Shown here in pieces: positions 1 to 64,000 of a stretch of DNA of 64,000 nucleotides. Made by a program: the position numbers and the translations under genes. Source of the DNA: Verrucomicrobiota bacterium (GTDB taxonomy: Bacteria; Verrucomicrobiota; Verrucomicrobiia; Verrucomicrobiales; Akkermansiaceae); assembly GCA_004294095.1 (NCBI GenBank), contig RDZR01000033.1, positions 1-64,000 of the forward strand, in the 5' to 3' direction. Below the pieces are notes generated by a model. That model was given only the letters and a program-made list of their open reading frames with translations. It made no database searches and was not told the DNA's origin. Every line of letters starts with the position of its first letter. Positions within the stretch are counted from its first letter, which is position 1.

Positions 1-36
1 ATTTTGGATAAAAATAATTGAAAATCATCAAAACCC

Positions 37-321
37 ATGAAAAATCAACTAAAAGCAGTCAATGAAATCACCCGCCGGAATTTCATGAAAAAATCCTCAT
101 TAACCGTCGGCGCAATCATGTTCCTCAGCCAAGGCACCGCACTCGCGCAAAGCTCGGGCTCGGGGTCGGGGTCGGGCAGAGGGAACTGCAATCATGACTG
201 GGCAGAAGATGGAACTGAGTCGATGACGATAAATGGCGTTAGATGGTGCAGTCCTAAGCTCAAATGCAAAAAACCAGGTTGTTTATCTACTAGAGTAGTG
301 GGTCCATGGACACGGTGTTAG
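37..321 (+). CDS. small Tat-exported cysteine-containing protein
   Basis: A 94-residue protein of unknown function. The N-terminus carries a twin-arginine signal: TRRNFMKK at about residues 13-20 matches S/T-R-R-x-F-x-K. A hydrophobic stretch (LTVGAIMFL) and an ALAQ-like cleavage region follow. The predicted mature part begins with a low-complexity Ser-Gly run (about residues 39-48). It ends in a short cysteine-bearing segment with CNHDW, a CxxxxxCxxxxC-like cluster and a terminal Cys, five Cys in all. Export by Tat would imply folding, perhaps with a metal, before export; that is inference. The start is the first ATG in the frame; no strong ribosome-binding site is visible. The next gene overlaps the 3' end or begins just after it. 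I do not recognise the family. Confidence 0.55.
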   Translation: MKNQLKAVNEITRRNFMKKSSLTVGAIMFLSQGTALAQSSGSGSGSGRGNCNHDWAEDGTESMTINGVRWCSPKLKCKKPGCLSTRVVGPWTRC

Positions 322-1589
322 CCATGTTGTATGTTAGAAATATAGTTATGAGTTCCAGAAATAATTTTTTTTACCTAGCAATTTTTGTTGTTACCATTAT
401 CTTGTCAGTTATAGTCTATGCACTTTTTAATAAAAAAAGTGTTTATCGAAACCATGAGGTGGACAATATTTCAGATGGCCTAATGAATAAAAATCCGATT
501 CATAATCGGCTAACTCAAGTAAATAAAAAAACTAGCCTACCCAAGAAAAATTTAGCCGAAAAAATATTCAGTGCAAAGCTTAATAATGTTGTTGATAAAC
601 AAAAACTCTATGATTTAATATATGATAAAGAACTAACTCCTTCTGATGGCCTTGAGCTGTCAAAATATATTGAAAAAAATATTACATCTCTAGATGTTAA
701 AGCTGACTTGCTAAGTGCGATTATTTCTTCGTTAGCTTCTAATGGATTTCTAGAGGAGGCCTGGGGTATGATAGCCGAAGATGTTGGAAAGTTGAGATAT
801 TCACAGATAACTTATTTCTTTTCTAGTTCTCAAGAACCTTATGAATCATTGCTTTCAAGATTAGACCATATTCATGACGTAACAGATAAAACGGCTGCGC
901 TTGACGGAATCTGCAATCGTTTGTTCATACCTTTCTCCGTTGGTGATACCACAGCTCTGTTAAATGCAGATTTTTCGCGATTAGGAAATTTGACTGATCA
1001 ACAAAAAAGGCAAATTAGTTCTTACTTTATCAATTATGGGGCAATTCCTAGTCATGACGGAGTATATCTACCAGAACGCACTCCAGAGCAGAAAAAAATA
1101 TTATCGCAAAAGTCATTAGAACTTACCAAGCAAGGCATAATGAATCTCGAAGATTTTCGGAGTGTATTGGGAATAATAAGTAATAATGCATTTGATAATT
1201 GGGAGCTCATGAATACATCTTTGCATAATAGGCAGCTAAGCGATATAGACTTGATGGCGTTTTCTGAGCAAGTAAGTGACATGGCAGAGCAAAATCCAAT
1301 AAAAACAATAGAGACACTGCAAAAAAGCTCTAGGCCTAATGATTCTTATTTGATAGAAGTCGCTGTTAGGCGCTGGCTTGAATACAGCGCAAAAGATGCC
1401 GGACAATGGTATTCTGTAAATGCAATCCATATGCTACCTGAGCATCGCGAACGAGTAGCTTTGGCATATCTTCGTTTTGGCATACAAAAAGGAGATGTTG
1501 CATCTGCGTCTCTTTGGGCTGAGCATATCCTAAACCCTGATCTTAGGTCTGTGGTTGAAGCGGAAATACGCGAAGCTCTAAGTAGGTGA
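306..1589 (+). CDS. membrane-anchored protein, unknown function, AT-rich
   Basis: A 427-residue protein (about 413 if translation starts at the ATG at 348). One N-terminal transmembrane helix (FFYLAIFVVTIILSVIVYAL) is followed by a long, mostly alpha-helical region with no catalytic motif I recognise. The C-terminal third contains helices of the type 'W..vna..lPeh.ervalaylrfgi..gD..sAslWAe.Il.P.lR', resembling alpha-solenoid repeat proteins common in Verrucomicrobiota. The first ATG overlaps the preceding small gene by 16 bp; the ATG at 348 lies nearer the membrane helix and avoids the overlap. The gene is visibly AT-rich, with many AAA, TTA and ATT codons, compared with downstream genes. That suggests a different origin or relaxed constraint. 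Function unknown. Confidence 0.6.
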   Translation: MDTVLAMLYVRNIVMSSRNNFFYLAIFVVTIILSVIVYALFNKKSVYRNHEVDNISDGLMNKNPIHNRLTQVNKKTSLPKKNLAEKIFSAKLNNVVDKQKLYDLIYDKELTPSDGLELSKYIEKNITSLDVKADLLSAIISSLASNGFLEEAWGMIAEDVGKLRYSQITYFFSSSQEPYESLLSRLDHIHDVTDKTAALDGICNRLFIPFSVGDTTALLNADFSRLGNLTDQQKRQISSYFINYGAIPSHDGVYLPERTPEQKKILSQKSLELTKQGIMNLEDFRSVLGIISNNAFDNWELMNTSLHNRQLSDIDLMAFSEQVSDMAEQNPIKTIETLQKSSRPNDSYLIEVAVRRWLEYSAKDAGQWYSVNAIHMLPEHRERVALAYLRFGIQKGDVASASLWAEHILNPDLRSVVEAEIREALSR

Positions 1590-1857
1590 AATGAGTTGGA
1601 CGGATTGTTGTGGCGAGTTCTCTGGCTGATGTAAGAAAAGCCATGCTTTTTGTAGTTGTAAGGTAACCGTCCCAAAATCCACTCCCTACTCATTCGCAGT
1701 TGATCGTGCATCCTCGCCGGGATGTCCAAACCGCAGACTACGCTATCTGTTTTGCGGTGGGCTCCCTGTTGCAGCTATCTCTGTAAGTGCCGAGTTATAC
1801 TTGAATCATGCGAAGCATGACCTTGCGTTGGAGAGCTTTTACTTGCGGAAACAAAAC

Positions 1858-1887
1858 GGGGATCGCCGGATATTGCCGACGATCCCC
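1858..1887 (-). terminator. Rho-independent terminator of the beta-helix gene
   Basis: Twelve-base arms at 1858-1869 and 1876-1887 pair with one G-T wobble around a 6-base loop. Read on the minus strand, the stem is followed by a T-rich tail (GTTTTGTTT). It lies about 35 bp past the stop of the minus-strand gene that ends at 1922. The rest of the 1590-1921 gap holds only a small inverted repeat near 1807-1821 (TCATGC / GCATGA) and no convincing gene. Confidence 0.7.
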
Positions 1888-1921
1888 TTGTGATTATTCT
1901 GTCAAATAGGCCGTGAGTTGA

Positions 1922-3772
1922 TCAATCAGCACCTTCGACTTGAATGCGATAGAATTGCTTATCGCCGTCTTTCGGAATCGTGAGTGAGAGGTTTCCTGCT
2001 GGGATCCATGGATTATCAAGCGTGCCTGATTTGAAGACCGGCAGGCTCAACGTCACATTGGGGCCGACGGCTTGCACGGTGGTTTGGCCAGCAGTTCTGA
2101 GATCCAGAATGGAAGCCGTGGTGTAAACGTTAGCAAGGATTGTTGCTGGCGTTCCGTTGAAGACGAGTGGGTTGAGGCCAAGTGCTGTGTTTGCGCTCTC
2201 GACTGCGTCCGAAATACCGTCACCGTCTGTATCGACTGTGCTTACGACATCTCCGATCAGTTTTCCAATGGTGCTGACTCGTGTCCAACCGGTAGCCCAG
2301 TTCGTGGATCCGAATGCACCACGGAAGTTGGCAGCGACAGGAGCACCTGCTTGGATCGTCGCTCCATTGCTAGGGAGAAGCGGAGAGCTGGCAGAGGGTC
2401 TTGGGTCGATGGTAACGAGCTCAAGCCCAGCGTTGCGAACGTAATTGCGATACAGTGGGTTGACTCCGCCACTGGAGTTGCCGTTGATCGGAACACCTGC
2501 GGCATCGAAGACCATGTTGGCCGCGCCGGCACCGTTGAGGTAAGTCAAGTTGGTGCCTGGAGTGCCACCGCCGAAGCGACCGATGGTGTTGTTCGCAAAC
2601 ACTAAGCCCGTGCCAAATGCATCACTGCTGGCTTCGATGAAATCTTCGCGGAAATCATCAAAAACGGAGTTGTAGATTTTGCCTTTGAAGCGGTCATCAA
2701 TAAACAGCGCGTTGTTGCCACGGTCCGTGCCCAGTGGGCCGGTGACTCCGGATCCGATGAAAGTTGCATTGTAAATGATAGGCGCGGAGGCGGCTGGGGA
2801 ATCATTAATCGTTCCGGTCACCCCATCCCACTCGCCGCCGTTGTCTTGGGCGGAGGTCACGCCATCCTCTAAGAACGGATTTTGAATCGCGAACCAGAAT
2901 TGGTTAGTTCCGCTGTAGCCTTGATCGATGTCGAAGCTATCGTCTTGGTTAAATGCCAGAACGATATTGCTGGTATTAACTGTGCCACCGAAGAATTCGA
3001 TGCCGTCATCTGCGTTGGCAAAAACCTCGATGTGATTGATGGTGGTGCCGGAGCCCACACCGCCGAGGGTGAGACCATTGATTTCCGTGCCAGCAGCATA
3101 GACGTATCCACCATGGCGGATCGAAATATAGGTCATGCTGCCGCTGTTATCAGCTGCCACAGCGCCGCCGTATTCGATCACGTCTGCGCGGCCATCTGCA
3201 TCCAAATCAGAGGAAGCGGCCGGTTGGAAACCTTCGATGCGGTCTTCACCGATGTTGACCGGGCCTGGACCGAAGTTTGCAATCGGCGCATTTCCCAAAA
3301 CAACTAAGCCGCCCCAACGGCCAGCCGTCGTAGTGGTAGGAGCATCCGCCACAGAGGAATTTCCATCCAAATCCGTGGCTGTTTGTGCTTCTAACTCGTC
3401 GATGGTTGTCATCACGATCGGCTCAGCAGCGGTTCCGTTGGCTTGAATTTTCGCGCCGCGAACGATCACGATCGCACCGAAGGCATCGTCATCTTTGGTT
3501 CCCGTGCCTTTGTCATCCAGTGTCGAATAAATCTTGGTTCCAGGTTCGATCGTCAGAGTGGCGCCATTGGTGACGAAGACTTTATCCCTAAGGATGTAGT
3601 TGTTGTTTTTAGTCCAAGTCGTGTTGGTGGTGATCGCCCGCACGTTGGGTCCAAATGGAGTTGTATTCACCGTTTGGGTAGCGACCACTTCGATGTTCGC
3701 GGCATGCATGATAGACGGCATCATGGCTGCCAGTGCCATGAGAGTCATTTTGATGGATGATTGAGTATTCAT
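1922..3772 (-). CDS. secreted parallel beta-helix protein paired with TonB receptor
   Basis: A 616-residue protein with an N-terminal signal peptide (MTLMALAAMMPSIMHA). Next comes a 'W...N.YiL...vfV.nGAtLtIePGT' entry motif (about residues 50-80), typical of right-handed parallel beta-helix surface proteins. The middle is Gly/Asn/Asp-rich with repeated GG..., IEVFANADDGIEFFGGTVN-like and FIGSGVTG-like turns. Near residue 535 a D-T-D-G-D-G-I-S-D-A-V-E calcium loop of thrombospondin-3/EF-hand type appears. The C-terminus ends in FYRIQVEGAD, resembling the short terminal strand of other verrucomicrobial secreted proteins. It follows the TonB-dependent receptor gene on the same strand after a 144-bp gap, so the two are probably co-expressed. 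A role as surface-exposed ligand capture for the receptor is inference. Confidence 0.75.
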   Translation of the reverse strand: MNTQSSIKMTLMALAAMMPSIMHAANIEVVATQTVNTTPFGPNVRAITTNTTWTKNNNYILRDKVFVTNGATLTIEPGTKIYSTLDDKGTGTKDDDAFGAIVIVRGAKIQANGTAAEPIVMTTIDELEAQTATDLDGNSSVADAPTTTTAGRWGGLVVLGNAPIANFGPGPVNIGEDRIEGFQPAASSDLDADGRADVIEYGGAVAADNSGSMTYISIRHGGYVYAAGTEINGLTLGGVGSGTTINHIEVFANADDGIEFFGGTVNTSNIVLAFNQDDSFDIDQGYSGTNQFWFAIQNPFLEDGVTSAQDNGGEWDGVTGTINDSPAASAPIIYNATFIGSGVTGPLGTDRGNNALFIDDRFKGKIYNSVFDDFREDFIEASSDAFGTGLVFANNTIGRFGGGTPGTNLTYLNGAGAANMVFDAAGVPINGNSSGGVNPLYRNYVRNAGLELVTIDPRPSASSPLLPSNGATIQAGAPVAANFRGAFGSTNWATGWTRVSTIGKLIGDVVSTVDTDGDGISDAVESANTALGLNPLVFNGTPATILANVYTTASILDLRTAGQTTVQAVGPNVTLSLPVFKSGTLDNPWIPAGNLSLTIPKDGDKQFYRIQVEGAD

Positions 3773-3916
3773 ATGTTGTTGGGTCTGTTGTTGAGAATTT
3801 CCTGAGTGTGAAAAGTTGTGGAACTTTCACTGGATTAGAAACGCCCATGGCTGCCACAAATCGAAATGCATTCTTGTGGCAGTTTCGCCACATTGCCCTC
3901 CCAGAAGGATTCGCTG

Positions 3917-6900
3917 TTAGAATGCGGCTTTGAATTCAACGGAGTAGGACATCCCCAGCTCTTCTGCCGTGTAGCTCAGCCCGTCCGACGCGCCCTCGCC
4001 GCGGTATTCATACTCGCGTTCTAATTTGGTGAGGTTTTTAATGCCGAGCGTCAATGTGCCGGTAAATGAATCGAAGACAAACTTGCGTGCGATCATTAAA
4101 TCGAGTGTGAATTGTGGCTTGAGCCAGACATCATAGGCATTCGGATCGCTGCGCAAAATGGTAGGATATTCATCCGTGAAGTTAGCTGTTAGAAATGCGC
4201 TCCAGGGCGATTCTTCGGGTTCCCAGCCTAATGTTAGATTGAGAATTTGGCTCGGCTGAAATGGAAAGCGTGTTTCCAGCTCGGTGACATTGATTCCTTG
4301 ATTAACCTCATAGAGTAAACTGGAATTGATGAATGTGTAATTCCCAGTGAGTGAAAATGGCCAGGCTTCCGGCTTCCATCGGCCTTCGATCTCGAAGCCT
4401 TTGATTTCCCCGTTGTCACCATTGATGTAGGTGTTGCTGTTGACTCCCTGATCCACCCGCTGCACCACCACGATGGGATCTAACAAATCTTTTTTGAATG
4501 CGGAGAGCGTGCAACTGATCGATTCTGTCGGTGCCCACTCGATGGAGATATCGAGGTTGCTAATTTGAGTTTCGCCAAGGCTTGCATTTCCACGGCGTAG
4601 AATGCCGGTATCTTGAGCAATGGATTCGATCGGCAAAAATTCATGAAAGGTGGGGCGGGCGACAGTTTCTGACCATGCAAGATTTACCCAGAGCTGCTCA
4701 GGGATGATATCAAGTCCGGCAAAGGCGGAGGGGATGATTGCGTTGGTCACCATCGAGCCTGTGCGGCTGGGGTCATCTTCTAACAGGCGGGTGAGGGGAT
4801 CAGCTGCGACTTGATAACTTTTGGTTTCCTCTTCCCAGCGCACACCACCGCCAATGCGCCAAATATCACCGAGAAATGATGCCGTCGAGTAAATCGAGGT
4901 AAGGCTCAGATCGCTATTGATGTTGCGAACTTCGAGGCCTGAGCCGTTGGCAAAATATGGCCCGTCTGGCTGGACATAGGTGCCCCGATTTGCTCCTGTT
5001 CCTGTGCCTGGAATACCCCCAAATCGTTCATTGCCATAACCATTGAAAAATGCGGCAAGAGCGTCTGGATTGGATGCGAGGTATTCTCCAAGCGTGCGGA
5101 ACCCGGCAGGCAAGGGCGTGCCATCCGGCATCACCGTGGCACTCAGTGGAGATCCGTTGGAAAAGGGCACCGCGGCTGAATTGGCCCACCACGCCGGGGG
5201 ATTACGCGCCACCCAGCGTTCCCAGCTCGCGGTCCGCATCAAATAGACTCTACCTTCTTGCGTGCGTTCTTTTTCTAAATCATTCACACCGAGGGAAAGC
5301 TCAAACTTGGCACCATCTTCGCGCTTATCGGTGAGGTAGAACTCTTGTTTCAATTCAGCAGAGCGCTCTTGTGCCTTTTCTTCAATGCGCTGAGTTTCAC
5401 GTGAGGAATCGAGCGAGCCAATTCCGTCGTTGACGAATGTTTGGTATTCGATCGTGCGGATTTGGCCAAGGGATGGATTATAAATCACATTCGGATCTTT
5501 TAAAGATTCGAGAAAAATGAGTGGATTGGTAAAATCTAACTGCCCGTGTTGAAAGGTGGAGGTATGTGGCCGAGACTCTGTAGCAGATGACTGGCTCAGG
5601 CCCCACGAAAAATGGGTGCCGTGATCATTTTTATGATTTCCAGAGAGTTGCATAATCTCGGTGTCCCGAATGACGGGATCGATGGTCCAAAATTCTTTGT
5701 TATACACGGCACTGGCTCCGTAGCGCGCTAAAGTCGCATCATTTTTGGCCAATGCGCCAAAGACACCATCACCCTCAATTGCGAAATTTTTGCCATGCGT
5801 GATTTGATCTGTGAGGATACGCTTGCGGAAATACGTGGCATTCAACTGGTGGTGATCACCGATTTTGTATCCGCCTGCTAGATAGAGCGACCAATCGACT
5901 TCTCGCGAATAGCTTTCCTGCAGCCATGAGCGCGAAGGCGAGGTGATGCGATTTTCGGGACCAAGCGCGTTGACCTCATCTTCTGTCGAGTGTTGAAAGG
6001 CAGCGATGAATCCTAACTGATTGCCGTTCTCGAAATCGAACTTATCACCATACACCATCGAGAAACTTTTCCCCTCCTCGGGCTTTTCCACTTTGGGCAT
6101 AAAGCCCTGCGAGTTGTGGAGTGCTAGGACACCAGCCAGCGCTTGATCTGCTTTCGCCTGCTCCTCATTGCCAATCGCGATTTGCTGCTGCTGTTGGCTC
6201 GCAGTGGGGGATCTCCCCGGCACGACGCGGTTGCCGCCGACGTTGAATGACCTCGGCTCACCATTTTCATCCAAATTCCACAACCAAGCGTCCGGAATGG
6301 CATTATTTTGGTCGCCCCAGAATCCTGGCTTGCGATTCGGGTGCACCAGCATGCGGTCCTCTAAAGTCGAGTTCCACGTCATTTTGTATTTAAACTCGAT
6401 AATTCGCTCGCTCGGGATGTTGAGCGATTGAATTTGAATCGTGCCACCGCCGAAATCGCCGGGCAAATTCGGGGAGTGGGTTTTGTTGATATTGATCGAT
6501 TGAATCGCCGTCGTCGGAAAAATATCTAACTGAACTGCCTTGCGCGATGGATCTGCCGAGGAAATTGCCGCGCCATTGAACAGCGTGGTGACGTAGCGAT
6601 CTGCTAGCCCGCGAACGACGGCGAACTTGCCGCCGACGATGTTCGCGCCCGCCACTTTTCCCACTGCGCCAGCGGCATCGCTCACGCCCGTCCGGCTAAA
6701 TTCTTCTTTGCTAATGCCAGAAACGAGCGTGTTGCTATCCGTTTTTAAACCAAGATCGAATTCTGGTTGGTCGTCTTCTTGATACTCGCCGACGATGGTT
6801 TCCTCTTCCAGGGTGACGACTTCACTTTCTCCATCCGTTGGCTTCGCTCGCAGTGCGATGCGCACTTGTGCCACCTGCGTCGGCAGCGTATTGATCAAGA

Positions 6901-7414
6901 CCGTTTCCGTAAAATAGCCGAGCTTGGTGGCCTCGATGGCAATCGCACCTTGAGGCAATCCGCTCACCTCAAATTTCCCCTGAGCACTGCTTTCCACCGT
7001 GCGGCCGGTCTCGCCGATGACGAGAAAAACGCCTGCCAAAGGATTGAGAGACATCGCATCGGAAACCTCGCCTACAATGGAACAATTGTTAGGAACGGGC
7101 GCAAGTTGCACCGTCGGCTCGGGCTCTAACACGTCATTCATGTCAGGCAGCGCGCTAGCGGGAGATGCTTTTTGCAGCATTGGGAAATCCATTTCACTTT
7201 GCTCAATCAATGGAGCCGAAGTCTCACGCTCGGTCTGGCGATACCACGAGTAAAAGGGACTTTCAGCTCGCAACGGAGCCGGAGCAGCGGCGATGAAGCC
7301 CAACATGATCACCCATGCGCGGCACCCTTGCATGGCAAGCCGAGGCCATTTTTTCAGGAAGCAAGCGTGGCGTTTTTTGAAATAAATCTCAGGGATGATC
7401 ATAAGCATTTTCAC
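3917..7414 (-). CDS. TonB-dependent receptor with N-terminal carboxypeptidase-regulatory-like domain
   Basis: A 1165-residue outer-membrane receptor. A signal peptide (WVIMLGFIAAAPAPLRA) may be preceded by an over-long N-terminus; the Met at about residue 28 is an alternative start. A CarboxypepD_reg-like beta-sandwich (VGEVSDAMSLNPLAGVFLV to LGYFTETV) spans about residues 113-175. It is followed by an acidic linker and the plug domain with VRGLADRYVTTLFNGA and PNLPGDFGGGTIQI. The remaining roughly 750 residues alternate like a 22-strand barrel and end in a terminal aromatic (EFKAAF). Such receptors import large substrates such as siderophores, glycans or peptides with TonB energy; the substrate cannot be read here. 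The gene heads a minus-strand unit with the beta-helix gene downstream. Confidence 0.88.
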   Translation of the reverse strand: MKMLMIIPEIYFKKRHACFLKKWPRLAMQGCRAWVIMLGFIAAAPAPLRAESPFYSWYRQTERETSAPLIEQSEMDFPMLQKASPASALPDMNDVLEPEPTVQLAPVPNNCSIVGEVSDAMSLNPLAGVFLVIGETGRTVESSAQGKFEVSGLPQGAIAIEATKLGYFTETVLINTLPTQVAQVRIALRAKPTDGESEVVTLEEETIVGEYQEDDQPEFDLGLKTDSNTLVSGISKEEFSRTGVSDAAGAVGKVAGANIVGGKFAVVRGLADRYVTTLFNGAAISSADPSRKAVQLDIFPTTAIQSININKTHSPNLPGDFGGGTIQIQSLNIPSERIIEFKYKMTWNSTLEDRMLVHPNRKPGFWGDQNNAIPDAWLWNLDENGEPRSFNVGGNRVVPGRSPTASQQQQQIAIGNEEQAKADQALAGVLALHNSQGFMPKVEKPEEGKSFSMVYGDKFDFENGNQLGFIAAFQHSTEDEVNALGPENRITSPSRSWLQESYSREVDWSLYLAGGYKIGDHHQLNATYFRKRILTDQITHGKNFAIEGDGVFGALAKNDATLARYGASAVYNKEFWTIDPVIRDTEIMQLSGNHKNDHGTHFSWGLSQSSATESRPHTSTFQHGQLDFTNPLIFLESLKDPNVIYNPSLGQIRTIEYQTFVNDGIGSLDSSRETQRIEEKAQERSAELKQEFYLTDKREDGAKFELSLGVNDLEKERTQEGRVYLMRTASWERWVARNPPAWWANSAAVPFSNGSPLSATVMPDGTPLPAGFRTLGEYLASNPDALAAFFNGYGNERFGGIPGTGTGANRGTYVQPDGPYFANGSGLEVRNINSDLSLTSIYSTASFLGDIWRIGGGVRWEEETKSYQVAADPLTRLLEDDPSRTGSMVTNAIIPSAFAGLDIIPEQLWVNLAWSETVARPTFHEFLPIESIAQDTGILRRGNASLGETQISNLDISIEWAPTESISCTLSAFKKDLLDPIVVVQRVDQGVNSNTYINGDNGEIKGFEIEGRWKPEAWPFSLTGNYTFINSSLLYEVNQGINVTELETRFPFQPSQILNLTLGWEPEESPWSAFLTANFTDEYPTILRSDPNAYDVWLKPQFTLDLMIARKFVFDSFTGTLTLGIKNLTKLEREYEYRGEGASDGLSYTAEELGMSYSVEFKAAF

Positions 7415-7640
7415 CCCTGCGCAACGCGCCGGATGAACTTAATCATCAACAGCCTGCCGCCGCTTCCTCCAAGTGAGGCATCGTGACGAAGTTGTAACAT
7501 TCTTTGAGAAATCCGTTCCCCGCTGCTGCTCATATTGCAGATTGCCAAACTCCGCCGTATTGGTTAAAAAACCATTCCGCCCGCCTTCAGGTGTCTTTAT
7601 CTAAGCGCGGACTATTGATCATCCATCCAACCAAACGATC
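7415..7640. promoter_or_regulatory. divergent promoter region with Pho-box-like tandem half-sites
   Basis: This 226-bp gap separates the minus-strand receptor gene from the plus-strand HD-phosphohydrolase gene, so it must contain both promoters. At 7481-7498 two 7-base half-sites, TCGTGAC and TTGTAAC, are separated by 4 bases. This is the spacing of the enterobacterial Pho box (CTGTCAT-N4-CTGTCAT), but the match is only partial. No clear -35/-10 pair was chosen. Confidence 0.25.
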
Positions 7641-9299
7641 GTGGGATATTTCGAAGCCATAAAACGCTGGCGGTTGTCGCGCCTCGGATTTTCCTCAGGG
7701 AAAAAGCGCCAAGTGAACTGCGCCAACCCAATCGTGCAGGCTCTTGAAAAAAGTATTTGGATCAAACTTTCGCTCTACTTCACCTTCATTGCGGGAACGG
7801 CCGTGCTCGTGCTCAGCTCCTCGGGCGAGATCGCCTTTGCAGATCAAGCCTTCAAACGCGCGCTTTACGCACTCGTCATCGCCGCCACCGCCGTCGTCAT
7901 GTTCCAAGTGACGATGCGCAGTCGCTCCCAGCGCAATAGCCGGCTGTTTCTCGTGCTCGGCGGCTTGATGCTGCATCTGATGATCCTAAGCGCCATCATG
8001 GGCATGGTGAATCGCGGATTTTTCCCAGAATTCTATCGCTTTTTTCTGATTCCCTTCGCGCTAGCACCCATGCTTCATGGCGTTCTGTTAGGGCGGCCAG
8101 TCGGCGCATTTTCCGCAGTCTATGTGACGCTTCTTGGTTGCTTGCTGGTGCCCAAAAATGAAGTGCTCAACTTCATGATCTTGAGCTTGGTTGGCGGAAT
8201 TACGTGTGTTCTGTTAGTCAATAAAGTGCGCAAGCGCGCGCAACTGCTGCGTGCCGGCATCTACGCAGGCGCGATGACGATGATCCTCAGCATGCTGTTA
8301 GGCAGGCTCGATATCGTGGCGGTATTTGGTGAAAATAGCATGCAGCATTTGCAAGGATTTGGCGCGGGAAGTCTGGCCGCAGTGGGCACCTCGCTGCTCA
8401 CCGCATTGATCATCAGCGGGCTTTTGCCATTTTTTGAAGGCGCATTTAATCTAACCACCGATATCAGTTGGTTAGAGCTGAGCGATTTGAATCACAAATT
8501 GTTGCGCGAGATGCAACTTGAAGCACCAGGCACCTTTCACCACAGCTTGATCGTCGCCTCCCTCGCCGAAGCCGCGGCGGAAAATATTGGGGCCAATGCG
8601 CCGATGTGCCGAGTTTGCGCCTATTTTCACGATGTCGGGAAATTGACCAAACCTGGGTATTTCATCGAAAATCTCAACGATGGCTCGGAAAATCCTCACG
8701 ATGCGCTGACCCCGACGATGAGCGCGATGATCATTATCGCCCACGTCAAAGACGGCGTGGATCTCGCTCTCAAGCACAAACTCAACCCGCGCATCCTCGA
8801 TGTGATCCAAGAACACCACGGCGATTCATTGGTCGCTTATTTTTACCACAAAGCCCGGGAAATGAAGCGGGCCGAGCTCGAAAAAGTCGGCCGTAGAATC
8901 GAAAATCCAGAAGACCTGCCAAGCGTCGAGGAGCAAAATTTCCGCTACCCGGGCAAGCGACCCAGCACGGTGGAAAGTGGCATCATCTCCCTCGCCGATT
9001 GTGTGGAAAGCGCCTCGCGCACGATTCAAAAACCGACTCCTGCGAAAATCCGAACCATGATCGATAGCATCGTGCGGAGCAAAATGGATGATGGCCAGTT
9101 AGATGATTGCCCACTCACGATTCAACAGTTAGCCATCATCAAAGATAGCTTCACCAATACGCTGCGCAGCATGATGCATAATCGCATCAGTTATCCTAAA
9201 GACGATTCGGCAACGGCTCCTCCTACCAAAAAGCTAAGCATCTCGGAGCATACGCCAACTGAAGAATCCACCGTGGTGCAGATGCCAAAGCGGGCGTGA
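7641..9299 (+). CDS. pgpH: 7TM-HD metal-dependent phosphohydrolase (PgpH/YqfF family)
   Basis: A 552-residue membrane protein starting at GTG. Transmembrane helices run from about residue 43 to 265. The family linker 'WLELSDLNHKLLREM-LEAPGTFHHSL' (about 277-303) leads into an HD domain with H301, the pair H330-D331, and further metal-ligand histidines near 368 and 392-393. Characterised PgpH proteins (Listeria, Bacillus) hydrolyse cyclic di-AMP to pApA. The immediate downstream ybeY repeats the pgpH-ybeY order known from Firmicutes. Oddly, the protein is shorter than the usual ~700 residues and appears to lack the large extracytoplasmic sensory (7TMR-HDED) domain: the first helices come almost at once. 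The C-terminal tail is low complexity. Activity on c-di-AMP is family knowledge, not shown here. Confidence 0.85.
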   Translation: MGYFEAIKRWRLSRLGFSSGKKRQVNCANPIVQALEKSIWIKLSLYFTFIAGTAVLVLSSSGEIAFADQAFKRALYALVIAATAVVMFQVTMRSRSQRNSRLFLVLGGLMLHLMILSAIMGMVNRGFFPEFYRFFLIPFALAPMLHGVLLGRPVGAFSAVYVTLLGCLLVPKNEVLNFMILSLVGGITCVLLVNKVRKRAQLLRAGIYAGAMTMILSMLLGRLDIVAVFGENSMQHLQGFGAGSLAAVGTSLLTALIISGLLPFFEGAFNLTTDISWLELSDLNHKLLREMQLEAPGTFHHSLIVASLAEAAAENIGANAPMCRVCAYFHDVGKLTKPGYFIENLNDGSENPHDALTPTMSAMIIIAHVKDGVDLALKHKLNPRILDVIQEHHGDSLVAYFYHKAREMKRAELEKVGRRIENPEDLPSVEEQNFRYPGKRPSTVESGIISLADCVESASRTIQKPTPAKIRTMIDSIVRSKMDDGQLDDCPLTIQQLAIIKDSFTNTLRSMMHNRISYPKDDSATAPPTKKLSISEHTPTEESTVVQMPKRA

Positions 9300-9318
9300 A
9301 CGAAGCGATTTTTTCCCA

Positions 9319-9783
9319 ATGTCACTTGAAGTTTACATCGGCAATCATCAGGACCAAACACTGATTCCGGAAGCATGGCTTACCACTTTGGAATCGGCTT
9401 CTCCCGAAATCGTGCGGCTCGCACTCGCCCATGCCACCGTCCAGCCATCGCCACTCGCCTTGCTGGCCACCTTAGAAGTCGCCCTCGTGGATGATGAGAC
9501 CAGCAGCCACGTCCATGAACAATTCATGGATATTCAAGGGCCCACGGATGTGATCACATTTCATCACGGAGAAATTGTCATCGGTGCGCAAGTCGCCGCT
9601 CGCCAAGCCGCCGAGTATGGTGAGCCGCTGGCGCGCGAACTTCTGCGCTATTTCGTGCACGGTCTGCTGCACCTCGCCGGCCACGATGACCAAGAAGACG
9701 ACGAGCGCGAACAAATGGAAACTGTCCAAGAAGCGATCGTGCGCAGTTTGTGGACCGCCGAGCTGGAGCAGCGTCTGAGCTAA
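9319..9783 (+). CDS. ybeY: endoribonuclease YbeY (rRNA maturation factor)
   Basis: A 154-residue zinc-dependent endoribonuclease involved in 16S rRNA 3'-end maturation and ribosome quality control. Family motifs are present: TDVITF at about 76-81 (TDVLSFP in most homologues) and H114-G-L-L-H118-L-A-G-H-D-D124. The usual third ligand His of HGxLHLxGYDH is Asp124 here, a substitution I also recall in some Bacteroidota YbeY proteins, so activity is probably retained. The gene starts 19 bp after the stop of the HD-phosphohydrolase gene and is likely in the same transcript. Confidence 0.88.
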   Translation: MSLEVYIGNHQDQTLIPEAWLTTLESASPEIVRLALAHATVQPSPLALLATLEVALVDDETSSHVHEQFMDIQGPTDVITFHHGEIVIGAQVAARQAAEYGEPLARELLRYFVHGLLHLAGHDDQEDDEREQMETVQEAIVRSLWTAELEQRLS

Positions 9784-9845
9784 GCTCTCGTCATCAGATT
9801 TTGCCTCAGCGCAGGCTTGCTTGCCGCGCGTGGCATCTCTAACCC

Positions 9846-11837
9846 ATGTCCACCATGTTTTCCGAAACAGACCATCACGACTCATTAGGCGCCATGTATT
9901 CAGACTACTTTCTGGATTACGCCAGCTACGTGATTCTCGAGCGCGCCGTGCCGCATCTTTACGACGGCCTCAAGCCAGTGCAGCGCCGCATCCTTCACGC
10001 GATGGATGAAATCGATGATGGCCGTTACAACAAAGTCGCCGGCATCGTTGGCAATACGATGAATTATCACCCGCATGGCGATCAATCGATCAGCGCCGCC
10101 ATCGTGCAACTTGGCCAGAAAGAATTGCTCATCGATACCCAAGGAAATTGGGGCAACATTCTCACCGGCGATGGAGCCGCAGCCCCTCGTTACATCGAGG
10201 CGCGTCTCACACCATTTGCCAAAGAAGTCGTCTTCAATCCCAAGACCACTCAGTGGCTCGCGAGCTACGATGGACGCCGTAGAGAGCCGGACACGCTGCC
10301 GGTGAAATTTCCACTTCTGTTAGCACAGGGCGTCGAGGGCATCGCAGTCGGCCTCGCTTGTAAAATTCTGCCTCACGCATTTCACGAGCTAATCGAAGCG
10401 GCGATTGCTCACCTGCGCGAACAACCGTTCACACTTTTACCCGATTTCCCCACCGCTGGAATCATGGATGCCACCGATTATCGTGATGGCCTCCGTGGCG
10501 GGAAAATCCGCGTCCGCGCGCGCGTGCTCACCGATAAAAAAGGCATCTTGCGGATTACGGAAATTCCCTTCGGCACCACCACCGGAAATCTGATGGAATC
10601 CGTCGTCGTCGCGGCGGATAAAGGGAAAATCAAAATCGCGAAAATCGAAGATAACACCGCGGCGAATGTGGAAATTCTAGTGCATCTGCCCGCCGGTGCC
10701 GATCCCGAGCAAACGCGCGACGCGCTCTTTGCCTTCACTGATTGTGAACTCTCGATTTCTCCCAACGCCTGCGTCATCGTCGATGGCAAGCCGCAGTTCA
10801 TGGGCGTGAGCGAAATTTTGCGCCGCACCACTGAGCGCACGCGCGAGCTGCTCAAACTTGAGTTGCAAATCAAACTCAACGAACTCGCGGAAAAATGGCA
10901 CTTCAGTTCGCTCGAAAAAATCTTCATCGAAAATCGCATTTATCGCGATATCGAAGAATGCGAAACATGGCCCGATGTGCTCGCTGCGATCGCCAACGGA
11001 CTCAAGCCATTTACTCACTTGCTCAAACGCGAAGTGACCGAAGATGATCTTGTTAGACTCACGGAGATTAAAATCAAACGCATCTCAAAGTTCGATAGCT
11101 TCAAGGCCGATGATGAAATCAAGCAGCTCGAAAAACTCATCGATGAAGCTGAAAAAAACCTGCGCAACCTCACGCGCTACACGATCCGATGGTTCGAGGA
11201 ACTCGCCAAAAAATATGGCAAAGCCCACCAGCGCCTCACAGAAATCTCGTCGTTTGATCGTGTGGATCGCACCCAAGTCGTCGCCGCAACTGAGACACTT
11301 TATCTCGATGCGAAAAACGGCTTCGTCGGCTACGGGTTGAAAAAAGATGGTGAGCCGTTAGAAAAATGCTCGACTCTCGATGACGTAATCGCTTTCACCC
11401 AAGACGGGAAAATGCGCGTCGTCAAAGTCGCAGAAAAAGTCTTCGTTGGCCAAAAACCCCTGCACGTCGCTATTTTCCGCAAAGAGGAAGATTTGATTTA
11501 TTCCATGATTTTCCGCGATGGCCGCGATGGCCCGATCTTGGCAAAACGCTTCACCATCGGCGGCACCACGCGCGATAAAGAATACGATCTAACAAGAGGC
11601 AAACCCAACACCCGCGTGCTCTACCTCGCCGTCCATAAAACGAACGAAGAAAGTGCCGCGCAAATGCTGCTCGTCCATCTCAAGTCTGGCCTGCGCATGA
11701 AAAATTTGATACGCCCACTCCATTTTGCAGAATTTGGCATCAAAAGCCGATCCAGCAGTGGTAATTTAGTCACCAAGCACGGAGTTGAAAAAATCGTCCG
11801 CGCACCGAAAGATTACGATCCATCATCCAAAGCCTAA
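9846..11837 (+). CDS. parC: DNA topoisomerase IV subunit A-like (ParC/GyrA family)
   Basis: A 663-residue type IIA topoisomerase A subunit. The winged-helix core contains DGLKPVQRRIL (about 40-50), YHPHGDQS (about 74-81) and the catalytic tyrosine in APRYIEARL (Y116). Coiled-coil and tower segments follow at about residues 330-470. A short C-terminal beta-pinwheel region lacks the gyrase-specific GyrA box (QRRGGKG), which favours topoisomerase IV over gyrase. Its length is shorter than E. coli ParC (752) and similar to compact forms in Bacteroidota. No B subunit (parE/gyrB) lies beside it in this window. It is preceded by ybeY and followed 10 bp later by pyrE. Role: ATP-dependent decatenation and relaxation with the partner B subunit. 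Confidence 0.85.
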   Translation: MSTMFSETDHHDSLGAMYSDYFLDYASYVILERAVPHLYDGLKPVQRRILHAMDEIDDGRYNKVAGIVGNTMNYHPHGDQSISAAIVQLGQKELLIDTQGNWGNILTGDGAAAPRYIEARLTPFAKEVVFNPKTTQWLASYDGRRREPDTLPVKFPLLLAQGVEGIAVGLACKILPHAFHELIEAAIAHLREQPFTLLPDFPTAGIMDATDYRDGLRGGKIRVRARVLTDKKGILRITEIPFGTTTGNLMESVVVAADKGKIKIAKIEDNTAANVEILVHLPAGADPEQTRDALFAFTDCELSISPNACVIVDGKPQFMGVSEILRRTTERTRELLKLELQIKLNELAEKWHFSSLEKIFIENRIYRDIEECETWPDVLAAIANGLKPFTHLLKREVTEDDLVRLTEIKIKRISKFDSFKADDEIKQLEKLIDEAEKNLRNLTRYTIRWFEELAKKYGKAHQRLTEISSFDRVDRTQVVAATETLYLDAKNGFVGYGLKKDGEPLEKCSTLDDVIAFTQDGKMRVVKVAEKVFVGQKPLHVAIFRKEEDLIYSMIFRDGRDGPILAKRFTIGGTTRDKEYDLTRGKPNTRVLYLAVHKTNEESAAQMLLVHLKSGLRMKNLIRPLHFAEFGIKSRSSSGNLVTKHGVEKIVRAPKDYDPSSKA

Positions 11838-11846
11838 CACTTTTTT

Positions 11847-12419
11847 ATGCTCCAAATCACGCAATCACTCAAAGATTTATTGTTAGAAAAATCAGTTAGA
11901 ACAGGCTCGTTCACCTTGGCCTCGGGCAAGCAGAGCGATCTTTACATCGATTGCCGGATGACGGCGCTGGACCCATTTGGTGCCCGCTGGATCGGCCAAT
12001 TAGGCTGGCATGCCGTGCGATCGAAAATTCATTCCGAGCATCTCATCGTGCAAGCAATCGGCGGCATGACGCTAGGCGCGGATCCGATTTCACTCGCCGT
12101 GGGCATGGCCTCCGCAGTTGAGCATCCAGACGAAGCGCTGCAAGTTTTCACCGTGCGCAAGGAACCGAAAGGCCACGGCGTCGGCAAACAGATCGAAGGA
12201 AATTTCCGCTCCGGCGATGCCGTCATCGTCGTCGATGATGTGATCACCACCGGCGGATCCACGCTCAAGGCCATCGATGCAATCGAGCGCGAAGGCGGCA
12301 AAGTGGCCTTCGCCTTGGTCTTGGTCGATCGTGAAGAAGGCGGCCGCCAAGCCATCGAAGCGCGCGGAATTCACGTCATCAGTTTGTTTTCACGGACGAC
12401 GTTGTTAGGCAACGTATGA
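11847..12419 (+). CDS. pyrE: orotate phosphoribosyltransferase
   Basis: A 190-residue enzyme joining orotate and PRPP to give orotidine 5'-phosphate in pyrimidine synthesis. Visible motifs are FTLASGKQSDLYIDCR (about 22-37) and the PRPP loop VIVVDDVITTGGST (about 127-139). The last 63 bases before the final codons are duplicated 1.7 kb downstream (14040-14102), after two restriction-modification-type genes. The downstream copy continues TTGTTAGAATAA, so the ancestral protein probably ended in Leu-Leu-Glu. The present gene ends Leu-Leu-Gly-Asn-Val. The enzyme is thus complete but has a replaced C-terminal tail. Confidence 0.93.
   Translation: MLQITQSLKDLLLEKSVRTGSFTLASGKQSDLYIDCRMTALDPFGARWIGQLGWHAVRSKIHSEHLIVQAIGGMTLGADPISLAVGMASAVEHPDEALQVFTVRKEPKGHGVGKQIEGNFRSGDAVIVVDDVITTGGSTLKAIDAIEREGGKVAFALVLVDREEGGRQAIEARGIHVISLFSRTTLLGNV
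12346..12408 (+). repeat. left copy of 63-bp pyrE 3'-end direct repeat
   Basis: The sequence from GCCAAGCCATCGAAG to ACGTTGTTAG, inside pyrE, recurs at 14040-14102 with one mismatch (62 of 63 by eye). After this copy the sequence diverges to GCAACGTATGA, which supplies a new pyrE stop. Confidence 0.95.
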
Positions 12420-12467
12420 ACACTGTTTGAGCTTGACCCGAACGGCCCTCCATCGATACTAACCCTG

Positions 12468-13430
12468 ATGAATGAGTTAACCGCTGTTGAACTTTGTGCT
12501 GGGGCAGGGGGGCAAGCACTAGGCTTAGAGCATGCTGGTTTCCGCCATTTGGCTCTGGTTGAGATCGACGCTCATTGCTGTAACACTCTTAGAGCTAATA
12601 GAAAGGATTGGAATGTTATTCATCAGGATTTAAGGGAGTTTGATGGACGCCCCTTCAAAGGAGTTGATTTGCTGGCTGGTGGGCTGCCCTGCCCACCGTT
12701 TTCCGTTGCCGGTAAGCAGCTCGGCGATGCTGATGAACGTAATCTATTTCCGGAGGGCATTCGCTTGGTGAAGGAGACTCGCCCACGTGCAGTCATGCTC
12801 GAAAATGTCCGAGGTATTCTGGATGCCGTTTTTGAGGATTATCGCCAGTATATTTCTGGTGAGATTGCATCACTGGGCTACCGGACTGACTGGAGACTGC
12901 TGAATGCATCAGACTACAAAGTGCCGCAACTACGTCCACGCGTTGTTTTCATGGCGTTGCGCAACGATGTGAGAGGTGGTTTTCCGTGGCCAGCACCGTC
13001 ATTACTGCCTGCTCTAACTGTTGGTGATGCATTGCACGATTTACTTGCCTCAAAGGGTTGGATGATGGCTAAGGAGTGGCGCAAGCGCGCGAATGTGGTT
13101 GCTCCGACCATAGTTGGTGGTTCTAAGAAACACGGGGGACCGGACTTGGGGCCCACCCGCTCGAAGCGCGCGTGGGCATCGTTAGGCATAGATGGGATGG
13201 GGATTGCCAATGAGCCACCCGATAAAAATTTTGTGGGCATGCCGCGCCTCACAGTAAGAATGGCAGCTCGTGTTCAAGGTTTTCCAGATGATTGGGAGTT
13301 CACAGGAAGTAAGACAGCAGCATATCGTCAAGTAGGTAATGCATTTCCCCCGCCGGTGGCGGCGGCTGTAGCTGCTGGAATTTTTCAATCGCTCCAAGCC
13401 TCATCAGTTGCTAACATCGCGCTAGCTTAA
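12468..13430 (+). CDS. DNA (cytosine-5) methyltransferase
   Basis: A 320-residue m5C methyltransferase. Motifs in order: I, ELCAGAGGQALGLE (about 8-21); IV, GLPCPPFS with catalytic C75; VI, LENVRG (E112); VIII, QLRPRVVF (Q154, R156, R158); IX-X, RMAARVQGFPDDW and RQVGNAFPPPVA near the C-terminus. About 100 residues between motifs VIII and IX form a short target-recognition region containing GGSKKHGGPDLGPTR. The specificity cannot be read. The HNH nuclease gene follows after 6 bp, so the pair looks like a type II restriction-modification system with the methyltransferase first. Codon use is less GC-biased than the flanking housekeeping genes, in keeping with acquisition. Confidence 0.92.
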   Translation: MNELTAVELCAGAGGQALGLEHAGFRHLALVEIDAHCCNTLRANRKDWNVIHQDLREFDGRPFKGVDLLAGGLPCPPFSVAGKQLGDADERNLFPEGIRLVKETRPRAVMLENVRGILDAVFEDYRQYISGEIASLGYRTDWRLLNASDYKVPQLRPRVVFMALRNDVRGGFPWPAPSLLPALTVGDALHDLLASKGWMMAKEWRKRANVVAPTIVGGSKKHGGPDLGPTRSKRAWASLGIDGMGIANEPPDKNFVGMPRLTVRMAARVQGFPDDWEFTGSKTAAYRQVGNAFPPPVAAAVAAGIFQSLQASSVANIALA

Positions 13431-13436
13431 TCAATT

Positions 13437-14018
13437 ATGGGGGCACGCGACAAGTTGAGATCATATTTCCTGACCCACATAGGCAAGGTCATGAGCTCCA
13501 ATGAGCTCAGAGAAGTGGCCGGGGGAATTACTGAATGGGCTCGTAGGGTCCGTGAATTGAGAACGGAGGAAGGTTATCAGATTTTAACCCATAACGATCG
13601 AGATGAATTGAAGCCTGGGCAATATTTATTGTTAGACCCGGCACCCAAGCCAGCATTCGAGCGCGCAATATCCAAAGAGACACGGGCTATCGTATTAGAT
13701 CGCAATGGTTTTACATGTCAGATGTGTGGGGCAGTCGCTGGTGAGCCACATCCTGAAGATACGACTCGTCGCACTCGTTTGCACATTGGTCACGTGATTG
13801 ATAAATCAGTTGGAGGTTCGGATGAACCAAGTAACCTTCGCGCCATATGCTCAATGTGTAATGAGGGCGCTTCAAATGTTACTTTGGAACGTCCCAAAGC
13901 TGATAAGCTACTAATCCAGATACGCCGTGCCCCGTCTAATGATCAACTCCAAGTGCTAAAGTGGCTTATCGCTAAATTTCCGCGCCAAGCATTTGAATTT
14001 GCGACCTCTCTTCAGTAA
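13437..14018 (+). CDS. HNH endonuclease, putative cognate restriction enzyme
   Basis: A 193-residue protein. The first 60 residues look like a small winged-helix DNA-binding region (IGKVMSSNELREVAG, TEWARRVRELRTEEGYQI). The second half is a zinc-supported HNH nuclease: C94-x2-C97, then H116-I-G-H119-V with D122, GGSDEPSN133L, and C138-x2-C141-N. This order (CxxC, HxxH, N, CxxC) matches HNH enzymes of type II restriction systems and McrA-like nucleases. It begins 6 bp after the methyltransferase stop and is probably translated from the same message. Whether it cuts unmodified DNA (cognate restriction) or modified DNA cannot be told from sequence alone. Confidence 0.85.
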   Translation: MGARDKLRSYFLTHIGKVMSSNELREVAGGITEWARRVRELRTEEGYQILTHNDRDELKPGQYLLLDPAPKPAFERAISKETRAIVLDRNGFTCQMCGAVAGEPHPEDTTRRTRLHIGHVIDKSVGGSDEPSNLRAICSMCNEGASNVTLERPKADKLLIQIRRAPSNDQLQVLKWLIAKFPRQAFEFATSLQ

Positions 14019-14039
14019 TGAAAGGTCCAAATAAGCTAA

Positions 14040-14102
14040 GCCAAGCCATCGAAGCCCGCGGAATTCACGTCATCAGTTTGTTTTCACGGACGACGTTGTT
14101 AG
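14040..14102 (+). repeat. right copy of 63-bp pyrE 3'-end direct repeat
   Basis: This second copy of the pyrE C-terminal coding segment is not preceded by pyrE sequence. It runs into GAATAA, which is probably the original pyrE ending, 13 bp before the next start codon at 14120. Confidence 0.95.
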
Positions 14103-14119
14103 AATAACTCTCATCATTC

Positions 14120-14395
14120 ATGCCAGCTCCGCAAAAAGGATACAAAACGATCAATCACCACGATGTGCAATATCGCTGGATCATGCAAAATTTGCGCGGC
14201 GAGAGTGAGCTCATCGTCTTTGCAGCGGATGCAGTGCGCGGGCAAAGGTTGATCGCGAAATTGCCAAAAATTGTGAGCTATGATCGTGTGACGGAGGCGA
14301 TTGATTTTGCGAAAACGAATGGATGGATGCCGCATCAAGCGGGCAATGATTTCCACTGCGCATATCGGCGAGGGGCATTTCATCTCGATGGCTAA
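14120..14395 (+). CDS. small conserved-looking protein, unknown function
   Basis: A 91-residue soluble basic protein with no signal peptide. Recognisable features are an N-terminal YKTINHHDVQYRWI segment and a C-terminal FHCAYRRGAFHLDG. The composition and the close spacing to rluE (6 bp after its stop) support a real gene. Before insertion of the island it would have followed pyrE directly. I do not recognise a named domain and infer no function. Confidence 0.55.
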   Translation: MPAPQKGYKTINHHDVQYRWIMQNLRGESELIVFAADAVRGQRLIAKLPKIVSYDRVTEAIDFAKTNGWMPHQAGNDFHCAYRRGAFHLDG

Positions 14396-14401
14396 GTTCC
14401 G

Positions 14402-14971
14402 ATGTGGATTGCATTTCATAAGCCCTACGGCGTGCTTTGCCAGTTCACACCAGAGCTGGCTGGGCAGCGCACGCTTGCTGATTTTGGATTTCCGAAACAC
14501 GTCTATCCGTTAGGCCGGTTGGATATGGATTCGGAAGGGCTGCTACTGCTTTGCGATGAAGCTGGAGTGAATCATCGGCTGTTAGATCCTACGGCTGCCC
14601 ATCCGCGCAGCTATTGGGCGCAGGTGGAAGGTGTGCCACAGTTGGCAGATGTTGCAAAATTAGCGCGTGGGGGAATCCAAATTCGTGGCGATCTCACGCG
14701 ACCATGCGAGGCGGAAATTTTGTTAGAGCCGCCGGTTCTTAGCGAACGTGAGCCGCCTGTCCGTTTTCGCAAAGCGATCCCAACGTCTTGGCTACGGCTT
14801 TCCTTGGTGGAAGGGAAAAATCGCCAAGTGCGCCGCATGACCGCTGCCGTCGGCTTGCCGACGCTGCGCTTGATTCGCCACTCGATCGGCACCTTGCAAC
14901 TCGGAACTTTACCGTGCGGACAATGGAAAGAACTTTCACCCACGGAAATTCAATCGGCGTGGGCTCATTGA
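14402..14971 (+). CDS. rluE: 23S rRNA pseudouridine synthase, RluE-like
   Basis: A 189-residue member of the RsuA/RluB/RluE group without an S4 domain, the usual RluE length. The catalytic region is VYPLGRLDMDSEGLLLL with Asp41. The C-terminal GKNRQVRRMTAAVGLPTLRLIR is the family signature. E. coli RluE makes pseudouridine 2457 in 23S rRNA; the same target is inferred. The gene lies in a tight plus-strand group with the small gene upstream and tilS downstream. Confidence 0.88.
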   Translation: MWIAFHKPYGVLCQFTPELAGQRTLADFGFPKHVYPLGRLDMDSEGLLLLCDEAGVNHRLLDPTAAHPRSYWAQVEGVPQLADVAKLARGGIQIRGDLTRPCEAEILLEPPVLSEREPPVRFRKAIPTSWLRLSLVEGKNRQVRRMTAAVGLPTLRLIRHSIGTLQLGTLPCGQWKELSPTEIQSAWAH

Positions 14972-15015
14972 AAAACGGCTTTGCTGCCGCGAACGATGCA
15001 GCTCATAAATCGCTC

Positions 15016-15981
15016 ATGAGCGTTTTGTTCGATCCATCATGGCTAACAGCAGCTTCGCGCAAGCGGCGGTGGCTTGTCGGTGTTTCCGGAGGGGCGGACT
15101 CAGTCGCATTGTTGCATCAATTACTCGAATGCGGTTTCACGCAATTGATCGTCTGTCACTTGAACCATCTACTGCGCGGCAAGGCATCCGATCAAGATGC
15201 TAAGTTCGTCGCCAAACTCGCGAAACACCTAGGACTCCTAACAGAAATTGGTTGCACAGATGTCGCCGCGCTCGCATCTTCTCAGCAGCAATCACTCGAA
15301 GCGGCCGCGCGTGAGGCACGCTACCATTTTTTCGCCACCTGCCGTAAGCAACATTGCTGCGAACGTTTGCTGTTAGGCCATCACGCCGATGATCAGGTGG
15401 AAACGCTGATGTGGAATTTTTTGCGAGGTTCTCATGGCACGAAAGGCATGCAGATTATCAGCCGAAGAGTGATTGATAAAAAAATGTTAGAAATTCATCG
15501 TCCCATGTTAGGAGTTACTCGCTCAGAGGTGCATGCCTGGTTGAAGGCCCGCAAAATCAAGTGGCGTGAAGATGCAACCAATGCCGAGCCGATCGCCATC
15601 CGCAATCGATTGCGCAACGAGGCGATCCCTCTGTTAGATGAAATTGGTGGCAGAAGCCTCGCGCAAAGCTGGCTGCGTTTGCATGAATGGTCTCACGAAA
15701 ATGATCAATTGCTGCGCTGGGCGATCGACCACACCTCCGTGCTCGATCCACAAGGCAGGCTGCACGTCAAAGCCTTGCGGGATCTTCCGAAAGCGTTGCA
15801 GCGCGGCCACCTCTTTGCGTTTCTCAAACAAGCAGGTGTTCCAGATTGTAGCCACGATCTGATCGAACGATGCCTTGATTTGTTAGAAAAAAATCATGCC
15901 AGCCACGCCATCAATCTGCCCGGTGGAAAGCAACTGAGGCGAAAAGAATCCCGCCTCTTTATCGTCAATCAAATGCCCTGA
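15016..15981 (+). CDS. tilS: tRNA(Ile)-lysidine synthase
   Basis: About 321 residues. The enzyme uses ATP and lysine to modify C34 of tRNA-Ile(CAU). The PP-loop SGGADS is at about 24-29, followed by CHLNHLLRGKASDQDA and LLLGHHADDQVET, all typical of TilS. Its length is that of short TilS forms lacking the extended C-terminal domain. The reading frame is open further upstream inside rluE, but the first ATG after the rluE stop is at 15016. Starting there places the PP-loop at the usual distance from the N-terminus. Confidence 0.88.
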   Translation: MSVLFDPSWLTAASRKRRWLVGVSGGADSVALLHQLLECGFTQLIVCHLNHLLRGKASDQDAKFVAKLAKHLGLLTEIGCTDVAALASSQQQSLEAAAREARYHFFATCRKQHCCERLLLGHHADDQVETLMWNFLRGSHGTKGMQIISRRVIDKKMLEIHRPMLGVTRSEVHAWLKARKIKWREDATNAEPIAIRNRLRNEAIPLLDEIGGRSLAQSWLRLHEWSHENDQLLRWAIDHTSVLDPQGRLHVKALRDLPKALQRGHLFAFLKQAGVPDCSHDLIERCLDLLEKNHASHAINLPGGKQLRRKESRLFIVNQMP

Positions 15982-16057
15982 TCTATCAGTTAGAATAGAT
16001 TTCTGAAACTTAGGGATGTCCTGTGTATTCAGTTTGGCCATAATGAGACGGACGACA

Positions 16058-19000
16058 TCACTTTACCTCCGGGGTCTCGATAAGCCAGGTTTTGGCATCA
16101 GTCTCATCCGCTCCGCTGGTGATGAGGCCCACCGCCAGCCAATGGCCATCTGGAGAAAAGGAAATATGGCGACCTGCCTCCCGCAGTGGCCACCAGAGCA
16201 ATTCGCGCCCCGTCGCAGTTTCCCAGATTTTGAGCTCGGCATCGGATGCCACGCTGGCGAGCTGTGTGCCATCGGGAGAGAAAGCCACTGCATTGACGGC
16301 GTGGCGGTGGCCATGCAGATGGTAGCTGCGCCCAGTGGCGACTTCGACCAACTGGAGCTGATTCTCCACGGATCCAGCGGCGAGGTAGCGACCCTCGGCA
16401 CTGAGATCGACGCGCTTAATCAGCGGCAACTGGAGGGAAAACCGGCCCAGCTCAGCGCCATCTCGCAATCGCAGCACTTTTACCTTTTGATCATCGCTCA
16501 TCGAAAAAGCCGCCCGTGCATCACGCGAAAGCCCGGCGTGGATAATGCTCTGCGTGCCCAGCGGATACGATGGCTCGATGAAGGGTCCGAGGCCGTGGGT
16601 CGTGATCTGGCGAGCTTGGAGATCAGCGGGATACCCCTGACGAGACCAAATCGAAAGGCTTGGTGAGCGCGAAAATCCCATGGGTATCGTTTCACCCAGA
16701 GAAAGATCTTTTTCTCCCGTGAGAGACCGCAGAGCAAAGGGTTCTGCTCCCTCGGCGATTGTCATGAGCCACTCACTTTGAGGGCTGAAAATCGGCGGCA
16801 TATACGAGTGATTTGGCACTTCCCGGCGGCGGCTCTCGCACTCACCCGGCCAAAGATGAGCCGTGCCGGACTTTACCCCAGTCATTATCTGACGCCCATC
16901 TGAACTCAGAGCGAGCGCCCAAATTTCCTCGGGGCTGCCCGGCATCACAAAGTGCGGCTCGTTTCGCGCTAACGGATTGAGGGCCCACCCGCGCAGAACC
17001 CGATCGGCACATGCGGTGATGAGCGTGCCGCCGGCAGAATTGGGTAGAAACCGCAGGGCCCAAACATCGAGCGGGTGAGGTAAAAAATTTCCCGAGAGCG
17101 ATGTAGGCGGTGAATCCGGTCGATCCAAGCTAGCGGGCAAAGACCACCACCACGCGCTCGCCCGCCCACCGGCTGCGAGCGAGCGTCCGTCGTCGGAAAA
17201 AACCGGCCGCCACACTCGTCCACTGCCTCGGAGTGAGAGCGAGAGTTTTTCCCTCTTTGGAATATCCCAGAGATCGATGCCGTCGGGCCCACCTGCAAGA
17301 GCTAAGAATTGGCCATCGGGTGACAAGGCTACATACTGCGCCCGTTCAGGAACAATCCAAGGCGTGGGCGCACTCGGTGGGCTCCAAACGCGGATCGCCC
17401 TCGGACTCTCCATCCAAGAATGGAAATCCCCTTCGCTCGTGGCTAAGGTCTGACCATTCGCCGATAGCGCGGCCTGACGGCCAGGCCAGCGCTGGAGCGG
17501 CAGTGGCATTTCTTTACCGCCGAGGGCACTCAGATCCCAGAATGTCACTTCACCTGCTCCGCTGGAGACTAAAAGCTGATTTGGCGGAAAAAATTGCAGC
17601 CCTGTAATTTCTCCCCTCAACTTCAGCGGTGGCAAATGAGCCGAGGTCTTTTTCACCAAGTCCCAAAAACGCACCTGGCCTTGACTATCGCCACTGATGC
17701 CTATCTGGCTCGACTCCCAAAACTCCACCGCGGTGACGGCGCCTTCCTCATCCTGCCGGAAGCGGGCCAGCTCGCGAGAGCGCGATTCGTTCCACAGCAA
17801 GCGCCATTCAATGCCTCGCTCTGGGGAATTAACTTGGCGCTGGAGTAGGCTACGTCCGATTTCTGGTTGTTGATGCTCGAGGATGGCGAGTGCCGCCGCC
17901 CGTATATCCGCGGCATAGTTATTTTCTTCCAATCCACGCCGGGACACTGCCTCTGCCTGCCGAGCTGTCAATTGATCGTTGTAGGCCGCGATCGCTCGTC
18001 GCCATTGCCATGTGGTGCCGATAATGCCGAGACTCACCGCTGAGATTAAAGCCGCTATCGTGCTCGCCCACGCGGGCCGTCGGCGAGCCCAGCGCCAAAG
18101 ACGATCCAGTGGGCCCAATGGCCGCGCATGCACCGGCTCGCCCCGTGCAAACCGCTCCAGCTCATCGGCCAGCGCAGCCGCTGTCGCGTAGCGCCGGAGT
18201 GGGTCTTTTTCCAGGCACTTGAGCGCCACCGTCTCCAAGTCCAAGGGCAATGAAGGATCGAGTTGACGCGGGGCAACCGGCGCATCGAGCGCCACCTGAG
18301 CGAGCAACAGCGTGAGAGATGCCCCCTGAAACGGCGGACGCCCGGTGAGAAGAAAATACAACACGCCACCCAGCGAATACACATCAGCGGGACGTCCCAC
18401 TTGCTCGGCATCGCCCGCAGCCTGCTCTGGAGACATGTAGGGTGGCGAGCCAAGCACCTCCATGCTGGCCGTGAGAAGCATATCAGACTCATCTGGTGCG
18501 AGCAGCCGAGCCAACCCGAAATCTGTGATGCGCGGCTCGCCACTGGAGTCGCGCAAAATATTGGATGGCTTAAGATCTCGGTGCAGCACTCCCTCGCTGT
18601 GCGCATAATCAACCGCCCGTGCCACCTTCGCCATGAAAAGGGCGCGTTCTCTCCAATCGATCGGCCCCGGCCACGGTGACTCAATCGACCCGCCTTCGAC
18701 TAATTCCATCGCGAAATAAGCCAATCCCTCTTCATTTCCCACTTGATAGATGGTGACGAGATACGGATGCCTCAACCGAGCCAGAAGTTGTGCCTCTTTT
18801 TCAAACCGCTGGGCAAAGGCAGGGCGCGCGAATTCACCTGCCAATAATACCTTCACTGCCGCCGGACGGTTCAAATTCTGGTGCCGCGCTCGATAGACCA
18901 CTCCCATGCCACCGCGCCCGAGTTCTTCATAGAGCTCGAACTCTCCCAAGGTCCGCGATTCCGCCAATACCATCTCCTCTGGCCCACTGAGACAATGCTC

Positions 19001-19096
19001 GATCAAGCCAAGCACATTTAGCCCCACCAAACCGGGTGGGGCGGGCGGTGGCAGTTCGGGCGCAAGAGATTCAGACATCAGGTAACTCTTTGCCAA
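16058..19096 (-). CDS. membrane Ser/Thr protein kinase with C-terminal WD40 propeller
   Basis: A 1012-residue PknB-type kinase. Gly-rich loop LGRGGMGVVYRA (about 59-70), catalytic Lys82, HRDLKPSN (D174), DFGLARL (D192), and an activation segment with LGSPPYMSPEQA. After the kinase domain (to about 315) comes one transmembrane helix (about 343-366), so the kinase faces the cytosol. Beyond the helix lie WD40-type repeats, clearest at the C-terminus (HGHRHAVNAVAFSPDGTQLASV..SDAELKIWETATG and a further SFSPDGHWLAVG). The start may be the internal Met7. It follows the ECF sigma gene by 32 bp on the same strand, so it is probably co-transcribed. Predicted role: sensor kinase for that sigma factor (inference from known sigma-kinase pairs). 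The block has almost no GTTAG words. Confidence 0.88.
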   Translation of the reverse strand: MAKSYLMSESLAPELPPPAPPGLVGLNVLGLIEHCLSGPEEMVLAESRTLGEFELYEELGRGGMGVVYRARHQNLNRPAAVKVLLAGEFARPAFAQRFEKEAQLLARLRHPYLVTIYQVGNEEGLAYFAMELVEGGSIESPWPGPIDWRERALFMAKVARAVDYAHSEGVLHRDLKPSNILRDSSGEPRITDFGLARLLAPDESDMLLTASMEVLGSPPYMSPEQAAGDAEQVGRPADVYSLGGVLYFLLTGRPPFQGASLTLLLAQVALDAPVAPRQLDPSLPLDLETVALKCLEKDPLRRYATAAALADELERFARGEPVHARPLGPLDRLWRWARRRPAWASTIAALISAVSLGIIGTTWQWRRAIAAYNDQLTARQAEAVSRRGLEENNYAADIRAAALAILEHQQPEIGRSLLQRQVNSPERGIEWRLLWNESRSRELARFRQDEEGAVTAVEFWESSQIGISGDSQGQVRFWDLVKKTSAHLPPLKLRGEITGLQFFPPNQLLVSSGAGEVTFWDLSALGGKEMPLPLQRWPGRQAALSANGQTLATSEGDFHSWMESPRAIRVWSPPSAPTPWIVPERAQYVALSPDGQFLALAGGPDGIDLWDIPKREKLSLSLRGSGRVWRPVFSDDGRSLAAGGRASAWWWSLPASLDRPDSPPTSLSGNFLPHPLDVWALRFLPNSAGGTLITACADRVLRGWALNPLARNEPHFVMPGSPEEIWALALSSDGRQIMTGVKSGTAHLWPGECESRRREVPNHSYMPPIFSPQSEWLMTIAEGAEPFALRSLTGEKDLSLGETIPMGFSRSPSLSIWSRQGYPADLQARQITTHGLGPFIEPSYPLGTQSIIHAGLSRDARAAFSMSDDQKVKVLRLRDGAELGRFSLQLPLIKRVDLSAEGRYLAAGSVENQLQLVEVATGRSYHLHGHRHAVNAVAFSPDGTQLASVASDAELKIWETATGRELLWWPLREAGRHISFSPDGHWLAVGLITSGADETDAKTWLIETPEVK

Positions 19097-19128
19097 AAAA
19101 CTCGCGTGATGACACCGTTCCTGACATT

Positions 19129-19848
19129 TTAATGGTTTTTACGTAAAATTTCGAGCAATATCTCCATTTCCTCATCGATCATTTCTGGGTCGAGGACTGT
19201 TCCGGCGATTTCTGCTCGCACGGCCTGCCGGTAGCGGCCTCGCAGACGCTGCACCGCCTGAGCGAAGGCGTTGGTCGATAGGCCCAAGGCCGCGGCGGGC
19301 ACTTGGTAATCACCATCTCGTGCTTCTTCGCACAAAAACGGCCTCATTTGGAGAAACCACTCGGCTTTTCCAGCGGTGGCAGTCTCCATTCGCAATCTTT
19401 CCAACGCCCGCCCAAGCACTGCCAGTGCCCAGCGATGATCATAAGCCTCTTCCGGAGACAAGGGCCGAGTCGCACAGAGAGCATGCTGTATTTCATGGGC
19501 GACTAATGATTCATTGAGTGAAAAAAACGACTTTCCTCCACCTCGCTTCTGCGTCATCCGCGCGCGCCAGTATTGATCGATGTGACACTGCATCGCGCTT
19601 AATAAAAACGTTCGGAATTTTCCTCGATCTATATCCGCTCGGCTCAACCATCCTTTTTCTAACAAGTGCGAAAAAAACTCCTGCGTCACATCCTGCGCAT
19701 CTTCTCTCTCCAAGCCATGACGCATCACATATGCAAAGAGCGGCGGCCAATAAGCCTGACATAAATACTCTAACGCTTTTTGCCCGTCGGGATCAAGATC
19801 GCTCGCCCGAGCAATCAGACTCCACCGGGTGGTATTAAATTTGGCCAT
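19129..19848 (-). CDS. ECF-type RNA polymerase sigma factor linked to Ser/Thr kinase
   Basis: A 239-residue sigma-70 family protein of the type found beside Ser/Thr kinases in Planctomycetes and Verrucomicrobiota. Region 2 includes LCQAYWPPLFAYVMRHG and EDAQDVTQEFF (about 49-59, T55). The region 4 helix-turn-helix is near VPAAALGLSTNAFAQAVQRLRGRYRQAV. It is longer than a minimal ECF factor. No anti-sigma gene is adjacent; the kinase gene follows directly. In Vibrio parahaemolyticus EcfP/PknT, phosphorylation of a region-2 threonine activates the sigma factor; T55 is a candidate here by analogy. A second, paralogous copy is at 32477-33172 and has Thr at the same position. Confidence 0.85.
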   Translation of the reverse strand: MAKFNTTRWSLIARASDLDPDGQKALEYLCQAYWPPLFAYVMRHGLEREDAQDVTQEFFSHLLEKGWLSRADIDRGKFRTFLLSAMQCHIDQYWRARMTQKRGGGKSFFSLNESLVAHEIQHALCATRPLSPEEAYDHRWALAVLGRALERLRMETATAGKAEWFLQMRPFLCEEARDGDYQVPAAALGLSTNAFAQAVQRLRGRYRQAVRAEIAGTVLDPEMIDEEMEILLEILRKNH

Positions 19849-20259
19849 CTATGAATAGACACTCTGTTAGCTTTTTTTAAAACTGCAAGCTATGAAGCAA
19901 ACTTCAAGTTTGAAGATTGAATCAAGTGTATTTTTGTGTGCAAGCCAGAGCTCGCTCTAAATCATGAACTATATAATCCATCTTGTAGAGCTCCGTGAGG
20001 CGCTAAGGTGTGATCATGCGGAAGCCCCATCCCTTCGCAAAAAACTGCTACCCAAGCGGCTTGTCATTGTCCGCTCGGCTCTCCCATTCAGAAACGGATG
20101 ATAAAGAGCTGTTAGCCGCCCCCGCCTTGGTTCCTCTGAAAATGTTCGTCCCCGATCATTTTTCAATAATATCGTTGACAGTGACTATTCTGCCTTATAG
20201 CGCTCCGCCCGCAAATACAAATTTATCAGTAATTGATAGCACAAAATAAACATCAAAGC
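19849..20259. promoter_or_regulatory. divergent intergenic region between sigma factor and PEP-CTERM gene
   Basis: This 411-bp gap lies between the minus-strand sigma gene and the plus-strand PEP-CTERM gene. A perfect 7-1-7 palindrome, CAAACTTCAAGTTTG, lies at 19898-19912, about 50 bp upstream of the sigma start. It overlaps a second 6-2-6 palindrome (CTTCAAGTTTGAAG). An open frame of 79 codons at 20010-20249 has no coding character I trust. No tRNA or riboswitch was recognised. Confidence 0.5.
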
Positions 20260-21144
20260 ATGAAATTTAAAAACTTTTTGAGCTTCCTCCTGCTCTTCAC
20301 GACTGCGTCGGCCAACGCGGCTGTGGTCAACTACGTCATTACAGGTTACCAGTCAGGTGGTGGCATTCAAGAGGGCACCAACACTGACGTGCCTGCGGGT
20401 GGTTCGCTAACCCAAACTGCGAATGTTCCATCAGGAGGCTTTGTCGGCAGCACTGTCAATTTCTCAATCGGGAATGCAGATGCCATCGTTGGCGATAAAT
20501 TCAATTCCGCAAATATCAACGCCCTCCCTACGGTGGCAACATTGCGTGTATCAGTCACTGCGATTTCTGCCGGGACAGAATTGATGCTTGTCCGCACATC
20601 AAACAGCCAAGGACTCCAAGACATTGGGACCATGACCGTTTTGTTGGCAAACACAAACTCAAACAACCCGAACAGTGCAACCTTCAAGTTTGAATGGTTT
20701 AATGCTGCCAACACGGCTGCTTTGACCGGTAGCCAACAAATGGTTTTCACATCCTACGACATTGACTTCACTCAGCGAAACTCTTTTGCCGTAGCGGATT
20801 ATTCAGCCATTGGATTTTCACCTGTCACCAGACTCGTTAGTTCAACCACTTCTGGAATTACAAGAGTATTTGATCCGGCTATTGGTTCCCCACCGAGAGG
20901 CTCTGATAGCAATTTTGACGAACCAAGAAACGGGTATGCATTCCTCACGGTAGCTGGCGATTTTGAGCAATCTATCTCTGTCGATAAAGCTGGTGGCGGC
21001 GCTTCGCCTCACAACAACGCCGGAAATCAGCTGTATATGATCTCTTTCCGCAGCCCGTCACCTCTGATTCCAGTCATTCCTGAGCCATCGGCTGCGATTC
21101 TTGGAGGCGTCGGAATGCTTGCGCTACTTCGCCGCCGCCGTTAG
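20260..21144 (+). CDS. PEP-CTERM sorting-domain protein
   Basis: About 294 residues. A signal peptide (FLSFLLLFTTASANA) starts from the ATG at 20260; an earlier in-frame start would place nine extra residues before it. The mature part is Ser/Thr/Asn-rich and beta-like without cysteines or catalytic motifs. The C-terminus is a textbook PEP-CTERM tail: VIPEPS, a hydrophobic helix (AAILGGVGMLALL), then RRRR. Such proteins are processed by an exosortase and delivered to the surface or matrix; no exosortase gene is in this window. It lies divergent from the first sigma-kinase pair, mirroring the PEP-CTERM gene after the second pair. Confidence 0.85.
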   Translation: MKFKNFLSFLLLFTTASANAAVVNYVITGYQSGGGIQEGTNTDVPAGGSLTQTANVPSGGFVGSTVNFSIGNADAIVGDKFNSANINALPTVATLRVSVTAISAGTELMLVRTSNSQGLQDIGTMTVLLANTNSNNPNSATFKFEWFNAANTAALTGSQQMVFTSYDIDFTQRNSFAVADYSAIGFSPVTRLVSSTTSGITRVFDPAIGSPPRGSDSNFDEPRNGYAFLTVAGDFEQSISVDKAGGGASPHNNAGNQLYMISFRSPSPLIPVIPEPSAAILGGVGMLALLRRRR

Positions 21145-21247
21145 TGCTGCGGAGAAAACGATCATTCAAAAAGTCTGGAAGTTCAGACATCTCCAAAACC
21201 GATTCTCAATTTCAACATCGGATGCTGGGGCCGTTCATTTGGAGGGT

Positions 21248-21271
21248 GGAAAAAAAACAGGCTGAAGCTCG
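21248..21271 (+). repeat. copy of GGAAAAAA...AGGCTGAAGC repeat
   Basis: The run GGAAAAAA followed by AGGCTGAAGCTCG sits just past the 3' end of the beta-helix gene (minus strand). A near-identical element lies beyond its 5' end at 24655-24680, in the same orientation. It may be part of a REP-like family (compare CGGGCCTTAGCCCG at 24629 and GGGCTTTAGCCC near 62409). Confidence 0.5.
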
Positions 21272-21286
21272 CCCTCCCACTCCCAT

Positions 21287-24200
21287 TTAATTCCGGCGGA
21301 TGCGGAAAAAATTCATGGGGGCGTTGAACCTGCCGAGGTTGCGAGTTTGGGTCATGCCATCGGCTGTGACGGTTTCAGTGGCGAGGCGGAAGACTGGACG
21401 GAGAGTGGGATCGACCTCGATGGTGTAGCTGAGGCCGGGGAAGCTGGTCCAGGTAATCGTGAGTCCACCATCGCTGGAGCGGGTGAAGGCGGTGATTCTC
21501 AAGAGCGATGTGGGATCGCGTGGGTGGGTTTTATTTCCTAACTCGGCGGCGTTGCTGGAGCCATCGCCATCCGCATCCGCCGCGCCGTCTGTTAGGCCTA
21601 CGGTCAAGCGGTAGAGGCGCTCAAGGCGGTCGTCCATTCCGTCGGCATCGGTATCGATGAAGCTGTCAAGATCGGCTTCCACGGCACCGATGTCTCGGGT
21701 GCCAGAGAGGGCAAGGCCGCGTTGGTCGCGGGTGCGGGTGCTGGTATTCGCGCCATGGATGGCGGCGCTGCCGGGGAAAGGGAGCATGGTATGGGTAGGG
21801 CCGCCGTAATTGGCGAGGGGGACGAGCTTGGGATCAGTTTCAAAAAAATTGGTGCCGCCATCGTTGGAGATGGAGCTCGCTGTGGGGCTGCTGCCGATGA
21901 GATTGCTGCCGCCGTAGAAAATGCTGCTGCTCTGGATATCGCGGGAGGTCGTGCTGCTGCCGCTGTTGTTGGCGACGATGGAGTCTCGCAGGATGAGTGG
22001 AGCGTTAGAAAAAATCCCGCTGGAGGTGACGGCGCTATTTCCTACTATGGTGCTGTGGGTGATGCGGTAGGGGATGATGGTGCGGCGGCTGAGGGCACCG
22101 CCATCGCCATTGGGGCCAGAGTTCTCGGCGAGCCCGCCTGTGCCGGCGAAGTTATTGGCGAGGGTGCTGGAGGTGAGGCTAAAGGGGCCGCTGCTGGCAA
22201 TTGCGCCGCCGCTGCCGCCTCGCCCACCACGAAAAGCAAAGCGGTCGCTACCTTTTCCGGCTCGGTTTCCAGAAAGGGTGCAGGCGTGGAGATGGAGTGG
22301 CCCACTGCTGAAGATGCCTCCGCCATCGCCGCCATTACCTTCAAGGCCATCAATACCCGAGCCGCTGCGGCAGTCGGCCACGGTGGAATCGAACAGGCTG
22401 AGCGCGCCTGCATTTAAGATGCCGCCACCAGGGCTAGTATCTGTGGGGGCGGAGGTGTCTGGGGCTTTGCCGTGGAGGAGTTTTAAGGAATGCAGGGCGA
22501 GGTTGGCTCCGGTGGGGATGTTAAAAAGGCGGAAGGCGTTATTTCCAGAGATCGTGACAGGGCTGGCAAGGTTCGAGGCATCGATGAAAAAGCTGGTGCC
22601 GCTGATGAGCTGGAGGTCTCCTTGGGTAAGGGTGATGGTGCTGGCTGGAAAAACGGCGGGGTCGAAGCCGATGCGCTGAGCAGTGCCGGGGAACTCGTTA
22701 TTATTGAGGAGTTGGCGCAGGGTGAGGGCAAAGTCGTCCGTGGCAATGCTGAGGCGTTTGATGGGCCCGGCCTCTACCGCGCCGATGTCGAGCTGAGCGG
22801 AGTTGCTGGCATCTCCATCCTGAAAGCGGGGGAAGCCGCGGGCATCGCTGCCGCCGGGATTTACCGAGCCTGCGGTATCGATGGCGCGTGAGTTGATGAG
22901 TGGGTGAAGAGTGAGCCCGTGGCCGCCGAAGGTGCCTAGCGGACTCAGCACGGGATCGAGCGGCGCGGTGGCGGTGCCTACGAGGAAACTCTCGGAGAAG
23001 ACATCGGTGACGGATGCATTGCTACCGATGAGGTTGCTGCCGCTGGCCACGAGAGTGCCGCCGTTGCGGGTGATATCGGCTGGGCCGCCAATGGGGTCGA
23101 TATTTCCGGCGATGATGGAGTTCCCGATCGTCAAGGTGCTTACATTGCTCGAGCGGATGCCGCCAGCGGCGCCATTGCCGATGTTTTGCGAAACGGTGCA
23201 GTGCCGGAGCGTGGTGGAGGCATTGAAGAGCTCGATACCGCCGGAGAAGCCGCTGGTTATGGCGCGATTTCCAGCAAGGGTGCAGGCAGTGAAGAGGCTG
23301 GAGGTGAGGCTGGATTGCGAGATGGCCCCGCCGCCACCGGCGATATTTCCCGATAGGGTGCAGGCGTGAAGCTCGAGGCGGCTGCCAGTGCCTTGGATGA
23401 AAATACCCCCACCATCGCTGGCGGCGGTGTTATTGGCGAAGGTGCAATGCACGGCCCTTAGGAAGTTGGTGCCAGACGCATTCCCAGAAGAGACGGCCCC
23501 GCCGTGCCGGCTGCTCTTATTTTCCACGAAGGTGCAGCGGTCTAGGATGAGACGGCCTTCATTGAGGATGGAGCCGCCGTCAGTGCCGCTACTGTTACTG
23601 CCACCTGTGAGGGTGAGGCCGCGTAGGATGAGGGACTCGGGTGGCTCGACGTAAAAGTGGCGGCGCAAGTTGGCATCTAGGGTGATGCCAGCGGACGAGG
23701 CGGTGGCATCGACGGTGACGTTGCCGCGGATCGGCAAGATGATCTGTGGCAAGCTAGGACTATACAACAGCGTGCCGCCATCGAGGTTGGGTGCGAAGGT
23801 GATGCGGGCCCCGTTGCGGCCATATTTCACGGCCTCGCGGAGGGAAACACTACCCGTGAGATTCCCGTTGTCCTCATCATTCAGCGTGGTGACGCGGACG
23901 TCGGCGAGGTCCGTCCAAAGGGTGCAAACCACGAGATCATCCCAGATCACTTGATCTCCACCCACGCTGGAAAGGCGCACGGCGGTGCTCCAGTTCGTAG
24001 GGATGGCGCGGGAGGCGGCTGGGGTGGGCTCGACATCGTTGAGATCAGGATTGATGTAAAGCCGGGCGAAGCCGGCGATGTAGTCCATCTTCGTGACCAA
24101 GGTGTAGTTGGTGCGCGGCTGGAGCGCGGTGCCGGTAAAGGATTGGCCGGAGTTAACGATGCCGAGGAAGGCACTGGTGGCGGGCTTGCCAAAGAAGGTG

Positions 24201-24616
24201 GTGGTGGTGCCAAAGTCCGAGGAGGCGATGCCCACGCTATCCGGCACCGTTTCCCCAGTGGTAAAAGTGATGCGATAATAGACGATTCTTTCCTGATGGG
24301 TGCCGAAGTTATTGATCGCGCCATTGGCCTCATCGGTGTTGGTGGGTGGGTCTTCGATGGGGCCGTTGTATTCGCGGCTGATGGCGCTGTTTTGCGTGAT
24401 CAGTCGGCTGCTGGAGATGGTGGGTGTTCCGGAGGAAACGTCCCAATCCGAGGGGCCACTGGAGCGCCCGGCGGTGATGCGATTTTTCCAATTCCAGAGC
24501 TGGCCGCCGTTTCTATCGGCCAGCGGACCATCTGCGTAATCGAAAGAATCCGTGCCGATGATGACGGCGTGGGCGGAGCTGGCCATGAGGGCGAGGAGGA
24601 GCAGTAGTTTCATCAT
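21287..24616 (-). CDS. large secreted beta-helix protein with calcium-loop C-terminus
   Basis: About 1109 residues from the ATG at 24616 (a TTG precedes it). Signal peptide LLLLLALMASSAHA. Residues about 20-230 look like a jelly-roll or laminin-G-like region. Then comes 'VTTLNDEDNG...GSVSLREAVK', the entry to polymorphic-outer-membrane-type parallel beta-helix domains. Two beta-helical blocks follow with repeats of the kind 'l.l..cTfsgN.A..GGgI...g.l.l..Ctl' (about 320-610 and 690-960). Near residue 1000, D-T-D-A-D-G-M-D-D and D-A-D-G-D-G-S-S-N calcium loops appear, then a C-terminal beta domain ending NFFRIRRN. Likely a surface adhesin or carbohydrate-interacting protein. No catalytic residues identified. 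Confidence 0.8.
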   Translation of the reverse strand: MMKLLLLLALMASSAHAVIIGTDSFDYADGPLADRNGGQLWNWKNRITAGRSSGPSDWDVSSGTPTISSSRLITQNSAISREYNGPIEDPPTNTDEANGAINNFGTHQERIVYYRITFTTGETVPDSVGIASSDFGTTTTFFGKPATSAFLGIVNSGQSFTGTALQPRTNYTLVTKMDYIAGFARLYINPDLNDVEPTPAASRAIPTNWSTAVRLSSVGGDQVIWDDLVVCTLWTDLADVRVTTLNDEDNGNLTGSVSLREAVKYGRNGARITFAPNLDGGTLLYSPSLPQIILPIRGNVTVDATASSAGITLDANLRRHFYVEPPESLILRGLTLTGGSNSSGTDGGSILNEGRLILDRCTFVENKSSRHGGAVSSGNASGTNFLRAVHCTFANNTAASDGGGIFIQGTGSRLELHACTLSGNIAGGGGAISQSSLTSSLFTACTLAGNRAITSGFSGGIELFNASTTLRHCTVSQNIGNGAAGGIRSSNVSTLTIGNSIIAGNIDPIGGPADITRNGGTLVASGSNLIGSNASVTDVFSESFLVGTATAPLDPVLSPLGTFGGHGLTLHPLINSRAIDTAGSVNPGGSDARGFPRFQDGDASNSAQLDIGAVEAGPIKRLSIATDDFALTLRQLLNNNEFPGTAQRIGFDPAVFPASTITLTQGDLQLISGTSFFIDASNLASPVTISGNNAFRLFNIPTGANLALHSLKLLHGKAPDTSAPTDTSPGGGILNAGALSLFDSTVADCRSGSGIDGLEGNGGDGGGIFSSGPLHLHACTLSGNRAGKGSDRFAFRGGRGGSGGAIASSGPFSLTSSTLANNFAGTGGLAENSGPNGDGGALSRRTIIPYRITHSTIVGNSAVTSSGIFSNAPLILRDSIVANNSGSSTTSRDIQSSSIFYGGSNLIGSSPTASSISNDGGTNFFETDPKLVPLANYGGPTHTMLPFPGSAAIHGANTSTRTRDQRGLALSGTRDIGAVEADLDSFIDTDADGMDDRLERLYRLTVGLTDGAADADGDGSSNAAELGNKTHPRDPTSLLRITAFTRSSDGGLTITWTSFPGLSYTIEVDPTLRPVFRLATETVTADGMTQTRNLGRFNAPMNFFRIRRN

Positions 24617-24628
24617 CAAATTCGATTT

Positions 24629-24680
24629 CGGGCCTTAGCCCGTTGGTTAGTTTTGGGAAAAAAGAATAGGCTGAAGCCCG
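24629..24680 (+). repeat. REP-like palindromes upstream of the beta-helix gene
   Basis: CGGGC-CTTA-GCCCG (24629-24642) forms a small hairpin. It is followed at 24655-24680 by GGGAAAAAA...AGGCTGAAGCCCG, nearly the same as the element at 21248-21271. The two therefore bracket the beta-helix gene. Confidence 0.45.
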
Positions 24681-25137
24681 AACTCCAATTCCAGAACAAT
24701 CCCTGTTAGGCATCGCCAAAGGAAAAAGTATGAGCAAAGAAGAAAACCGTGACGAAAAAACCGTGTGGCGGATGCCAGTGCTGGTTTTGCCAGTTGCGCT
24801 CATTCGCCGTAAGCGTAGTTGTTCCAATAGCTTTGCCAAGATTTCATTTGGCATAAATGAGACCAATGGCAAGGGGATCAACAGTCGGCCACGGAATGAT
24901 TTTGTCATTCTACTCGATCGGGAGATGGCGCAGCGGATTTCTTTCATCTCACCTGCATAGGCACTGACTGTGGGCTACACAAAAATGACCTTCCTCACTC
25001 CTCTCGCCACTGGCCATCCCCGAACGGATCAAAATCACGCCCTTACCCACTTTCTCCATGTGAAATAGCGGGGACTGACCCCAATTTGACCCAATTTGTG
25101 CTGTCTTCGTGGACAAAGTTGTGAGATAGTGGCAGGC
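24681..25137. promoter_or_regulatory. intergenic region with tandem operator-like repeats before MocR gene
   Basis: No supported gene in this stretch: open frames of 76 and 144 codons on opposite strands near 24513-24960 lack recognisable features. At 25077-25098 two nearly identical 11-mers lie head to tail, GACCCCAATTT and GACCCAATTTG, about 40 bp before the MocR start. MocR-family regulators commonly bind tandem direct repeats at their own promoters, so this is a candidate autoregulatory operator. Confidence 0.4.
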
Positions 25138-26586
25138 ATGTCTGAATCGACAGTTTTCGCATACGAGCGCGTGGAGGCGGCCATCGAGTCGATGATTCGG
25201 AACGGCACTCTGCGTCCAGGTGATCGTGTGCCCTCGATCCGAGAAATTTGCCGTCGAGAAGGAGTCAGCAAAATTACCGTCATCCATGCACTGACGAATC
25301 TGGAGGCGAAGTCCTTGATCCTGGCTCGTCCGCGTTCTGGTTTTTTTGTGCAATCTCTCACACTTCTTCCTCTTCCAAAGCTGCCAGAGATTTTCGCTCA
25401 CCCACGGGAGCCACGGCTATCAGAGGATGTTGCCCGAGTGTTTCGAGATCTTCAGATGCCTGGTGTCATTGCTTTGGGTGCGGGGACGCCCGATGCTGCA
25501 CTTTTACCCACTTCCGAGATTGCTCGGAGTGTCGCGCGAGCGGCTCGGATGCATGCCTCGAAATTTGGCGGATACTCAATGTGCGATACGGATCTGCCGC
25601 TGCGCCGTGAGATTGCGTTACGACTGGCTCGTTCCGGCGGCACCATTTCACCGGATGAAATCGTGATCACGATTGGCTGCATGGATGCTCTCAATCTCTC
25701 CCTGCGTGCCGTGGCGAAAGCCGGAGACACGGTGCTGATTGAAACACCAACCTACTTTGGCCTGGTGCAGATGATCGGCAGCCTTGGCATGAATATCCTA
25801 AGTGTCCCTGCAACATGCGCTGACGGCCTCGACGTAATCGCTTTCGAAAAGGCGATCAAAAATCACAACATTGCAGCCTGCATTCTCATCCCTAGCTTTG
25901 GCAATCCTCATGGCGCGAATCTCTCGGAATTCCGCCGCCAAGCGGTGGTGAAAATTGCAAACAAGCACAAGGTGCCGATTATTGAAAACGACATCTATGG
26001 CGAACTCGGGTTTGGGCAATCACAACCCCGCCCGCTCAAATCCTTGCCCGGCGCAGAGGATGTCATTTTATGCGGTTCTCTATCCAAAACGCTATCTCCC
26101 GCTCTCAGAGTCGGCTGGGTTGTCGCCGGGCCACATGCAGAAAACGTGAGGCGATTGAAATGGATCACCTCGATTACCACACCGCACGTCACCTCGTTGG
26201 CTGCAGCCGAATACTTACGATCTGGCGGCTTCGATCGTCACCTCCGCGCCCTGCGGAAAACCCTAGAAATTCAGATGTGTAGAATTTCCAACTCCATCGC
26301 CAAATCATTTCCAACGGGAACCGCCCTGAGCCGCCCCTGCGGTGGGTATTTCCTCTGGGCAGAACTTCCCGCTGGGGTCGATTCGCTGAAACTACGGGAC
26401 GCTGCCATCGAAAAAAACATCAGCATCTGCCCGGGGCCGATCTTCTCGGTGGACGGAGAGTTTAGAAATTTCATAAGACTTAACTGCGCTCTTGCTCTGG
26501 ATGATAAAGTATTGCAAGCCATTGAGAATATGGGGAAAATCGCTCACCAATTGAATGCAGCAAGTCAAACAAAGGCCCGGGTCTAG
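25138..26586 (+). CDS. MocR-type regulator: GntR helix-turn-helix fused to aminotransferase fold
   Basis: About 482 residues. An N-terminal winged helix of GntR type (AIESMIRNGTLRPGDRVPSIREICRREGVSKITVIHAL, residues 15-52) is joined by a linker to a fold-type I aminotransferase domain (about 100-470). This has the PLP-lysine motif SLSKTLSPALRVGW (K317) and the ND.Y cofactor motif (D285, Y287). MocR proteins use PLP or an amino acid adduct as effector and control genes for PLP, GABA, taurine or related metabolism. Neighbouring genes do not reveal the target. The ATG at 25138 was chosen because the helix-turn-helix begins at the usual distance from it; the frame is open a little further upstream. 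Confidence 0.85.
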   Translation: MSESTVFAYERVEAAIESMIRNGTLRPGDRVPSIREICRREGVSKITVIHALTNLEAKSLILARPRSGFFVQSLTLLPLPKLPEIFAHPREPRLSEDVARVFRDLQMPGVIALGAGTPDAALLPTSEIARSVARAARMHASKFGGYSMCDTDLPLRREIALRLARSGGTISPDEIVITIGCMDALNLSLRAVAKAGDTVLIETPTYFGLVQMIGSLGMNILSVPATCADGLDVIAFEKAIKNHNIAACILIPSFGNPHGANLSEFRRQAVVKIANKHKVPIIENDIYGELGFGQSQPRPLKSLPGAEDVILCGSLSKTLSPALRVGWVVAGPHAENVRRLKWITSITTPHVTSLAAAEYLRSGGFDRHLRALRKTLEIQMCRISNSIAKSFPTGTALSRPCGGYFLWAELPAGVDSLKLRDAAIEKNISICPGPIFSVDGEFRNFIRLNCALALDDKVLQAIENMGKIAHQLNAASQTKARV

Positions 26587-26590
26587 ATTT

Positions 26591-27262
26591 TCAATCGAAA
26601 GAAAATGCCTTTACCTTGGTCGTAAAATTGCCCAGCAAAGGGATGGTTTCTGGAAGCGAGTTTTTCCCAGCGTAGGAAATGTTTCCCAAAATTCCTGCGA
26701 GAAGAAAATCGGTGTAAACGGGCTTATCTCCCAGTAAGAACGGGGAATATTGGAGCATCTTTTCATACGGAAGCAAGATCTGCACGGCCTCGTTGAGCAT
26801 TTCACTTCGGTCATTTCTCCATCGCTCTACGCAACCCTTGCCGAATTTTCGTTCCTTGTGGCGAATCATCATGACGCGCTCCACCAGATCCGTTTCCGAA
26901 TCGACATAAAAAGGATCATAGAGCTTGAACGTAAGCGCTTCGACTTCTTCTTCCAAATGGTGAAGTAAAACGTCCTGCAGCCCATCAAGTTTTGAAGGAA
27001 ATAAACGCCCGCCAGTAAACTCCTCATTCAGATAGCGAGCCACATCTTGTGAGGATGGGCCAGATTCAAAAACAATGCGCCTCTCCGTCCTTTCATCCAA
27101 GATGACAGGCACCTGATAATAGGCGCCATTCGTGAGTGTGATCAGCTCGTGACGATTCGCATTGGTGACGTTAAGAGTTTCAAATGGAACCTTGGCTGCG
27201 TCCAAAATCAGACGAATCGGAATGCAAAACGGGCTGTGTGGTATCTGATAGAGAGTAATCAT
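26591..27262 (-). CDS. glutathione S-transferase-like protein
   Basis: A 223-residue soluble protein. The N-terminal thioredoxin-like half reads LYQIPHSPFCIPIRLILDAAKVPFETLNV, with an SPFC site similar to omega/beta-class GSTs, and a cis-Pro region QVPVILDE. The C-terminal all-helical half contains LGDKPVYTDFLLAGILGN (compare 'G...T.AD'). It is the last gene of a three-gene minus-strand operon (ABM-domain, DUF5069-like, GST-like) with only 5 bp to the preceding gene. Substrate unknown; a detoxification or reductase role is inferred from the fold. Confidence 0.7.
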   Translation of the reverse strand: MITLYQIPHSPFCIPIRLILDAAKVPFETLNVTNANRHELITLTNGAYYQVPVILDERTERRIVFESGPSSQDVARYLNEEFTGGRLFPSKLDGLQDVLLHHLEEEVEALTFKLYDPFYVDSETDLVERVMMIRHKERKFGKGCVERWRNDRSEMLNEAVQILLPYEKMLQYSPFLLGDKPVYTDFLLAGILGNISYAGKNSLPETIPLLGNFTTKVKAFSFD

Positions 27263-27267
27263 AGAAT

Positions 27268-27723
27268 TTATGTATTTTTGTTGATTGGTAACGCTAGATT
27301 TTCGTCGCGGACGATCAGTTCAAATAGGGTTTCAATGGGCCTATCCCCAACCGATGCGGGATAAAATCGTTCGATGGCAATGGCTAGTTCCTTTTCGCAT
27401 GGCCAGCCATGCCTCCCCAAGTTGGGGGCCAAATCATTCCAGCGATTGATCCGGTTTTGTGTCACTGTCGGTTGCCCAAGGAACCATCTTGCCACATCGT
27501 TGTCATCGAACTGATTTGCGATGGCTTCGAGAACGACGCTTTTATCCAACTCGAAGTGCCGCAAAAAATGACCATCAACGCCACGGCGGTGACCAAGGAA
27601 AGCATGATAGCCCGCTGGCAACTTACCTACATTCATCAAACGAATTTTGTCCGTCAGGCGTGCCAACCACATGCAACCGGCAAGGCAATCAAACGGGGAG
27701 CGAAGGCTGATAATTTCTTTCAT
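27268..27723 (-). CDS. DUF5069-like protein
   Basis: A 151-residue soluble protein. The N-terminal 'RSPFDCLAGCMWLARLTDKIRLMNVGKLPAGYHAFLGH' resembles the conserved start of DUF5069 proteins (SP.e.lgG..wLpR.iDKiR). A helix with H-x-L-R-H-F and a central D-D-N-D-V-A-R-W-F follow. Its ATG overlaps the TGA of the preceding ABM-domain gene (ATGA), so translation is coupled. No known function. Confidence 0.6.
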   Translation of the reverse strand: MKEIISLRSPFDCLAGCMWLARLTDKIRLMNVGKLPAGYHAFLGHRRGVDGHFLRHFELDKSVVLEAIANQFDDNDVARWFLGQPTVTQNRINRWNDLAPNLGRHGWPCEKELAIAIERFYPASVGDRPIETLFELIVRDENLALPINKNT

Positions 27724-28004
27724 AAAGTTCCGTGTTCCAGTTGTTCCAGATAGATAAATTCCGGTGCTTGGACACCTGCTTGTTTGCGGATCTCAACGAG
27801 GCGATCAGACTCGAAGAACGCCTTGGCATCGGCGATCGATTTCCATGCGCTGAAGTGGACGATCTTGTTTGGTTGGGATTCGTATTTCAGAACTTGATAT
27901 GAATGCTCGCCTGCCGCTTTGCGGATCCCGGCTGCGCCATCAAAGATTTTTTTCCATGCGGGGTAGTCGATGACTTCGTGGATGATGAGAACGTATTGCA
28001 TCAT
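27720..28004 (-). CDS. ABM-fold (antibiotic biosynthesis monooxygenase-like) small protein
   Basis: A 94-residue ferredoxin-like dimeric alpha-beta barrel protein. It has the pattern VLIIHEVIDYPAWKKIFD, then SYQVLKYESQPNKIVHFSAWKSIADAKAFFES, typical of ABM/YdhR/heme-degrading relatives. It is the first gene of the minus-strand operon with the DUF5069-like and GST-like genes and is divergent from a FecA-like TonB receptor. Roles in this fold range from quinol oxidation to heme cleavage; the sequence does not decide. Confidence 0.6.
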   Translation of the reverse strand: MMQYVLIIHEVIDYPAWKKIFDGAAGIRKAAGEHSYQVLKYESQPNKIVHFSAWKSIADAKAFFESDRLVEIRKQAGVQAPEFIYLEQLEHGTL

Positions 28005-28170
28005 TGTTAGATTCCTTAGGGTTGTGATTTACGTGAGATCTGTAAGCTAGGTGTGCTCAAATCTCCTACATGCTATCCTGCATTTCACCGCTTCAATAGT
28101 GACAGAAACTCGAAAAACCGACGGTTACAGGTCGAAAAAATAAAAAATATCATTTTCTTCTTTAATAAGA
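28005..28170. promoter_or_regulatory. divergent promoter region between ABM operon and FecA-like receptor
   Basis: An AT-rich 166-bp gap. Just before and across the receptor's first ATG the sequence AATAAGAATGAATCTCAAT resembles a degenerate Fur box (about 9 of 19 consensus positions by eye), which is weak. A Fur-type operator would fit the receptor's predicted iron role. Confidence 0.25.
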
Positions 28171-30393
28171 ATGAATCTCAATAACAATACCTGCACCATG
28201 AACCAACGCAACAAAATCTCGATGCGCGAGTTTTCACGACTTCGCACAGCATTGATTGTCGGCATTACGCCATGCATCACTGCCATTTCTTGGGGGCAAA
28301 CCAACAACCCACCAGCTCCTAGCACCACAGAAACAGTTCCAGCACAAGCCGCTGATCTCGCGGAAGTGGTGGTCACGGCAGAAACGATGAGCGATGGGAT
28401 CGTTCAGGGGCCTTTTCTTCCCGATGTGGTTGGCACCAGCATTTATGCCGGAAAAAAAACCTCGGTCATTGACTTCGATGCCATGCCGCAAATTCAGAAC
28501 GACAACTATCGTCAAGCCTTCTCAAAAACTCCCGGCCTGCTCACCAGCGAAGTAAGCAACTCCTCCCTACTCTCCTTGAGTTACCGTGGTATTGGCGATC
28601 CACATGAATCGCAAAACCTCATGGTGTTAAAAAATGGCATTCCTTTTGTCCTCGATCCGTTGGGCTACTCCACCGTCTATTTTGCGCCGCCATTTGAGAG
28701 TGTTGACCGCCTCGAATTCGTCTCCGGTGGTGCCGCTCTGCTCTACGGTTCCCAGCCTTCCGGTGCGCTCAACTACATCACCCATGTGCCTGACCGCTCC
28801 ACGCCTTTTAAGGCCACAACGCAGCACATCATAGGCAGCAATGATCTCTATTCCACCTTCAGCACACTGGAAGGCGGCAATGACAAATCCGGCTACCTCT
28901 TGAATTTGGATCATCGCTCTGGTGATTCCTTCCGCCGCCGCAACAGCGACTTCGAGCTGAACGGCGCCGAGCTTTCCTTGTTTTACGACATCGATGACAG
29001 GCAAAAACTAACCGCTACCATTGAGTGCTATGATGCCGACCACGGCGAACCCGGCGGCCGCAGTGTGGCCAACTACGCGAGTGATCGCATCGGAAACCTC
29101 CTAAATCACGACCGTGTCCGCCTCGATCGCCTGTTTGGCTCCATTGGCTACGAAGTTGGTGACGAGAGCGCTAAATGGATCACCAAGGCCTGGGCCTCTG
29201 ATGTGGTGCGCTATAGCAAACGCCAAACCGGCCAAGGTTTCGGCACGGTGACGGGCAATCAGCTGGATATCAACCAGCATACCTACTACACTCTCGGGCT
29301 CGATAGCCGCGCACTCATCGACTACCAACTCGGCGAAAATAAATCCACTTTCACTGCAGGTGTCACCGCCATGAACATCAACGCCCCCATCTTCCTTGAG
29401 CGAACTGCGGCTGGCGATCTCACTTCCGACCGTGGAGCTACCATACGCAACAAATCAGAACGAGACTCCGTTTACGCGGCTTTATTTGCTGAAAACCTAT
29501 TCCGCTTCGGTCGCTTCACAGTCACCCCTGCCGTGCGCTTGGAATACAATAAGCAATCCATCGATGAGCAAGTCAACGTCAACAGGCCCGCCAATTTATT
29601 TGACGACGTCCGCAGCGAAGTGGTGCCCCTTGGCGGCATTGGAGCCACGTTTGATAGCGGAAATGACACGGAAATCTACGCCAACGTCTCTAGTTCCTAC
29701 AAGCCACCCACATACGCGGATGCCTTCCCTCTCGGCGGCGCAGACACCTTTAGTGAGAACCTCGATGCTGGCCGCTTGGTCAACAGTGAGATCGGCTTTC
29801 GTGGCCGCCCTACTTCGTGGTCGATGTTTGATGCGAGCTTGTTCCACATCAGCTATGATAATCGCTTCGGCAGAGTAGGCAGCAATTTTCAAAACGTCGG
29901 GGAATCCGTCAACCAAGGCTTCAGCTTCACCAGCGAGATCGACTTTTACGATATGATCCATGGCGAGTCCGAGCTTTCGGTTATTTGGTATTCCGCCTAC
30001 CAGTATCTCGATGCCGAGTTTACAGACGGCCCAGTCAAAGGAAATACGCCACAATATGCGCCAGAACACATGTTGAGGACAGGCTTGATCGTGCAACGCG
30101 ATGGAAAATGGAAAATCGCCGCCATGCTGACGCACCTTTCCCAGCATTGGGCCGATGATGCAAATACCATGAACGCCACCGCCAACTGGTCGATACCTAG
30201 CTACACCGTGCTAGACATCACCGCTGAGGCACAGCTATGGTCTGGCCAATTCGCCGGAGTTCATTCCACTCTTTGGGCTCTCTGCGGCATCAATAACGCG
30301 CTCGATGAAGAATATACTAGCCGCATTCGTGCCAATGGCATCGATCCTGCCAGTGACCGGAATTACTACATCGGCATACGCGCCGAGTTCTAA
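28171..30393 (+). CDS. TonB-dependent receptor, FecA (ferric-siderophore) type
   Basis: A 740-residue outer-membrane receptor. The hydrophobic signal region is LRTALIVGITPCITAISWGQ; the exact start could be ATG 28171, 28198 or 28222. TonB box EVVVTAET (about 64-71); plug domain with QAFSKTPGLL, LSYRGIGDPHESQNLMVLKNGIPF and YGSQPSGALNYIT; then a 22-strand-like barrel with many aromatic-ended strands and a terminal phenylalanine (YYIGIRAEF). The overall pattern is that of Fe(III)-dicitrate or siderophore receptors. It lies divergent from the small ABM/DUF5069/GST operon. Substrate assignment is by resemblance only. Confidence 0.87.
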   Translation: MNLNNNTCTMNQRNKISMREFSRLRTALIVGITPCITAISWGQTNNPPAPSTTETVPAQAADLAEVVVTAETMSDGIVQGPFLPDVVGTSIYAGKKTSVIDFDAMPQIQNDNYRQAFSKTPGLLTSEVSNSSLLSLSYRGIGDPHESQNLMVLKNGIPFVLDPLGYSTVYFAPPFESVDRLEFVSGGAALLYGSQPSGALNYITHVPDRSTPFKATTQHIIGSNDLYSTFSTLEGGNDKSGYLLNLDHRSGDSFRRRNSDFELNGAELSLFYDIDDRQKLTATIECYDADHGEPGGRSVANYASDRIGNLLNHDRVRLDRLFGSIGYEVGDESAKWITKAWASDVVRYSKRQTGQGFGTVTGNQLDINQHTYYTLGLDSRALIDYQLGENKSTFTAGVTAMNINAPIFLERTAAGDLTSDRGATIRNKSERDSVYAALFAENLFRFGRFTVTPAVRLEYNKQSIDEQVNVNRPANLFDDVRSEVVPLGGIGATFDSGNDTEIYANVSSSYKPPTYADAFPLGGADTFSENLDAGRLVNSEIGFRGRPTSWSMFDASLFHISYDNRFGRVGSNFQNVGESVNQGFSFTSEIDFYDMIHGESELSVIWYSAYQYLDAEFTDGPVKGNTPQYAPEHMLRTGLIVQRDGKWKIAAMLTHLSQHWADDANTMNATANWSIPSYTVLDITAEAQLWSGQFAGVHSTLWALCGINNALDEEYTSRIRANGIDPASDRNYYIGIRAEF

Positions 30394-30504
30394 GGTCGCC
30401 AAGATTCTTTATAGATGCTCGCATGAGTGGGCGAGGTTTTTCGATATTCCTTCACAGGCGGCGGTTGGTGAATGGGCTGATTGATTGATGCACGAGTGAA
30501 CCAA

Positions 30505-31731
30505 TCACAACTGCCAGCCGAGGCCGAAGCCCGTGAGGTGTTCTGGGGCGGAGTCATCGTCCGTGGTGTGCGTGTAGCTGTGGTGGACTTTGAGCAGAAT
30601 GTGCGGTGTGATTTGCCAGCCTGCGGCGATCTCGGCACGCCAGACATCGGGCGACCATGGCGTGGAGACATCGGCGGGGCCGCGGGCGTCATTGAAGTGG
30701 ATTTGCCCAAAACGCCCAGCGAGCCACGCGCCGGGGGCGGCTTTCCAGCGAGCTTGGATGAACCATGCCAGGCACTCGAGGTCACCGGCATCGAGGGTTT
30801 CAAAGCGGCTGGCGATGACCTCGCCGGAGAGGATGAGATCGCGGTGTGCCCAGCGGAGATCGAGGCCGAGGGTGGTTTGCTGGAGGTCCGCTAGGTCTTT
30901 GCCGGGTGGGAGTGCTTGGCTGGCAGACTCGTCAAGGTAGGCACCCTTGCTGGCGGATAGGCCGAGCGCCCATGCGGCGGTGGGGCGGTAACCAAGGCGG
31001 GCGGTGAGGGTGGGATCGCTGAAATTCCCACTGTCGAGCGTCCATGAATCTGGGTGGGAGGATAGACTGGCGTTCTTGAGTTCGAGCGCGTAGTCGAAGT
31101 GATCGATGCTACCGGTCACGGCAGCCCCCAAGGCGTAGGAAGAACCCCAGATGACGGAAGCCCAGTTTTGTGAATCGAGCTGGGAAACAGGCGGGGCGTT
31201 GCCACTGGCGCGGGCAGCAATGGCGGCGGGGCTGAGCGGACCTGGCAAGCGGCTGTGAATGCCGATGGTTTGCGCGTAGGGCAAGGGTGCGAGTAGAAAT
31301 GGGTTGTCAAAAAAATCTTGCTGATTGGCGGTTGCGCCGAAAACGGTGGGAAATCGCCCGAGCTGGAGATTCAGCCGAGCATCACCGAGTGGGCGGAAGC
31401 GCAAGATCAGCTCGTCGAGCCGCAAATCGCCGGCACTCCGCTCGCCGGGATCGAAGCCGCGATCCCAGCGGGTGGCAGTATGGAGAAACCAATGACTGCC
31501 GAGCGCCGCATCGAGACCGAGGGTGAAGCGCGGGGCGATGAATGTGGAGTCGCCATGGAAGTCGAGCAAAGCCGCAGTGGGTGCATCTCCAGCCCATGCG
31601 GTGGTTTCTAGCGATGGCCGGACTGCAAGCAGCAGAGTGCCGTCAGCAAGGCTGATCTCCCAGCCATGTTGGGCGGCGAGCTTGCTGGCAAGGGCCACGA
31701 GCGCGCAAACGGTGAAGTGGGCAGCGTTCAT
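30505..31731 (-). CDS. outer-membrane porin-like beta-barrel protein
   Basis: About 408 residues. The start at 31731 is favoured because its ATG overlaps the TGA of the upstream cupredoxin-like gene (ATGA coupling). A longer frame would add a His-rich stretch before the signal peptide AAHFTVCALVALASKLAAQ. The mature protein shows alternating strands with aromatic girdle residues (LRLDELILRFRPLGDARLNLQLGRFPTVFG, LGLDLRWAHRDLILSGEVIASRF) and ends GFGLGWQL, a typical barrel C-terminus. It is probably a 16-stranded-type porin. Coupling to a copper-type protein suggests a shared process, such as metal or redox-related transport, but that is inference. Confidence 0.7.
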   Translation of the reverse strand: MNAAHFTVCALVALASKLAAQHGWEISLADGTLLLAVRPSLETTAWAGDAPTAALLDFHGDSTFIAPRFTLGLDAALGSHWFLHTATRWDRGFDPGERSAGDLRLDELILRFRPLGDARLNLQLGRFPTVFGATANQQDFFDNPFLLAPLPYAQTIGIHSRLPGPLSPAAIAARASGNAPPVSQLDSQNWASVIWGSSYALGAAVTGSIDHFDYALELKNASLSSHPDSWTLDSGNFSDPTLTARLGYRPTAAWALGLSASKGAYLDESASQALPPGKDLADLQQTTLGLDLRWAHRDLILSGEVIASRFETLDAGDLECLAWFIQARWKAAPGAWLAGRFGQIHFNDARGPADVSTPWSPDVWRAEIAAGWQITPHILLKVHHSYTHTTDDDSAPEHLTGFGLGWQL

Positions 31732-32372
31732 GGTTTTTGAAAGTCTGCGGTGAGGGTTTGCCCAGCGGTGATGGTGATGGGTAGCGTCCATTGGTGTTTC
31801 TCATCAAGCTGTGCGTGCAGCAACCATTTGCCGGGAGGAAGCTGCGTCAGTAGGAAGTGGCCAGTCTCATCGGTGGTGGTGAAATGTGGGCTATCCACCA
31901 CTCGGATGATGGCACGCATGTGCTCGTGAATCTCGCACTGAAGGCGCACGAGGCCCGCAGTATCGAAGCGCACGGAAGGCGCGGGGTTTTCGTCTTTTTT
32001 AAAACGCCCGAGGTCAAATCGCTCCGTCCGGGACAGGGAAAATATGTTGTGATAGTCTGGATCTTCGTTAGGAAACTCGACGACGGTGCCTCGCGGAATG
32101 ACCAACATGCTTTGTGCGAACTGGTAATTTTTCTGGTCGAGAGTGACCCCCAGCGGCGTGGGAGGGGCGTGGAGACCAGGGCCTTCGATCCAGATGGCGG
32201 CGCGTGGTGGCGGATTCGGAGCGACGCGTCCAGAGATCGTGCCGGTATATTTTTCCACCGCGATGCGTGCGCCGTAGCCTGTGGGAATGGGGATTCTTCC
32301 TGAAACCTTGCCCAGCTCGGTGGCAGTGGCTGGTAGCGGGGTGGCGATCAAAAAGAGTGATAAAAGCTTCAT
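31728..32372 (-). CDS. secreted cupredoxin-like protein with carboxypeptidase-regulatory-like tail
   Basis: A 214-residue exported protein (signal LLSLFLIATPLPATATE). The central domain has type-1 copper features: VIPRGTVVEFPNEDPDYHN with H108, then C146-E-I-H149-E-H-M152, i.e. C-x2-H-x2-M. The tail (FTTTDETGHFLLTQLPPGKWLLHAQLD) looks like a carboxypeptidase regulatory-like beta-sandwich. This combination is seen in methylamine-utilisation-like/plastocyanin-related exported proteins. It is translationally coupled to the porin gene downstream. It is divergent from the second ECF sigma gene (104-bp gap). Electron transfer or copper binding is inferred from the ligand set. Confidence 0.75.
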   Translation of the reverse strand: MKLLSLFLIATPLPATATELGKVSGRIPIPTGYGARIAVEKYTGTISGRVAPNPPPRAAIWIEGPGLHAPPTPLGVTLDQKNYQFAQSMLVIPRGTVVEFPNEDPDYHNIFSLSRTERFDLGRFKKDENPAPSVRFDTAGLVRLQCEIHEHMRAIIRVVDSPHFTTTDETGHFLLTQLPPGKWLLHAQLDEKHQWTLPITITAGQTLTADFQKP

Positions 32373-32476
32373 GATTTCATCGTAGAGGTTGTGGTCAAAG
32401 CAGGTTAAATTCTTCTGAAACCTGAGGCTTTACGCGACTCATCACGGCCCGTCAATCTATCAATCAATACCAGAAA
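32373..32476. promoter_or_regulatory. divergent promoter region with TGAAACC element upstream of second ECF sigma gene
   Basis: Contains TTCTGAAACC with TGAAACC at 32416-32422, 55 bp before the sigma start. The same core TTTCTGAAACC recurs at 35899-35905 before the PEP-CTERM gene that follows the kinase. TGAAAC-type -35 elements are typical of ECF promoters, so this could be an autoregulated promoter. Confidence 0.35.
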
Positions 32477-33172
32477 ATGGAATTCCCTGAAACAAATTGG
32501 GCAGCACTGGCTGAGGCGACCTTGCACGGTGGGCCGAAGGAACAGGCAGCCATGGAGGAACTTTGCCGCGGCTATTGGCAGCCAGTGTGTGCAGTGATCC
32601 GAGCACGCGGCGCACCATCCGAGCGCGTGGAAGATCTCACGCAGGAGTTTTTTTTACAATTGATCCAGCGGAGTTCGTTCAAGAAAGCGAATCCTGAGAA
32701 AGGCCGCTTTCGCAGCTATCTGTTAGGTGCCTTGCGTTACTTTCTCGCCGACGATGCCGCGCACCATGCGGCGCAAAAACGCGGCGGTGCGTGGATGCGA
32801 TGCGAGCTGCTAGAAGATGCAGCGATGACGGAGGTGATCGACCAGCACTTTGATCGCGCATGGGCGGAGACCTTGCTGGAGCGGGCGTTGGTGAATGTGC
32901 AAGCAGAATGCGTGGCCGCACGAGGTCCAGAGACATGGCAGCTATTGCGGGGATTTTTGCCCGGTGCCACAGCCGCAATCAGCTATGGCGATCTAGCCGC
33001 GCAAATGAAGACCACAGAAGGCGGTGCGAAGTCAGAGGTGCACCGCCTGCGCTTGCGCTACCGCAGTGCTTTGCGCTTGGCGGTGGCTCATACCGTGAGT
33101 GCCCCTCATGAGATTGATGAAGAATTGAGCCACCTGCGCGAGGTCCTGCGCGATGGCGGAAGTCAATTTTAG
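32477..33172 (+). CDS. ECF-type sigma factor, paralogue linked to second Ser/Thr kinase
   Basis: A 231-residue sigma factor, paralogous to the one at 19129-19848. Shared blocks include LCRGYWQPVCAVIRARG, ERVEDLTQEFFLQLIQRSSF (T55, same position as in the paralogue) and KGRFRSYLLGALRYFLADD. A C-terminal region 4 (AAQMKTTEGGAKSEVHRLRLRYRSAL) is followed by an acidic DEELSHLREVL tail. The kinase gene starts 18 bp later, so the pair is co-transcribed. No anti-sigma factor is adjacent. Activation by kinase phosphorylation is a prediction from the Vibrio EcfP/PknT precedent. Confidence 0.86.
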   Translation: MEFPETNWAALAEATLHGGPKEQAAMEELCRGYWQPVCAVIRARGAPSERVEDLTQEFFLQLIQRSSFKKANPEKGRFRSYLLGALRYFLADDAAHHAAQKRGGAWMRCELLEDAAMTEVIDQHFDRAWAETLLERALVNVQAECVAARGPETWQLLRGFLPGATAAISYGDLAAQMKTTEGGAKSEVHRLRLRYRSALRLAVAHTVSAPHEIDEELSHLREVLRDGGSQF

Positions 33173-33190
33173 ATCCCGCCGCCAGCACCG

Positions 33191-35878
33191 ATGCCCGAGC
33201 ACTCCCGAGCGATAGATTCCGATACCGAGGCACCTTATGATGCATTCTCCGCATTCGATGACGCGTGCTCTGCGGATGGAGTTTTCCTTCCCGGCTACTT
33301 GATATTAGGAGAAATCTCCCGTGGCGGCATGGGGGTAGTCTATCATGCACGGCAAATCCGCCCGCAGCGCGAAGTGGCCGTAAAAATTTTGTTGCCCCAA
33401 TACGCCGCCGAGCCAGAAATGCTGGCGCGCTTTCAGATCGAGGCGCGGGCGATGGCCTCGCTGGATCACCCGGGGATTTTACCCGTCTATGAAGTTGGAG
33501 AAGCCAGCGGGCTGCCTTTTTTCTCGATGAAACTCGCGACCGGCGGCTCCCTTGCAGATCGCCTAAAGTCCTCGGGCGCCCTTGCCCCGCGCGAGGCGGC
33601 CACCCTCATGGAGCAACTGGCGAGAGCCGTCCACCACGCGCATCAGCACGGCGTGCTGCACCGAGATTTAAAGCCCGGGAATTTCCTTTTCGATGAAAAC
33701 AGCCGCGCCCACGTCAGCGATTTCGGCTTGGCAAAGCTGCCACTCACCGCGGCGGTAGGGGCACTCACGCAGCCGGAATCCTTCTTCGGCACACCACACT
33801 ACATGCCGCCGGAAGTGGCGCGTGGCTCCGTGGCGGAGGCGACGATCGCCGGAGATCTATACAGCCTCGGCGCAGTGCTTTACGAGTGCCTTTCTGGGCA
33901 GCGGCCCTACGCCCAGCACACCGCAGCCGCGCCATTGCTGCGGGCGATCGCCGATGACCCGATCACGCCGCTGAAGGCATCGTGCCCCAGCATCGCTAGG
34001 GATTTGACGATCGTTTGCATGAAGGCTTTGGAGAAAAATCCAGCCGCGCGCTATGCCACCGTCGCCGAGTTTGCGGGCGATCTCGCGCACTGGCTGGCGG
34101 GTGAACCGATCACTGCCCGGCCCATCGGCACGCTGGAAAAAACGCTGCGCTGGGCGCGGCAGCATCCTTTGCCCGCCGCACTCGCCACCGGGCTGGCAGT
34201 CGTCACGCTCACGGGTGGCGTCCTCCTCACCCAGAGCCACCGCGAGCGCGGTGCCGCCTTGCATGAATCCCGAAAACGCCTGCACAGCTCGCTGATCGAT
34301 CAAGCCCAAAAGGAACGCCTGCTCGGCGTGGCCGGATATCGCTCGCGGGCACTGGCCCTACTCCAGCAAGCGCAGGCACTCGCCGCCTGTGATGAAATCC
34401 TCACCGAGGCCGCCGCGCTTCTCGTCCGCCCAGACATCGCCATGCCAGGCCAGCAAGTGGCAGTTCAGCCAAGCCGCCCACCACTCGCAGATGACGCCGT
34501 GCTCCACCAGCATGGAAACGCCGCAGGCTGGCAGCTAACCTTGCACCAGAGTGGCCGCGCCGCACTATGGCAGCAAGGTGAGGCTATGCCGCGCCAGATT
34601 TGGTTACCCCGGGCAGGTCGCACCGTGGTTGGCGAGTTTTTCCAAGCAGAGGGAAATAGTGCCCTGCTTTTAGCCGAGACTCTGGAGGGGCATTTTTTAC
34701 TGCGCTTGCCATCGCTGGAAAAACTCGCCCAGCTTCCAGAAATGGACTCTGCGATCTTGTGGACGACCATCGCACCCGCCGGCGGCAGCGCAGTCATCGG
34801 CAGCGCACAAGGCTTGCAGCGAGTGGACTTTAAATCCTCCCATGTCGTCTGGCAGCTCCACGGCGGAGCGGCCCGCTGCCAGCCAGCATGGTCTAGCTCC
34901 GGCCAGCAAGTGGCCGCAGCCATGGGCGATGAGCGCGGCCTGTGGCTGCACGATGCCGCAGATGGACGGCGGCTTTGGCATTGGGAATCCAGCGCGTGGC
35001 CAGTCAGCATCGCCTTTCACCCAAACCGCCCGTGGCTGGCGGTGGCCTGTGATGATGGCAGCATCTCGCTGCTCGATGTTGTGGAGAAAAGAACATGGGC
35101 TCGGCTCGATTTCTCGGCACAGCGAGTGAGCTTTTCCCCAGACGGCAGCCGCCTCTCCGCCCACACACTCGGCGGCACCGCATGGGAGTGGCCACTAGAA
35201 TTTCCCCATGGCTACCGAGAGTGGAGCACAGGCTTCTCCCCCGAGGCGGCGGAAAGAGGCACGGCCTTCGGGCTGAAGCTCTCGCCAAACGGCCAGCAAC
35301 TCTTGACCACCGCAACCGAAGGCGTGCGGCTTTGGGATCTCGCCGCCGGTCGCGAGACGGGATTCTACTCTGCGGAAAACCAACGCATCGATGCTCCCAC
35401 CTCCGCGTGGTGGCTATCTGATCACGAGCTCCTTGTGCAAATGCCCGGTGGACTTGAGCGGGTGAAAATAGATCCCGCCGGCCAGCCCGGGCCTCCCGCC
35501 CGCGTCCCACGCCAACCCGGCATGACCGTGCTGGACGTCCTTCCCGATGGCGCATGGCGGGTCAAACTTTCCGATCCGGAGCAGGGCGATCAATCACAAC
35601 TTTGGCGAGCCGGAGATCCCACGCTCGCCCTCACAGACACCACTCCACCTGCCGTGAGTGATGCTCTACGACTCCTTGCCACAGGTGAAATTGACCTGAC
35701 CCCGCTCGGGCGAAAAAGTCTCTCGCCACGCAGATTCACCCCGCCGCGGCCTCTTCACTTCCGCGCCGCCATCATCCATCCAGATGGTAAGCGCCTCCTC
35801 GCCTTGGCGCAGCCCCACCACTTGGTCGAGTGGAATCTTGAGGCCCTCAGCGAGGCCGTGCACGCAGAGATCCCCTGA
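33191..35878 (+). CDS. membrane Ser/Thr protein kinase with beta-propeller-like C-terminus
   Basis: An 895-residue PknB-type kinase. ISRGGMGVVYHA loop (about 42-53), catalytic Lys65, HRDLKPGN (D159), DFGLAKL (D177), and GTPHYMPPEVARG in the activation segment. One transmembrane helix (PAALATGLAVVTLTGGVLL, about 333-351) is followed by a helical linker rich in Arg and Gln. A degenerate WD40-like propeller (SIAFHPNRPWLAVACDDGSISLLDV, VSFSPDGSRLSAHT, LSPNGQQLLTTATEGVRLWDLAAG) follows. The ECF sigma gene is immediately upstream and a PEP-CTERM gene 117 bp downstream. Same architecture as the kinase at 16058-19096. Confidence 0.88.
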   Translation: MPEHSRAIDSDTEAPYDAFSAFDDACSADGVFLPGYLILGEISRGGMGVVYHARQIRPQREVAVKILLPQYAAEPEMLARFQIEARAMASLDHPGILPVYEVGEASGLPFFSMKLATGGSLADRLKSSGALAPREAATLMEQLARAVHHAHQHGVLHRDLKPGNFLFDENSRAHVSDFGLAKLPLTAAVGALTQPESFFGTPHYMPPEVARGSVAEATIAGDLYSLGAVLYECLSGQRPYAQHTAAAPLLRAIADDPITPLKASCPSIARDLTIVCMKALEKNPAARYATVAEFAGDLAHWLAGEPITARPIGTLEKTLRWARQHPLPAALATGLAVVTLTGGVLLTQSHRERGAALHESRKRLHSSLIDQAQKERLLGVAGYRSRALALLQQAQALAACDEILTEAAALLVRPDIAMPGQQVAVQPSRPPLADDAVLHQHGNAAGWQLTLHQSGRAALWQQGEAMPRQIWLPRAGRTVVGEFFQAEGNSALLLAETLEGHFLLRLPSLEKLAQLPEMDSAILWTTIAPAGGSAVIGSAQGLQRVDFKSSHVVWQLHGGAARCQPAWSSSGQQVAAAMGDERGLWLHDAADGRRLWHWESSAWPVSIAFHPNRPWLAVACDDGSISLLDVVEKRTWARLDFSAQRVSFSPDGSRLSAHTLGGTAWEWPLEFPHGYREWSTGFSPEAAERGTAFGLKLSPNGQQLLTTATEGVRLWDLAAGRETGFYSAENQRIDAPTSAWWLSDHELLVQMPGGLERVKIDPAGQPGPPARVPRQPGMTVLDVLPDGAWRVKLSDPEQGDQSQLWRAGDPTLALTDTTPPAVSDALRLLATGEIDLTPLGRKSLSPRRFTPPRPLHFRAAIIHPDGKRLLALAQPHHLVEWNLEALSEAVHAEIP

Positions 35879-35995
35879 GAAATTTTTTCTCATTTTTCTG
35901 AAACCGCGCCGCAAAAAATCCGGACCTATGGTTGAGATGCAAGTGGCGAGCTAATTTCGGCCACTGCCTCGCTCCAAAAAAATACAATTATCATT

Positions 35996-36832
35996 ATGAA
36001 ATCATCCCACGTCTTCACCACCCTACTCCTCGCGCTCCAGGCAGGCTCGGCCCACGCCGCAGTGATCGCCTTCACCGCCACAGGCACCTCTGCCACAGAT
36101 GCCACACTTGTCAGTGCCGTGAATTCCTACCGCAACGCCATCAGCAATGGCGGCGGGAATAATGGCGTCGCCGGTGGACCATTCACCAACGGACGCCGCG
36201 AGATCAACTGGGACGCCGCAGGCCTTGATAGTTCCGCCGTCCCAAACTCGATGGCCGGAAATTTCTTCAATAACAACTCCAAGCGCGGTGCCGTCTTCGT
36301 CGCAGATGGCGGCGGCAGCCTGCTCGTCAGCGGGCGCATCGCCGCCGGTTCCCCGGATTTGAGGTTTTCCACTCTCAATTCAGGCTTCTCCACCACCTTC
36401 CAGTCCTTCAGCGCAGATCGCCTCTTCGGACTCAGCGGCACCAACTCACTCACCACCACCTTCTTTGTCCCAAATCAACCGACACTCGCTGCCACCGTCT
36501 CCAGCTTTGGCGCGATCTTTACCGATGTCGATGCTGTGGGTTCGATGATTGAAGCCTTTGATATCAACAATCAGTTCCTCGGCGCGGTGAACGTGCCAAC
36601 GTTGGACAGTGGCCTGTCCTTCGCGGGAATCTCCTTCGATGGCGGGGAACAAATCTTCTCGATCCGCATCACTGCTGGCGGTGGTGGGCTTGATCAAAAT
36701 GCCAGTCGCACCCTCGACATGGTCGCCATGGATGACTTCTTTTACAGTGAGCCTCAAGCCATCCCAGAACCATCCGTCTCCATCATCTGCAGCCTCGCCG
36801 GTCTAGCACTCCTGCGTCGCCGCCGCTGTTGA
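35996..36832 (+). CDS. PEP-CTERM sorting-domain protein (second)
   Basis: A 278-residue exported protein with signal peptide (VFTTLLLALQAGSAHAA). The Asn/Gly/Ser-rich beta-type mature domain contains a DIDA-like segment (IFTDVDAVGSMIEAFDINNQFLG). The C-terminal sorting tail is AIPEPS, a hydrophobic stretch (VSIICSLAGLALL) and RRRRC. It follows the second sigma-kinase pair on the same strand. A TGAAACC element at 35899-35905 and AT-rich sequence just before the ATG may be its promoter. No exosortase in the window. Confidence 0.85.
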   Translation: MKSSHVFTTLLLALQAGSAHAAVIAFTATGTSATDATLVSAVNSYRNAISNGGGNNGVAGGPFTNGRREINWDAAGLDSSAVPNSMAGNFFNNNSKRGAVFVADGGGSLLVSGRIAAGSPDLRFSTLNSGFSTTFQSFSADRLFGLSGTNSLTTTFFVPNQPTLAATVSSFGAIFTDVDAVGSMIEAFDINNQFLGAVNVPTLDSGLSFAGISFDGGEQIFSIRITAGGGGLDQNASRTLDMVAMDDFFYSEPQAIPEPSVSIICSLAGLALLRRRRC

Positions 36833-36855
36833 TTTCTCGCTTTCCCCCACTCACA

Positions 36856-36892
36856 GCCCGGCAGTGAGCCGTGAAACACTCGCCTGCCGGGC
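36856..36892 (+). terminator. hairpin after second PEP-CTERM gene
   Basis: Nine-base perfect arms GCCCGGCAG (36856-36864) and CTGCCGGGC (36884-36892) with a 19-base loop lie about 25 bp past the stop at 36832. There is no poly-T tail, so termination activity is uncertain. Confidence 0.4.
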
Positions 36893-36925
36893 ATCCCACA
36901 CACCTATTTTCCAAACTTCATCATC

Positions 36926-39085
36926 ATGAAACCTCATTTCTATAAACTCACCCGCCTAGCTCTACTCACTACGGCCGTTTCTATGTTTACCGCCCATGCT
37001 GGCACCAAAATTTGGGATGGCGGCGCTCTGACCGATGATGATTGGAGTAGCGATTTAAATTGGTCGCCGAATGGTAGCCCCGTGGCTGGGGATAGCATCT
37101 TCTTCCCCAGTATTCTGCTTCTGGGCGATGAGGCGACGACGAACAATCTCGCCACCGGCACTTCGTTTTCTTCGCTCACCCTCACCAGCGGCTACTCGAT
37201 CGCGGGCAACCGATTTCAGACCGTGAATGGCATCACCGCCAATGCCAGCGGCAATAGCACCAGCCCGAGCACGATCGCCGCTGGTGTCACGCTCGCAGCG
37301 GCGCAAACGATCCACGCCACCGGCAATATCGTGTTAACCTTTTCCAGCGCCAGCACTTTGGAAGGCGGCACCTTCAACCAAATTCTGGATGCTGAGGATG
37401 AGGGCAGCATCATCAATGTCACCGGCCCCTTGACGGGCAGCGGGCAGCTCACGGTGCGTGGGCGAGGTCTCGTGGCATTCAATGGAAATAAGACCTTTTC
37501 CGGTCCGGTGCAGGTGGCGACCGGTGGCCGCATGCGGGTCAATTCACCATTGGCACTCGGCTCAACGACCAATGGACTGAGTTTGAACGGTCGGCTCATT
37601 TTCGGCGGTTCATCGGGTTTTGCGCTGAGTGAAGAGGTGAACCTCAGCGGCGGAACGGTGGAAACGGAGGACAAGGCCAGCGTTGACGTTTTCGATCTAT
37701 CGCGCACGGTAAATGTGACTTCCGTTGGCGGCACGCTGGATGTGAAGGGCGGGCGGCGAATGCGGGTGACCGGCCCGCTCACCGGCACCGGTCCTTTGGA
37801 GAAAAAAGGCTCCAGTGTGTTAGAAATTACCGGCAGCTTTACCAATTCCTACAGCGGTGCCTTTAGCCTCAGCCTCGGACGGGTGGAGCTGAATAAACCC
37901 GGCACGGCCATCGCGCTGGCTGGCCCGGTGACGGTGGCGGGCGCTGGACCCACAAGTCTGGGCGAGCTGCTTTTCATTCGCCCGAATCAACTTCCTAACA
38001 CCGCCGTGGTCACTGTGAATGAATTCGGCGTGCTCAATCTCAATGGGCAAACCCAGCAACTCAGCAATGTGAACATTTTAGCCAGCGGCCTCGTGAATAC
38101 CGGTGCGGGCAAGCTCACAATTTCCAGTGGCATCACCGTGCTGGATGGTGGCCAAGGCAGTAGCGAATTCCAAGGCGCGCTGGCCATGAGCCAAGCCAAT
38201 GTATTTTGCGATGTGGCCACTGGCGAAAGCTGCCTTTTCAGTGCTGGGCTGAGCGGTGCCACCGAAGCTGCCTCGTTGGTGAAGAAGGGTGGCGGATCAT
38301 TGACTCTCAACGGGGTTTCCACGCTAAAACTGATGAATGTAGAAGACGGCACGCTGCGGGTGGAAACCGCGAGTCTGGACACCGCGGTCGAGCTCAACGG
38401 CGGCAATGCGGTTCTCAGTGGCATAGGCACCGTCGCCAGCATCCAAGCTTTGGCAGGCACCGTGGCCCCCTCTCCGCAAGCCCCTCTTTCCTCCAAGGGG
38501 CGCGTCACCTTTCGCGCCAGCAGCAGCCTCAAAATTGAGTTCGATGTGGTGAATTCTCTCCAGCGTCATTCGCAACTCGTTAGTGGTGGTGGGGTGACTA
38601 TTGAAAATTCTGCGCTCGTCCTTACGGGCATCAGCACCGGTTTCAACACGGGTTTCCTGGGCGCGCCCGGAGATAGCTTCATGATCTTGCAAAGTCCGGG
38701 TGGCCTTCCCGTCGTGGGCAACTTCAGTGGCCTGCCTGAGGGTGCAGTGTTAGAGAACAATGGCCGCCGCTTTTCCATCAGCTACCTCGGCGGCGATGGC
38801 AATGACATCGTCCTCACCACCCTCAGCACGGATCCCACTCCTGCTCCCACTACCGCTACGCTCAGCACGCTTAGTTTTTCCAAAGGCACCGGCACTGGAG
38901 GCCAAGATCAAGTCACCATCACCGGCAGCGCCCAGCCCAACGCCAGCTTTGTGTTAGAAACCTCCATCGACCTCAACCTCTGGTTCACCCTGCAAACCAT
39001 CACCGCCACCCCCTCTGGCTTGATCAATTTCACCCTCAACCAAGCGCCGAACCAGCCGCAACGCTTTTTCCGATTGAAGCTCTGA
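36926..39085 (+). CDS. autotransporter-associated beta-strand repeat protein (secreted)
   Basis: A 719-residue exported protein with signal peptide (LALLTTAVSMFTAHA). The start of the mature region, KIWDGGALTDDDWSSDLNWSPNGSPVAGDSIFF, is the typical 'W.gg..t..dWs...NW' entry of PATR-containing proteins. Repeated beta-helix turns such as GSGQLTVRGRGLVAFNGNKTFSGPV, GPLEKKGSSVLEITGSFTNSYSGAF and SLVKKGGGSLTLNG match autotransporter-associated beta-strand repeats. A separate C-terminal beta domain ends in FFRLKL, shared with other secreted proteins here. No outer-membrane barrel is present, so it is not a classic autotransporter. It sits 93 bp after the PEP-CTERM gene. Confidence 0.8.
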   Translation: MKPHFYKLTRLALLTTAVSMFTAHAGTKIWDGGALTDDDWSSDLNWSPNGSPVAGDSIFFPSILLLGDEATTNNLATGTSFSSLTLTSGYSIAGNRFQTVNGITANASGNSTSPSTIAAGVTLAAAQTIHATGNIVLTFSSASTLEGGTFNQILDAEDEGSIINVTGPLTGSGQLTVRGRGLVAFNGNKTFSGPVQVATGGRMRVNSPLALGSTTNGLSLNGRLIFGGSSGFALSEEVNLSGGTVETEDKASVDVFDLSRTVNVTSVGGTLDVKGGRRMRVTGPLTGTGPLEKKGSSVLEITGSFTNSYSGAFSLSLGRVELNKPGTAIALAGPVTVAGAGPTSLGELLFIRPNQLPNTAVVTVNEFGVLNLNGQTQQLSNVNILASGLVNTGAGKLTISSGITVLDGGQGSSEFQGALAMSQANVFCDVATGESCLFSAGLSGATEAASLVKKGGGSLTLNGVSTLKLMNVEDGTLRVETASLDTAVELNGGNAVLSGIGTVASIQALAGTVAPSPQAPLSSKGRVTFRASSSLKIEFDVVNSLQRHSQLVSGGGVTIENSALVLTGISTGFNTGFLGAPGDSFMILQSPGGLPVVGNFSGLPEGAVLENNGRRFSISYLGGDGNDIVLTTLSTDPTPAPTTATLSTLSFSKGTGTGGQDQVTITGSAQPNASFVLETSIDLNLWFTLQTITATPSGLINFTLNQAPNQPQRFFRLKL

Positions 39086-39211
39086 CCTTGTGAGTGCCCT
39101 TTGGCCCGCTGGGTGGAGCCGATTTCCACGCAATTTTATGCGCAAACCTGATTATTCTGGGCATTCTCGCCGCCCATCCAATCACGGATGTTAGGTTCCG
39201 TAAAAAAACCA

Positions 39212-39790
39212 TCACTCAACGACAATGGCCCGAGGTGGCACGTGGCTGATCGGATCTTCTTCGGGAGTTGGCGGGATCTTGATCGCGACCGGTGGCTCCT
39301 GCGGCGCAGCTTCTTCTTGGATGATCGCTGGTTTGATCACGGATGCATCTTCTTTTCTAACATCCGCTTCTTTGCCGTAAGTTTTGTCAAATGAGCGATA
39401 CAAGATGATCCCGCCGTAGATTAGTCCGGCGCTCAATAGGAGGATGAAAATGTTAGATCCAGTGCCACTGCTCTGCCGGAGCTCTGGCTCTGTTCTGTTA
39501 GAAAGGTATTGAGATTTTTGTAACAACGAGAGTTGCGGATTATCGTTTAAATACTCCGCCGGTTGCAAGCCATCGAGCCACGGAAGCGCGTTGACTTCTA
39601 AAAAATCGCTGTATTGCCGCAAAAAACTTCTCGCATAGAGCGGGCTGATGAATTGTGAAAAATCTTCCTCTTCTAACGACTCGATGATGTTCCTCGGCAA
39701 GCGGGATTGGAATGCTGCGTCATCCAGTGATAATCCACGTTCTTCGCGGACTTTCTTGAGGCGTTCACCAATCTGCTCTGGAGTGTTCAT
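39212..39790 (-). CDS. RodZ-like helix-turn-helix membrane protein
   Basis: About 192 residues from the ATG at 39790. An N-terminal HTH_25-type domain (IGERLKKVREERGLSLDDAAFQSRLPRNIIESLEEEDF..F..PLYARSFLRQYSDFL, about 5-75) matches RodZ/YfgA-type proteins. A transmembrane helix (NIFILLLSAGLIYGGIILY, about 113-131) and a Pro/Glu-rich external tail follow. RodZ connects MreB to the envelope during rod elongation; this protein is shorter and lacks a clear C-terminal beta domain, so the role is inferred. Confidence 0.7.
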   Translation of the reverse strand: MNTPEQIGERLKKVREERGLSLDDAAFQSRLPRNIIESLEEEDFSQFISPLYARSFLRQYSDFLEVNALPWLDGLQPAEYLNDNPQLSLLQKSQYLSNRTEPELRQSSGTGSNIFILLLSAGLIYGGIILYRSFDKTYGKEADVRKEDASVIKPAIIQEEAAPQEPPVAIKIPPTPEEDPISHVPPRAIVVE

Positions 39791-39942
39791 CAACGTTTTC
39801 AGCATAAGGGAAAATGCAGATTAAGCAAGCCAGCAGCTGAGTCGATTACATCGCATAAATGATTTTTCGATGAATGTAAAATTTCACTTTGCGGGCGGCG
39901 ATTTATCGCAATACTCCCGCGCAGCGCAGCGCGTTGTTTGTT

Positions 39943-40018
39943 GCCGGGTTAGCTCAGTTGGTAGAGCAACTGATTTGTAATCAGTAGGTCGTCGGTTCGA
40001 GTCCGACACTCGGCTCCA
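39943..40018 (+). tRNA. tRNA-Thr (anticodon TGT)
   Basis: A complete cloverleaf. Acceptor arm GCCGGGT pairs with ACTCGGC (one G-T); D-arm region TAGCTCAGTTGGTAGAGCA; anticodon stem ACTGA/TCAGT with loop TTTGTAA giving anticodon TGT; variable region AGGTC; T-arm GTCGG-TTCGAGT-CCGAC. The discriminator base is T and the 3' CCA is encoded in the DNA (40016-40018). It reads ACA threonine codons. Confidence 0.95.
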
Positions 40019-40144
40019 TCTTCTTGAGGATGGTTCCGTGTTCCGTGCTGGCTTACTAGAAAATTTCCACCACGGGCCATGGTATTTTATTCTGCATTTA
40101 GAGCAGATTGCATGATGTCTAGCTAAATTCGAGTCATGCGCACC

Positions 40145-40180
40145 TTCCATCTAACAGGATATTTTTTCTGTTAGATGGAA
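40145..40180. terminator. perfect 13-bp inverted repeat built on TCTAACAG/CTGTTAGA
   Basis: Arms TTCCATCTAACAG (40145-40157) and CTGTTAGATGGAA (40168-40180) match perfectly around a 10-base loop GATATTTTTT. It lies between tRNA-Thr and the end of nrdA and could stop transcription from both sides, although neither strand has a T-tract after the stem. The arms contain the window-wide over-represented word GTTAGA in opposite orientations. Confidence 0.6.
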
Positions 40181-40208
40181 TAACTCGCGGAGTGACTACG
40201 ATTCTATT

Positions 40209-43200
40209 TTACTGGCACGCTTCACATTCATCGCCGTTGAGGCGAGCTTGTAACGAACAGGCTGTTTTTTCCTCAGCGGTGTATTCCTTCTTAGTGGAAA
40301 TTCCTGCCAATCCGCGGACTTCTTTTTTCACATCGATGGTGGCCTTTTCCGAATTGGATGCCTGGAGTGTGCGCAAGTAGTAGGTGGTTTTGAGTCCTTT
40401 ATCCCATGCGCGGCGATACATGTGGGATAGTTTTTTGAGGTCGGGCGTGGATAAGAAAAGGTTTACGGATTGTGATTGATCGATCCATTTTTGGCGACGT
40501 GCGGCAGCATCCACAATAAATTCGTAATCGATGCCGAAGACGGTTTTGTGCTTTTGTTTAAGTGATTTTGGGATGTCTTCAATCGCGTCCAACTCGCCAT
40601 CGAAATACTTGAGCTGATCGAGCATTTCTTGGTTCCACAAGTTGAGCTTTTTCAAATCGCGGACCAACTCGGAATTGAGGATGATGAATTCACCGCCGAG
40701 GTTGGATTTGACGTAGAGGTTTTTGTAATTTGGCTCAATGCACGGAGTTGTGCCCATGATGTTAGAAATCGTGGCCGTCGGTGCGATGGCGAGCACGTTG
40801 GAATTGCGCATGCCGTTTTTGGCAATTTTTTCACGGACGAATGTCCAATCCATTTTCCCGCCACTGGGCACTTCGATGGCACGTCCGCGTTCTTGTTCTA
40901 ACAGATCTACGGTGTCTTGTGGTAGCAGCCCGCGATCCCACTTGGAGCCTTTGTAACTGCTGTAGGTGCCACGCTCGGCGGCGAGATCGGACGATGCACT
41001 ATAAGCATAGTAGGCAATCGCCTCCATCATTTCATCATTGAATTCGACGGCGGCATCTGAGGCGAAGCTGAGGTTGCGTTTGTAGAGTGCGTTTTGCAGG
41101 CCCATCACGCCGAGGCCGATCGGGCGGTGGCGTGAGTTTGCCGTCTTGGCGGCCTGTGTTGGATAGAAATTAATATCGATGACGTTATCGAGTGCACGAA
41201 TGGCGACGGTGATGGTCTCCTTGAGCATTTCATGATCGATGATGCCATCGCGAGTGATGTGGGAATCGAGCACCACCGAGCCCAAGTTACAGACGGCGGT
41301 TTCTTCGTCGGACGTATTGAGAGTGATCTCAGTGCAGAGATTGGACGAGTGAATGACACCGCAGTGATCTTGGGGCGAGCGCACGTTGCACGGATCTTTG
41401 AAAGTGATCCAAGGATGGCCAGTTTCAAAGAGCATCTTGAGCATGGATTTCCAGAGCTCGATGGCGGGAAGTTGGCGCGACCAAATTTTACCCTCGGCGG
41501 CAATTTCTTCGTATTCGGCGTAGCGTTGATCGAAGGCTTTGCCGTAAAGTTCGTGGAGGTCGGGAACTTCGTTTGAGCGGAAAAGCGTCCAATTTTTCCG
41601 TTCTTCCATGCGTTTCATGAAAAGGTCTGGAATCCAGTTGGCCGTATTCATGTCGTGACAGCGGCGGCGCTCATCGCCGACGTTTTTGCGAAGTTCCAGA
41701 AAGTCCTCAATATCGTTATGCCATGATTCGAGATACGCGCAGCCCGAGCCGCGGCGCTTGCCACCTTGGTTGACGGCGACGAGTTGATCGTTGTGGAGTT
41801 TGAGAAATGGGATGATGCCTTGTGACTCGCCATTGGTGCCTTGGATGTAGCCGCCGGTGCCGCGCACAGCGGTCCATGAGCCACCGAGCCCACCGGCCCA
41901 TTTGCTGAGAAACGCATTCTCGGCGATGCCGCGGAACATGATGGATTCAATCGAGTCATCCACTTTGTAGAGATAGCATGAGGAGAGCTGCGAGTGGAGT
42001 GAGCCGGAATTGAAGAGGGTGGGGGTGGATGAACAAAAGCGGCGTGCTTTGTAGAGATTGTAAAGCCGGATGACCCAGCCCTCACGTTGGGTTTCTTCAT
42101 TTCTGAAAAGGCCCATGGCGACGCGCATCCAGAAGAATTGCGGCGTCTCAATCCGGCGTGGCTTATTGCCGGTTTTATCGACGATCAGGTAGCGATCGTA
42201 GAGAGTTTGAATGCCGAGGTAATCAAAATCCAAGTCCGCAGTGGGGTCAAAGGCTTCTGCCAATTGATCGAGTTGATAGCAGTCTAACATATCTGAATGG
42301 AGGCGTTTGATCGCGACGCCGTGTTTCACATATGATTTGAAAGCAACCTTGTGAGCATCTTTGAGTTTTTCGATGCCATCGCGAATGATCGACCAATCGA
42401 GGACTTCTTCGTAGATGTATGAAAGCAAAATGCGACCAGCAAATTTGTCAAAATCTGCATCTTTTTCGATCAATGATTTCGCATTGAGAATGATCGTTTG
42501 TTTGAGGTCTTTATCAGAAATTTCATTGCCGATGGAACGACGCAGCTCGCGGTCGATCTCGGCCTCTCCGAGGCAAAGATCAAGACCGATGGAGGCGTAG
42601 GCGATGCGCTTGCGCAGGTCCGCGCCATCCCAGAATGAGGACTGACCATCATCGTAAGTGACGGTGATCATCAAATCTTGGTTGGGATCTTCGTAGCGCC
42701 CGAGCTCTTCTTCGCGCAGGCGATTGCGCTGGGCACGATACAGAATGTAGTGCTCGGCAGCTTTGAAAAATCCCTGGCGCATGAGTTCTTCTTGCACCAT
42801 GTCCTGCACGTCTTCGATGTGGACAAATGATTGGTCACCACGGCGAACGCGGTCAGTCACCGCTTTGGAAATATCGATGGCTGGCTCTGGGTTTTCTTTG
42901 ATGGTTAGAAACGCCTTGCGCACGGCGATCTCAATTTTGGTCGCAGACCAAGGCACCACATTGCCGTTACGGCGGATCAAGCGCACGGGCAGCATTTGCG
43001 GGCCCGTCAAAGAATCCAGCGAGCCATTTTTTTCGATCGAGCGGCGGAAAGCGAGCGATTTAGCGACGTCATACGCATCATTTTCTAACAGCGCTTTCTC
43101 GATGAGTAGGTAAAGGTCTGATTCTGATAGACGCAGGCGGCCGCCGGTTTCCAGATTACGCATCAAGGAATTGGCGACGGCATGGGCCACATCGAGCACG

Positions 43201-43478
43201 AATTTCCGATTGTCATCGCTAAAGATACTTTTCTCTTCATGGCTGCGAGAGATCAACAGATCGGCCAATGAATCGCCAATCGCGTCCGCGACGTCGTCCA
43301 AAGAAAACTGCGTATCTACGGTGCCTTTAGTAACGATGATGTCAGGATGAGAAGCGCGTTTGTCTGTGGGTAGAATTTCTCGCCAAGAGAAACCGCGGTC
43401 GCTCACTGGAAGTGCAAAGCGATCGCTGATGACTTGCTTGAGCAAGAAATCTTCATTGGGGTTGACGGCGTGATACAT
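40209..43478 (-). CDS. nrdA: ribonucleoside-diphosphate reductase, large subunit (class I)
   Basis: A 1089-residue enzyme reducing ribonucleoside diphosphates. An ATP-cone allosteric domain spans about 164-252 (VRLIRRNGNVVPWSATKIEIAVRKAF to AEHYILYRAQR). A more degenerate cone-like region precedes it (about 45-148), so there may be two tandem cones, as in long chlamydial NrdA. Core motifs include FNSGSLHSQLSSCYLYKVDD, SSNLCTEI and NSRHRPIGLGVMGLQ. The C-terminal redox pair is C1085-E-A-C1088. It lies 66 bp downstream of nrdB on the same strand, and the gap carries a tandem ATGTTAGAA repeat (43503-43520). It works with the NrdB described next. Confidence 0.94.
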   Translation of the reverse strand: MYHAVNPNEDFLLKQVISDRFALPVSDRGFSWREILPTDKRASHPDIIVTKGTVDTQFSLDDVADAIGDSLADLLISRSHEEKSIFSDDNRKFVLDVAHAVANSLMRNLETGGRLRLSESDLYLLIEKALLENDAYDVAKSLAFRRSIEKNGSLDSLTGPQMLPVRLIRRNGNVVPWSATKIEIAVRKAFLTIKENPEPAIDISKAVTDRVRRGDQSFVHIEDVQDMVQEELMRQGFFKAAEHYILYRAQRNRLREEELGRYEDPNQDLMITVTYDDGQSSFWDGADLRKRIAYASIGLDLCLGEAEIDRELRRSIGNEISDKDLKQTIILNAKSLIEKDADFDKFAGRILLSYIYEEVLDWSIIRDGIEKLKDAHKVAFKSYVKHGVAIKRLHSDMLDCYQLDQLAEAFDPTADLDFDYLGIQTLYDRYLIVDKTGNKPRRIETPQFFWMRVAMGLFRNEETQREGWVIRLYNLYKARRFCSSTPTLFNSGSLHSQLSSCYLYKVDDSIESIMFRGIAENAFLSKWAGGLGGSWTAVRGTGGYIQGTNGESQGIIPFLKLHNDQLVAVNQGGKRRGSGCAYLESWHNDIEDFLELRKNVGDERRRCHDMNTANWIPDLFMKRMEERKNWTLFRSNEVPDLHELYGKAFDQRYAEYEEIAAEGKIWSRQLPAIELWKSMLKMLFETGHPWITFKDPCNVRSPQDHCGVIHSSNLCTEITLNTSDEETAVCNLGSVVLDSHITRDGIIDHEMLKETITVAIRALDNVIDINFYPTQAAKTANSRHRPIGLGVMGLQNALYKRNLSFASDAAVEFNDEMMEAIAYYAYSASSDLAAERGTYSSYKGSKWDRGLLPQDTVDLLEQERGRAIEVPSGGKMDWTFVREKIAKNGMRNSNVLAIAPTATISNIMGTTPCIEPNYKNLYVKSNLGGEFIILNSELVRDLKKLNLWNQEMLDQLKYFDGELDAIEDIPKSLKQKHKTVFGIDYEFIVDAAARRQKWIDQSQSVNLFLSTPDLKKLSHMYRRAWDKGLKTTYYLRTLQASNSEKATIDVKKEVRGLAGISTKKEYTAEEKTACSLQARLNGDECEACQ

Positions 43479-43544
43479 GAATTTTGGAAAGTAAGAGTGG
43501 TGATGTTAGAAATGTTAGAAAAGTAGGCTGATCCTGTGAGTGGA

Positions 43545-44666
43545 TCACAGCTCGTCGTCGTCCACTTGGCCAAGGGCGGATGATTTTTGGTATTCGGTGA
43601 CGCGGCCCTCGAAGAAGTTGGTTTCTTTTTTGATGTCCATCATTTCAGCCAACCATGGGAATGGATTGCTCACCGAGGCATTGAGCGGAGCGAGACCGCA
43701 AGAGGTGAGGCGGCGGTCTGCGATGTAATCGATGTATGTTTCGAAGTCAGCGGAATTTAATCCAAGGCCCGCAACCGGCAAACAATCGCGGATGAAGCCT
43801 TTCTCAAGGTTGATTCCTTCAAGCATCGTCGCCCGCAAATCTTCGCGGAACGCTTCGGTCCACACGTCTGGATTTTCATTGATCAATTCCATAAACAGAT
43901 TGCGGAAAACTTCGATGTGGTTTGATTCATCGCGCAGCGTGTAGCGGAACATTTGGCCGATTCCGGGAAATTTGTTTTGGCGATACAAGCTGAGGATCAT
44001 GCCAAACAGACCGTAAAATTGCGTGCCCTCCATCACTTGGCCAAACATGAAGATGTTTTTCGCCAAGGCCTGTTTATTTTCGGTGATGGTGAGATCGATA
44101 TCTCGGCGCAGCGCTCGGCTATTGCGCACGACAAAGTTGTTTTTCGCGGTGATGGTTGGAACGTCTTCAAACATCGCCTCGCACTCGTGCGGATTGATGC
44201 CGAGCGAGGAAATCATGTAAACGAGGCTATCGGCGTGAATGTTTTCCTCGTGCGCGTGACGGCCTAACACCAATTTCAACTCAGGCGCAGTCACCACTTC
44301 GCGCACGACGTGGAGAACGTTATCGCCGACGATGCCTTCCGCCGCGGAAAAATAACCGATGCCCATCTTGATAATCCAGCGCTCTACCTCGCTGATTTCA
44401 TCGGAGCGCCATTGCTCAACATCTTTCTGCATGGCGATGTCCTCTGGCTCCCAGTGGTTATTCTTCATGTTCTTGTAAAGATCGTAGGCCCACTGATATT
44501 TGATGGGCAAAATATTGAAGAACATCGTCTCCTTGCCATTGATCACACGTTTGGCCGCGAAGGCTTGCTCGGCTTTATCGCGGTTGAGTTCAAAAGTGCG
44601 ATCGCCGACGGTGATTCGGCTAATCGAGGAAGATGGGCTTGAGGAAGTTTCTGGAAGGGTGATCAT
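43545..44666 (-). CDS. nrdB: ribonucleotide reductase small subunit, class Ic-like (no radical tyrosine)
   Basis: A 373-residue di-metal ferritin-like subunit. Aligning the family ligand spacing by eye gives E110 (FSAAE), E141-N-I-H144, E213 (VMEG) and E247-S-N-H250. The residue four after H144, where class Ia/Ib proteins have the radical Tyr, is Leu148. The first ligand is Glu, not Asp. Both changes mark class Ic subunits such as chlamydial NrdB (Glu ligand, Phe at the Tyr site), which use a Mn/Fe cofactor. Y150 matches a tyrosine present in the chlamydial FLY motif. The C-terminal VTEYQ keeps the transfer tyrosine. It is first in the nrdB-nrdA operon. Class Id or another non-tyrosine type is an alternative. 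Confidence 0.9.
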   Translation of the reverse strand: MITLPETSSSPSSSISRITVGDRTFELNRDKAEQAFAAKRVINGKETMFFNILPIKYQWAYDLYKNMKNNHWEPEDIAMQKDVEQWRSDEISEVERWIIKMGIGYFSAAEGIVGDNVLHVVREVVTAPELKLVLGRHAHEENIHADSLVYMISSLGINPHECEAMFEDVPTITAKNNFVVRNSRALRRDIDLTITENKQALAKNIFMFGQVMEGTQFYGLFGMILSLYRQNKFPGIGQMFRYTLRDESNHIEVFRNLFMELINENPDVWTEAFREDLRATMLEGINLEKGFIRDCLPVAGLGLNSADFETYIDYIADRRLTSCGLAPLNASVSNPFPWLAEMMDIKKETNFFEGRVTEYQKSSALGQVDDDEL

Positions 44667-45193
44667 AAGTCGGAAAAAGGCTGTGTTCGTGAAAGATTGT
44701 TGCTTCTATGCTTGGTTGGACTTGCCGTTCGCAAGGTCGTCACCAGTCGTAAAAGGCATGTGCAGTTGATGAGAAATGTGTCTTCACGTCCTGCTTTGCG
44801 TTGATGAACATGTCATCATTATTTTACCGCAGTCAATCCTATTTTTCCCCATGTAGTATCAACAAATTATTCACAATACCACATATGGTATGTAATTGAA
44901 TGTATTTACTTTGTGAAATGATTGTCAAATCAACTCCTTTTCGGCACTTGGCGAAAAACGATTTCCAAATCTAGAGGTCACAAATTTTTTTTCGGTTAGA
45001 ACGATAAGCGGTAGTTGGGGTTTTCTTTAAAAAATATTAAAACAGGTTGATAATATGGATTATGTGGTCCCGAGATCAGGACAAATCAACTTGAAATAAG
45101 TGAAATCCAAGGCGAATTTTTTTTAGTATTTTCGATAGAATCCAAAAATCACCGCCTACCGAAAAAATTGAAAAAACTCAGGCTTGCCATCGG
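44667..45193. promoter_or_regulatory. long AT-rich intergenic region upstream of nrdB with 6-4-6 palindrome
   Basis: No gene is seen in these 527 bp. ATACCACATATGGTAT at 44876-44891 is a palindrome with 6-base arms and a 4-base centre. It is AT-rich and 16 bases long like NrdR boxes, but not a clean match to the ACAC-ATATAT-GTGT consensus. It lies about 210 bp before the nrdB start. The remaining sequence includes several A/T runs and one GTTAGA (near 44996). No RNA gene was recognised. Confidence 0.35.
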
Positions 45194-45613
45194 ATGTTAA
45201 AAACGCTTCATTCACGCCCCAATTTGAACTGCGAAGTCACATCACTTGCTTTTTTTGATCGATTAGCGCTCTCGCGATCGCGGATTTTTTCATTGGTGGT
45301 GTGTTTCGCATTCTGTTCTTGCGCCGCACCTAAAGCAATTGTGCTAGAGGAGCCAAAGCTCAAGCCGAAAAAGCCAGCAGTGGCCGCTGCGGTGACGCCA
45401 CCAGTAGAGCAACTGGCGCAAACATCATCGCTGCCAGTCAACGATGGATTGCGCATGCCAGATTTATTAAAATTGCCAGACGAAGCGGAGTTCCGCCCAT
45501 CCAACATTGGACCATCCGATGGCCCTCAAGCTGGCGCTGTGATTTCACGTCCGCCAACTGAGCCACCAAGCCGCGTGAAGCCAGTCGATGGCGCGGCTCC
45601 ACGGAATCCTTAA
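45194..45613 (+). CDS. small proline-rich exported or lipoprotein-like protein
   Basis: A 139-residue protein. A hydrophobic segment near residues 30-43 (IFSLVVCFAFCSCAAP) resembles a signal with a possible lipobox cysteine, although the residues before the Cys are not canonical. The rest is rich in Pro, Ala and Lys with no domain I recognise. The N-terminus before the signal is longer than usual, so the true start may be internal. It converges on smpB across a shared hairpin. Confidence 0.45.
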   Translation: MLKTLHSRPNLNCEVTSLAFFDRLALSRSRIFSLVVCFAFCSCAAPKAIVLEEPKLKPKKPAVAAAVTPPVEQLAQTSSLPVNDGLRMPDLLKLPDEAEFRPSNIGPSDGPQAGAVISRPPTEPPSRVKPVDGAAPRNP

Positions 45614-45636
45614 ACGGTTAGATTTTTCTAACTGTT
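45613..45636. terminator. bidirectional hairpin built on GTTAGA/TCTAAC
   Basis: AACGGTTAGA (45613-45622) pairs with TCTAACTGTT (45627-45636) through one G-T wobble around a TTTT loop, between two convergent genes. The stem core is the over-represented word in both orientations. Confidence 0.6.
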
Positions 45637-45660
45637 ATATTGCAAAGTTCTGGAATCCAC

Positions 45661-46119
45661 TCAGCGTTGGTTGAAGCGTGCCATTTCCCGCTGTGCTTCG
45701 CGCAGTTCCACCTGCGTTTTTAAATCCTGGCGTTGGTCAGAGTGAGTCTTGCCTTTACCGACGCCGATTTCGACTTTGACGCGCCGATTTTTCCAATACA
45801 TGCGTAGCAATGGCAACGAGCAGCCTTTGATCGCCGTCGCCGAGGCGAGTTTAAGGATTTCTCGCTTGTGCATCAGCAGGCGGCGTGGGCGTTTCGCGGC
45901 GTGATTATACCACTCGCCAGCGGTTTGCCATGGTTGGATGTCACAACCATACAGCAGAAGTTGATTGCCCTCAATGCGCGCGAATGCATCGGACACATTC
46001 ACTTTTCCGGCGCGGATGGATTTGACTTCGGTGCCCTTTAATTCGATTCCCGCCTCGTAACGATCAACGATGTGGAAATCACGTCCGGCCTTGCGGTTGG
46101 TAGCAATTTCCGGGGTCAT
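45661..46119 (-). CDS. smpB: SsrA-binding protein
   Basis: A 152-residue tmRNA-binding protein of the trans-translation rescue system. Family features: N-terminal ATNRKAGRDFHIVDRYEAGIELKGTEVKSIRAGKVNVSDAFA, a central HAAKRPRRLLMHKREI, and a basic C-terminal tail (GKGKTHSDQRQDLK). Length is normal. The rpoZ-like gene lies 24 bp upstream on the same strand. The tmRNA gene itself was not found in the window. Confidence 0.95.
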   Translation of the reverse strand: MTPEIATNRKAGRDFHIVDRYEAGIELKGTEVKSIRAGKVNVSDAFARIEGNQLLLYGCDIQPWQTAGEWYNHAAKRPRRLLMHKREILKLASATAIKGCSLPLLRMYWKNRRVKVEIGVGKGKTHSDQRQDLKTQVELREAQREMARFNQR

Positions 46120-46143
46120 GGAGTTCTTGAGCGGATTGCCGCA

Positions 46144-46347
46144 CTAAGGTGCGGGTTTCTCAATGAGTCTGATTTTCCCCTCAATAATCTCAGTCAGTGC
46201 GATGTCTGCGACACCCATGGATGGGCGCGTAGGAATGAGCGGAGCGCGGCCGCTGTTTAGTTGGCGGACGCGTTGGGAAACGAGGTTGACCAAAAGGAGT
46301 GGGTCTTTGACAATGTCTGATGCCTGTTCAAGGAGGTCGCTTTTCAT
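46144..46347 (-). CDS. rpoZ: RNA polymerase omega subunit
   Basis: About 67 residues from the ATG at 46347. The omega signature is clear: LVNLVSQRVRQLNSGRAPLI, then a MGVADIALTEIIEGKI helix. A longer form beginning at a TTG (46434) would add 29 residues without omega similarity, so I prefer the internal ATG. Omega promotes beta-prime folding and assembly of RNA polymerase. It lies upstream of smpB and probably shares its transcript. Confidence 0.82.
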   Translation of the reverse strand: MKSDLLEQASDIVKDPLLLVNLVSQRVRQLNSGRAPLIPTRPSMGVADIALTEIIEGKIRLIEKPAP

Positions 46348-46651
46348 AGGTGAGGCGGGAAAACGCGAAGAAGTGGACGGTTGCTCAAACGGAATAACGT
46401 TTTTTGGAAGCAGGGACGGAACTTTTTCGCTCAAAACAAGAGAAGATCAAGGTTGTGGCAAATAGCTTGCCGAGCGGGTGGTCAAAACAAAGATTGCGCT
46501 TCTTGGCAAGTCTTATTTGCATTAAAAATTAAAATTAATGAAAATAAATTGCAAAACCACCCCTGCTGCTTTGTTTGTCAGGATCAATCTCATTCGGCAT
46601 CTCTGTGAAGCATGCTTGCGAACTCGGAATCAATACGCCATTTTTCGCCCC

Positions 46652-47434
46652 ATGCACATCATGTTACGCTGGATTGGCTGTTTTTTCTTATGCCTTGCGC
46701 CACTTTTCGCTGGCCCTCTCACCGAGGCACAGAAAAACGTGATCGGTAAAAAAATTTGGCAAAACGAGTGCGCGGGCACTGTCAAAGGACTCACCACCTG
46801 GAATCAGGGCGAAGAATTTCCTTCGTTGGGAATTGCCCATTTTATCTGGTATCCAAAAGGCTTCAAAGGGCGCTTTGTCGAGAGCTGGCCGACGTTTATC
46901 GAATTTGCCCGCAAGCGCGGCGCGAAGCCGCCGGCGGTGGCACTCCAGCGATTTAGCCCGTGGCGGAGTCGTGCGGAGTTCATGGCCGAGTTTGATGGAG
47001 CAGAGCTGAAAAGTTTACGCCAATGGCTGGCGGCCAATGTGGCGTTGCAGACAGATTTTGTGATCAAACGATCCAAAGATGCATTACCCAAAGTGCTCGC
47101 GGCGGCACCTCGCAGTGAGCGCGAGCGGATCGAGGCGAATTACCACAAGGTATCTAACAGCTCGCAGGGCATTTATGCGCTCATCGATTATGTGAACTTC
47201 AAAGGCGATGGCACGCAAGTGAGTGAGCGATATCAAGGCCGCGGCTGGGGCTTGCTACAAGTGTTAGGTGAAATGAAAGATGTGCCAAGTGGCGCACCCG
47301 CAGCAAAAGAATTTGGCGCTGCGGCAAAACGCGTGCTCTCCCGCCGCATCCGTAATTCGCCGCCAGAACGCGGGGAAAAACGCTGGGAGGCAGGCTGGCA
47401 TAACCGCTGCAATAGTTACGGAAAACCACTCTAA
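46652..47434 (+). CDS. conserved secreted protein, unknown function
   Basis: About 260 residues from the ATG at 46652 (another ATG is at 46661). Signal peptide LRWIGCFFLCLAPLFAGP. The mature part has a strongly patterned sequence: KKIWQNECAGTVKGLTTWN, EEFPSLGIAHFIWYPKG, YALIDYVNFKGDG, Y.GRGWGLLQVLGEM and W..GWHNRCNSY. It reads like a compact enzyme domain, and I have the impression of similar uncharacterised secreted proteins in other Gram-negative bacteria. A lysozyme-like fold is conceivable but no catalytic pair is assigned. Two TCTAAC words lie right after the stop. Confidence 0.65.
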   Translation: MHIMLRWIGCFFLCLAPLFAGPLTEAQKNVIGKKIWQNECAGTVKGLTTWNQGEEFPSLGIAHFIWYPKGFKGRFVESWPTFIEFARKRGAKPPAVALQRFSPWRSRAEFMAEFDGAELKSLRQWLAANVALQTDFVIKRSKDALPKVLAAAPRSERERIEANYHKVSNSSQGIYALIDYVNFKGDGTQVSERYQGRGWGLLQVLGEMKDVPSGAPAAKEFGAAAKRVLSRRIRNSPPERGEKRWEAGWHNRCNSYGKPL

Positions 47435-47466
47435 CATATTCTAACAAAAATTGTTCTGGTATTAGA

Positions 47467-48408
47467 ATGGATCATGATCTCCTAGTAGCTGCTCCATCGC
47501 GTTGGGATGAGGCAACCTTCGCGATGCCGGCCGTGAGAGCTGCCGTGGCCTATGGTCTGGGAACGGCGGTGGTCTGCCGGAGTGAGCAGGCTGGTCTATG
47601 GTCAAGTATTTCTCAACTACGAGTGATCTCGTATTCCGGCGGGGAATCAGCCCGCCAGTTAGCCGGTAAACTTGATGAAAATTGGCAACTATCCATTGCA
47701 TGGGAAAATGGAGTGGCGGCGCAGGCCTTTAAGTTGGCCAAGGTGCAGAGGCGTCTCGGCACATTGCAGCTTAAGTGGCGCAGTCCATTTACGAATGTTC
47801 CGGACTTGAGCATTGGGCCGTTAGATCATCGTGTGCAGTATTATTTAGCGATGTTCGAGTCACTGGGAATTCCGACGAAAAATCCAGCATTCTATCAGAA
47901 CCAAAAAAATAATGAACCTGCCCGCAAGGTGTGGTTGCTCGCTCCAGATTCCGATTTTGGGAAAAATCACCAATGGCCGCTTGATCGTTGGGTGGAAATA
48001 GCCAATCGGCTGTTAGATCGAGGTGAGAAATTGCACGTGGTTTCATGGCATTCATCCAAGACCCAAGCACAGCAGCTCATCGCTGGGATACCGGGAAGGG
48101 GAGAAGCTACTACAATTTTGTTAGATCACGGCGTGTTAGACGCATTCGCAGATTTTTCTTTTTTGCTCTCGGCGGACAGTTCCCTATCGCATCTCGCCTC
48201 ATGCGCGGGTCTTCGCTGCGCGGTGCTTTTCGGCCCTAACGATCCTCAGTGGAAACGTCCCTTGGGGCGGCAGCATGTCATCATCCGGCAGCATGTTGAG
48301 TGTGCTCCATGCTTGATGGCCAAATGCCCGATGGACCTGCGCTGCCAAAGTGAGCTGAGCGTGGATCATGTTTGGACTGCATTGCAGCCAATGTTGGATT
48401 CCGTATAA
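47467..48408 (+). CDS. family 9 glycosyltransferase (heptosyltransferase II-like)
   Basis: A 313-residue GT-B enzyme of the ADP-heptose:LPS heptosyltransferase family. The N-terminal domain starts LLVAAPSRWDEATFAMPAVRA. The C-terminal donor-binding domain has WLLAPDSDFGKNHQWPLDRWVEIA, then LLSADSSLSHLASCAGLRCAVLFGPNDPQWKRPLG. The end motif VECAPCLMAKCPMDLRC is typical of WaaF-like proteins. It acts at the inner face of the cytoplasmic membrane on lipopolysaccharide core, supporting a Gram-negative LPS envelope. It lies 32 bp after the secreted protein gene and is followed by a strong terminator. Confidence 0.85.
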   Translation: MDHDLLVAAPSRWDEATFAMPAVRAAVAYGLGTAVVCRSEQAGLWSSISQLRVISYSGGESARQLAGKLDENWQLSIAWENGVAAQAFKLAKVQRRLGTLQLKWRSPFTNVPDLSIGPLDHRVQYYLAMFESLGIPTKNPAFYQNQKNNEPARKVWLLAPDSDFGKNHQWPLDRWVEIANRLLDRGEKLHVVSWHSSKTQAQQLIAGIPGRGEATTILLDHGVLDAFADFSFLLSADSSLSHLASCAGLRCAVLFGPNDPQWKRPLGRQHVIIRQHVECAPCLMAKCPMDLRCQSELSVDHVWTALQPMLDSV

Positions 48409-48412
48409 ATAA

Positions 48413-48444
48413 GAAGGCGGCAGGTAAACCAACCTGCCGCCTTC
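48413..48444 (+). terminator. terminator after the glycosyltransferase
   Basis: A perfect 13-base stem (GAAGGCGGCAGGT with ACCTGCCGCCTTC) around AAACCA begins 5 bp after the stop, followed by a short weakly T-rich stretch. The following sequence to 48727 contains no convincing gene. Confidence 0.75.
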
Positions 48445-48727
48445 CATTTATCTCCTCTCATCGGGGCCACTATCGCTCAAAGAAACTCACAAAATCCTTT
48501 GCGCGTTAGCCGCCCCTTCCATGATAAAACACACATGAACTACAATAATGAAACGCTGCTGAAGATGATTTTGTTTCAAATTTATTGAAGGTTTGTCTCA
48601 TCGGCGATTTTTCAAAGACATAATGATTCATACGGTATTTGAGTGGGTTTAACCAAATCTTTGATCTTGAATTAGTTGCGGCCTGCGGTGTTGTTTTTCC
48701 AGCTGGCTTCGTGGCCCAATAATTTTT

Positions 48728-50545
48728 TCATTCGCTTTTGACACTCAGCCTGGCAAATCCTGCCGCTTGCGACGCTGGGCTCGTGGCAATAACGATTTCC
48801 CATAACGGATTGGCCGATGCAACTTCCACCACCCAAGTCGGGTCTGCTTGCCATGGCCCATTGAGTGTGGAGGAGAATTGCAATTCGTAAACAATTCCTG
48901 GGCTAGAAATCGCCTTGCGGCGAGGATGCCGTATGCGCAGCCGACGATCGCTGAGCTCGTCGATCGCAAGCAGTCCCGCTCGCGCGCCCTGAGCGAGTGG
49001 GCGCGCATCAGCCAGCGTTGGATCCAGACCGCAGGCGAACTCCAGTCCAGCCGCTACGCCGTCCTCATCTTCATCATTGGTAAACTCTGCCGTTGGGCCA
49101 GCTAGCCCATATGCAGCAGCCCAAGCCGTGAAGTTCGTCGGACGTATTGCCTCGAGGCGCACATGGTCAAAGTCCGCATGAACGCTGGCTGCCGCTTGGG
49201 GGTTCAAGCGCAGGCGCGCACGAAGCGTGGATCCTAGTGCGGCTCCCACATTTTCACCTGCACCCGCCAGCGAGACGAGTTCGACATCGCGAAATTCTCC
49301 GGTCATCAAGCCAACCGGGGCCGCCGATTGTGCCAGCAATGTGGTGCCTGCCAGCAGTTCGACAGTGGCATCGCCAAAATTTCCTCCGAGATATGGATGC
49401 CCCGCCAGCCGCCGACCCACTGCCACGCGTAGAGAATAGCGTGTGTCTGGATCATAGCCCACACCGAGCGAGCCTAACGCTGTGATGCTAGAGCCAGCGC
49501 CAGCTGCACCGGAATAAACCAGGTAGGCGGCGTTGCTCCCTTCAGCGCCCGTTGGCGGATTGGCCCCACTCGCTGCCGAGTAGGTCGATGCCGGCGGATT
49601 GAAAATTCCGGCATAAGTTCCAGCGCCGCCGCTGAATTCCCAACCACTCAATGTGGCCGTGCCAGCCGCCGAAGTGAGTGCTTGTGCGACGGCTCCATCG
49701 CCGAGTGCGGGCACTTCAAATCCTAGCGCCGCAGCAGCGGGTGGTGGAGGCGGTGGTGGTGTCCCGCTCACCCAAGGCCGTAATACGGGCAGCCATACCG
49801 ATGCGATGAGTTGTTCACCGCCGGCGTTGGGATGCAAACCATCGGACTGCATGTGAATCTGCGACACCGGGTCTGGATTGAAGCCAGTCGATTGATCCAC
49901 CAGTAGCACCCGCGATGCCGGCGTATCGATTGCTGTGATGGCGGCCGGTAATGCCGCGTTATAGGCAGTTACTTCCGCTGCTTGGCTAAAGTAAAATGTG
50001 CCAGGCCCGATGGGTATAATTTGGGCCACCAGCACGGTGACGTTGGGATTCGCCGCGCGCAGGTGCCCCACGATGAGCGGCAAATTGGCGAGTGCAGCCG
50101 TCACTCCGCTCGCGCCGTTTTGTCCGATATCATTGGTGCCAAGGTGGTAGAGCACAATCTGTGGCGGTGGTCCTGACAGAATCGTGCCAATTTGCGCAAG
50201 CACCTGATCGGTGCGTATAGAGGAAGAGCCTGCATGATCGCGATCAAATGTGGTGTAGTAATTTGAGTAGATCGCGGGAAATGGGATGGAAGCGTTATCA
50301 CCGCCGAAGACGTTGCTCCACGGCCCGACGAAATCCACTGATCGCCCTTCCGCTTGCAGTGATTGCCACAGCCAGTAGCGGTATGAAGCAAAGCCATTGT
50401 AGCCTTGGGTGATGGAATCTCCCAGTGGCATCACGCGCCACTGCCCCCAAGCACAGGGAATGAGTGCGTAAGCGGCCAAGACCGTGATAGTCCAAAGACT
50501 GAGGCGAGAATTAGACATTGCTAAACGGCCGTGATAGATGTTCAT
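48728..50545 (-). CDS. secreted SGNH/GDSL esterase with C-terminal beta domain
   Basis: A 605-residue exported hydrolase (start possibly the Met at residue 10; signal LWTITVLAAYALIPCAWG). Residues about 36-265 form an SGNH hydrolase with G-D-S44-I-T-Q-G, YHLGTND near 138 and DGLHPN near 236, the Ser, Asn and Asp-His blocks of CE3-like or rhamnogalacturonan-acetylesterase-like enzymes. A polyproline linker (PPPPPPPAAA) leads to a beta-sandwich region (about 280-475). An N-D-E-D-E-D-G calcium loop and a terminal beta domain follow. Likely removes acetyl groups from extracellular polysaccharide; substrate not determined. Confidence 0.82.
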   Translation of the reverse strand: MNIYHGRLAMSNSRLSLWTITVLAAYALIPCAWGQWRVMPLGDSITQGYNGFASYRYWLWQSLQAEGRSVDFVGPWSNVFGGDNASIPFPAIYSNYYTTFDRDHAGSSSIRTDQVLAQIGTILSGPPPQIVLYHLGTNDIGQNGASGVTAALANLPLIVGHLRAANPNVTVLVAQIIPIGPGTFYFSQAAEVTAYNAALPAAITAIDTPASRVLLVDQSTGFNPDPVSQIHMQSDGLHPNAGGEQLIASVWLPVLRPWVSGTPPPPPPPAAAALGFEVPALGDGAVAQALTSAAGTATLSGWEFSGGAGTYAGIFNPPASTYSAASGANPPTGAEGSNAAYLVYSGAAGAGSSITALGSLGVGYDPDTRYSLRVAVGRRLAGHPYLGGNFGDATVELLAGTTLLAQSAAPVGLMTGEFRDVELVSLAGAGENVGAALGSTLRARLRLNPQAAASVHADFDHVRLEAIRPTNFTAWAAAYGLAGPTAEFTNDEDEDGVAAGLEFACGLDPTLADARPLAQGARAGLLAIDELSDRRLRIRHPRRKAISSPGIVYELQFSSTLNGPWQADPTWVVEVASANPLWEIVIATSPASQAAGFARLSVKSE

Positions 50546-50690
50546 GAGAAATAGGTCAAGTTCCGAAAAAAGATCGTCCCTCGTGCCACAGGATCTAACG
50601 CCTGATAGCTGTTAGAGGAAATCGGCGTGACCTATTTTAACTCCGCTAGATGGAGATTGATCACGAGTCGTCATTGATTACGATTGACGC
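50546..50690. promoter_or_regulatory. divergent promoter region with TCTAAC/GTTAGA inverted pair
   Basis: The 145-bp gap separates the esterase (minus) and gamma-carbonic-anhydrase-like (plus) genes. TCTAAC at 50594-50599 and GTTAGA at 50611-50616 face each other with an 11-base spacer. Confidence 0.4.
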
Positions 50691-51200
50691 ATGGCGATTG
50701 AAACCTTTGGCGGAATTTCCCCGATCATTCATGATTCTGCATTCATCGCGGCGAGTGCGGATGTGATTGGTCGAGTGACGGTGCATGAAGAAGCGAGCAT
50801 TTGGTATCACGCGACGCTGCGCGGGGATATCAACGAGATCGTGATCGGGCCGCGCTCGAATGTGCAGGACAACGTGGTCATTCATTTGGCTGATGATGAT
50901 GGCTGCTATGTGGGCGAGTGGGTGACGGTGGGGCACTCGGCAATTTTGCATGCATGCACGGTGAAGGATGAGGTGCTCATCGGCATGGGCGCTATTGTGT
51001 TAGATGGAGCAGTGATCGGTGAGCGCTCGATCATCGGCGCGGGCGCTTTGGTGACGGGTGGCACGATCGTTCCGCCCGGTTCTTTGGTGCTTGGCTCGCC
51101 GGGCAAAGTCGTGCGCTCTCTGCCACTCGATGAGCAGGCCAAAGTCAAAAGCTGGGCAGAAAAATACGTCCGCGGATCACGGCAGTATCTCGCGAGATGA
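50691..51200 (+). CDS. gamma-carbonic anhydrase family protein (left-handed beta-helix)
   Basis: A 169-residue hexapeptide-repeat protein of the YrdA/PaaY/CamH group. Hexapeptide turns run from about 15 to 140 and the three metal histidines align: H65 (DNVVIHLA), H82 and H87 (VTVGHSAILHAC). A C-terminal helix (DEQAKVKSWAEKYVRGSRQYL) caps the trimer. Members bind zinc or iron; carbonic anhydrase activity is proven only for some, so I call the family only. Divergent from the esterase gene. Confidence 0.85.
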   Translation: MAIETFGGISPIIHDSAFIAASADVIGRVTVHEEASIWYHATLRGDINEIVIGPRSNVQDNVVIHLADDDGCYVGEWVTVGHSAILHACTVKDEVLIGMGAIVLDGAVIGERSIIGAGALVTGGTIVPPGSLVLGSPGKVVRSLPLDEQAKVKSWAEKYVRGSRQYLAR

Positions 51201-51219
51201 AATCGCGCAGAAGGCACGA

Positions 51220-52320
51220 TCAGGCGTTGAGTGGCGCGAGCGTTTTGGGTAGGAAAATCCCGTCTTTGCGGATCAATTTTCCATCAAACCAAACTTCGCC
51301 GCCGCCGTAATCTTTGCGTTGGATGTTCACTAGATCCCAGTGGACTTGCGAGCGGTTGCCATTGTCGGCTTGGTCGTAAGCTTGGCCGGGGGTGAAGTGA
51401 AATGAGCCGGCAATTTTCTCATCAAAAAGAATATCGCGCATCGGTTCGGTGATTTTTGGGTGAAATCCGAGTGCGAACTCTCCAATGTAGCGAGCACCGG
51501 CATCGCTATCGAGAATTTGATTGAGCTTGCCTGTCTTCGCACCTGCTTGGGCTTTGACGATTTTTCCTTTTTCAAAATCAAATCGAATGCCGTCGAATGG
51601 AATCCCCTGATAAATCGTCGGTGCGTTGTAAGTGATGTGACCTTCGACGGAATCTTTAACCGGAGCGGTGAAAACTTCGCCATCGGGGATGTTGTAATTG
51701 CCGCCACAGACGACGGCTCCGATGCTTTTGATCGAAAAAGTTAGATGAGTATCTGGACCTTTAATTTCCACCCGATCCGTGCGATCCATCAAGCGTTTGA
51801 GCGCGTTCATCGCGGGCAGGCGCGCTTGATAATCTAACAGACAAGCATCGAAGTAAAAATTTTCAAACGCCTCGGTGCTCATTCCTGCCTGCTGAGCCAT
51901 CGAGGAACTCGGCCAACGCAGCACGCACCACTTCGTGCGATTAACGCGGTAGTCAAGCACGGGGCGCATGTGCCGCATCGCGAGCTTCATGTTTTCCTGA
52001 GGCACATCGGATAGCTCGGCGATGTTGTTGCTGCCGCGCACGGCGATGTATGCGTCCATGTCTTTCATTTCGTGGAGCAGATGTTTGCTAACAGTTTCGT
52101 ATTGCGGATCGCAGGCATCTAACATCATTTCCCGGTTGAGGATCGATTGCTGCACGCGGAGGAATGGCAGGCCTTTGGCTTTTCTAACAGCTCGAATCAA
52201 TGCGATGCCGATCGATGGTGGCACATCGTAAAGATCGATCAGCAATTTTTGGCCTTTTTTTAATCCAACGGAATAACGAACTAACTGGCGGGCGAGGGCA
52301 TCAATGCGGGCGTCGTGCAT
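51220..52320 (-). CDS. M29-family aminopeptidase
   Basis: About 366 residues from the ATG at 52320. A longer frame to 52404 would put a cysteine/tyrosine-containing extension before [29 protein letters not shown], which is the usual M29 start. Conserved segments: [57 protein letters not shown], and the metal-binding SQVHWDLV. These are dinuclear metal aminopeptidases of the thermophilic aminopeptidase T/AmpS family, releasing N-terminal residues in the cytoplasm. purN starts divergently about 100 bp away. Confidence 0.88.
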
Positions 52321-52420
52321 GCGCCATCCATAGCAGTGAAATGCCAATGATCCAGTGCCAAGCGAGGGGAGAATAATTTCTTTGGCGCGATGGTTGGTCG
52401 GCATACTTCGCGCTTGGCAA

Positions 52421-53032
52421 ATGCGGACGATTCAATCAGGCAAGGGCATGGTTCTTGGGATTCTCGGCTCCGGCTCTGGTTCAAATATGCAGGCAATTCT
52501 CGATGCCATCGCCGAGGGATCTCTGCGGGCAAGAATCGCCCTCGTTCTATCAGATAGAAAAGACGCATTCATCTTGCAGCGTGCAGAGCGGCATGGACTG
52601 GCCACAGGCGTGATCGATTGCGGCTCGTGGGCAACGAAATTTCCGGATGAGGTCCAGCAAGCGACGGCTGAGCGTCTGCTCGCCGCCGGCGTGGAGTGGG
52701 TGTGCTTGGCGGGATTCATGCGCATGATCAAACAACCGCTGCTCGCTGCATTTCCTAACAGAATTATCAATATTCACCCTTCGCTTTTACCCGCATTTCC
52801 CGGAGTGGCCGCATGGAAACAAGCGCTGGATGCTGGAGTTGGTGAGACTGGCTGCACGGTGCATTGGGTGGATGAAGGCATGGACACGGGTCCTGTGATT
52901 TTGCAGGGAAAAGTTCCGGTGCTTGCGGGTGATACGGCTGAGCTGTTGCATCAGCGCATTCAGCAATTGGAGCACCGCCTCTATCCGGCAGCGCTGCAAT
53001 TATTGTCGCAGCGAGAAAATCACCAGAACTAG
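52421..53032 (+). CDS. purN: phosphoribosylglycinamide formyltransferase
   Basis: About 203 residues from the ATG at 52421 (52448 also possible). It transfers a formyl group from 10-formyl-THF to GAR in purine synthesis. Motifs: [15 protein letters not shown] for phosphoribosyl binding, [20 protein letters not shown] with the catalytic Asn-His, and GMDTGPVI with the catalytic Asp. The last 33 bp overlap the 3' end of the convergent zinc-ribbon gene, so the two transcripts must overlap. Confidence 0.92.
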
Positions 53033-54100
53033 GATGAGAGCGGCGATGATCGCGAGGGAAATTTTGACCCAACTGAGCGGATGCTCGCCGGCGATTTTTC
53101 CAGTGTAGCCGTTGACCACCACTTGGAAATTTTTTGCTCCGTAGTTGTAGCTTACCAACCATACCGGCACCAAAATGTGCTTAAATGTCCGCCCGCTGAA
53201 ATGGCTCTGCACTTGTAAATTCCGCTGAGTATCCCCGGGCACTTTTTGCGAACATAACTGCCGCACGATTTGCTCCATTTGCTCTTCGCTGATCTGGGAT
53301 GCGCGGTTCAAATCAACTTGGTAGCGCTCCACAACCCAGCCTCGCACGTAAGCTGGATCATAGGCTTTCAAATCTTCCGTGGTGGGGAATGGTTCGACTT
53401 TTTTCAATAAATCCGCATGCACTCCGCAACTGCCAGAAACTAAATCATCATCGAAAAAATGCTCCAAGGATCCGGCCGCGGGCTCCCAGCGCACCTTGCG
53501 CACTCGGCGGGTGGCACTGCGGCCATTTGAGTCACGCACCGTTTGATTTTCATAATAATAATGGCCTGCCTCTGCCGTCCATTGAGCGGCGGCGTGTGCA
53601 TCAAATGTCCAATACGGTAAATAAATGCCACTGACTGTATCTGTTAGGGCAACGCGTTTTAATTTGTTAGGAGCAAACCAACGCTGGCCATACCATTTTC
53701 GCAAATCATCGCGCACATGGTTGGCCGAGACCACCGCAGGAAGCAAACTTTCTGGAGTGATGGCATCGCGTAAATCATCGACGGCAACGATCGCCGGCGA
53801 GCCGCAAAAATCGCAACGCTGTGCTGCCCGCGTTGGATCAAATTGGCTGATCGCTTGGCAACTTTCGCATCGCACGGATTTCGTCTCTAACAAAAGCCCG
53901 CGAGCCTGATTCGGCATCTTCGCAAGTGCCGCATCAAGCGGGTGCTCGAGGATTGATGCGCCGAGGGCATTTTGTGCCGGAGTCCAAGGCAAAATCAGCC
54001 CGCAGTAGGGGCATGCCAGCGCTTGCTTGGCAGCATTCCACTCTGCATCCCCACCGCAATCTGGGCATGGATGCTTGCGCAGGGCGATGACTTCGGCCAT
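53000..54100 (-). CDS. zinc-ribbon membrane protein paired with SPFH protein
   Basis: About 366 residues from the ATG at 54100; a TTG at 54115 would add five. Two N-terminal zinc ribbons: CPDCGG..CPYCG (about 12-33) and CESCQ..CDFCG (about 77-97). A middle region has VSGIYLPYWTFDAHAAAQWTAEAGHYYYE, and HILVPVWLVSYNYGAKNFQVVVNGYTGKIAGEHP precedes a single C-terminal transmembrane helix ([20 protein letters not shown]). Proteins of this layout are often encoded next to YdjI-like SPFH proteins, as here (about 16 bp). Function unknown; a membrane-associated complex with the SPFH protein is inferred. Confidence 0.7.
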   Translation of the reverse strand: MAEVIALRKHPCPDCGGDAEWNAAKQALACPYCGLILPWTPAQNALGASILEHPLDAALAKMPNQARGLLLETKSVRCESCQAISQFDPTRAAQRCDFCGSPAIVAVDDLRDAITPESLLPAVVSANHVRDDLRKWYGQRWFAPNKLKRVALTDTVSGIYLPYWTFDAHAAAQWTAEAGHYYYENQTVRDSNGRSATRRVRKVRWEPAAGSLEHFFDDDLVSGSCGVHADLLKKVEPFPTTEDLKAYDPAYVRGWVVERYQVDLNRASQISEEQMEQIVRQLCSQKVPGDTQRNLQVQSHFSGRTFKHILVPVWLVSYNYGAKNFQVVVNGYTGKIAGEHPLSWVKISLAIIAALILVLVIFSLRQ

Positions 54101-54116
54101 GAGCGGGCGTGACAAA

Positions 54117-55166
54117 TTAATCTGCTAGAAAAGCATCGAGCGCGGCGCGACTGATGCGCATGGAAGCGCCGATTTTTTTGCCCTTGAGATCACCGGCATC
54201 GATCGATGCCATGACGTCAGTCTCGCTCACTCCAAGGATTTCTGCGACTTGCGCTGGAGATAAAAATTCTGCCGTGCTGGCTGCTTGGGGTAGTGGCGGT
54301 GGCGAGGATTTATGTTCATTCATCGACTTCATCATCTCCTGAGCCATGCCGAAGCCGATGGCCATTTCCGCCGCGCTTCCACCCGTGCCGCTGCCGCCGC
54401 CTTTGCCGAAGGATTCGGCCATTTGGAATTTCACGTAATCGTTAAGATTGCCGATCACGCCCATGCTCGAGCGTTTATCGATCGCGGCTTCGACTTCAGG
54501 CGGGACGGAAACATTTTCTACGATGAAGCTCGTAATTTCGATGCCATATTTTTCAGTTAGGGCAGGATTGATCAGCGGCAATAACGCATCGCCCAACTCG
54601 CTGTAGCGGCTCGCCACTTCCAGAGCGGGCACTTTGCTCGTCGCCAGCGCATCGCTAAAAGTGCTGACAATGCGCGAGCGCATCGTATCGGCAAATTCAT
54701 CGAGCCTGAAGTGCTGGTCCGTGCCGGAAACTTCTTTTAAGAAAATCGCGGGATCCATCACGCGGAAATCAAACGTGCCAAACGACCGCAGACGGATCAC
54801 GCCAAAATCCGCATCGCGCATCATGATGGGATTGGAGGTGCCCCACTTATTTCCCGTAAACAAACGAGTATTGACGTAGTAGAGATCCGCTTTGAAGGGC
54901 GATTCAAAGCCGTATTTCCAACCTTTAAGGCGGCTCAAAACGGGAATATTATCCGTCACCAGCGTGTGCTTGCCCGGGCCGAAACAATCGCCAAATTGCC
55001 CAAGATAGACGAACTGCGCCATCTGGCTTTCCCGCACGATCAATTGCGCGCCTTTTTTGATTTCCTTGTCCTCATCGGGGAAACGCCACACCAAGGTATC
55101 GCGTGAGTCGTCGTTAAACTCAATAATTTCTAACAGTTGTCCTTTGATGAATCCGAGAATGTCCAT
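54117..55166 (-). CDS. SPFH-domain (YdjI-like) protein with C-terminal excisionase-type helix-turn-helix
   Basis: A 349-residue soluble protein. Residues about 20-240 match the YdjI/virion-core-like SPFH group: TLVWRFPDEDKEIKKGAQLIVRESQMAQFVYLG, FRVMDPAIFLKEV and EITSFIVENVSVPPEVEAAIDKRSSMG. A Gly-rich linker follows (GKGGGSGTGGSAAEMAIGFGMAQEMM). The last 50 residues are a MerR/excisionase-like helix-turn-helix: LSPAQVAEILGVSETDVMASIDAGDLKGKKIG, then RISRAALDAFL. SPFH proteins usually scaffold membranes; a fused DNA-binding-type module is unusual, and in such families it may act in protein contact instead. Operon with the zinc-ribbon gene. Confidence 0.8.
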   Translation of the reverse strand: MDILGFIKGQLLEIIEFNDDSRDTLVWRFPDEDKEIKKGAQLIVRESQMAQFVYLGQFGDCFGPGKHTLVTDNIPVLSRLKGWKYGFESPFKADLYYVNTRLFTGNKWGTSNPIMMRDADFGVIRLRSFGTFDFRVMDPAIFLKEVSGTDQHFRLDEFADTMRSRIVSTFSDALATSKVPALEVASRYSELGDALLPLINPALTEKYGIEITSFIVENVSVPPEVEAAIDKRSSMGVIGNLNDYVKFQMAESFGKGGGSGTGGSAAEMAIGFGMAQEMMKSMNEHKSSPPPLPQAASTAEFLSPAQVAEILGVSETDVMASIDAGDLKGKKIGASMRISRAALDAFLAD

Positions 55167-55279
55167 ATGCGTTTTTGGAGTTGTGTTGCAGTGATAGAGT
55201 AAGCAATTTTAGAAAAAGCACGAAGTAAAAATTTACGAGTGCATCTCTGATTTTGAAATTCGCAAGACGTAGGTATTTT

Positions 55280-55468
55280 TACATCTTCAAGTCCTTCTTC
55301 AAGCTCTCCGAGCTCGGATTGTGCCAATTCCCAATTCTGGGCCGCGCCAGCAAACCAGTGCTTGGCATGTCGGACTTGGATTTTGCCCATGATTTCTACA
55401 AAGCCGGGCGTATATTGGTTTTCTTTGACGGCTTCCAGTTCGGCCTGGAGCTCGGAAACTCTGGAGTC
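55280..55468 (-). pseudogene. fragment of a small conserved exported helical protein
   Basis: In one minus-strand frame the segment reads VSELQAELEAVKENQYTPGF, then EIMGKIQVRHAKHWFAGAA, then QNWELAQSELGELEEGLEDV. This resembles a widespread family of small exported proteins with the core 'RHAKLWFAG.A.NWpLA.yEL.El.EG.eDv'. A TGA at 55469-55471 blocks the frame before any signal peptide. After LEDV the sequence no longer looks like the family, so both ends are missing. The surrounding 55167-55761 region has no intact gene. Confidence 0.5.
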
Positions 55469-55711
55469 TCAAAATCGCCCTCGATCAAGGACTCGATGGC
55501 ACCATCGATTATTTCCGAAAACTGTTAGCCGATGGCAAATAACCACACGCGCAGCGGCAGCCCGGCGCATGGATTTTTGCTCGCAGCCAAGCGTTTTGCC
55601 GTCTCCAACAGATCTTCCTCGAGATTCAACGTCATTCTCAGGTGGCGAACATCGCGCATCGGTATTCAAGTGAGGCAAATCTCCGCCCTCGCACTTTCCC
55701 AAACTTTCTCT

Positions 55712-55747
55712 TTGACGGACTACTGTTTATATTTAATATGCACAGTA
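55712..55747 (+). promoter_or_regulatory. promoter and candidate operator of the GntR-ABC operon
   Basis: TTGACG (55712-55717), a 16-base spacer and TAATAT (55734-55739) make a good sigma-70-like promoter just before the regulator's GTG start at 55762. Inverted arms TACTGT (55721-55726) and ACAGTA (55742-55747) enclose the -10 box. This fits an autorepressor site for the YtrA-type GntR protein encoded next. Confidence 0.6.
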
Positions 55748-55761
55748 AGCCAATCTAAACT

Positions 55762-56175
55762 GTGCCACCGAAATCCATCAAACTTTTGCTTCCGACGATT
55801 TCGCCTGCCGCGCCAGGCACGCTTTACGAGCAAATCGTCGCCGGGCTAAAGCGCGCCATCGGTGAGCGCAAGATCAACGCGGGAGATGCGCTCCCGTCAT
55901 TTCGCCAGCTTGCGGAGGAATTGCTCGTGAGCGTCATCACAGTGAAGCGCGCATACGAGGAGTTGGAGCGAGAGGGTATCATATTTCGGCGGCAGGGGCT
56001 CGGCACATTTGTGACGGAGGGCGGTGGAGAACGCAGCTGCGAGGTAAAGATCCAATTCGCTCGCACGCTTCTTAAAGATGCCGCCCGCGAGGCCACTGAA
56101 GCTGGTCTTAAGCCAGCCGATATACGCCGCCTTTTTCTCGAATCTCTAAGCGAATCCTTAAGCGAATCACCATGA
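55762..56175 (+). CDS. GntR-family (YtrA-type) transcriptional regulator
   Basis: A 137-residue regulator starting at GTG. The winged helix is at about 20-80 (TLYEQIVAGLKRAIGERKINAGDALPSFRQLAEELLVSVITVKRAYEELEREGII). The short C-terminal helical part (KIQFARTLLKDAAREATEAGLKPADIRRLFLES) is typical of the YtrA subfamily, which controls ABC transporters encoded next to it. Its 3' end overlaps the ATPase gene start by 4 bp (ATGA). A palindrome over the -10 box upstream is a likely operator. Confidence 0.88.
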   Translation: MPPKSIKLLLPTISPAAPGTLYEQIVAGLKRAIGERKINAGDALPSFRQLAEELLVSVITVKRAYEELEREGIIFRRQGLGTFVTEGGGERSCEVKIQFARTLLKDAAREATEAGLKPADIRRLFLESLSESLSESP

Positions 56176-57044
56176 ATACCATTCCCGCCCTTGAAGTTTC
56201 CGCGTTGGAAAAACACTACCCAAGCTTCGGCCTGGGTCCACTGGACCTCACGGTGCAGGCCGGTTCGATCTACGGATTGATCGGTCCAAACGGTGCGGGC
56301 AAAACCACACTCATCGACCAGATTTTCGGCATGGGTTCTCCCGATGCCGGAACGATCAAGGTCTGCGGGTTCGATCACGCGCGGGATGAAGTTGAGGCGA
56401 AACAATGCGCGGCCTACGTCGGACCGGGCTTAAATTTTGACGCGTGGGGGAAAATCGGGCGTGCGATCCGGTTCAACCGCGGCTTTCGGCCGACTTGGGA
56501 CGATGCCTACTGCGCCCGACTGATGCAAGATTTCGGGATCTCGGTGGATGAGCGGATCGGGACACTCTCGTTTGGCGAGCGGACGAAACTCTCGCTGTTG
56601 CTCGCACTCGCCTGGCGGCCACAACTGCTCGTGCTCGACGAGCCGACGACCGGCATTGACGCGCATTCCAAAAAGGCTTTCTTTGCGGAAATGCTCAACA
56701 TCGTCCACGACGAATCGCGCACGGTTTTTATCTCATCCCACCAGATTTATGACCTCGAAAGGTTCGCCGATCGCGTGGCAGTGCTGCACAAGGGACGGCT
56801 CGTGGTTGAAGGCTTGACGGGCGAGTTGGTCGAGCGGCATTTGCAGGCGGAATGGGTGGCGGAAAATATAGAAGCATTCGCGCATGTCCCCGGTCTCACT
56901 TTGCAGGAGCGCGACGGGCCGCTATGTCGTGGCGTGATCGATACCCTGACTTGCCCGCTCAATTCCCTTGTCCAACGCGGTGCCCGCGATGTTCGCACGC
57001 AGCCACTCACTCTCGAAGATCTCTTCCTCGCACTGACCCAATGA
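56172..57044 (+). CDS. ABC transporter ATP-binding protein (YtrB-like)
   Basis: A 290-residue ATPase. Walker A GPNGAGKT (about 38-45), signature LSFGERTKL (about 134-142), Walker B LLVLDEPTTGID, and H-loop ISSHQI. The C-terminal 70 residues form an accessory domain typical of export-type ABC ATPases with a GntR partner. Translation is coupled to the regulator gene upstream, and the permease follows after 52 bp. Probably an envelope-stress or antibiotic-responsive exporter; the substrate is not evident. Confidence 0.9.
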   Translation: MNTIPALEVSALEKHYPSFGLGPLDLTVQAGSIYGLIGPNGAGKTTLIDQIFGMGSPDAGTIKVCGFDHARDEVEAKQCAAYVGPGLNFDAWGKIGRAIRFNRGFRPTWDDAYCARLMQDFGISVDERIGTLSFGERTKLSLLLALAWRPQLLVLDEPTTGIDAHSKKAFFAEMLNIVHDESRTVFISSHQIYDLERFADRVAVLHKGRLVVEGLTGELVERHLQAEWVAENIEAFAHVPGLTLQERDGPLCRGVIDTLTCPLNSLVQRGARDVRTQPLTLEDLFLALTQ

Positions 57045-57096
57045 ACGCCGCTTCCTTGTCAACAAGAAGAACCCCATTTCCAGAACTCCCACTGTC

Positions 57097-58539
57097 ATGA
57101 AATCCCTCATTTACGATTTTCTCCATCGCTGGCGCTGGCTCTTTGTGATCTCAGTGCTGATTTCCCTCGTCAGCAGTATCGGTGGCAAGCCCTTGATCTT
57201 TGCGCCTGCCGCCATCTTCGCGCTCGCTATCGATGCGCAGCGTGGCGTTTTCCGTGCAGTTCGTCCGCTGCCCATCAGCCAACTCGATCAGGCGAAGGCG
57301 TGGTGGGTCGTCGGGGTTCCTTTACAGACGCTGCTTTCCGTGCCGGCGCTCGTGCTCGGGGTGTTTCTTTTTCAGCAGATCCATCCGAACGCCGGTCCTG
57401 CGGGTTATGGCCCCGCCGCCAAGCGCGTAGTCGAGGCCACGCCGCCGATGGAAAAGAGCGCGGAGGCAATGTCTGGGACTTCCGCTTCGGTGCCAGAGGG
57501 CAGCATCATCCCGCCGCCCAAAGCTGCGGGAAAAAAACCGCCTGTGCTTTGGTTCGCCGCCGGGGTGCAGGCATGGGTGGCGCTGGGTTACGCCGGGTTC
57601 TGCTTTTTCCTAATGCAATGGGAACGGACGCGCCCGGCGGAAAATCTCGCCGAAATAGTTCAGCATGTTATCGCCACCTCGCTTTCGAGTATATCGATGC
57701 TGGGCGTGGTGTTTCTATTTATATACTTTCCGCGCAGTCCCGACGCCATGGTGACCTGGCACTGGGCGATCTTGGTGGCGGCACCGGTATTTGTCGCGCT
57801 ATCGTATTTCAGTGCGGCGGAGTTGCTGCGGCGGCGGATGTTAATGACAGCGGTGAAAACAAGGCCGCAAGCCGCGGCAAAGCCGGGTGTCCATTCCCGT
57901 GGGCTGACGGGCATTCCGCTGTTTGTCGTCACTTTTATCGGGCGGATCGCGATGGTAGTGTCAGTCACGATCTGTGTGTGGATTGTGACTTCGCAATGGA
58001 TCTCCAAGGGCGACGCACCTGGAACCAAACCTGACTTGGGAGGGGAAATGCGAGTCTGGATGTTGTGCACTATCTTAGGCGTGTTTATGGTAGAATCCAT
58101 CGGCATGCGAGCCCTCCGCATCCTGCCGCTTTCCACCCCGAAGTTTGCCCTGCTGCTTTTACTCATCCCTTGGACCGTGGCCTTTTCCGGTGCGATCTTT
58201 TCCGCGGTGATCCTCCGTGCGGGTGATCCGGCGCTTTCCGTTTGGTGGAACCTAACCGCACACTCTCTCGTGCTCTGCGGTTGGGTGACTCTCGCCTATG
58301 CCATTACCATGCACATGTCTAAGCTCGCGCGGTTGTTCGTTTTGCCAATGATTTCAACGATTCCTTATAGCATGTTTCATTTTGTCGTAAAATATCCGAT
58401 GCCGATTGCCGCGGTTGGATTTCTGGCGGGTCTTGGCGGTTTCGCGCTGCTCGTTCGCGGACTGCGGAAATCCAGCGCCTTCTATCGCCAGCGGGGTTTT
58501 TTCGGCACGACTGCTGGACAGCCGACTGCGGTGCGCTAG
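57097..58539 (+). CDS. ABC transporter permease-like membrane protein
   Basis: A 480-residue polytopic membrane protein with roughly ten hydrophobic segments, starting WLFVISVLISLVSSIG and including LLSVPALVLGVFLFQQ, LVAAPVFVALSYFSAAELL, GIPLFVVTFIGRIAMVVSV and AAVGFLAGLGGFALLVRGL. A Pro-rich cytosolic loop lies near 120-150. It has no classic ABC-2 permease motif that I recognise, but gene order after a YtrB-like ATPase supports the role. Last gene of the GntR-ABC operon. Confidence 0.72.
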   Translation: MKSLIYDFLHRWRWLFVISVLISLVSSIGGKPLIFAPAAIFALAIDAQRGVFRAVRPLPISQLDQAKAWWVVGVPLQTLLSVPALVLGVFLFQQIHPNAGPAGYGPAAKRVVEATPPMEKSAEAMSGTSASVPEGSIIPPPKAAGKKPPVLWFAAGVQAWVALGYAGFCFFLMQWERTRPAENLAEIVQHVIATSLSSISMLGVVFLFIYFPRSPDAMVTWHWAILVAAPVFVALSYFSAAELLRRRMLMTAVKTRPQAAAKPGVHSRGLTGIPLFVVTFIGRIAMVVSVTICVWIVTSQWISKGDAPGTKPDLGGEMRVWMLCTILGVFMVESIGMRALRILPLSTPKFALLLLLIPWTVAFSGAIFSAVILRAGDPALSVWWNLTAHSLVLCGWVTLAYAITMHMSKLARLFVLPMISTIPYSMFHFVVKYPMPIAAVGFLAGLGGFALLVRGLRKSSAFYRQRGFFGTTAGQPTAVR

Positions 58540-58630
58540 ACATCGAGGCTACTATCCCCGCAATATGCCATCACCCTCATTTTCCACGCACGTCCACAAA
58601 TATGAGCCCACCAGCCAATTTCCCCGCGAA

Positions 58631-59428
58631 CTAACTACGAAAAAAGTGCTCCAGCGCTTCAATCGCCCCAAATCCAGCGCACTGGCGCGCGACAAATCCA
58701 TCTCGCTGGGAAATGAGCTCTCGAATGGCAGACACCGCGTTGGCCGGGCAAGCCGCCATGCCACTGTAGGCAGGTGAGAGCATTTCAAGATCATTGTGAC
58801 TATCCCCAATCGCAAAACAGCCCGCGTTAGGAATCTGATAGAGCGCAGCAACATGAGCCAGCGTGCTGCCTTTTTGAAAATCACGATGCCCAAAGCGCAG
58901 GTAAATCGAGTTCCGCTGCCACGAAAAAGCCGGTTGCTCGCCAATCAATGACTGCATGTGCGCCACGATCCACTCCATCTCTTCTTCCGTGCGCGAAATA
59001 ATCCCGGCAGGCTCGCCCGCCATTTCAATCCACTGAGCACCCGTATGCAACTCCACTTCATGCCTGACGCGCTCTAACAATTTTCGCGACTTTTTGAAAA
59101 GCCGATGAATCTCCTTTTCACAACGCGCGTTCCATTTTGAATCTGGCAACCAACGTCCAAAGTTGTTAGGCGTATAAATTTCCCGTTCCCGCGCAATCAC
59201 CCAATCCGGTAAAAAAGGAAAAGCGCTTTCGATAAATCCTTCTAACATCTGCGGCATCGAACGTCCGGTATTGATTCCCCAAACGGCACCGTGCGTCTCG
59301 CGCAATTGGCGAATCACCTCAAAAAACGCCGCAGGCACCGGCGGCGATTGGCTTGGGTCATGCAACGTGCCATCAAAATCAAAGGATAAAAGAAACTTGG
59401 CCTGAACTGGGTGAGGGAGTGATCTCAT
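58631..59428 (-). CDS. HAD-superfamily phosphatase
   Basis: A 265-residue HAD hydrolase of the Cof/sucrose-phosphatase-like type. Motif I FDFDGT (D17, D19), motif II near GINTGRS, a C2-type cap between about 80 and 180, a conserved lysine in FQKGSTL and motif III/IV GDSHNDLEML. Such enzymes dephosphorylate small metabolites, commonly sugar phosphates; the substrate is not visible. A 66-bp gap separates it from the LysR regulator on the same strand. Confidence 0.8.
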   Translation of the reverse strand: MRSLPHPVQAKFLLSFDFDGTLHDPSQSPPVPAAFFEVIRQLRETHGAVWGINTGRSMPQMLEGFIESAFPFLPDWVIAREREIYTPNNFGRWLPDSKWNARCEKEIHRLFKKSRKLLERVRHEVELHTGAQWIEMAGEPAGIISRTEEEMEWIVAHMQSLIGEQPAFSWQRNSIYLRFGHRDFQKGSTLAHVAALYQIPNAGCFAIGDSHNDLEMLSPAYSGMAACPANAVSAIRELISQRDGFVARQCAGFGAIEALEHFFRS

Positions 59429-59494
59429 AAAATAACAGATAGAAAAAAACGCATCAGCGCGGTGCTAAATCATGGGTAAAGATAAACTCGTTTT

Positions 59495-60400
59495 CTATCC
59501 ATTTTCTAACAAAATTTTAGCTCGCTGCTCGATCAATTCCACCAACTGACTGAGTGCCACTGGTTGAGGAGATTTTTGCGTTAGCAGCAATAGCTCAGTA
59601 TGAATCACCGGCGTAGAAATCGGGATGAAGCGGCAGCCATGATGGGAAATTTTTTTCGCATGCGCCGGCAACAATCCCACGCCGTGGCCCATCGCGATCG
59701 CAACGAACATCGCTGGGATCGAATCTTCCTCGCTCACCATCGTCGGCGTGAACCCAGCCGCATCGCAGCCGTTGATGAAAAATGTGCGGCGATTTGGAAA
59801 AAATGTTTCTGCAAGCGAGATCCATGCTTCGTCACGAAGTTCAACCAGCTTGATCGACTTGCGCTTTGACAAACGATGCTCATCAGGCAGCACCGCATTC
59901 ATCGGCTGCCGACATAATTTTTTCACTGACACATCAAGACGATCCTCCGCTGCCATGTTGCCTAAAATCGCCAAATCAAGCTCCCCACTTTTCAAACGCT
60001 CAATCTGCTCGCGCGGAGTTAAATCGAAAATAGTGACCGATGCCTGCGGCTGGCGATGCTTCAATTCCTTCACCACCGGAATGACCAAATCATCGATCAA
60101 TGGACTGATGCAACCAAGACGCCACTGCTTTGATTGAACGCCAAAATGTTCCGCCACTTGTCGGCGGCTTAGCTCCGCTGTGCGTAAAATGTGCTTCGCC
60201 TTGTTCAGAAAAAAGCGACCCGCATCATTGAGCACAATGCGTTGCTTCACGCGCTCAAACAATTTCACTCGAAGTTCTTCTTCTAACAAAAAAATTTGTC
60301 GGCTCAGTGCTGGCTGCGAGAGATGCAACTTACTCGCCGCTCGCGAAATGCTCCCTTCTTCCGCTGCCGCAACGAAATATCGCAACTGATGAAACTCCAT
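59495..60400 (-). CDS. LysR-family transcriptional regulator
   Basis: A 301-residue regulator. The N-terminal helix-turn-helix MEFHQLRYFVAAAEEGSISRAASKLHLSQPALSRQI (residues 1-36) is followed by the linker helix and a periplasmic-binding-like effector domain (about 90-295). It is divergent from a small DoxX-like membrane protein gene, the usual arrangement for a LysR regulator and its target; this is inference. The effector is unknown. Confidence 0.88.
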   Translation of the reverse strand: MEFHQLRYFVAAAEEGSISRAASKLHLSQPALSRQIFLLEEELRVKLFERVKQRIVLNDAGRFFLNKAKHILRTAELSRRQVAEHFGVQSKQWRLGCISPLIDDLVIPVVKELKHRQPQASVTIFDLTPREQIERLKSGELDLAILGNMAAEDRLDVSVKKLCRQPMNAVLPDEHRLSKRKSIKLVELRDEAWISLAETFFPNRRTFFINGCDAAGFTPTMVSEEDSIPAMFVAIAMGHGVGLLPAHAKKISHHGCRFIPISTPVIHTELLLLTQKSPQPVALSQLVELIEQRAKILLENG

Positions 60401-60597
60401 GGCGGAGCATCGCTTATCTCCGTAAAATGCTCAAGCAACATTATAACAAAAAAACATCACCATCATCCACAAAAAGTCTGAGCGCCATGAGATTTCTCAT
60501 CGAGTATGAAAAGTAGTCAGATGGATCCAATGATCTGAACTGGCTTCGGCACTAACATGGAAATCATACTTTGGACTCTAACAAAAATAATCAACTG
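60401..60597. promoter_or_regulatory. divergent promoter region between LysR and DoxX-like genes
   Basis: About 200 AT-rich bp. LysR sites (T-N11-A) would be expected here but I could not single one out. ACTAAC and TCTAAC words lie close before the DoxX-like start. Confidence 0.3.
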
Positions 60598-60984
60598 ATG
60601 AAATACTTACCCAGCCTTACCGGCGGCCTACTCGGATTTATCTTTATCACCTTTGGCCTCAATTTCTGGCTGAAATTCATTCCCATTCCGCAATCCCCCG
60701 AAGAATCGCCAAGTGCGATGTTCTTTGCTGGCATGTTTCTATCAGGATTTTTAGCATTCGTAAAATTGTTAGAAATTGCGGGTGGAGTTCTAGTGGCAAT
60801 CCCAGCAACTCGCCGGTTAGGGCTTTTGACTTTAGGGCCCATCGTCGTCTGCATCGCGGCCTATTCCTTATTATTCAAAGGATTCGGAGGCCTTTTTTCG
60901 CCACCTACTTTGGCGGTTATTATTCTTTCCGCAGCTTTGCTTTATTTTGAGCGTCAGGCGTTTCTTAAATTCATCAAAGGCTAA
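60598..60984 (+). CDS. DoxX-like small membrane protein
   Basis: About 128 residues from the ATG at 60598. Four hydrophobic segments: LPSLTGGLLGFIFITFGLNFWL, MFFAGMFLSGFLAFVKLLEIAGGVLVAI, LLTLGPIVVCIAAYSLLF and TLAVIILSAALLYF. The LLEIAGG.lv.ip pattern is typical of the DoxX/DoxD-like family. Function in this family is poorly defined (redox or thiosulfate-related in a few). Probably regulated by the divergent LysR protein. Confidence 0.75.
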   Translation: MKYLPSLTGGLLGFIFITFGLNFWLKFIPIPQSPEESPSAMFFAGMFLSGFLAFVKLLEIAGGVLVAIPATRRLGLLTLGPIVVCIAAYSLLFKGFGGLFSPPTLAVIILSAALLYFERQAFLKFIKG

Positions 60985-60997
60985 CTGAATAATTCTG

Positions 60998-61846
60998 TTA
61001 GGTCTTGAAATCGCGCGATTGGAATGACAGCCAGCCGATCACAAAGAGCGTGATATTCAAGCCCATCAAAAATGCGTATGCCTCCGTGATCTTTGGCCAC
61101 GAAATGTGGTGCTCCATTAGAAAAACCCACGCACTCATGCGCCAGGTGACAAAGTAACTCTCATAGGGTTTGAAAAAGGGAAATCCTTGCAAAATCATGT
61201 CCACAAAAAGCACCGTCAACGTCAAGATGGTTGCCGCTGCGGGCTTGATTTTAAAACAAGAAAACATGAAGGCGATCGATGATAACGTCACCATGCTCAC
61301 GCTAATTCCTGCGGCGGATAGTAGCATGCGGCCCGCACCCTCAAGCCACTCGGGATACGCTGCGAAAACCTTCATTTTTGGCTCCATCACAAAAAGCCCA
61401 CCTTCCCATCCCACCGCCGCCACCGCCATTAAATAACCAGTGATGCCAACGAAAAATACAAACGTGAGCGTGAAAATAACGACTGCCGCGTATTTGACTA
61501 ACAGCAATCTCAAGCGGCTGATCGGGCGCGCGAAAACCAAACGCAAATTACCATCCTCATTTTCTTTGGCCACGATGTCCCCCGCGACGAGAGCAAAATA
61601 AATCGATCCTAACAGAAACATGCTCAGTAGCATGATCGTGAACGTAATGGTCAGAGAGCTGTAATAAGTGCCGAATTCCAAGCCATTGCGCTCTAACATA
61701 CCGCGCATGTATTGCTGGCTGCGCTCTAACTTATAAACGCCAAGAATGATCGCCTCCATCGCGATGAAAGCGGCGTAGCCCATGTAAGTGCGAGGGCGAG
61801 CAAACAATTTTCGGAGTTCGCCATGGAGTTGTTGGAAAAAAAGCAT
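60998..61846 (-). CDS. ABC-2-type transporter permease
   Basis: A 282-residue protein with six hydrophobic segments and the family motif in GDIVAKENEDGNLRLVFARPISRLRLLLVKYAAV (compare 'ag.ia.E.e.gtl..lLs.PisR..ll..K'). This is the NosY/ABC-2 permease pattern. No ATPase gene is adjacent in the window; a partner would have to be encoded elsewhere or beyond the neighbouring genes. It converges on the DoxX-like gene with only 13 bp between stops. Confidence 0.8.
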   Translation of the reverse strand: MLFFQQLHGELRKLFARPRTYMGYAAFIAMEAIILGVYKLERSQQYMRGMLERNGLEFGTYYSSLTITFTIMLLSMFLLGSIYFALVAGDIVAKENEDGNLRLVFARPISRLRLLLVKYAAVVIFTLTFVFFVGITGYLMAVAAVGWEGGLFVMEPKMKVFAAYPEWLEGAGRMLLSAAGISVSMVTLSSIAFMFSCFKIKPAAATILTLTVLFVDMILQGFPFFKPYESYFVTWRMSAWVFLMEHHISWPKITEAYAFLMGLNITLFVIGWLSFQSRDFKT

Positions 61847-61952
61847 GCGGAATTCGTATCAATCTTAACCTGCCATTCTTTAGCTCACATTTTTTCCCAT
61901 GCTCGCATTATTTTCCATCGTGCTCGCTCACCATTTAAGTAATTGTGTATCC

Positions 61953-63374
61953 TCATCGTAGCCGATGCTCACTCGTGATCAATGTATTTGACACAGATTT
62001 TATCACTAAATCCCATGCCCAATCCACGCGGTTGCCCACGCCACTGAGGGTGGTGAAAAAAATCTGGCTGGCTGGATTATCATCGCAGACATCCTGCCAG
62101 AAACTCACTCGCCCGTCTTCATCGATTTCAGGTAAAAATAGTTGCACCTGGCTGTTTGTTTTTAAGAGTTTTGCGATTGCCTTTTGCTCAATCTTTGCTG
62201 GTGCGAGCAGGATCAATCTTTTGGGCTGCTGCTCGGAAATGAGATTCACTCCATGGCCCATCCACAGTGCCCAGTCGGCGAATTTTGCTCGTTCACCAAG
62301 CAAAATTTCGATATTCGCTTTGAGCGCGAGTTCTCTCAGAAGTTTGGGGGAATGATCGCCCAATACCATGCGGTCCACTACACAGCCTATGCTGCCAATC
62401 GTTTGAGTTTTGGGCTTTAGCCCGATGACAGTTCTGGCTCCATTGATCATGCCGAAATCTCTTTCGATGGGATCCATGCTGCTTGTTCTGAACCCTAAAA
62501 ACGTCAGAGAGAGACAAACGAGCATCAGACAAAGCGATATGATGCCGAGCCGCTTCAGGTCCAAATGATTTCGCCGAGAAATAGCTAGTGCCATCAGGGC
62601 AAAGCCGCAGCTTAGTGGGATAATCCACAGTCTCCAATCCTCCATCGTTGTGCTGAAAATCCCCGCTACCATAAAGCCAAGCACCGAGGCTCTCAGTGAA
62701 GAAGCAAGTAGGCACTCCCCACATGGCCGTGTCCATACCCAGAATACGATAAAGCCTGAACCTATCCCCACAGCCACGATCCAGCCCCGCTCTACCAATA
62801 GAGTCAGGTAGCTGTTGACCATGGTGCGGTAACCTTGCTTTCGCTCCGTAGGTTGATACCACTGCATGTATTGATCTCCAGAATTTCCAGCACCAAATCC
62901 TTGAGGATTCTCAAAAAACATTTGCAACGCACCTGTCCATAGTTCGATTCTATTTCCTATCGAGGCATCTCCACTAGCAGCCGCCGCAGAGCGTGCGCCC
63001 AGCCCCGTCCAAATCACGATGCCAAGCATCACGGCCAATAGTGCGCCGCTAAGAGACCATTTGAGGAAAAGGCGGGGCCTTTCTTTCGACCATTCATACC
63101 CTAGCAGATAGGCAAGTGCACAAGCGGCTGCCACTAGGCCACCTCGAGAAAATGTCATGCATAGACCATAGTGCACCACTAGAATGGCAATGCCAGCCAT
63201 GGTCACCGCCACGCTGCGCCAAACTTTGTTAGGTGTTTTCCAACCTACGATCCAGCACCACCACAGCAGCGGCAGTGCCCCTGCGAATATGACGGCCGCC
63301 TTGTTTGGATTTTCAAATCCAAAACTCCAGCGCATCGTCTCGCCAAAGAAGTATTCGATGGGTGTTTCCATCAT
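61953..63374 (-). CDS. O-antigen ligase/polymerase-like membrane protein
   Basis: About 473 residues from the ATG at 63374, whose ATGA overlaps the stop of the upstream hydrolase gene. About ten membrane helices. The central Wzy_C-type region has SRGGLVAAACALAYLLGYEWSKERPRLFLKW, SIGNRIELWTGALQMFFENPQGFGAG and a loop before VNSYLTLLVERGWIV, which match the O-antigen ligase (WaaL/Wzy-like) pattern. After the membrane part, a roughly 150-residue C-terminal domain looks like an alpha/beta hydrolase or Rossmann-like fold (LGDHSPKLLRELALKANIEILLGERAKFADWALWMGHGVNLIS). That fusion is unusual; function inferred from the membrane part only. Confidence 0.7.
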   Translation of the reverse strand: MMETPIEYFFGETMRWSFGFENPNKAAVIFAGALPLLWWCWIVGWKTPNKVWRSVAVTMAGIAILVVHYGLCMTFSRGGLVAAACALAYLLGYEWSKERPRLFLKWSLSGALLAVMLGIVIWTGLGARSAAAASGDASIGNRIELWTGALQMFFENPQGFGAGNSGDQYMQWYQPTERKQGYRTMVNSYLTLLVERGWIVAVGIGSGFIVFWVWTRPCGECLLASSLRASVLGFMVAGIFSTTMEDWRLWIIPLSCGFALMALAISRRNHLDLKRLGIISLCLMLVCLSLTFLGFRTSSMDPIERDFGMINGARTVIGLKPKTQTIGSIGCVVDRMVLGDHSPKLLRELALKANIEILLGERAKFADWALWMGHGVNLISEQQPKRLILLAPAKIEQKAIAKLLKTNSQVQLFLPEIDEDGRVSFWQDVCDDNPASQIFFTTLSGVGNRVDWAWDLVIKSVSNTLITSEHRLR

Positions 63375-64000
63375 TCTTCGTCGCTCTTCGGCTTCCCCCA
63401 CAGCTTCGCAACCTCTTCTGATGGGATATAAACCCTATAATCCTCAGCAATGTTCTCACGCTCTTCAGGTGTATTGGGGACATATTCCCAGTCCTGGCTG
63501 TCTCCGACGTAAGGCATTTTTTCTCCCTGCAAGGCAAGGGGTTGATTGGCTATGGTAAAACCATCGCGTGGTTTGCCTAACTCATGCTGTGTGCGGCTAT
63601 CATGAAATTTAAAAAACTCGATCGTCAGCTCATTGGCTTCCCAGCAACCTTCATGAAGCATCCCAATATAGGAACGAAAGAGAGGTGCTGCACCTACCTG
63701 CCGCAGTCGATCCACCATTTCCAAGGAATTGCTGAAGCTGTTGTCGGACTCTCCAATCGTCATGAGCCATGCCACACGGTTGCTCTGGGCGTTGGGTGGA
63801 TCAAACCAACTCGAAGAATTCACCGCCACCGCTATGACACGATCTGGTGCCCACACGGCAAAGCGATGCACAAACTGCGCCCCCCCAGACTGCCCCTCCA
63901 TCAAAATGCGGTCAACATCCACGCTGTATTTTTCGCTCACCCGCTTCAAGGCCTCGAGCACGACCTTTCCTGAGAATTCTTCTGGATAGTAAAAGGAAAA
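63371..64000 (-). CDS. alpha/beta hydrolase (PHB-depolymerase-like), partial, runs off the window edge
   Basis: At least 209 residues are visible; the reading frame continues past position 64000, so the N-terminus is missing. The nucleophile elbow ILMEGQSGGAQFVHRFAV (G-x-S-x-G) follows ALKRVSEKYSVDVDRI, the arrangement of poly-hydroxybutyrate-depolymerase-like esterases. A likely acid residue lies near GESDNSFSN and a catalytic His near IGMLHEGCW. The C-terminal 70 residues (EYVPNTPEERENIAEDYRVYIPSEEVAKLWG) are an extra tail. Translation is coupled to the O-antigen-ligase-like gene. Confidence 0.75.
   Translation of the reverse strand, partial: FSFYYPEEFSGKVVLEALKRVSEKYSVDVDRILMEGQSGGAQFVHRFAVWAPDRVIAVAVNSSSWFDPPNAQSNRVAWLMTIGESDNSFSNSLEMVDRLRQVGAAPLFRSYIGMLHEGCWEANELTIEFFKFHDSRTQHELGKPRDGFTIANQPLALQGEKMPYVGDSQDWEYVPNTPEERENIAEDYRVYIPSEEVAKLWGKPKSDEE

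What the first reader, a model, noticed from the sequence alone, without database searches (positions are those of the whole stretch)
12346..14102. Two-gene restriction-modification island inserted at the 3' end of pyrE with a 63-bp target duplication
The sequence shows a C5-methyltransferase gene and an HNH nuclease gene between two copies (62 of 63 identical by eye) of the last part of pyrE. Only one copy belongs to a full pyrE. The right copy ends with what is probably the original stop (GAATAA), beside the next gene. The left copy has gained a new tail (GCAACGTATGA). The island has no integrase, so this looks like insertion with long target duplication, as described for some R-M genes, or like a pyrE attachment site served in trans.
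Basis: partly seen in the sequence, partly recalled or inferred. Interest (0 to 1): 0.8.

Follow-up and report, generated by a model that had tools for sequence, protein, structure and literature searches.

The report
Integron-derived restriction-modification cassette beside pyrE
A two-gene DNA-cutting defence system sits at the end of the gene pyrE between two copies of that gene's last ~60 bases; its left edge is exactly where integron gene cassettes begin, which suggests an integron integrase put it there outside any integron, with a copy of the target in place of the cassette's own recombination site.

Summary
A C5-methyltransferase gene (M) and an HNH nuclease gene (R) lie between two 63-bp copies (one mismatch) of the pyrE 3' end, inside a compact operon. 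M-R is a derelict integron gene cassette. Homology with its closest relative, which lies in a cassette array, starts exactly at G^TTAGGC (12404/12405), the integron crossover motif: 69% identity to the right, 22% to the left. Relatives of M-R in other phyla are ordinary cassettes with attC hairpins. Integron integrases are common in this genus (39 of 73 genomes over cut-off); this genome shows only a C-terminal fragment at a contig end. In place of attC stands a second copy of the 59 bases of pyrE left of the crossover. That is the architecture of the 'unusual DeltaattI' cassettes of class 1/2 integrons, here at a genomic site (a 'DeltaattG' cassette). The integron origin and left junction are well supported. 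How attC was replaced is inference. No empty pyrE site and no attC were found in this genome. A sister M-R beside pth shows that duplications around R-M genes need not share one cause. New variant of a known kind.

The parts
11847..12419 (+). pyrE (orotate phosphoribosyltransferase), full length; last codons GGC AAC GTA TGA come from the insert
   Evidence: TIGR00336 138 bits; sequence
12346..12408 (+). left copy of the 63-bp repeat; bases 12346-12404 are pyrE, TTAG (12405-12408) can be insert or pyrE
12404..12410 (+). integron core site GTTAGGC (GTTRRRY); inferred crossover between 12404 and 12405
   Evidence: homology with L144 cassette starts at 12404; 69% right vs 22% left
12405..14039 (+). 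insert of integron-cassette origin (leader, M, R, remnant of attC)
12468..13430 (+). C5-cytosine DNA methyltransferase (M), motifs GGLPCPPFS, ENV, QLRPR, GNAFPPP intact
13437..14018 (+). HNH endonuclease (R), two CxxC pairs and HNH core invariant in 26 homologues
14025..14031 (+). GTCCAAA, possible decayed inverse core (RYYYAAC) of the lost attC, where L144 and L145 carry GCCCAAC
   Evidence: alignment; weak by itself
14040..14102 (+). right copy of the repeat: 59 nt of pyrE (14040-14098) standing where attC should be, then TTAG
14098..14107 (+). target side of the crossover, GTTAGAATAA, with the probable original pyrE stop TAA 14105-14107
14120..14395 (+). next operon gene, small uncharacterised protein (context)
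   Evidence: no Pfam match
14402..14971 (+). rluE-like pseudouridine synthase (context)

Best explanation
The M-R pair is an integron gene cassette that an integron integrase (IntI) acting in trans inserted outside any integron, at the GTT of ..ACGTT-G^TTAGAATAA at the 3' end of pyrE (an 'attG'-type genomic site). The left junction (pyrE G joined to the cassette's own 5' end TTAGGC) is what IntI makes. At the right end the cassette's attC hairpin was lost just after its inverse core and is replaced by a copy of the 59 bases of pyrE that lie left of the crossover. The result, [59 nt]G^TTAGGC-M-R-[59 nt]G^TTAGAA, has the architecture of the 'unusual DeltaattI' cassettes of class 1/2 integrons, with pyrE in the role of attI. 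pyrE stays complete with a new C-terminus (LLGNV for LLE), and M-R reads in the direction of the operon. Shown: the repeat, both gene families, the cassette boundary at G^TTAGGC, cassette status of relatives, IntI in the genus. Inferred: that IntI made this insertion; how the 59-nt copy arose (a template switch at the attC hairpin when the single-strand intermediate is replicated, or staggered repair); that 63-bp recombination could remove the insert and restore LLE-stop.
For: Homology with the closest M-R (L144, 90/89% aa, clade support 0.99) starts exactly at GTTAGGC: 44/64 identical to the right, 14/64 to the left, ungapped. In L144 an attC-like hairpin of the preceding cassette ends at that point. 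M-R relatives are cassettes elsewhere: L207 (perfect R''/R' complement, attC fold z -4.6), L145 (attC fold z -5.5), L182, L187, L121, and L195 in an array of at least nine attC; the attC next to R lies on the R strand in every case. IntI over cut-off in 39 of 73 genus genomes and 0 of 14 controls; own genome has an IntI C-terminal fragment. DeltaattI cassettes are described in PMC12901181; IntI off-target GTT/GTTRRRY sites in PMC10127599.
Against: No attC was found in this genome with a model that finds them in relatives (E<=1). The IntI is only ~31 residues at a contig end. The right end shows at best a decayed inverse core, and the far duplication boundary (12346/14040) has no GTT/AAC core, so that end is not an IntI product. 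There is no empty-site relative for pyrE. A sister M-R at pth (L204) has a 192-bp gene-end duplication without GTT ends, so such duplications can arise otherwise.
Confidence: 0.7

Rival explanations
1. Insertion with long target duplication as proposed for R-M genes in general: a linear R-M fragment is joined at a long staggered break in pyrE, without a site-specific recombinase.
For: The R-M pair is flanked by a long copy of the target. R-M genes inserting with 'long and variable target duplications' are stated in PMC3031569. Other M-R loci also have flanking repeats: 8 of 95 at 40 bits or more against 1.4% of control positions.
Against: The insert starts exactly at a cassette core (G^TTAGGC). 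Of the other flanking repeats, those of L144 and L145 are integron attC repeats, L096 is present three times in its locus, and L193, L125, L201 look like dispersed repeats. At pth, related genomes carry M-R without any duplication.
Confidence: 0.15
2. Single-crossover homologous integration of a circle that carried M-R plus a captured pyrE tail from a close relative.
For: It gives a direct repeat and a full gene on one side. The one mismatch is synonymous, as between two functional alleles. The L204 pth copies differ mostly at third codon positions, which fits import from a related strain there.
Against: The left copy changes from pyrE to cassette sequence exactly at the integron core. A circle whose pyrE piece happens to end at GTT next to the cassette start is itself what a DeltaattG cassette circle would be.
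Confidence: 0.07
3. A different tyrosine-recombinase island using the pyrE 3' end as its att site (long identity block, gene 3' end restored).
For: Gene 3' ends are classic att sites and the gene stays whole.
Against: No integrase and no island beyond two genes; no further copy of the 63-bp block in the genome and none with other cargo in the family search; the left boundary is an integron core.
Confidence: 0.05
4. Assembly artefact or older tandem duplication of the pyrE end.
For: The contig comes from a 113-contig assembly; the repeat is short; reads were not available.
Against: The two copies differ by a base and have different unique flanks on both sides; removing insert plus one copy restores a compact operon (12-bp gap between genes).
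Confidence: 0.03

Closest known systems
Unusual DeltaattI-type gene cassettes of class 1 and 2 integrons (PMC12901181, citing Partridge 2000/2009)
   Same: Cassette whose attC is replaced by a partial copy of the recipient site, ending at the G of the crossover; same architecture site-ORF-Delta-site; copy lengths there 14-244 nt, here 59.
   Different: Recipient is a housekeeping gene (pyrE), not attI1/attI2; not in an integron; cargo is a two-gene R-M system; host is a verrucomicrobium.
Cassette insertion at genomic attG / secondary sites (Loot 2024, cited in PMC11023631 and PMC12444791; GTT/GTTRRRY sites in PMC10127599)
   Same: Insertion outside the integron at a bare GTT core.
   Different: Those carry their attC; here attC is gone and a target copy is present. 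Natural, not experimental.
R-M gene insertion with long target duplication (Nobusato 2000, Furuta 2010, as cited in PMC3031569)
   Same: R-M pair flanked by a long copy of its target.
   Different: Left junction is an integron crossover; no empty site shown here.
R-M genes as integron cassettes (restriction and methylation listed among cassette functions, PMC8618304)
   Same: Same kind of cargo; relatives of this very M-R pair are such cassettes.
   Different: This copy lies alone in an operon of core genes.

Membership tests
Integron gene cassette (canonical) | 5' boundary at G^TTRRRY | tested here: met
   GTTAGGC 12404-12410; homology with the L144 cassette starts there
Integron gene cassette (canonical) | attC site 3' of the gene | tested here: not met
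   Replaced by a pyrE copy; fold z +0.4; no attC by model R1 in this genome
Integron gene cassette (canonical) | homologues are cassettes in arrays | tested here: met
   L144, L145, L182, L195, L207, L187, L121
Integron gene cassette (canonical) | integron integrase in the cell | tested here: inconclusive
   C-terminal fragment ending in GLGVMSPLD at contig end; full IntI common in genus
DeltaattI-type unusual cassette | attC replaced by partial copy of the recipient site up to the G crossover | tested here: met
   59 nt of pyrE on both sides, each followed by TT at G^TT
DeltaattI-type unusual cassette | recipient site is attI | tested here: not met
   Recipient is the pyrE 3' end; hence proposed 'DeltaattG' type
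attG insertion | GTT core at the target | tested here: met
   GTTAGAA 14098-14104
attG insertion | site used by IntI | not testable with these tools
   needs a recombination assay
R-M insertion with long target duplication | target copy on both sides of the R-M genes | tested here: met
R-M insertion with long target duplication | empty site with one copy in a close relative | tested here: inconclusive
   No close relative for pyrE; for the sister case at pth empty sites exist
Type II restriction-modification pair | C5-MTase with catalytic motifs beside a nuclease gene | tested here: met
   M found beside R in nearly all of the 80 genome loci
Type II restriction-modification pair | cuts and methylates the same site | not testable with these tools
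   no methylome, no assay
Druantia | DruE helicase and partner genes beside DruM | tested here: not met
   M matches the DruM2 profile but only M and R lie between pyrE and the next operon gene

The most novel reading that the evidence does not exclude
Integron integrases insert cassettes at genomic GTT sites and can convert them on the spot into attC-less 'DeltaattG' cassettes flanked by copies of the target; some of the long target duplications described around R-M genes are such scars, which stay mobile through the duplicated target rather than through attC.
Probability: 0.3. Interest if true: 0.8.

Novelty: new variant of a known kind. Interest (0 to 1): 0.58.

Why it matters
It would be a natural, chromosomal example of a cassette whose attC was replaced by its target, so far described only for attI in class 1/2 integrons. 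It would also give a concrete, testable mechanism for at least some of the unexplained long target duplications around R-M genes, and show that an integron can feed a selfish defence module into a core-gene operon without breaking the host gene.

Tried and rejected
Empty pyrE site in the genus and family: pyrE neighbours differ in every relative examined. R-M long target duplication as a uniform cause: other repeats turned out to be attC (L144, L145), dispersed repeats, or the pth case without GTT ends. pyrE end as a hidden attC hairpin: no fold signal. Own-genome attC array: none found. Tyrosine recombinases in the own genome: C17 is XerC/D-like, C105 a different integrase; only the C21 end fragment is IntI-like. 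Naming the enzyme by structure: R model pTM 0.41, best matches HNH proteins such as EcoKMcrA with E 0.002 at best; recognition site unknown. Foreign islands at pyrE in relatives: none seen.

Full report
Observation. The window holds a compact operon on the + strand: a topoisomerase subunit gene (9846-11837), pyrE, a small unknown gene (14120-14395), rluE-like (14402-14971) and tilS. Two genes interrupt it just after pyrE. The two 63-bp copies of the pyrE end are at 12346-12408 and 14040-14102 with one, synonymous, difference. This is the only direct repeat of 30 bp or more within 6 kb in the 64-kb window. In about 1.2 Mb more of this genome the only others are two CRISPR-like clusters and one 84-bp, 92% pair. 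Removing the insert and one copy leaves pyrE ending LLE-TAA 12 bp before the next gene, similar to the other gaps of this operon.

Genes. M (320 aa) is a C5-cytosine methyltransferase with all motifs. R (193 aa) has an HNH core with two CxxC pairs, invariant in 26 homologues. The model suggests an N-terminal winged-helix-like part and an HNH part, with weak overall confidence (pTM 0.41); best solved-structure matches are HNH enzymes such as EcoKMcrA, none at E below 0.001. The pair is widespread: 324 candidate stretches with an R relative in one genome scan, and M beside R in nearly all of the 80 loci kept, from Bacteria of many phyla and one archaeal MAG. This fits a horizontally moving type II R-M system; the recognition site is unknown.

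The left edge is an integron crossover. The closest M-R relative is L144 (90% and 89% aa), in a MAG titled Verrucomicrobiaceae, same family as the window genome; the two are sisters with support 0.99. DNA homology starts exactly at window 12404, the G of GTTAGGC. Over 64 ungapped bases to the right identity is 69%; over 64 to the left it is 22%. GTTRRRY is the integron core site with the crossover after the G. In L144 the base before this point is the end of an attC-like hairpin of the preceding cassette (R'' TCCGAAC, R' GTTAGGA, arms CACCCACTAGC/GCTAGCGGGTG; its fold energy alone is unremarkable, z -1.3). L144's other repeats are attC-like too, and its genome has a full IntI (327 bits).

Relatives are gene cassettes. 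Outside the window genome, M-R is followed by a canonical attC in L207 (62 bp, R'' GCCTAAC exactly complementary to the cassette's own 5' core GTTAGGC; fold z -4.6), L145 (112 bp, GCCCAAC/GTTGGGC, z -5.5), L182 (z -2.6), L187 and L121. L195 has at least nine attC in 12.6 kb around M-R. The covariance model (A2, R1) was built from eight attC that include several of these, so its hits on them are not independent; further hits at L182, L195 and L145 sites outside the training set are. Only 8-9 of 94 M-R loci show such sites, so being a cassette is one of several lifestyles of this pair.

The integrase. The own genome shows an IntI-like C-terminus (..ILGHEDITTTEIYLHVAVGENGLGVMSPLDD) at the very end of contig C21; its best family is TIGR02249. 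The rest of the gene is not in the assembly. Full-length integron integrases are frequent in the genus: 39 of 73 genomes over the curated cut-off, 0 of 14 controls. No attC was detected in the own genome, so a resident array is not shown.

The right edge. After the R stop, where L144 and L145 carry GCCCAAC, the window has GTCCAAA and eight more bases. Then comes the copy of the 59 pyrE bases that lie left of the crossover, then G^TTAGAATAA, the target. So the structure is [59]G^TTAGGC-M-R-[59]G^TTAGAA. Among known things this matches the 'unusual DeltaattI' cassettes, in which attC is replaced by 14-244 nt of the recipient attI left of the crossover and which IntI1 can still excise (PMC12901181); their origin is described there as unresolved. 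The recipient here is pyrE, hence a 'DeltaattG' type. The junction at 12346/14040 has no core site, so I infer that this end was not made by IntI but by copying: for example the new strand leaves the attC hairpin during replication of the single-strand intermediate and restarts 59 bases upstream of the insertion point on an unmodified copy. That is inference only.

Controls and a counter-example. Flanking repeats of 40 bits or more occur in 8 of 95 M-R loci against 1.4% of same-sized control positions. Looked at singly they differ in cause: attC repeats (L144, L145), probable dispersed repeats (L096, L193, L125, L201), and one real gene-end duplication. That one is L204 (Robiginitomaculum MAG): M-R beside pth, with 192 bp of the pth end on the far side, 94% identical, mismatches mainly at third codon positions, no GTT at the ends. 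Related genomes show the empty site (G638, G627 and others), M-R without any duplication (G625; G630 as far as its contig goes), or a decayed M-R (G624). So M-R does enter gene 3' ends, but a duplication need not accompany the entry and can have other causes. This lowers any claim that all such duplications are integron scars.

Verdict. Observation confirmed; interpretation partly supported. What it works like: an integron cassette at a genomic GTT site whose attC was replaced by its target. What it is a member of: not a canonical cassette, since attC was tested and is not there. Confidence 0.7 for the combined reading; higher for the cassette origin of the left boundary, lower for how the duplication formed.

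Noticed in passing
whole window; about 1.3 Mb of the own genome sampled: The tetranucleotide GTAC is almost eliminated: 0 in the window, 17 in 1.305 Mb against 1328 expected (next lowest palindrome, CTAG, has ratio 0.62), 10 of the 17 in one 3.65-kb contig (C60 = L318). Genus relatives show only mild avoidance (95 vs 234)..
   Followed up: partly
whole window: GTTAG/CTAAC is the most over-represented pentamer (145 vs 71 expected, both strands), often as TTG TTA Gnn in genes; it also makes potential integron cores frequent.
   Followed up: partly
own genome C5 (L285:2145-2521) and C79 (L337:12189-12724): Two CRISPR-like arrays of about 36-bp repeats.
   Followed up: no
L204 and relatives G625, G630, G624, G638, G627: The same R-M pair sits beside pth in several related genomes, intact, decayed or absent, with a 192-bp pth-end duplication in only one: a good natural series for studying R-M gain and loss.
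   Followed up: partly
own genome C21 end (L229:8450-8541): Truncated integron integrase gene at a contig end; the array, if any, is unassembled.
   Followed up: partly

Follow-up and report, generated by a model that had tools for sequence, protein, structure and literature searches.

Two kinase-linked ECF sigma factors in a Verrucomicrobiota genome and a conserved CU31-OM30 cassette beside one of them

The 64-kb window, the whole stretch of Verrucomicrobiota DNA that was analyzed, encodes two pairs of an ECF sigma factor and a membrane Ser/Thr kinase. Both are genuine members of a large known family of kinase and ECF sigma pairs, and the conserved partner of the second pair is a divergent operon encoding a copper-protein-like secreted protein (CU31) and an outer-membrane barrel-like protein (OM30). 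We consider it probable that each pair is a signaling unit in which the kinase controls the adjoining sigma factor, and that pair 2 reads a CU31-OM30 front end. The genes of the two sets are as follows.

16058–19096, minus strand: kinase1, Ser/Thr kinase domain (54–310), membrane helix (342–360) and WD40 repeats
19129–19848, minus strand: sigma1, kinase-linked ECF sigma factor with an N-terminal TxWS motif and a C-terminal extension
20233–21144, plus strand: first PEP-CTERM-type protein, secreted, divergent from sigma1
30505–31791, minus strand: OM30, outer-membrane beta-barrel-like protein; the ATG at 31731 is the probable start (giving 30505–31731)
31728–32372, minus strand: CU31, secreted, type-1-copper-like motif (H108, C146, H149, M152) and C-terminal carboxypeptidase-regulatory-like domain
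32477–33172, plus strand: sigma2, ECF sigma factor from a different clade of sigma1's family
33191–35878, plus strand: kinase2, Ser/Thr kinase of the cassette, membrane helix (329–347) and propeller-like C-terminal part
35996–36832, plus strand: second PEP-CTERM-type protein, secreted, 117 bp downstream of kinase2

The initial annotation described a sigma factor, a kinase and a PEP-CTERM protein in each set, and open reading frames for all six are present where it placed them. Translation of kinase1 more likely begins at an ATG that lies six codons downstream of its TTG start. Both kinases match the Pfam Pkinase model (E = 5.8e-48 for kinase1 and 2e-42 for kinase2), have intact catalytic motifs, and carry a single hydrophobic helix after the kinase domain. 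The WD40 match is strong in kinase1 (E = 5.4e-29) and weaker in kinase2 (4.4e-7). Sigma1 and sigma2 give weak matches to the Pfam sigma models, and the predicted model of sigma1 resembles ECF sigma region 2 (4lup; TM 0.84 on the target, rmsd 2.0). The two modules are not recent duplicates, being 34 percent identical and falling in separate clades. As first annotated, no anti-sigma gene was seen when the open reading frames adjoining either pair were inspected by eye. Both pairs thus have the features of kinase-associated ECF systems in the wide sense: sigma-2 and sigma-4 only, an adjoining kinase, and no anti-sigma gene seen by eye.

The pairing is a trait of the family. A same-strand kinase lies within 500 bp in 131 of 152 related sigma factors, bearing out the original reading of sigma factor and kinase as a conserved pair, and one scan returned 454 relatives. 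The window's own genome has 7 kinases and 5 sigma factors of the sigma1/sigma2 kind, and all five sigma factors adjoin a kinase. No neighbor family was dominant around the sigma factors as a whole (the largest cluster covers 10 loci), and a conserved partner of sigma1/kinase1 was not found. Phospho-regulation of kinase-linked ECF groups is already predicted in reviews. The ECF43 pairs EcfP/PknT (Vibrio parahaemolyticus) and EcfK/PknS (Xanthomonas citri) resemble the window in having a sigma factor beside a membrane Hanks-type kinase and no anti-sigma factor. The planctomycete groups ECF59, ECF61, ECF62, ECF217 and former ECF60 likewise have a kinase gene nearby and no anti-sigma gene. The WD40-bearing membrane kinases of Planctomycetota share the order of kinase domain, single helix and C-terminal WD40 placed in the periplasm, but the window kinases differ from them in being paired with a sigma factor.

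Beside pair 2, CU31 is divergent from sigma2 across a gap of 104 bp, and the likely start codon of OM30 overlaps the CU31 stop codon as ATGA. The putative copper ligands are invariant in the CU31 set: H108 in 24/24, and C146, H149 and M152 in the 23/23 sequences with a residue at those positions. The CU31 profile matches copper nitrite reductases weakly (E = 0.0015 and 0.013), and Cupredoxin_1 gives a sub-threshold match only, in a Comamonas CU31 homologue. The predicted CU31 model is all-beta at low confidence (mean pLDDT 55), and its fold search returned no significant match. No clear shared promoter motif was found between the sigma2-CU31 intergenic region and those of two relatives. Pseudomonadota plasmids (Comamonas, Caballeronia, Novosphingobium) carry a CU31 homologue annotated 'Methylamine utilization protein' directly upstream of a dCache-HAMP-GGDEF-EAL membrane sensor; these pairs differ from the window in that their output is c-di-GMP. 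The Caballeronia and Novosphingobium pairs have genes for DUF3034 and truncated hemoglobin nearby, and the OM30 profile did not match DUF3034. A cupredoxin cassette is described in no paper found by a search of titles and the starts of abstracts, with most subscription journals outside its reach.

The cassette is wired to dedicated transducers in relatives. All 22 strong CU31 matches outside the window's genome have one of three transducer kinds within 5 kb: a response regulator with a histidine kinase (9), a membrane cyclase (8), or a sigma factor with a kinase (5). OM30 is present in 20 of these 22 cassettes, and the remaining two end at contig edges. The histidine kinase and cyclase versions encode their membrane sensor on the same strand; CU31 and OM30 usually flank its gene, and the periplasmic parts of these sensors are homologous (BLAST E about 1e-8 to 1e-28). 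In the kinase tree (136 sequences), kinase2 falls in one clade (0.999) with the five other cassette kinases and a single outsider, L155, which keeps the sigma/kinase type without CU31. In the CU31 tree (60 sequences), the six CU31 proteins linked to a sigma factor and kinase group together (0.996), joined by one transducer-less CU31. At locus L295, CU31-OM30 is retained although no transducer lies within 5 kb. The link between CU31 and the kinase persists through a switch of sigma type and across four or more gene orders. Because the six linked CU31 genes form one clade, the linkage was probably a single acquisition kept over time, as judged from the trees, and not six separate events.

In the mechanism that we favor, a membrane kinase would control the neighboring ECF sigma factor, which would require no anti-sigma factor. 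Each kinase domain would lie in the cytoplasm and each propeller presumably in the periplasm, and the kinase would act by phosphorylating the sigma factor. CU31 and OM30 would together act as a periplasmic front end signaling the redox or metal state. Kinase2 would read that state and sigma2 would convert it into transcription, with the CU31-OM30 genes probably among the targets. Related bacteria would couple this front end to a histidine kinase, to a cyclase or to some other enzyme. We infer the sensing role, copper binding by CU31 and phosphorylation of the sigma factors. More tentatively, and at somewhat less than even odds, kinase2-sigma2 may be one of several interchangeable transducers on one conserved periplasmic front end made up of CU31, OM30 and usually a dCache-type sensor domain. 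Across bacteria, this front end would be wired to a response regulator and histidine kinase, a hybrid histidine kinase, an adenylate/guanylate cyclase, a GGDEF-EAL protein, a sensor Ser/Thr kinase, or an ECF sigma factor and Ser/Thr kinase. In the last arrangement, a propeller kinase would have taken over from the dCache sensor and remained in the cassette through an exchange of its sigma partner.

CU31-OM30 could instead be the output. It would then have no sensing role and serve for protection or electron handling, under many unrelated regulators recruited to it. The linked transducers are indeed of unrelated types, and the divergent promoter region shared with sigma2 fits autoregulation. 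The placement of the sensor genes of the histidine kinase and cyclase versions among the cassette genes speaks against it, and the homologous periplasmic part of those sensors suggests that CU31-OM30 is on the input side. We regard the output reading as unlikely, although the strongest of the alternatives. It is less likely still that the kinase has a different target, such as an unlinked anti-sigma factor, and leaves the sigma factor itself unphosphorylated. In the sigma family alignment, no Ser or Thr tracks kinase linkage, and Thr7 and Thr217 are conserved equally well in the 13 unlinked sigma factors and in the linked ones, as this alternative would have it. However, EcfP and EcfK are known to be phosphorylated directly, and inspection by eye showed no anti-sigma gene beside the pairs.

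The least probable alternative, and a very doubtful one, is that of the initial annotation: activation of the sigma factor by phosphorylation of Thr55, as PknT does to EcfP, with PEP-CTERM surface proteins as the regulon. Thr55 does lie inside the DxTQEFF motif of both sigma factors (DVTQEFF and DLTQEFF). It is common in the family (134 of 151 sigma factors with a residue there), and, against expectation, the three alignable kinase-free ECFs of the window's genome have Ala, Leu or Val instead. The comparison with ECF43 fails on position. In EcfP (STTA) and EcfK (QATE), the phospho-Thr takes the place of DAED position 3, and Thr occupies that position in 88 percent of ECF43 according to PMC13147305. 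Thr55 falls three residues after it. Position 3 itself (residue 52) is Gln in 86, Glu in 47 and Arg in 11 of the 152 sigma factors, and never Ser or Thr. The acidic residues that ECF43 replaces with uncharged ones are retained, with Asp or Glu at position 53 in 151/151 sigma factors with a residue and at position 50 in about 84 percent. A review likewise describes a DAED-like motif retained in kinase-associated groups other than ECF43. The window family thus shares with ECF43 the neighboring membrane Ser/Thr kinase (131/152), but neither the DAED replacement nor the position-3 Thr, and it has a conserved C-terminal extension by which it also differs. Position 55 is Ala or Val in 15 of 130 kinase-linked sigma factors and in 12 of 45 in a set chosen without the motif, yet Thr is still there in 12 of the 13 that have no linked kinase. 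Its position and variability, with the acidic residues kept, rule out Thr55 as an EcfP-like phosphosite. The putative phosphosite would thus not be Thr55 on the EcfP model, and conservation across the alignment singles out no residue; Thr55 may have a direct role in some family members.

The first PEP-CTERM tail scores below curated cut-offs (18.0 versus 20.7 bits for Pfam, 11 versus 16 for TIGR02595), as does the second (14.1 versus 16), and both are built like the other tails of this genome. A PEP-CTERM gene lies directly beside 2 of the 5 pairs in the window's genome (P about 0.02, calculated after the fact). Among relatives, there were 3 adjacent cases in 80 loci versus 1.55 expected (L145, L184 and L341), all in the window's genus, and the 79 named loci had no PEP-CTERM tails. 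The genus count, enlarged by 20 further same-genus loci and covering about half of the 94 listed places, gave 5/47 versus 1.11 expected (P 0.006) with the genome that prompted the idea, but 3/42 versus 0.89 (P 0.06) without it. Two of the five tails are directly downstream of the kinase. The adjacent proteins are mostly unrelated to one another, no relatives of either window protein were found among the others, and genomes without this sigma factor also carry PEP-CTERM genes (44 in G094). A hint of proximity thus stands in the genus, a general PEP-CTERM regulon is not established, and the link of the pairs to neighboring PEP-CTERM genes is weak.

Verrucomicrobiota and their relatives have many kinase-linked sigma factors, most of them with no known signal or target. 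It is tempting to assign the EcfP phosphosite to sigma factors with a retained acidic motif, and the present analysis corrects this. A cassette that keeps its accessory proteins constant while the output enzyme changes suggests copper or redox state as a candidate signal, and the CU31-OM30 variants would provide a ready comparison of a single input read through several outputs.

The module genes reported in the initial annotation were all found at their coordinates, and the window has two further genes that form a cassette next to the sigma2-kinase2 pair.

16058–19096 (−), kinase1, Ser/Thr kinase
19129–19848 (−), sigma1, ECF sigma factor
20233–21144 (+), PEP-CTERM-type protein
31728–32372 (−), CU31, first cassette gene
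likely start 31731 (−), OM30, outer-membrane beta-barrel-like protein, second cassette gene
32477–33172 (+), sigma2, ECF sigma factor
33191–35878 (+), kinase2, Ser/Thr kinase
35996–36832 (+), PEP-CTERM-type protein

Kinase1 and kinase2 have complete Hanks-type catalytic motifs and a single membrane helix C-terminal to the kinase domain; the WD40 match is strong for kinase1 and weak for kinase2. Matches of both sigma factors to models of sigma region 2 and ECF sigma factors are weak. In the AlphaFold2 model of sigma1 (mean pLDDT 83.6, 37 sequences), a C-terminal helix accompanies two helical domains, and region 2 is superimposable on that of E. coli sigmaE. The nearest sigma1 relative in the sample (locus L146) has no neighbour of interest in common with it, and kinase1 and sigma1 are placed within the general family. 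A C5 cytosine DNA methylase gene directly followed by an HNH endonuclease gene (12435–14018) is probably a type II restriction-modification system.

Sigma-kinase pairing was surveyed in 79 loci from named genomes (one scan, the best 80 of 454 confirmed relatives) and 60 loci from relatives in the order (whole-length profile search). Removal of duplicates left 152 sigma factors, five from the window's own genome. A same-strand kinase lies within 500 bp of 131 (113 downstream, 18 upstream), which were classed as linked. A kinase is more distant from eight, assigned to neither class, and was not found for the 13 unlinked sigma factors, five of whose loci stop at a contig edge. The own genome (3.0 Mb, 113 contigs) encodes seven kinases and five sigma factors of the kinase-linked kind, and all five sigma factors adjoin a kinase. 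The fifth pair (locus L134, 4079–7295, on contig C77) has a sigma factor of a different ECF type (EAFDCVQETI). The window pairs have the ordinary core of a known kind and differ family-wide from the EcfP prototype. We infer that the kinase phosphorylates its sigma factor.

Thr55, present in sigma1 and sigma2 alike, had been proposed as an EcfP/PknT-like phosphosite. This assignment does not hold. As described in reviews and a 2026 paper (PMC8999054, PMC13147305, and PMC8103513), the phosphothreonine of EcfP (STTA) and EcfK (QATE) is the third residue of the DAED motif, and activation is explained by the phosphate giving back a missing negative charge. The corresponding residues are DAQD in sigma1 and RVED in sigma2, and Thr55 lies three residues C-terminal of the phospho position. 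An Asp or Glu occupies position 53 in every one of the 151 sigma factors with a residue there. Thr55 occurs in 134 of 151, but the 79 scanned loci were selected partly by a pattern that includes it, making the relatives the fairer sample; there, 42 of 56 have Thr55, and Ala or Val replaces it in 12 of the 45 that are kinase-linked. Thr7 and Thr217 are almost invariant in linked and unlinked sigma factors equally, so the phosphosite cannot be picked by conservation. According to a review, groups other than ECF43 retain a DAED-type motif, with other Ser/Thr residues as possible phosphorylation sites, so the phosphosite may lie outside the EcfP position, even at Thr55 in some members.

The modules had also been proposed to control PEP-CTERM surface proteins. 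The tails of the window's two proteins score under the curated cut-offs, yet resemble those of the genome's other PEP-CTERM proteins. Leaving these two out, the 2.20 Mb surrounding the 139 non-own loci contain five PEP-CTERM proteins by a tail pattern; all belong to the 60 relatives' loci, and the 79 named-genome loci have none. Two are encoded directly 3′ of a sigma-kinase pair on the kinase strand (L145, 13455–14135; L184, 5812–6552), both in the window's genus. Expected counts are approximate, as density came from TIGR02595 (up to 54 per genome) and observed tails from the tail pattern. Within 2 kb of sigma/kinase genes, the 60 relatives' loci have two tails versus 1.11 expected by per-genome density (P 0.31), and 20 additional same-genus loci have one (L341) versus 0.44 (P 0.36). 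The combined same-genus loci (n = 42) give three versus 0.89 (P 0.06); adding the own genome, which had prompted the idea, gives five versus 1.11 (n = 47, P 0.006). Compared without their tails, the window's two proteins matched none of the others, and the sole likeness, a weak one, was between L145 and L184 (E about 2e-5). Of the 145 relatives, 137 have PEP-CTERM genes and 86 have the sigma factor. At best a weak tendency at the level of the genus, with no conserved partner gene, remains of the proposed link.

The divergent gene at the two closest sigma2 relatives is a CU31 homologue, not a PEP-CTERM gene, and the cassette is the new point of this analysis. Among the papers listed, titles and abstract openings nowhere describe it. 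CU31 is secreted and has invariant His, Cys, His, and Met residues arranged as CxxHxxM, which align weakly with copper nitrite reductase; its C-terminal end is a carboxypeptidase-regulatory-like domain. OM30 is its operon partner, the genes overlapping as ATGA. A gene for a TonB-dependent receptor plug-domain protein (28168–30393) is convergent with OM30. The cassette would function in sensing, with CU31 as the putative copper-binding component. A CU31 search of the 145 relatives gave 22 strong non-own matches (E 4e-36 or better); 16 weaker ones (E 2e-15 or worse) were left out. With flanking sequence added, all 22 have a single dedicated transducer within 5 kb: an OmpR-type response regulator with a histidine kinase at nine, a cyclase with HAMP at eight, and a sigma factor with a Ser/Thr kinase at five. 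OM30 is present at 20, and contig ends interrupt the other two. The cassette histidine kinases and cyclases have a homologous periplasmic part in common; the sensor profile was made from seven of these proteins, so matches among them arise by construction. The sigma-linked cassette kinases do not match this part.

CU31 occurs in 36 of 387 genomes sampled from the phylum. Automatic classing of 39 additional loci gave 14 cyclases, nine response regulator–histidine kinase pairs, and 16 without class. These 16 comprise six histidine kinases by profile (L303 a hybrid, confirmed by Pfam), a hybrid histidine kinase by Pfam (L314), two dCache/CHASE4-HAMP-Ser/Thr kinases, and seven where a transducer was not found, namely L295 and the six lowest-scoring loci. 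At L295 (genome G374), CU31 (7775–8431) is accompanied by OM30, falls within the sigma/kinase clade, and has no transducer within 5 kb. At the three low-scoring loci inspected (L327, L329, L332), the neighbours of the distant homologues are cytochrome oxidase genes, not genes for signalling. At L047 the cassette is accompanied by a hybrid histidine kinase and then a sigma-kinase pair. CU31 matched 39 Pseudomonadota plasmid records. Among six inspected, three have the homologue directly 5′ of an EAL protein gene, and both of these EAL proteins that were scanned are of the dCache-HAMP-GGDEF-EAL type. In a fourth record a short cache-domain gene takes this place; the other two lack both. Plasmids of Caballeronia and Novosphingobium (L334, L335) carry the homologue with genes for an EAL protein, DUF3034, and a group 1 truncated hemoglobin, neighbours that hint at oxygen or nitric oxide chemistry.

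Phylogenetic analysis of 60 CU31 proteins places the six sigma/kinase-linked members and L295 in a single clade (0.996). Across this tree there are at least eight changes of transducer label, the labels at several histidine-kinase loci coming from profile matches. A 136-kinase tree unites the six cassette kinases and that of L155 in one clade (0.999). At L155, a close sigma2/kinase2 relative, a divergent gene for a 2,621-residue autotransporter-like protein (1075–8937) replaces CU31. The sigma partners of the cassette kinases fall into two separate clades, the window with L137, L138, and L141 (0.998, with L155) and L189 with L246 (1.0). Cassette-sigma/kinase links number five versus 0.27 expected (P about 1e-5; 0.007 by the most generous count), although these cases share common descent and are not independent. 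Persistence across differing gene orders is a stronger argument than these statistics. One kinase clade with two sigma clades suggests that the kinase has remained with the cassette through an exchange of its sigma partner.
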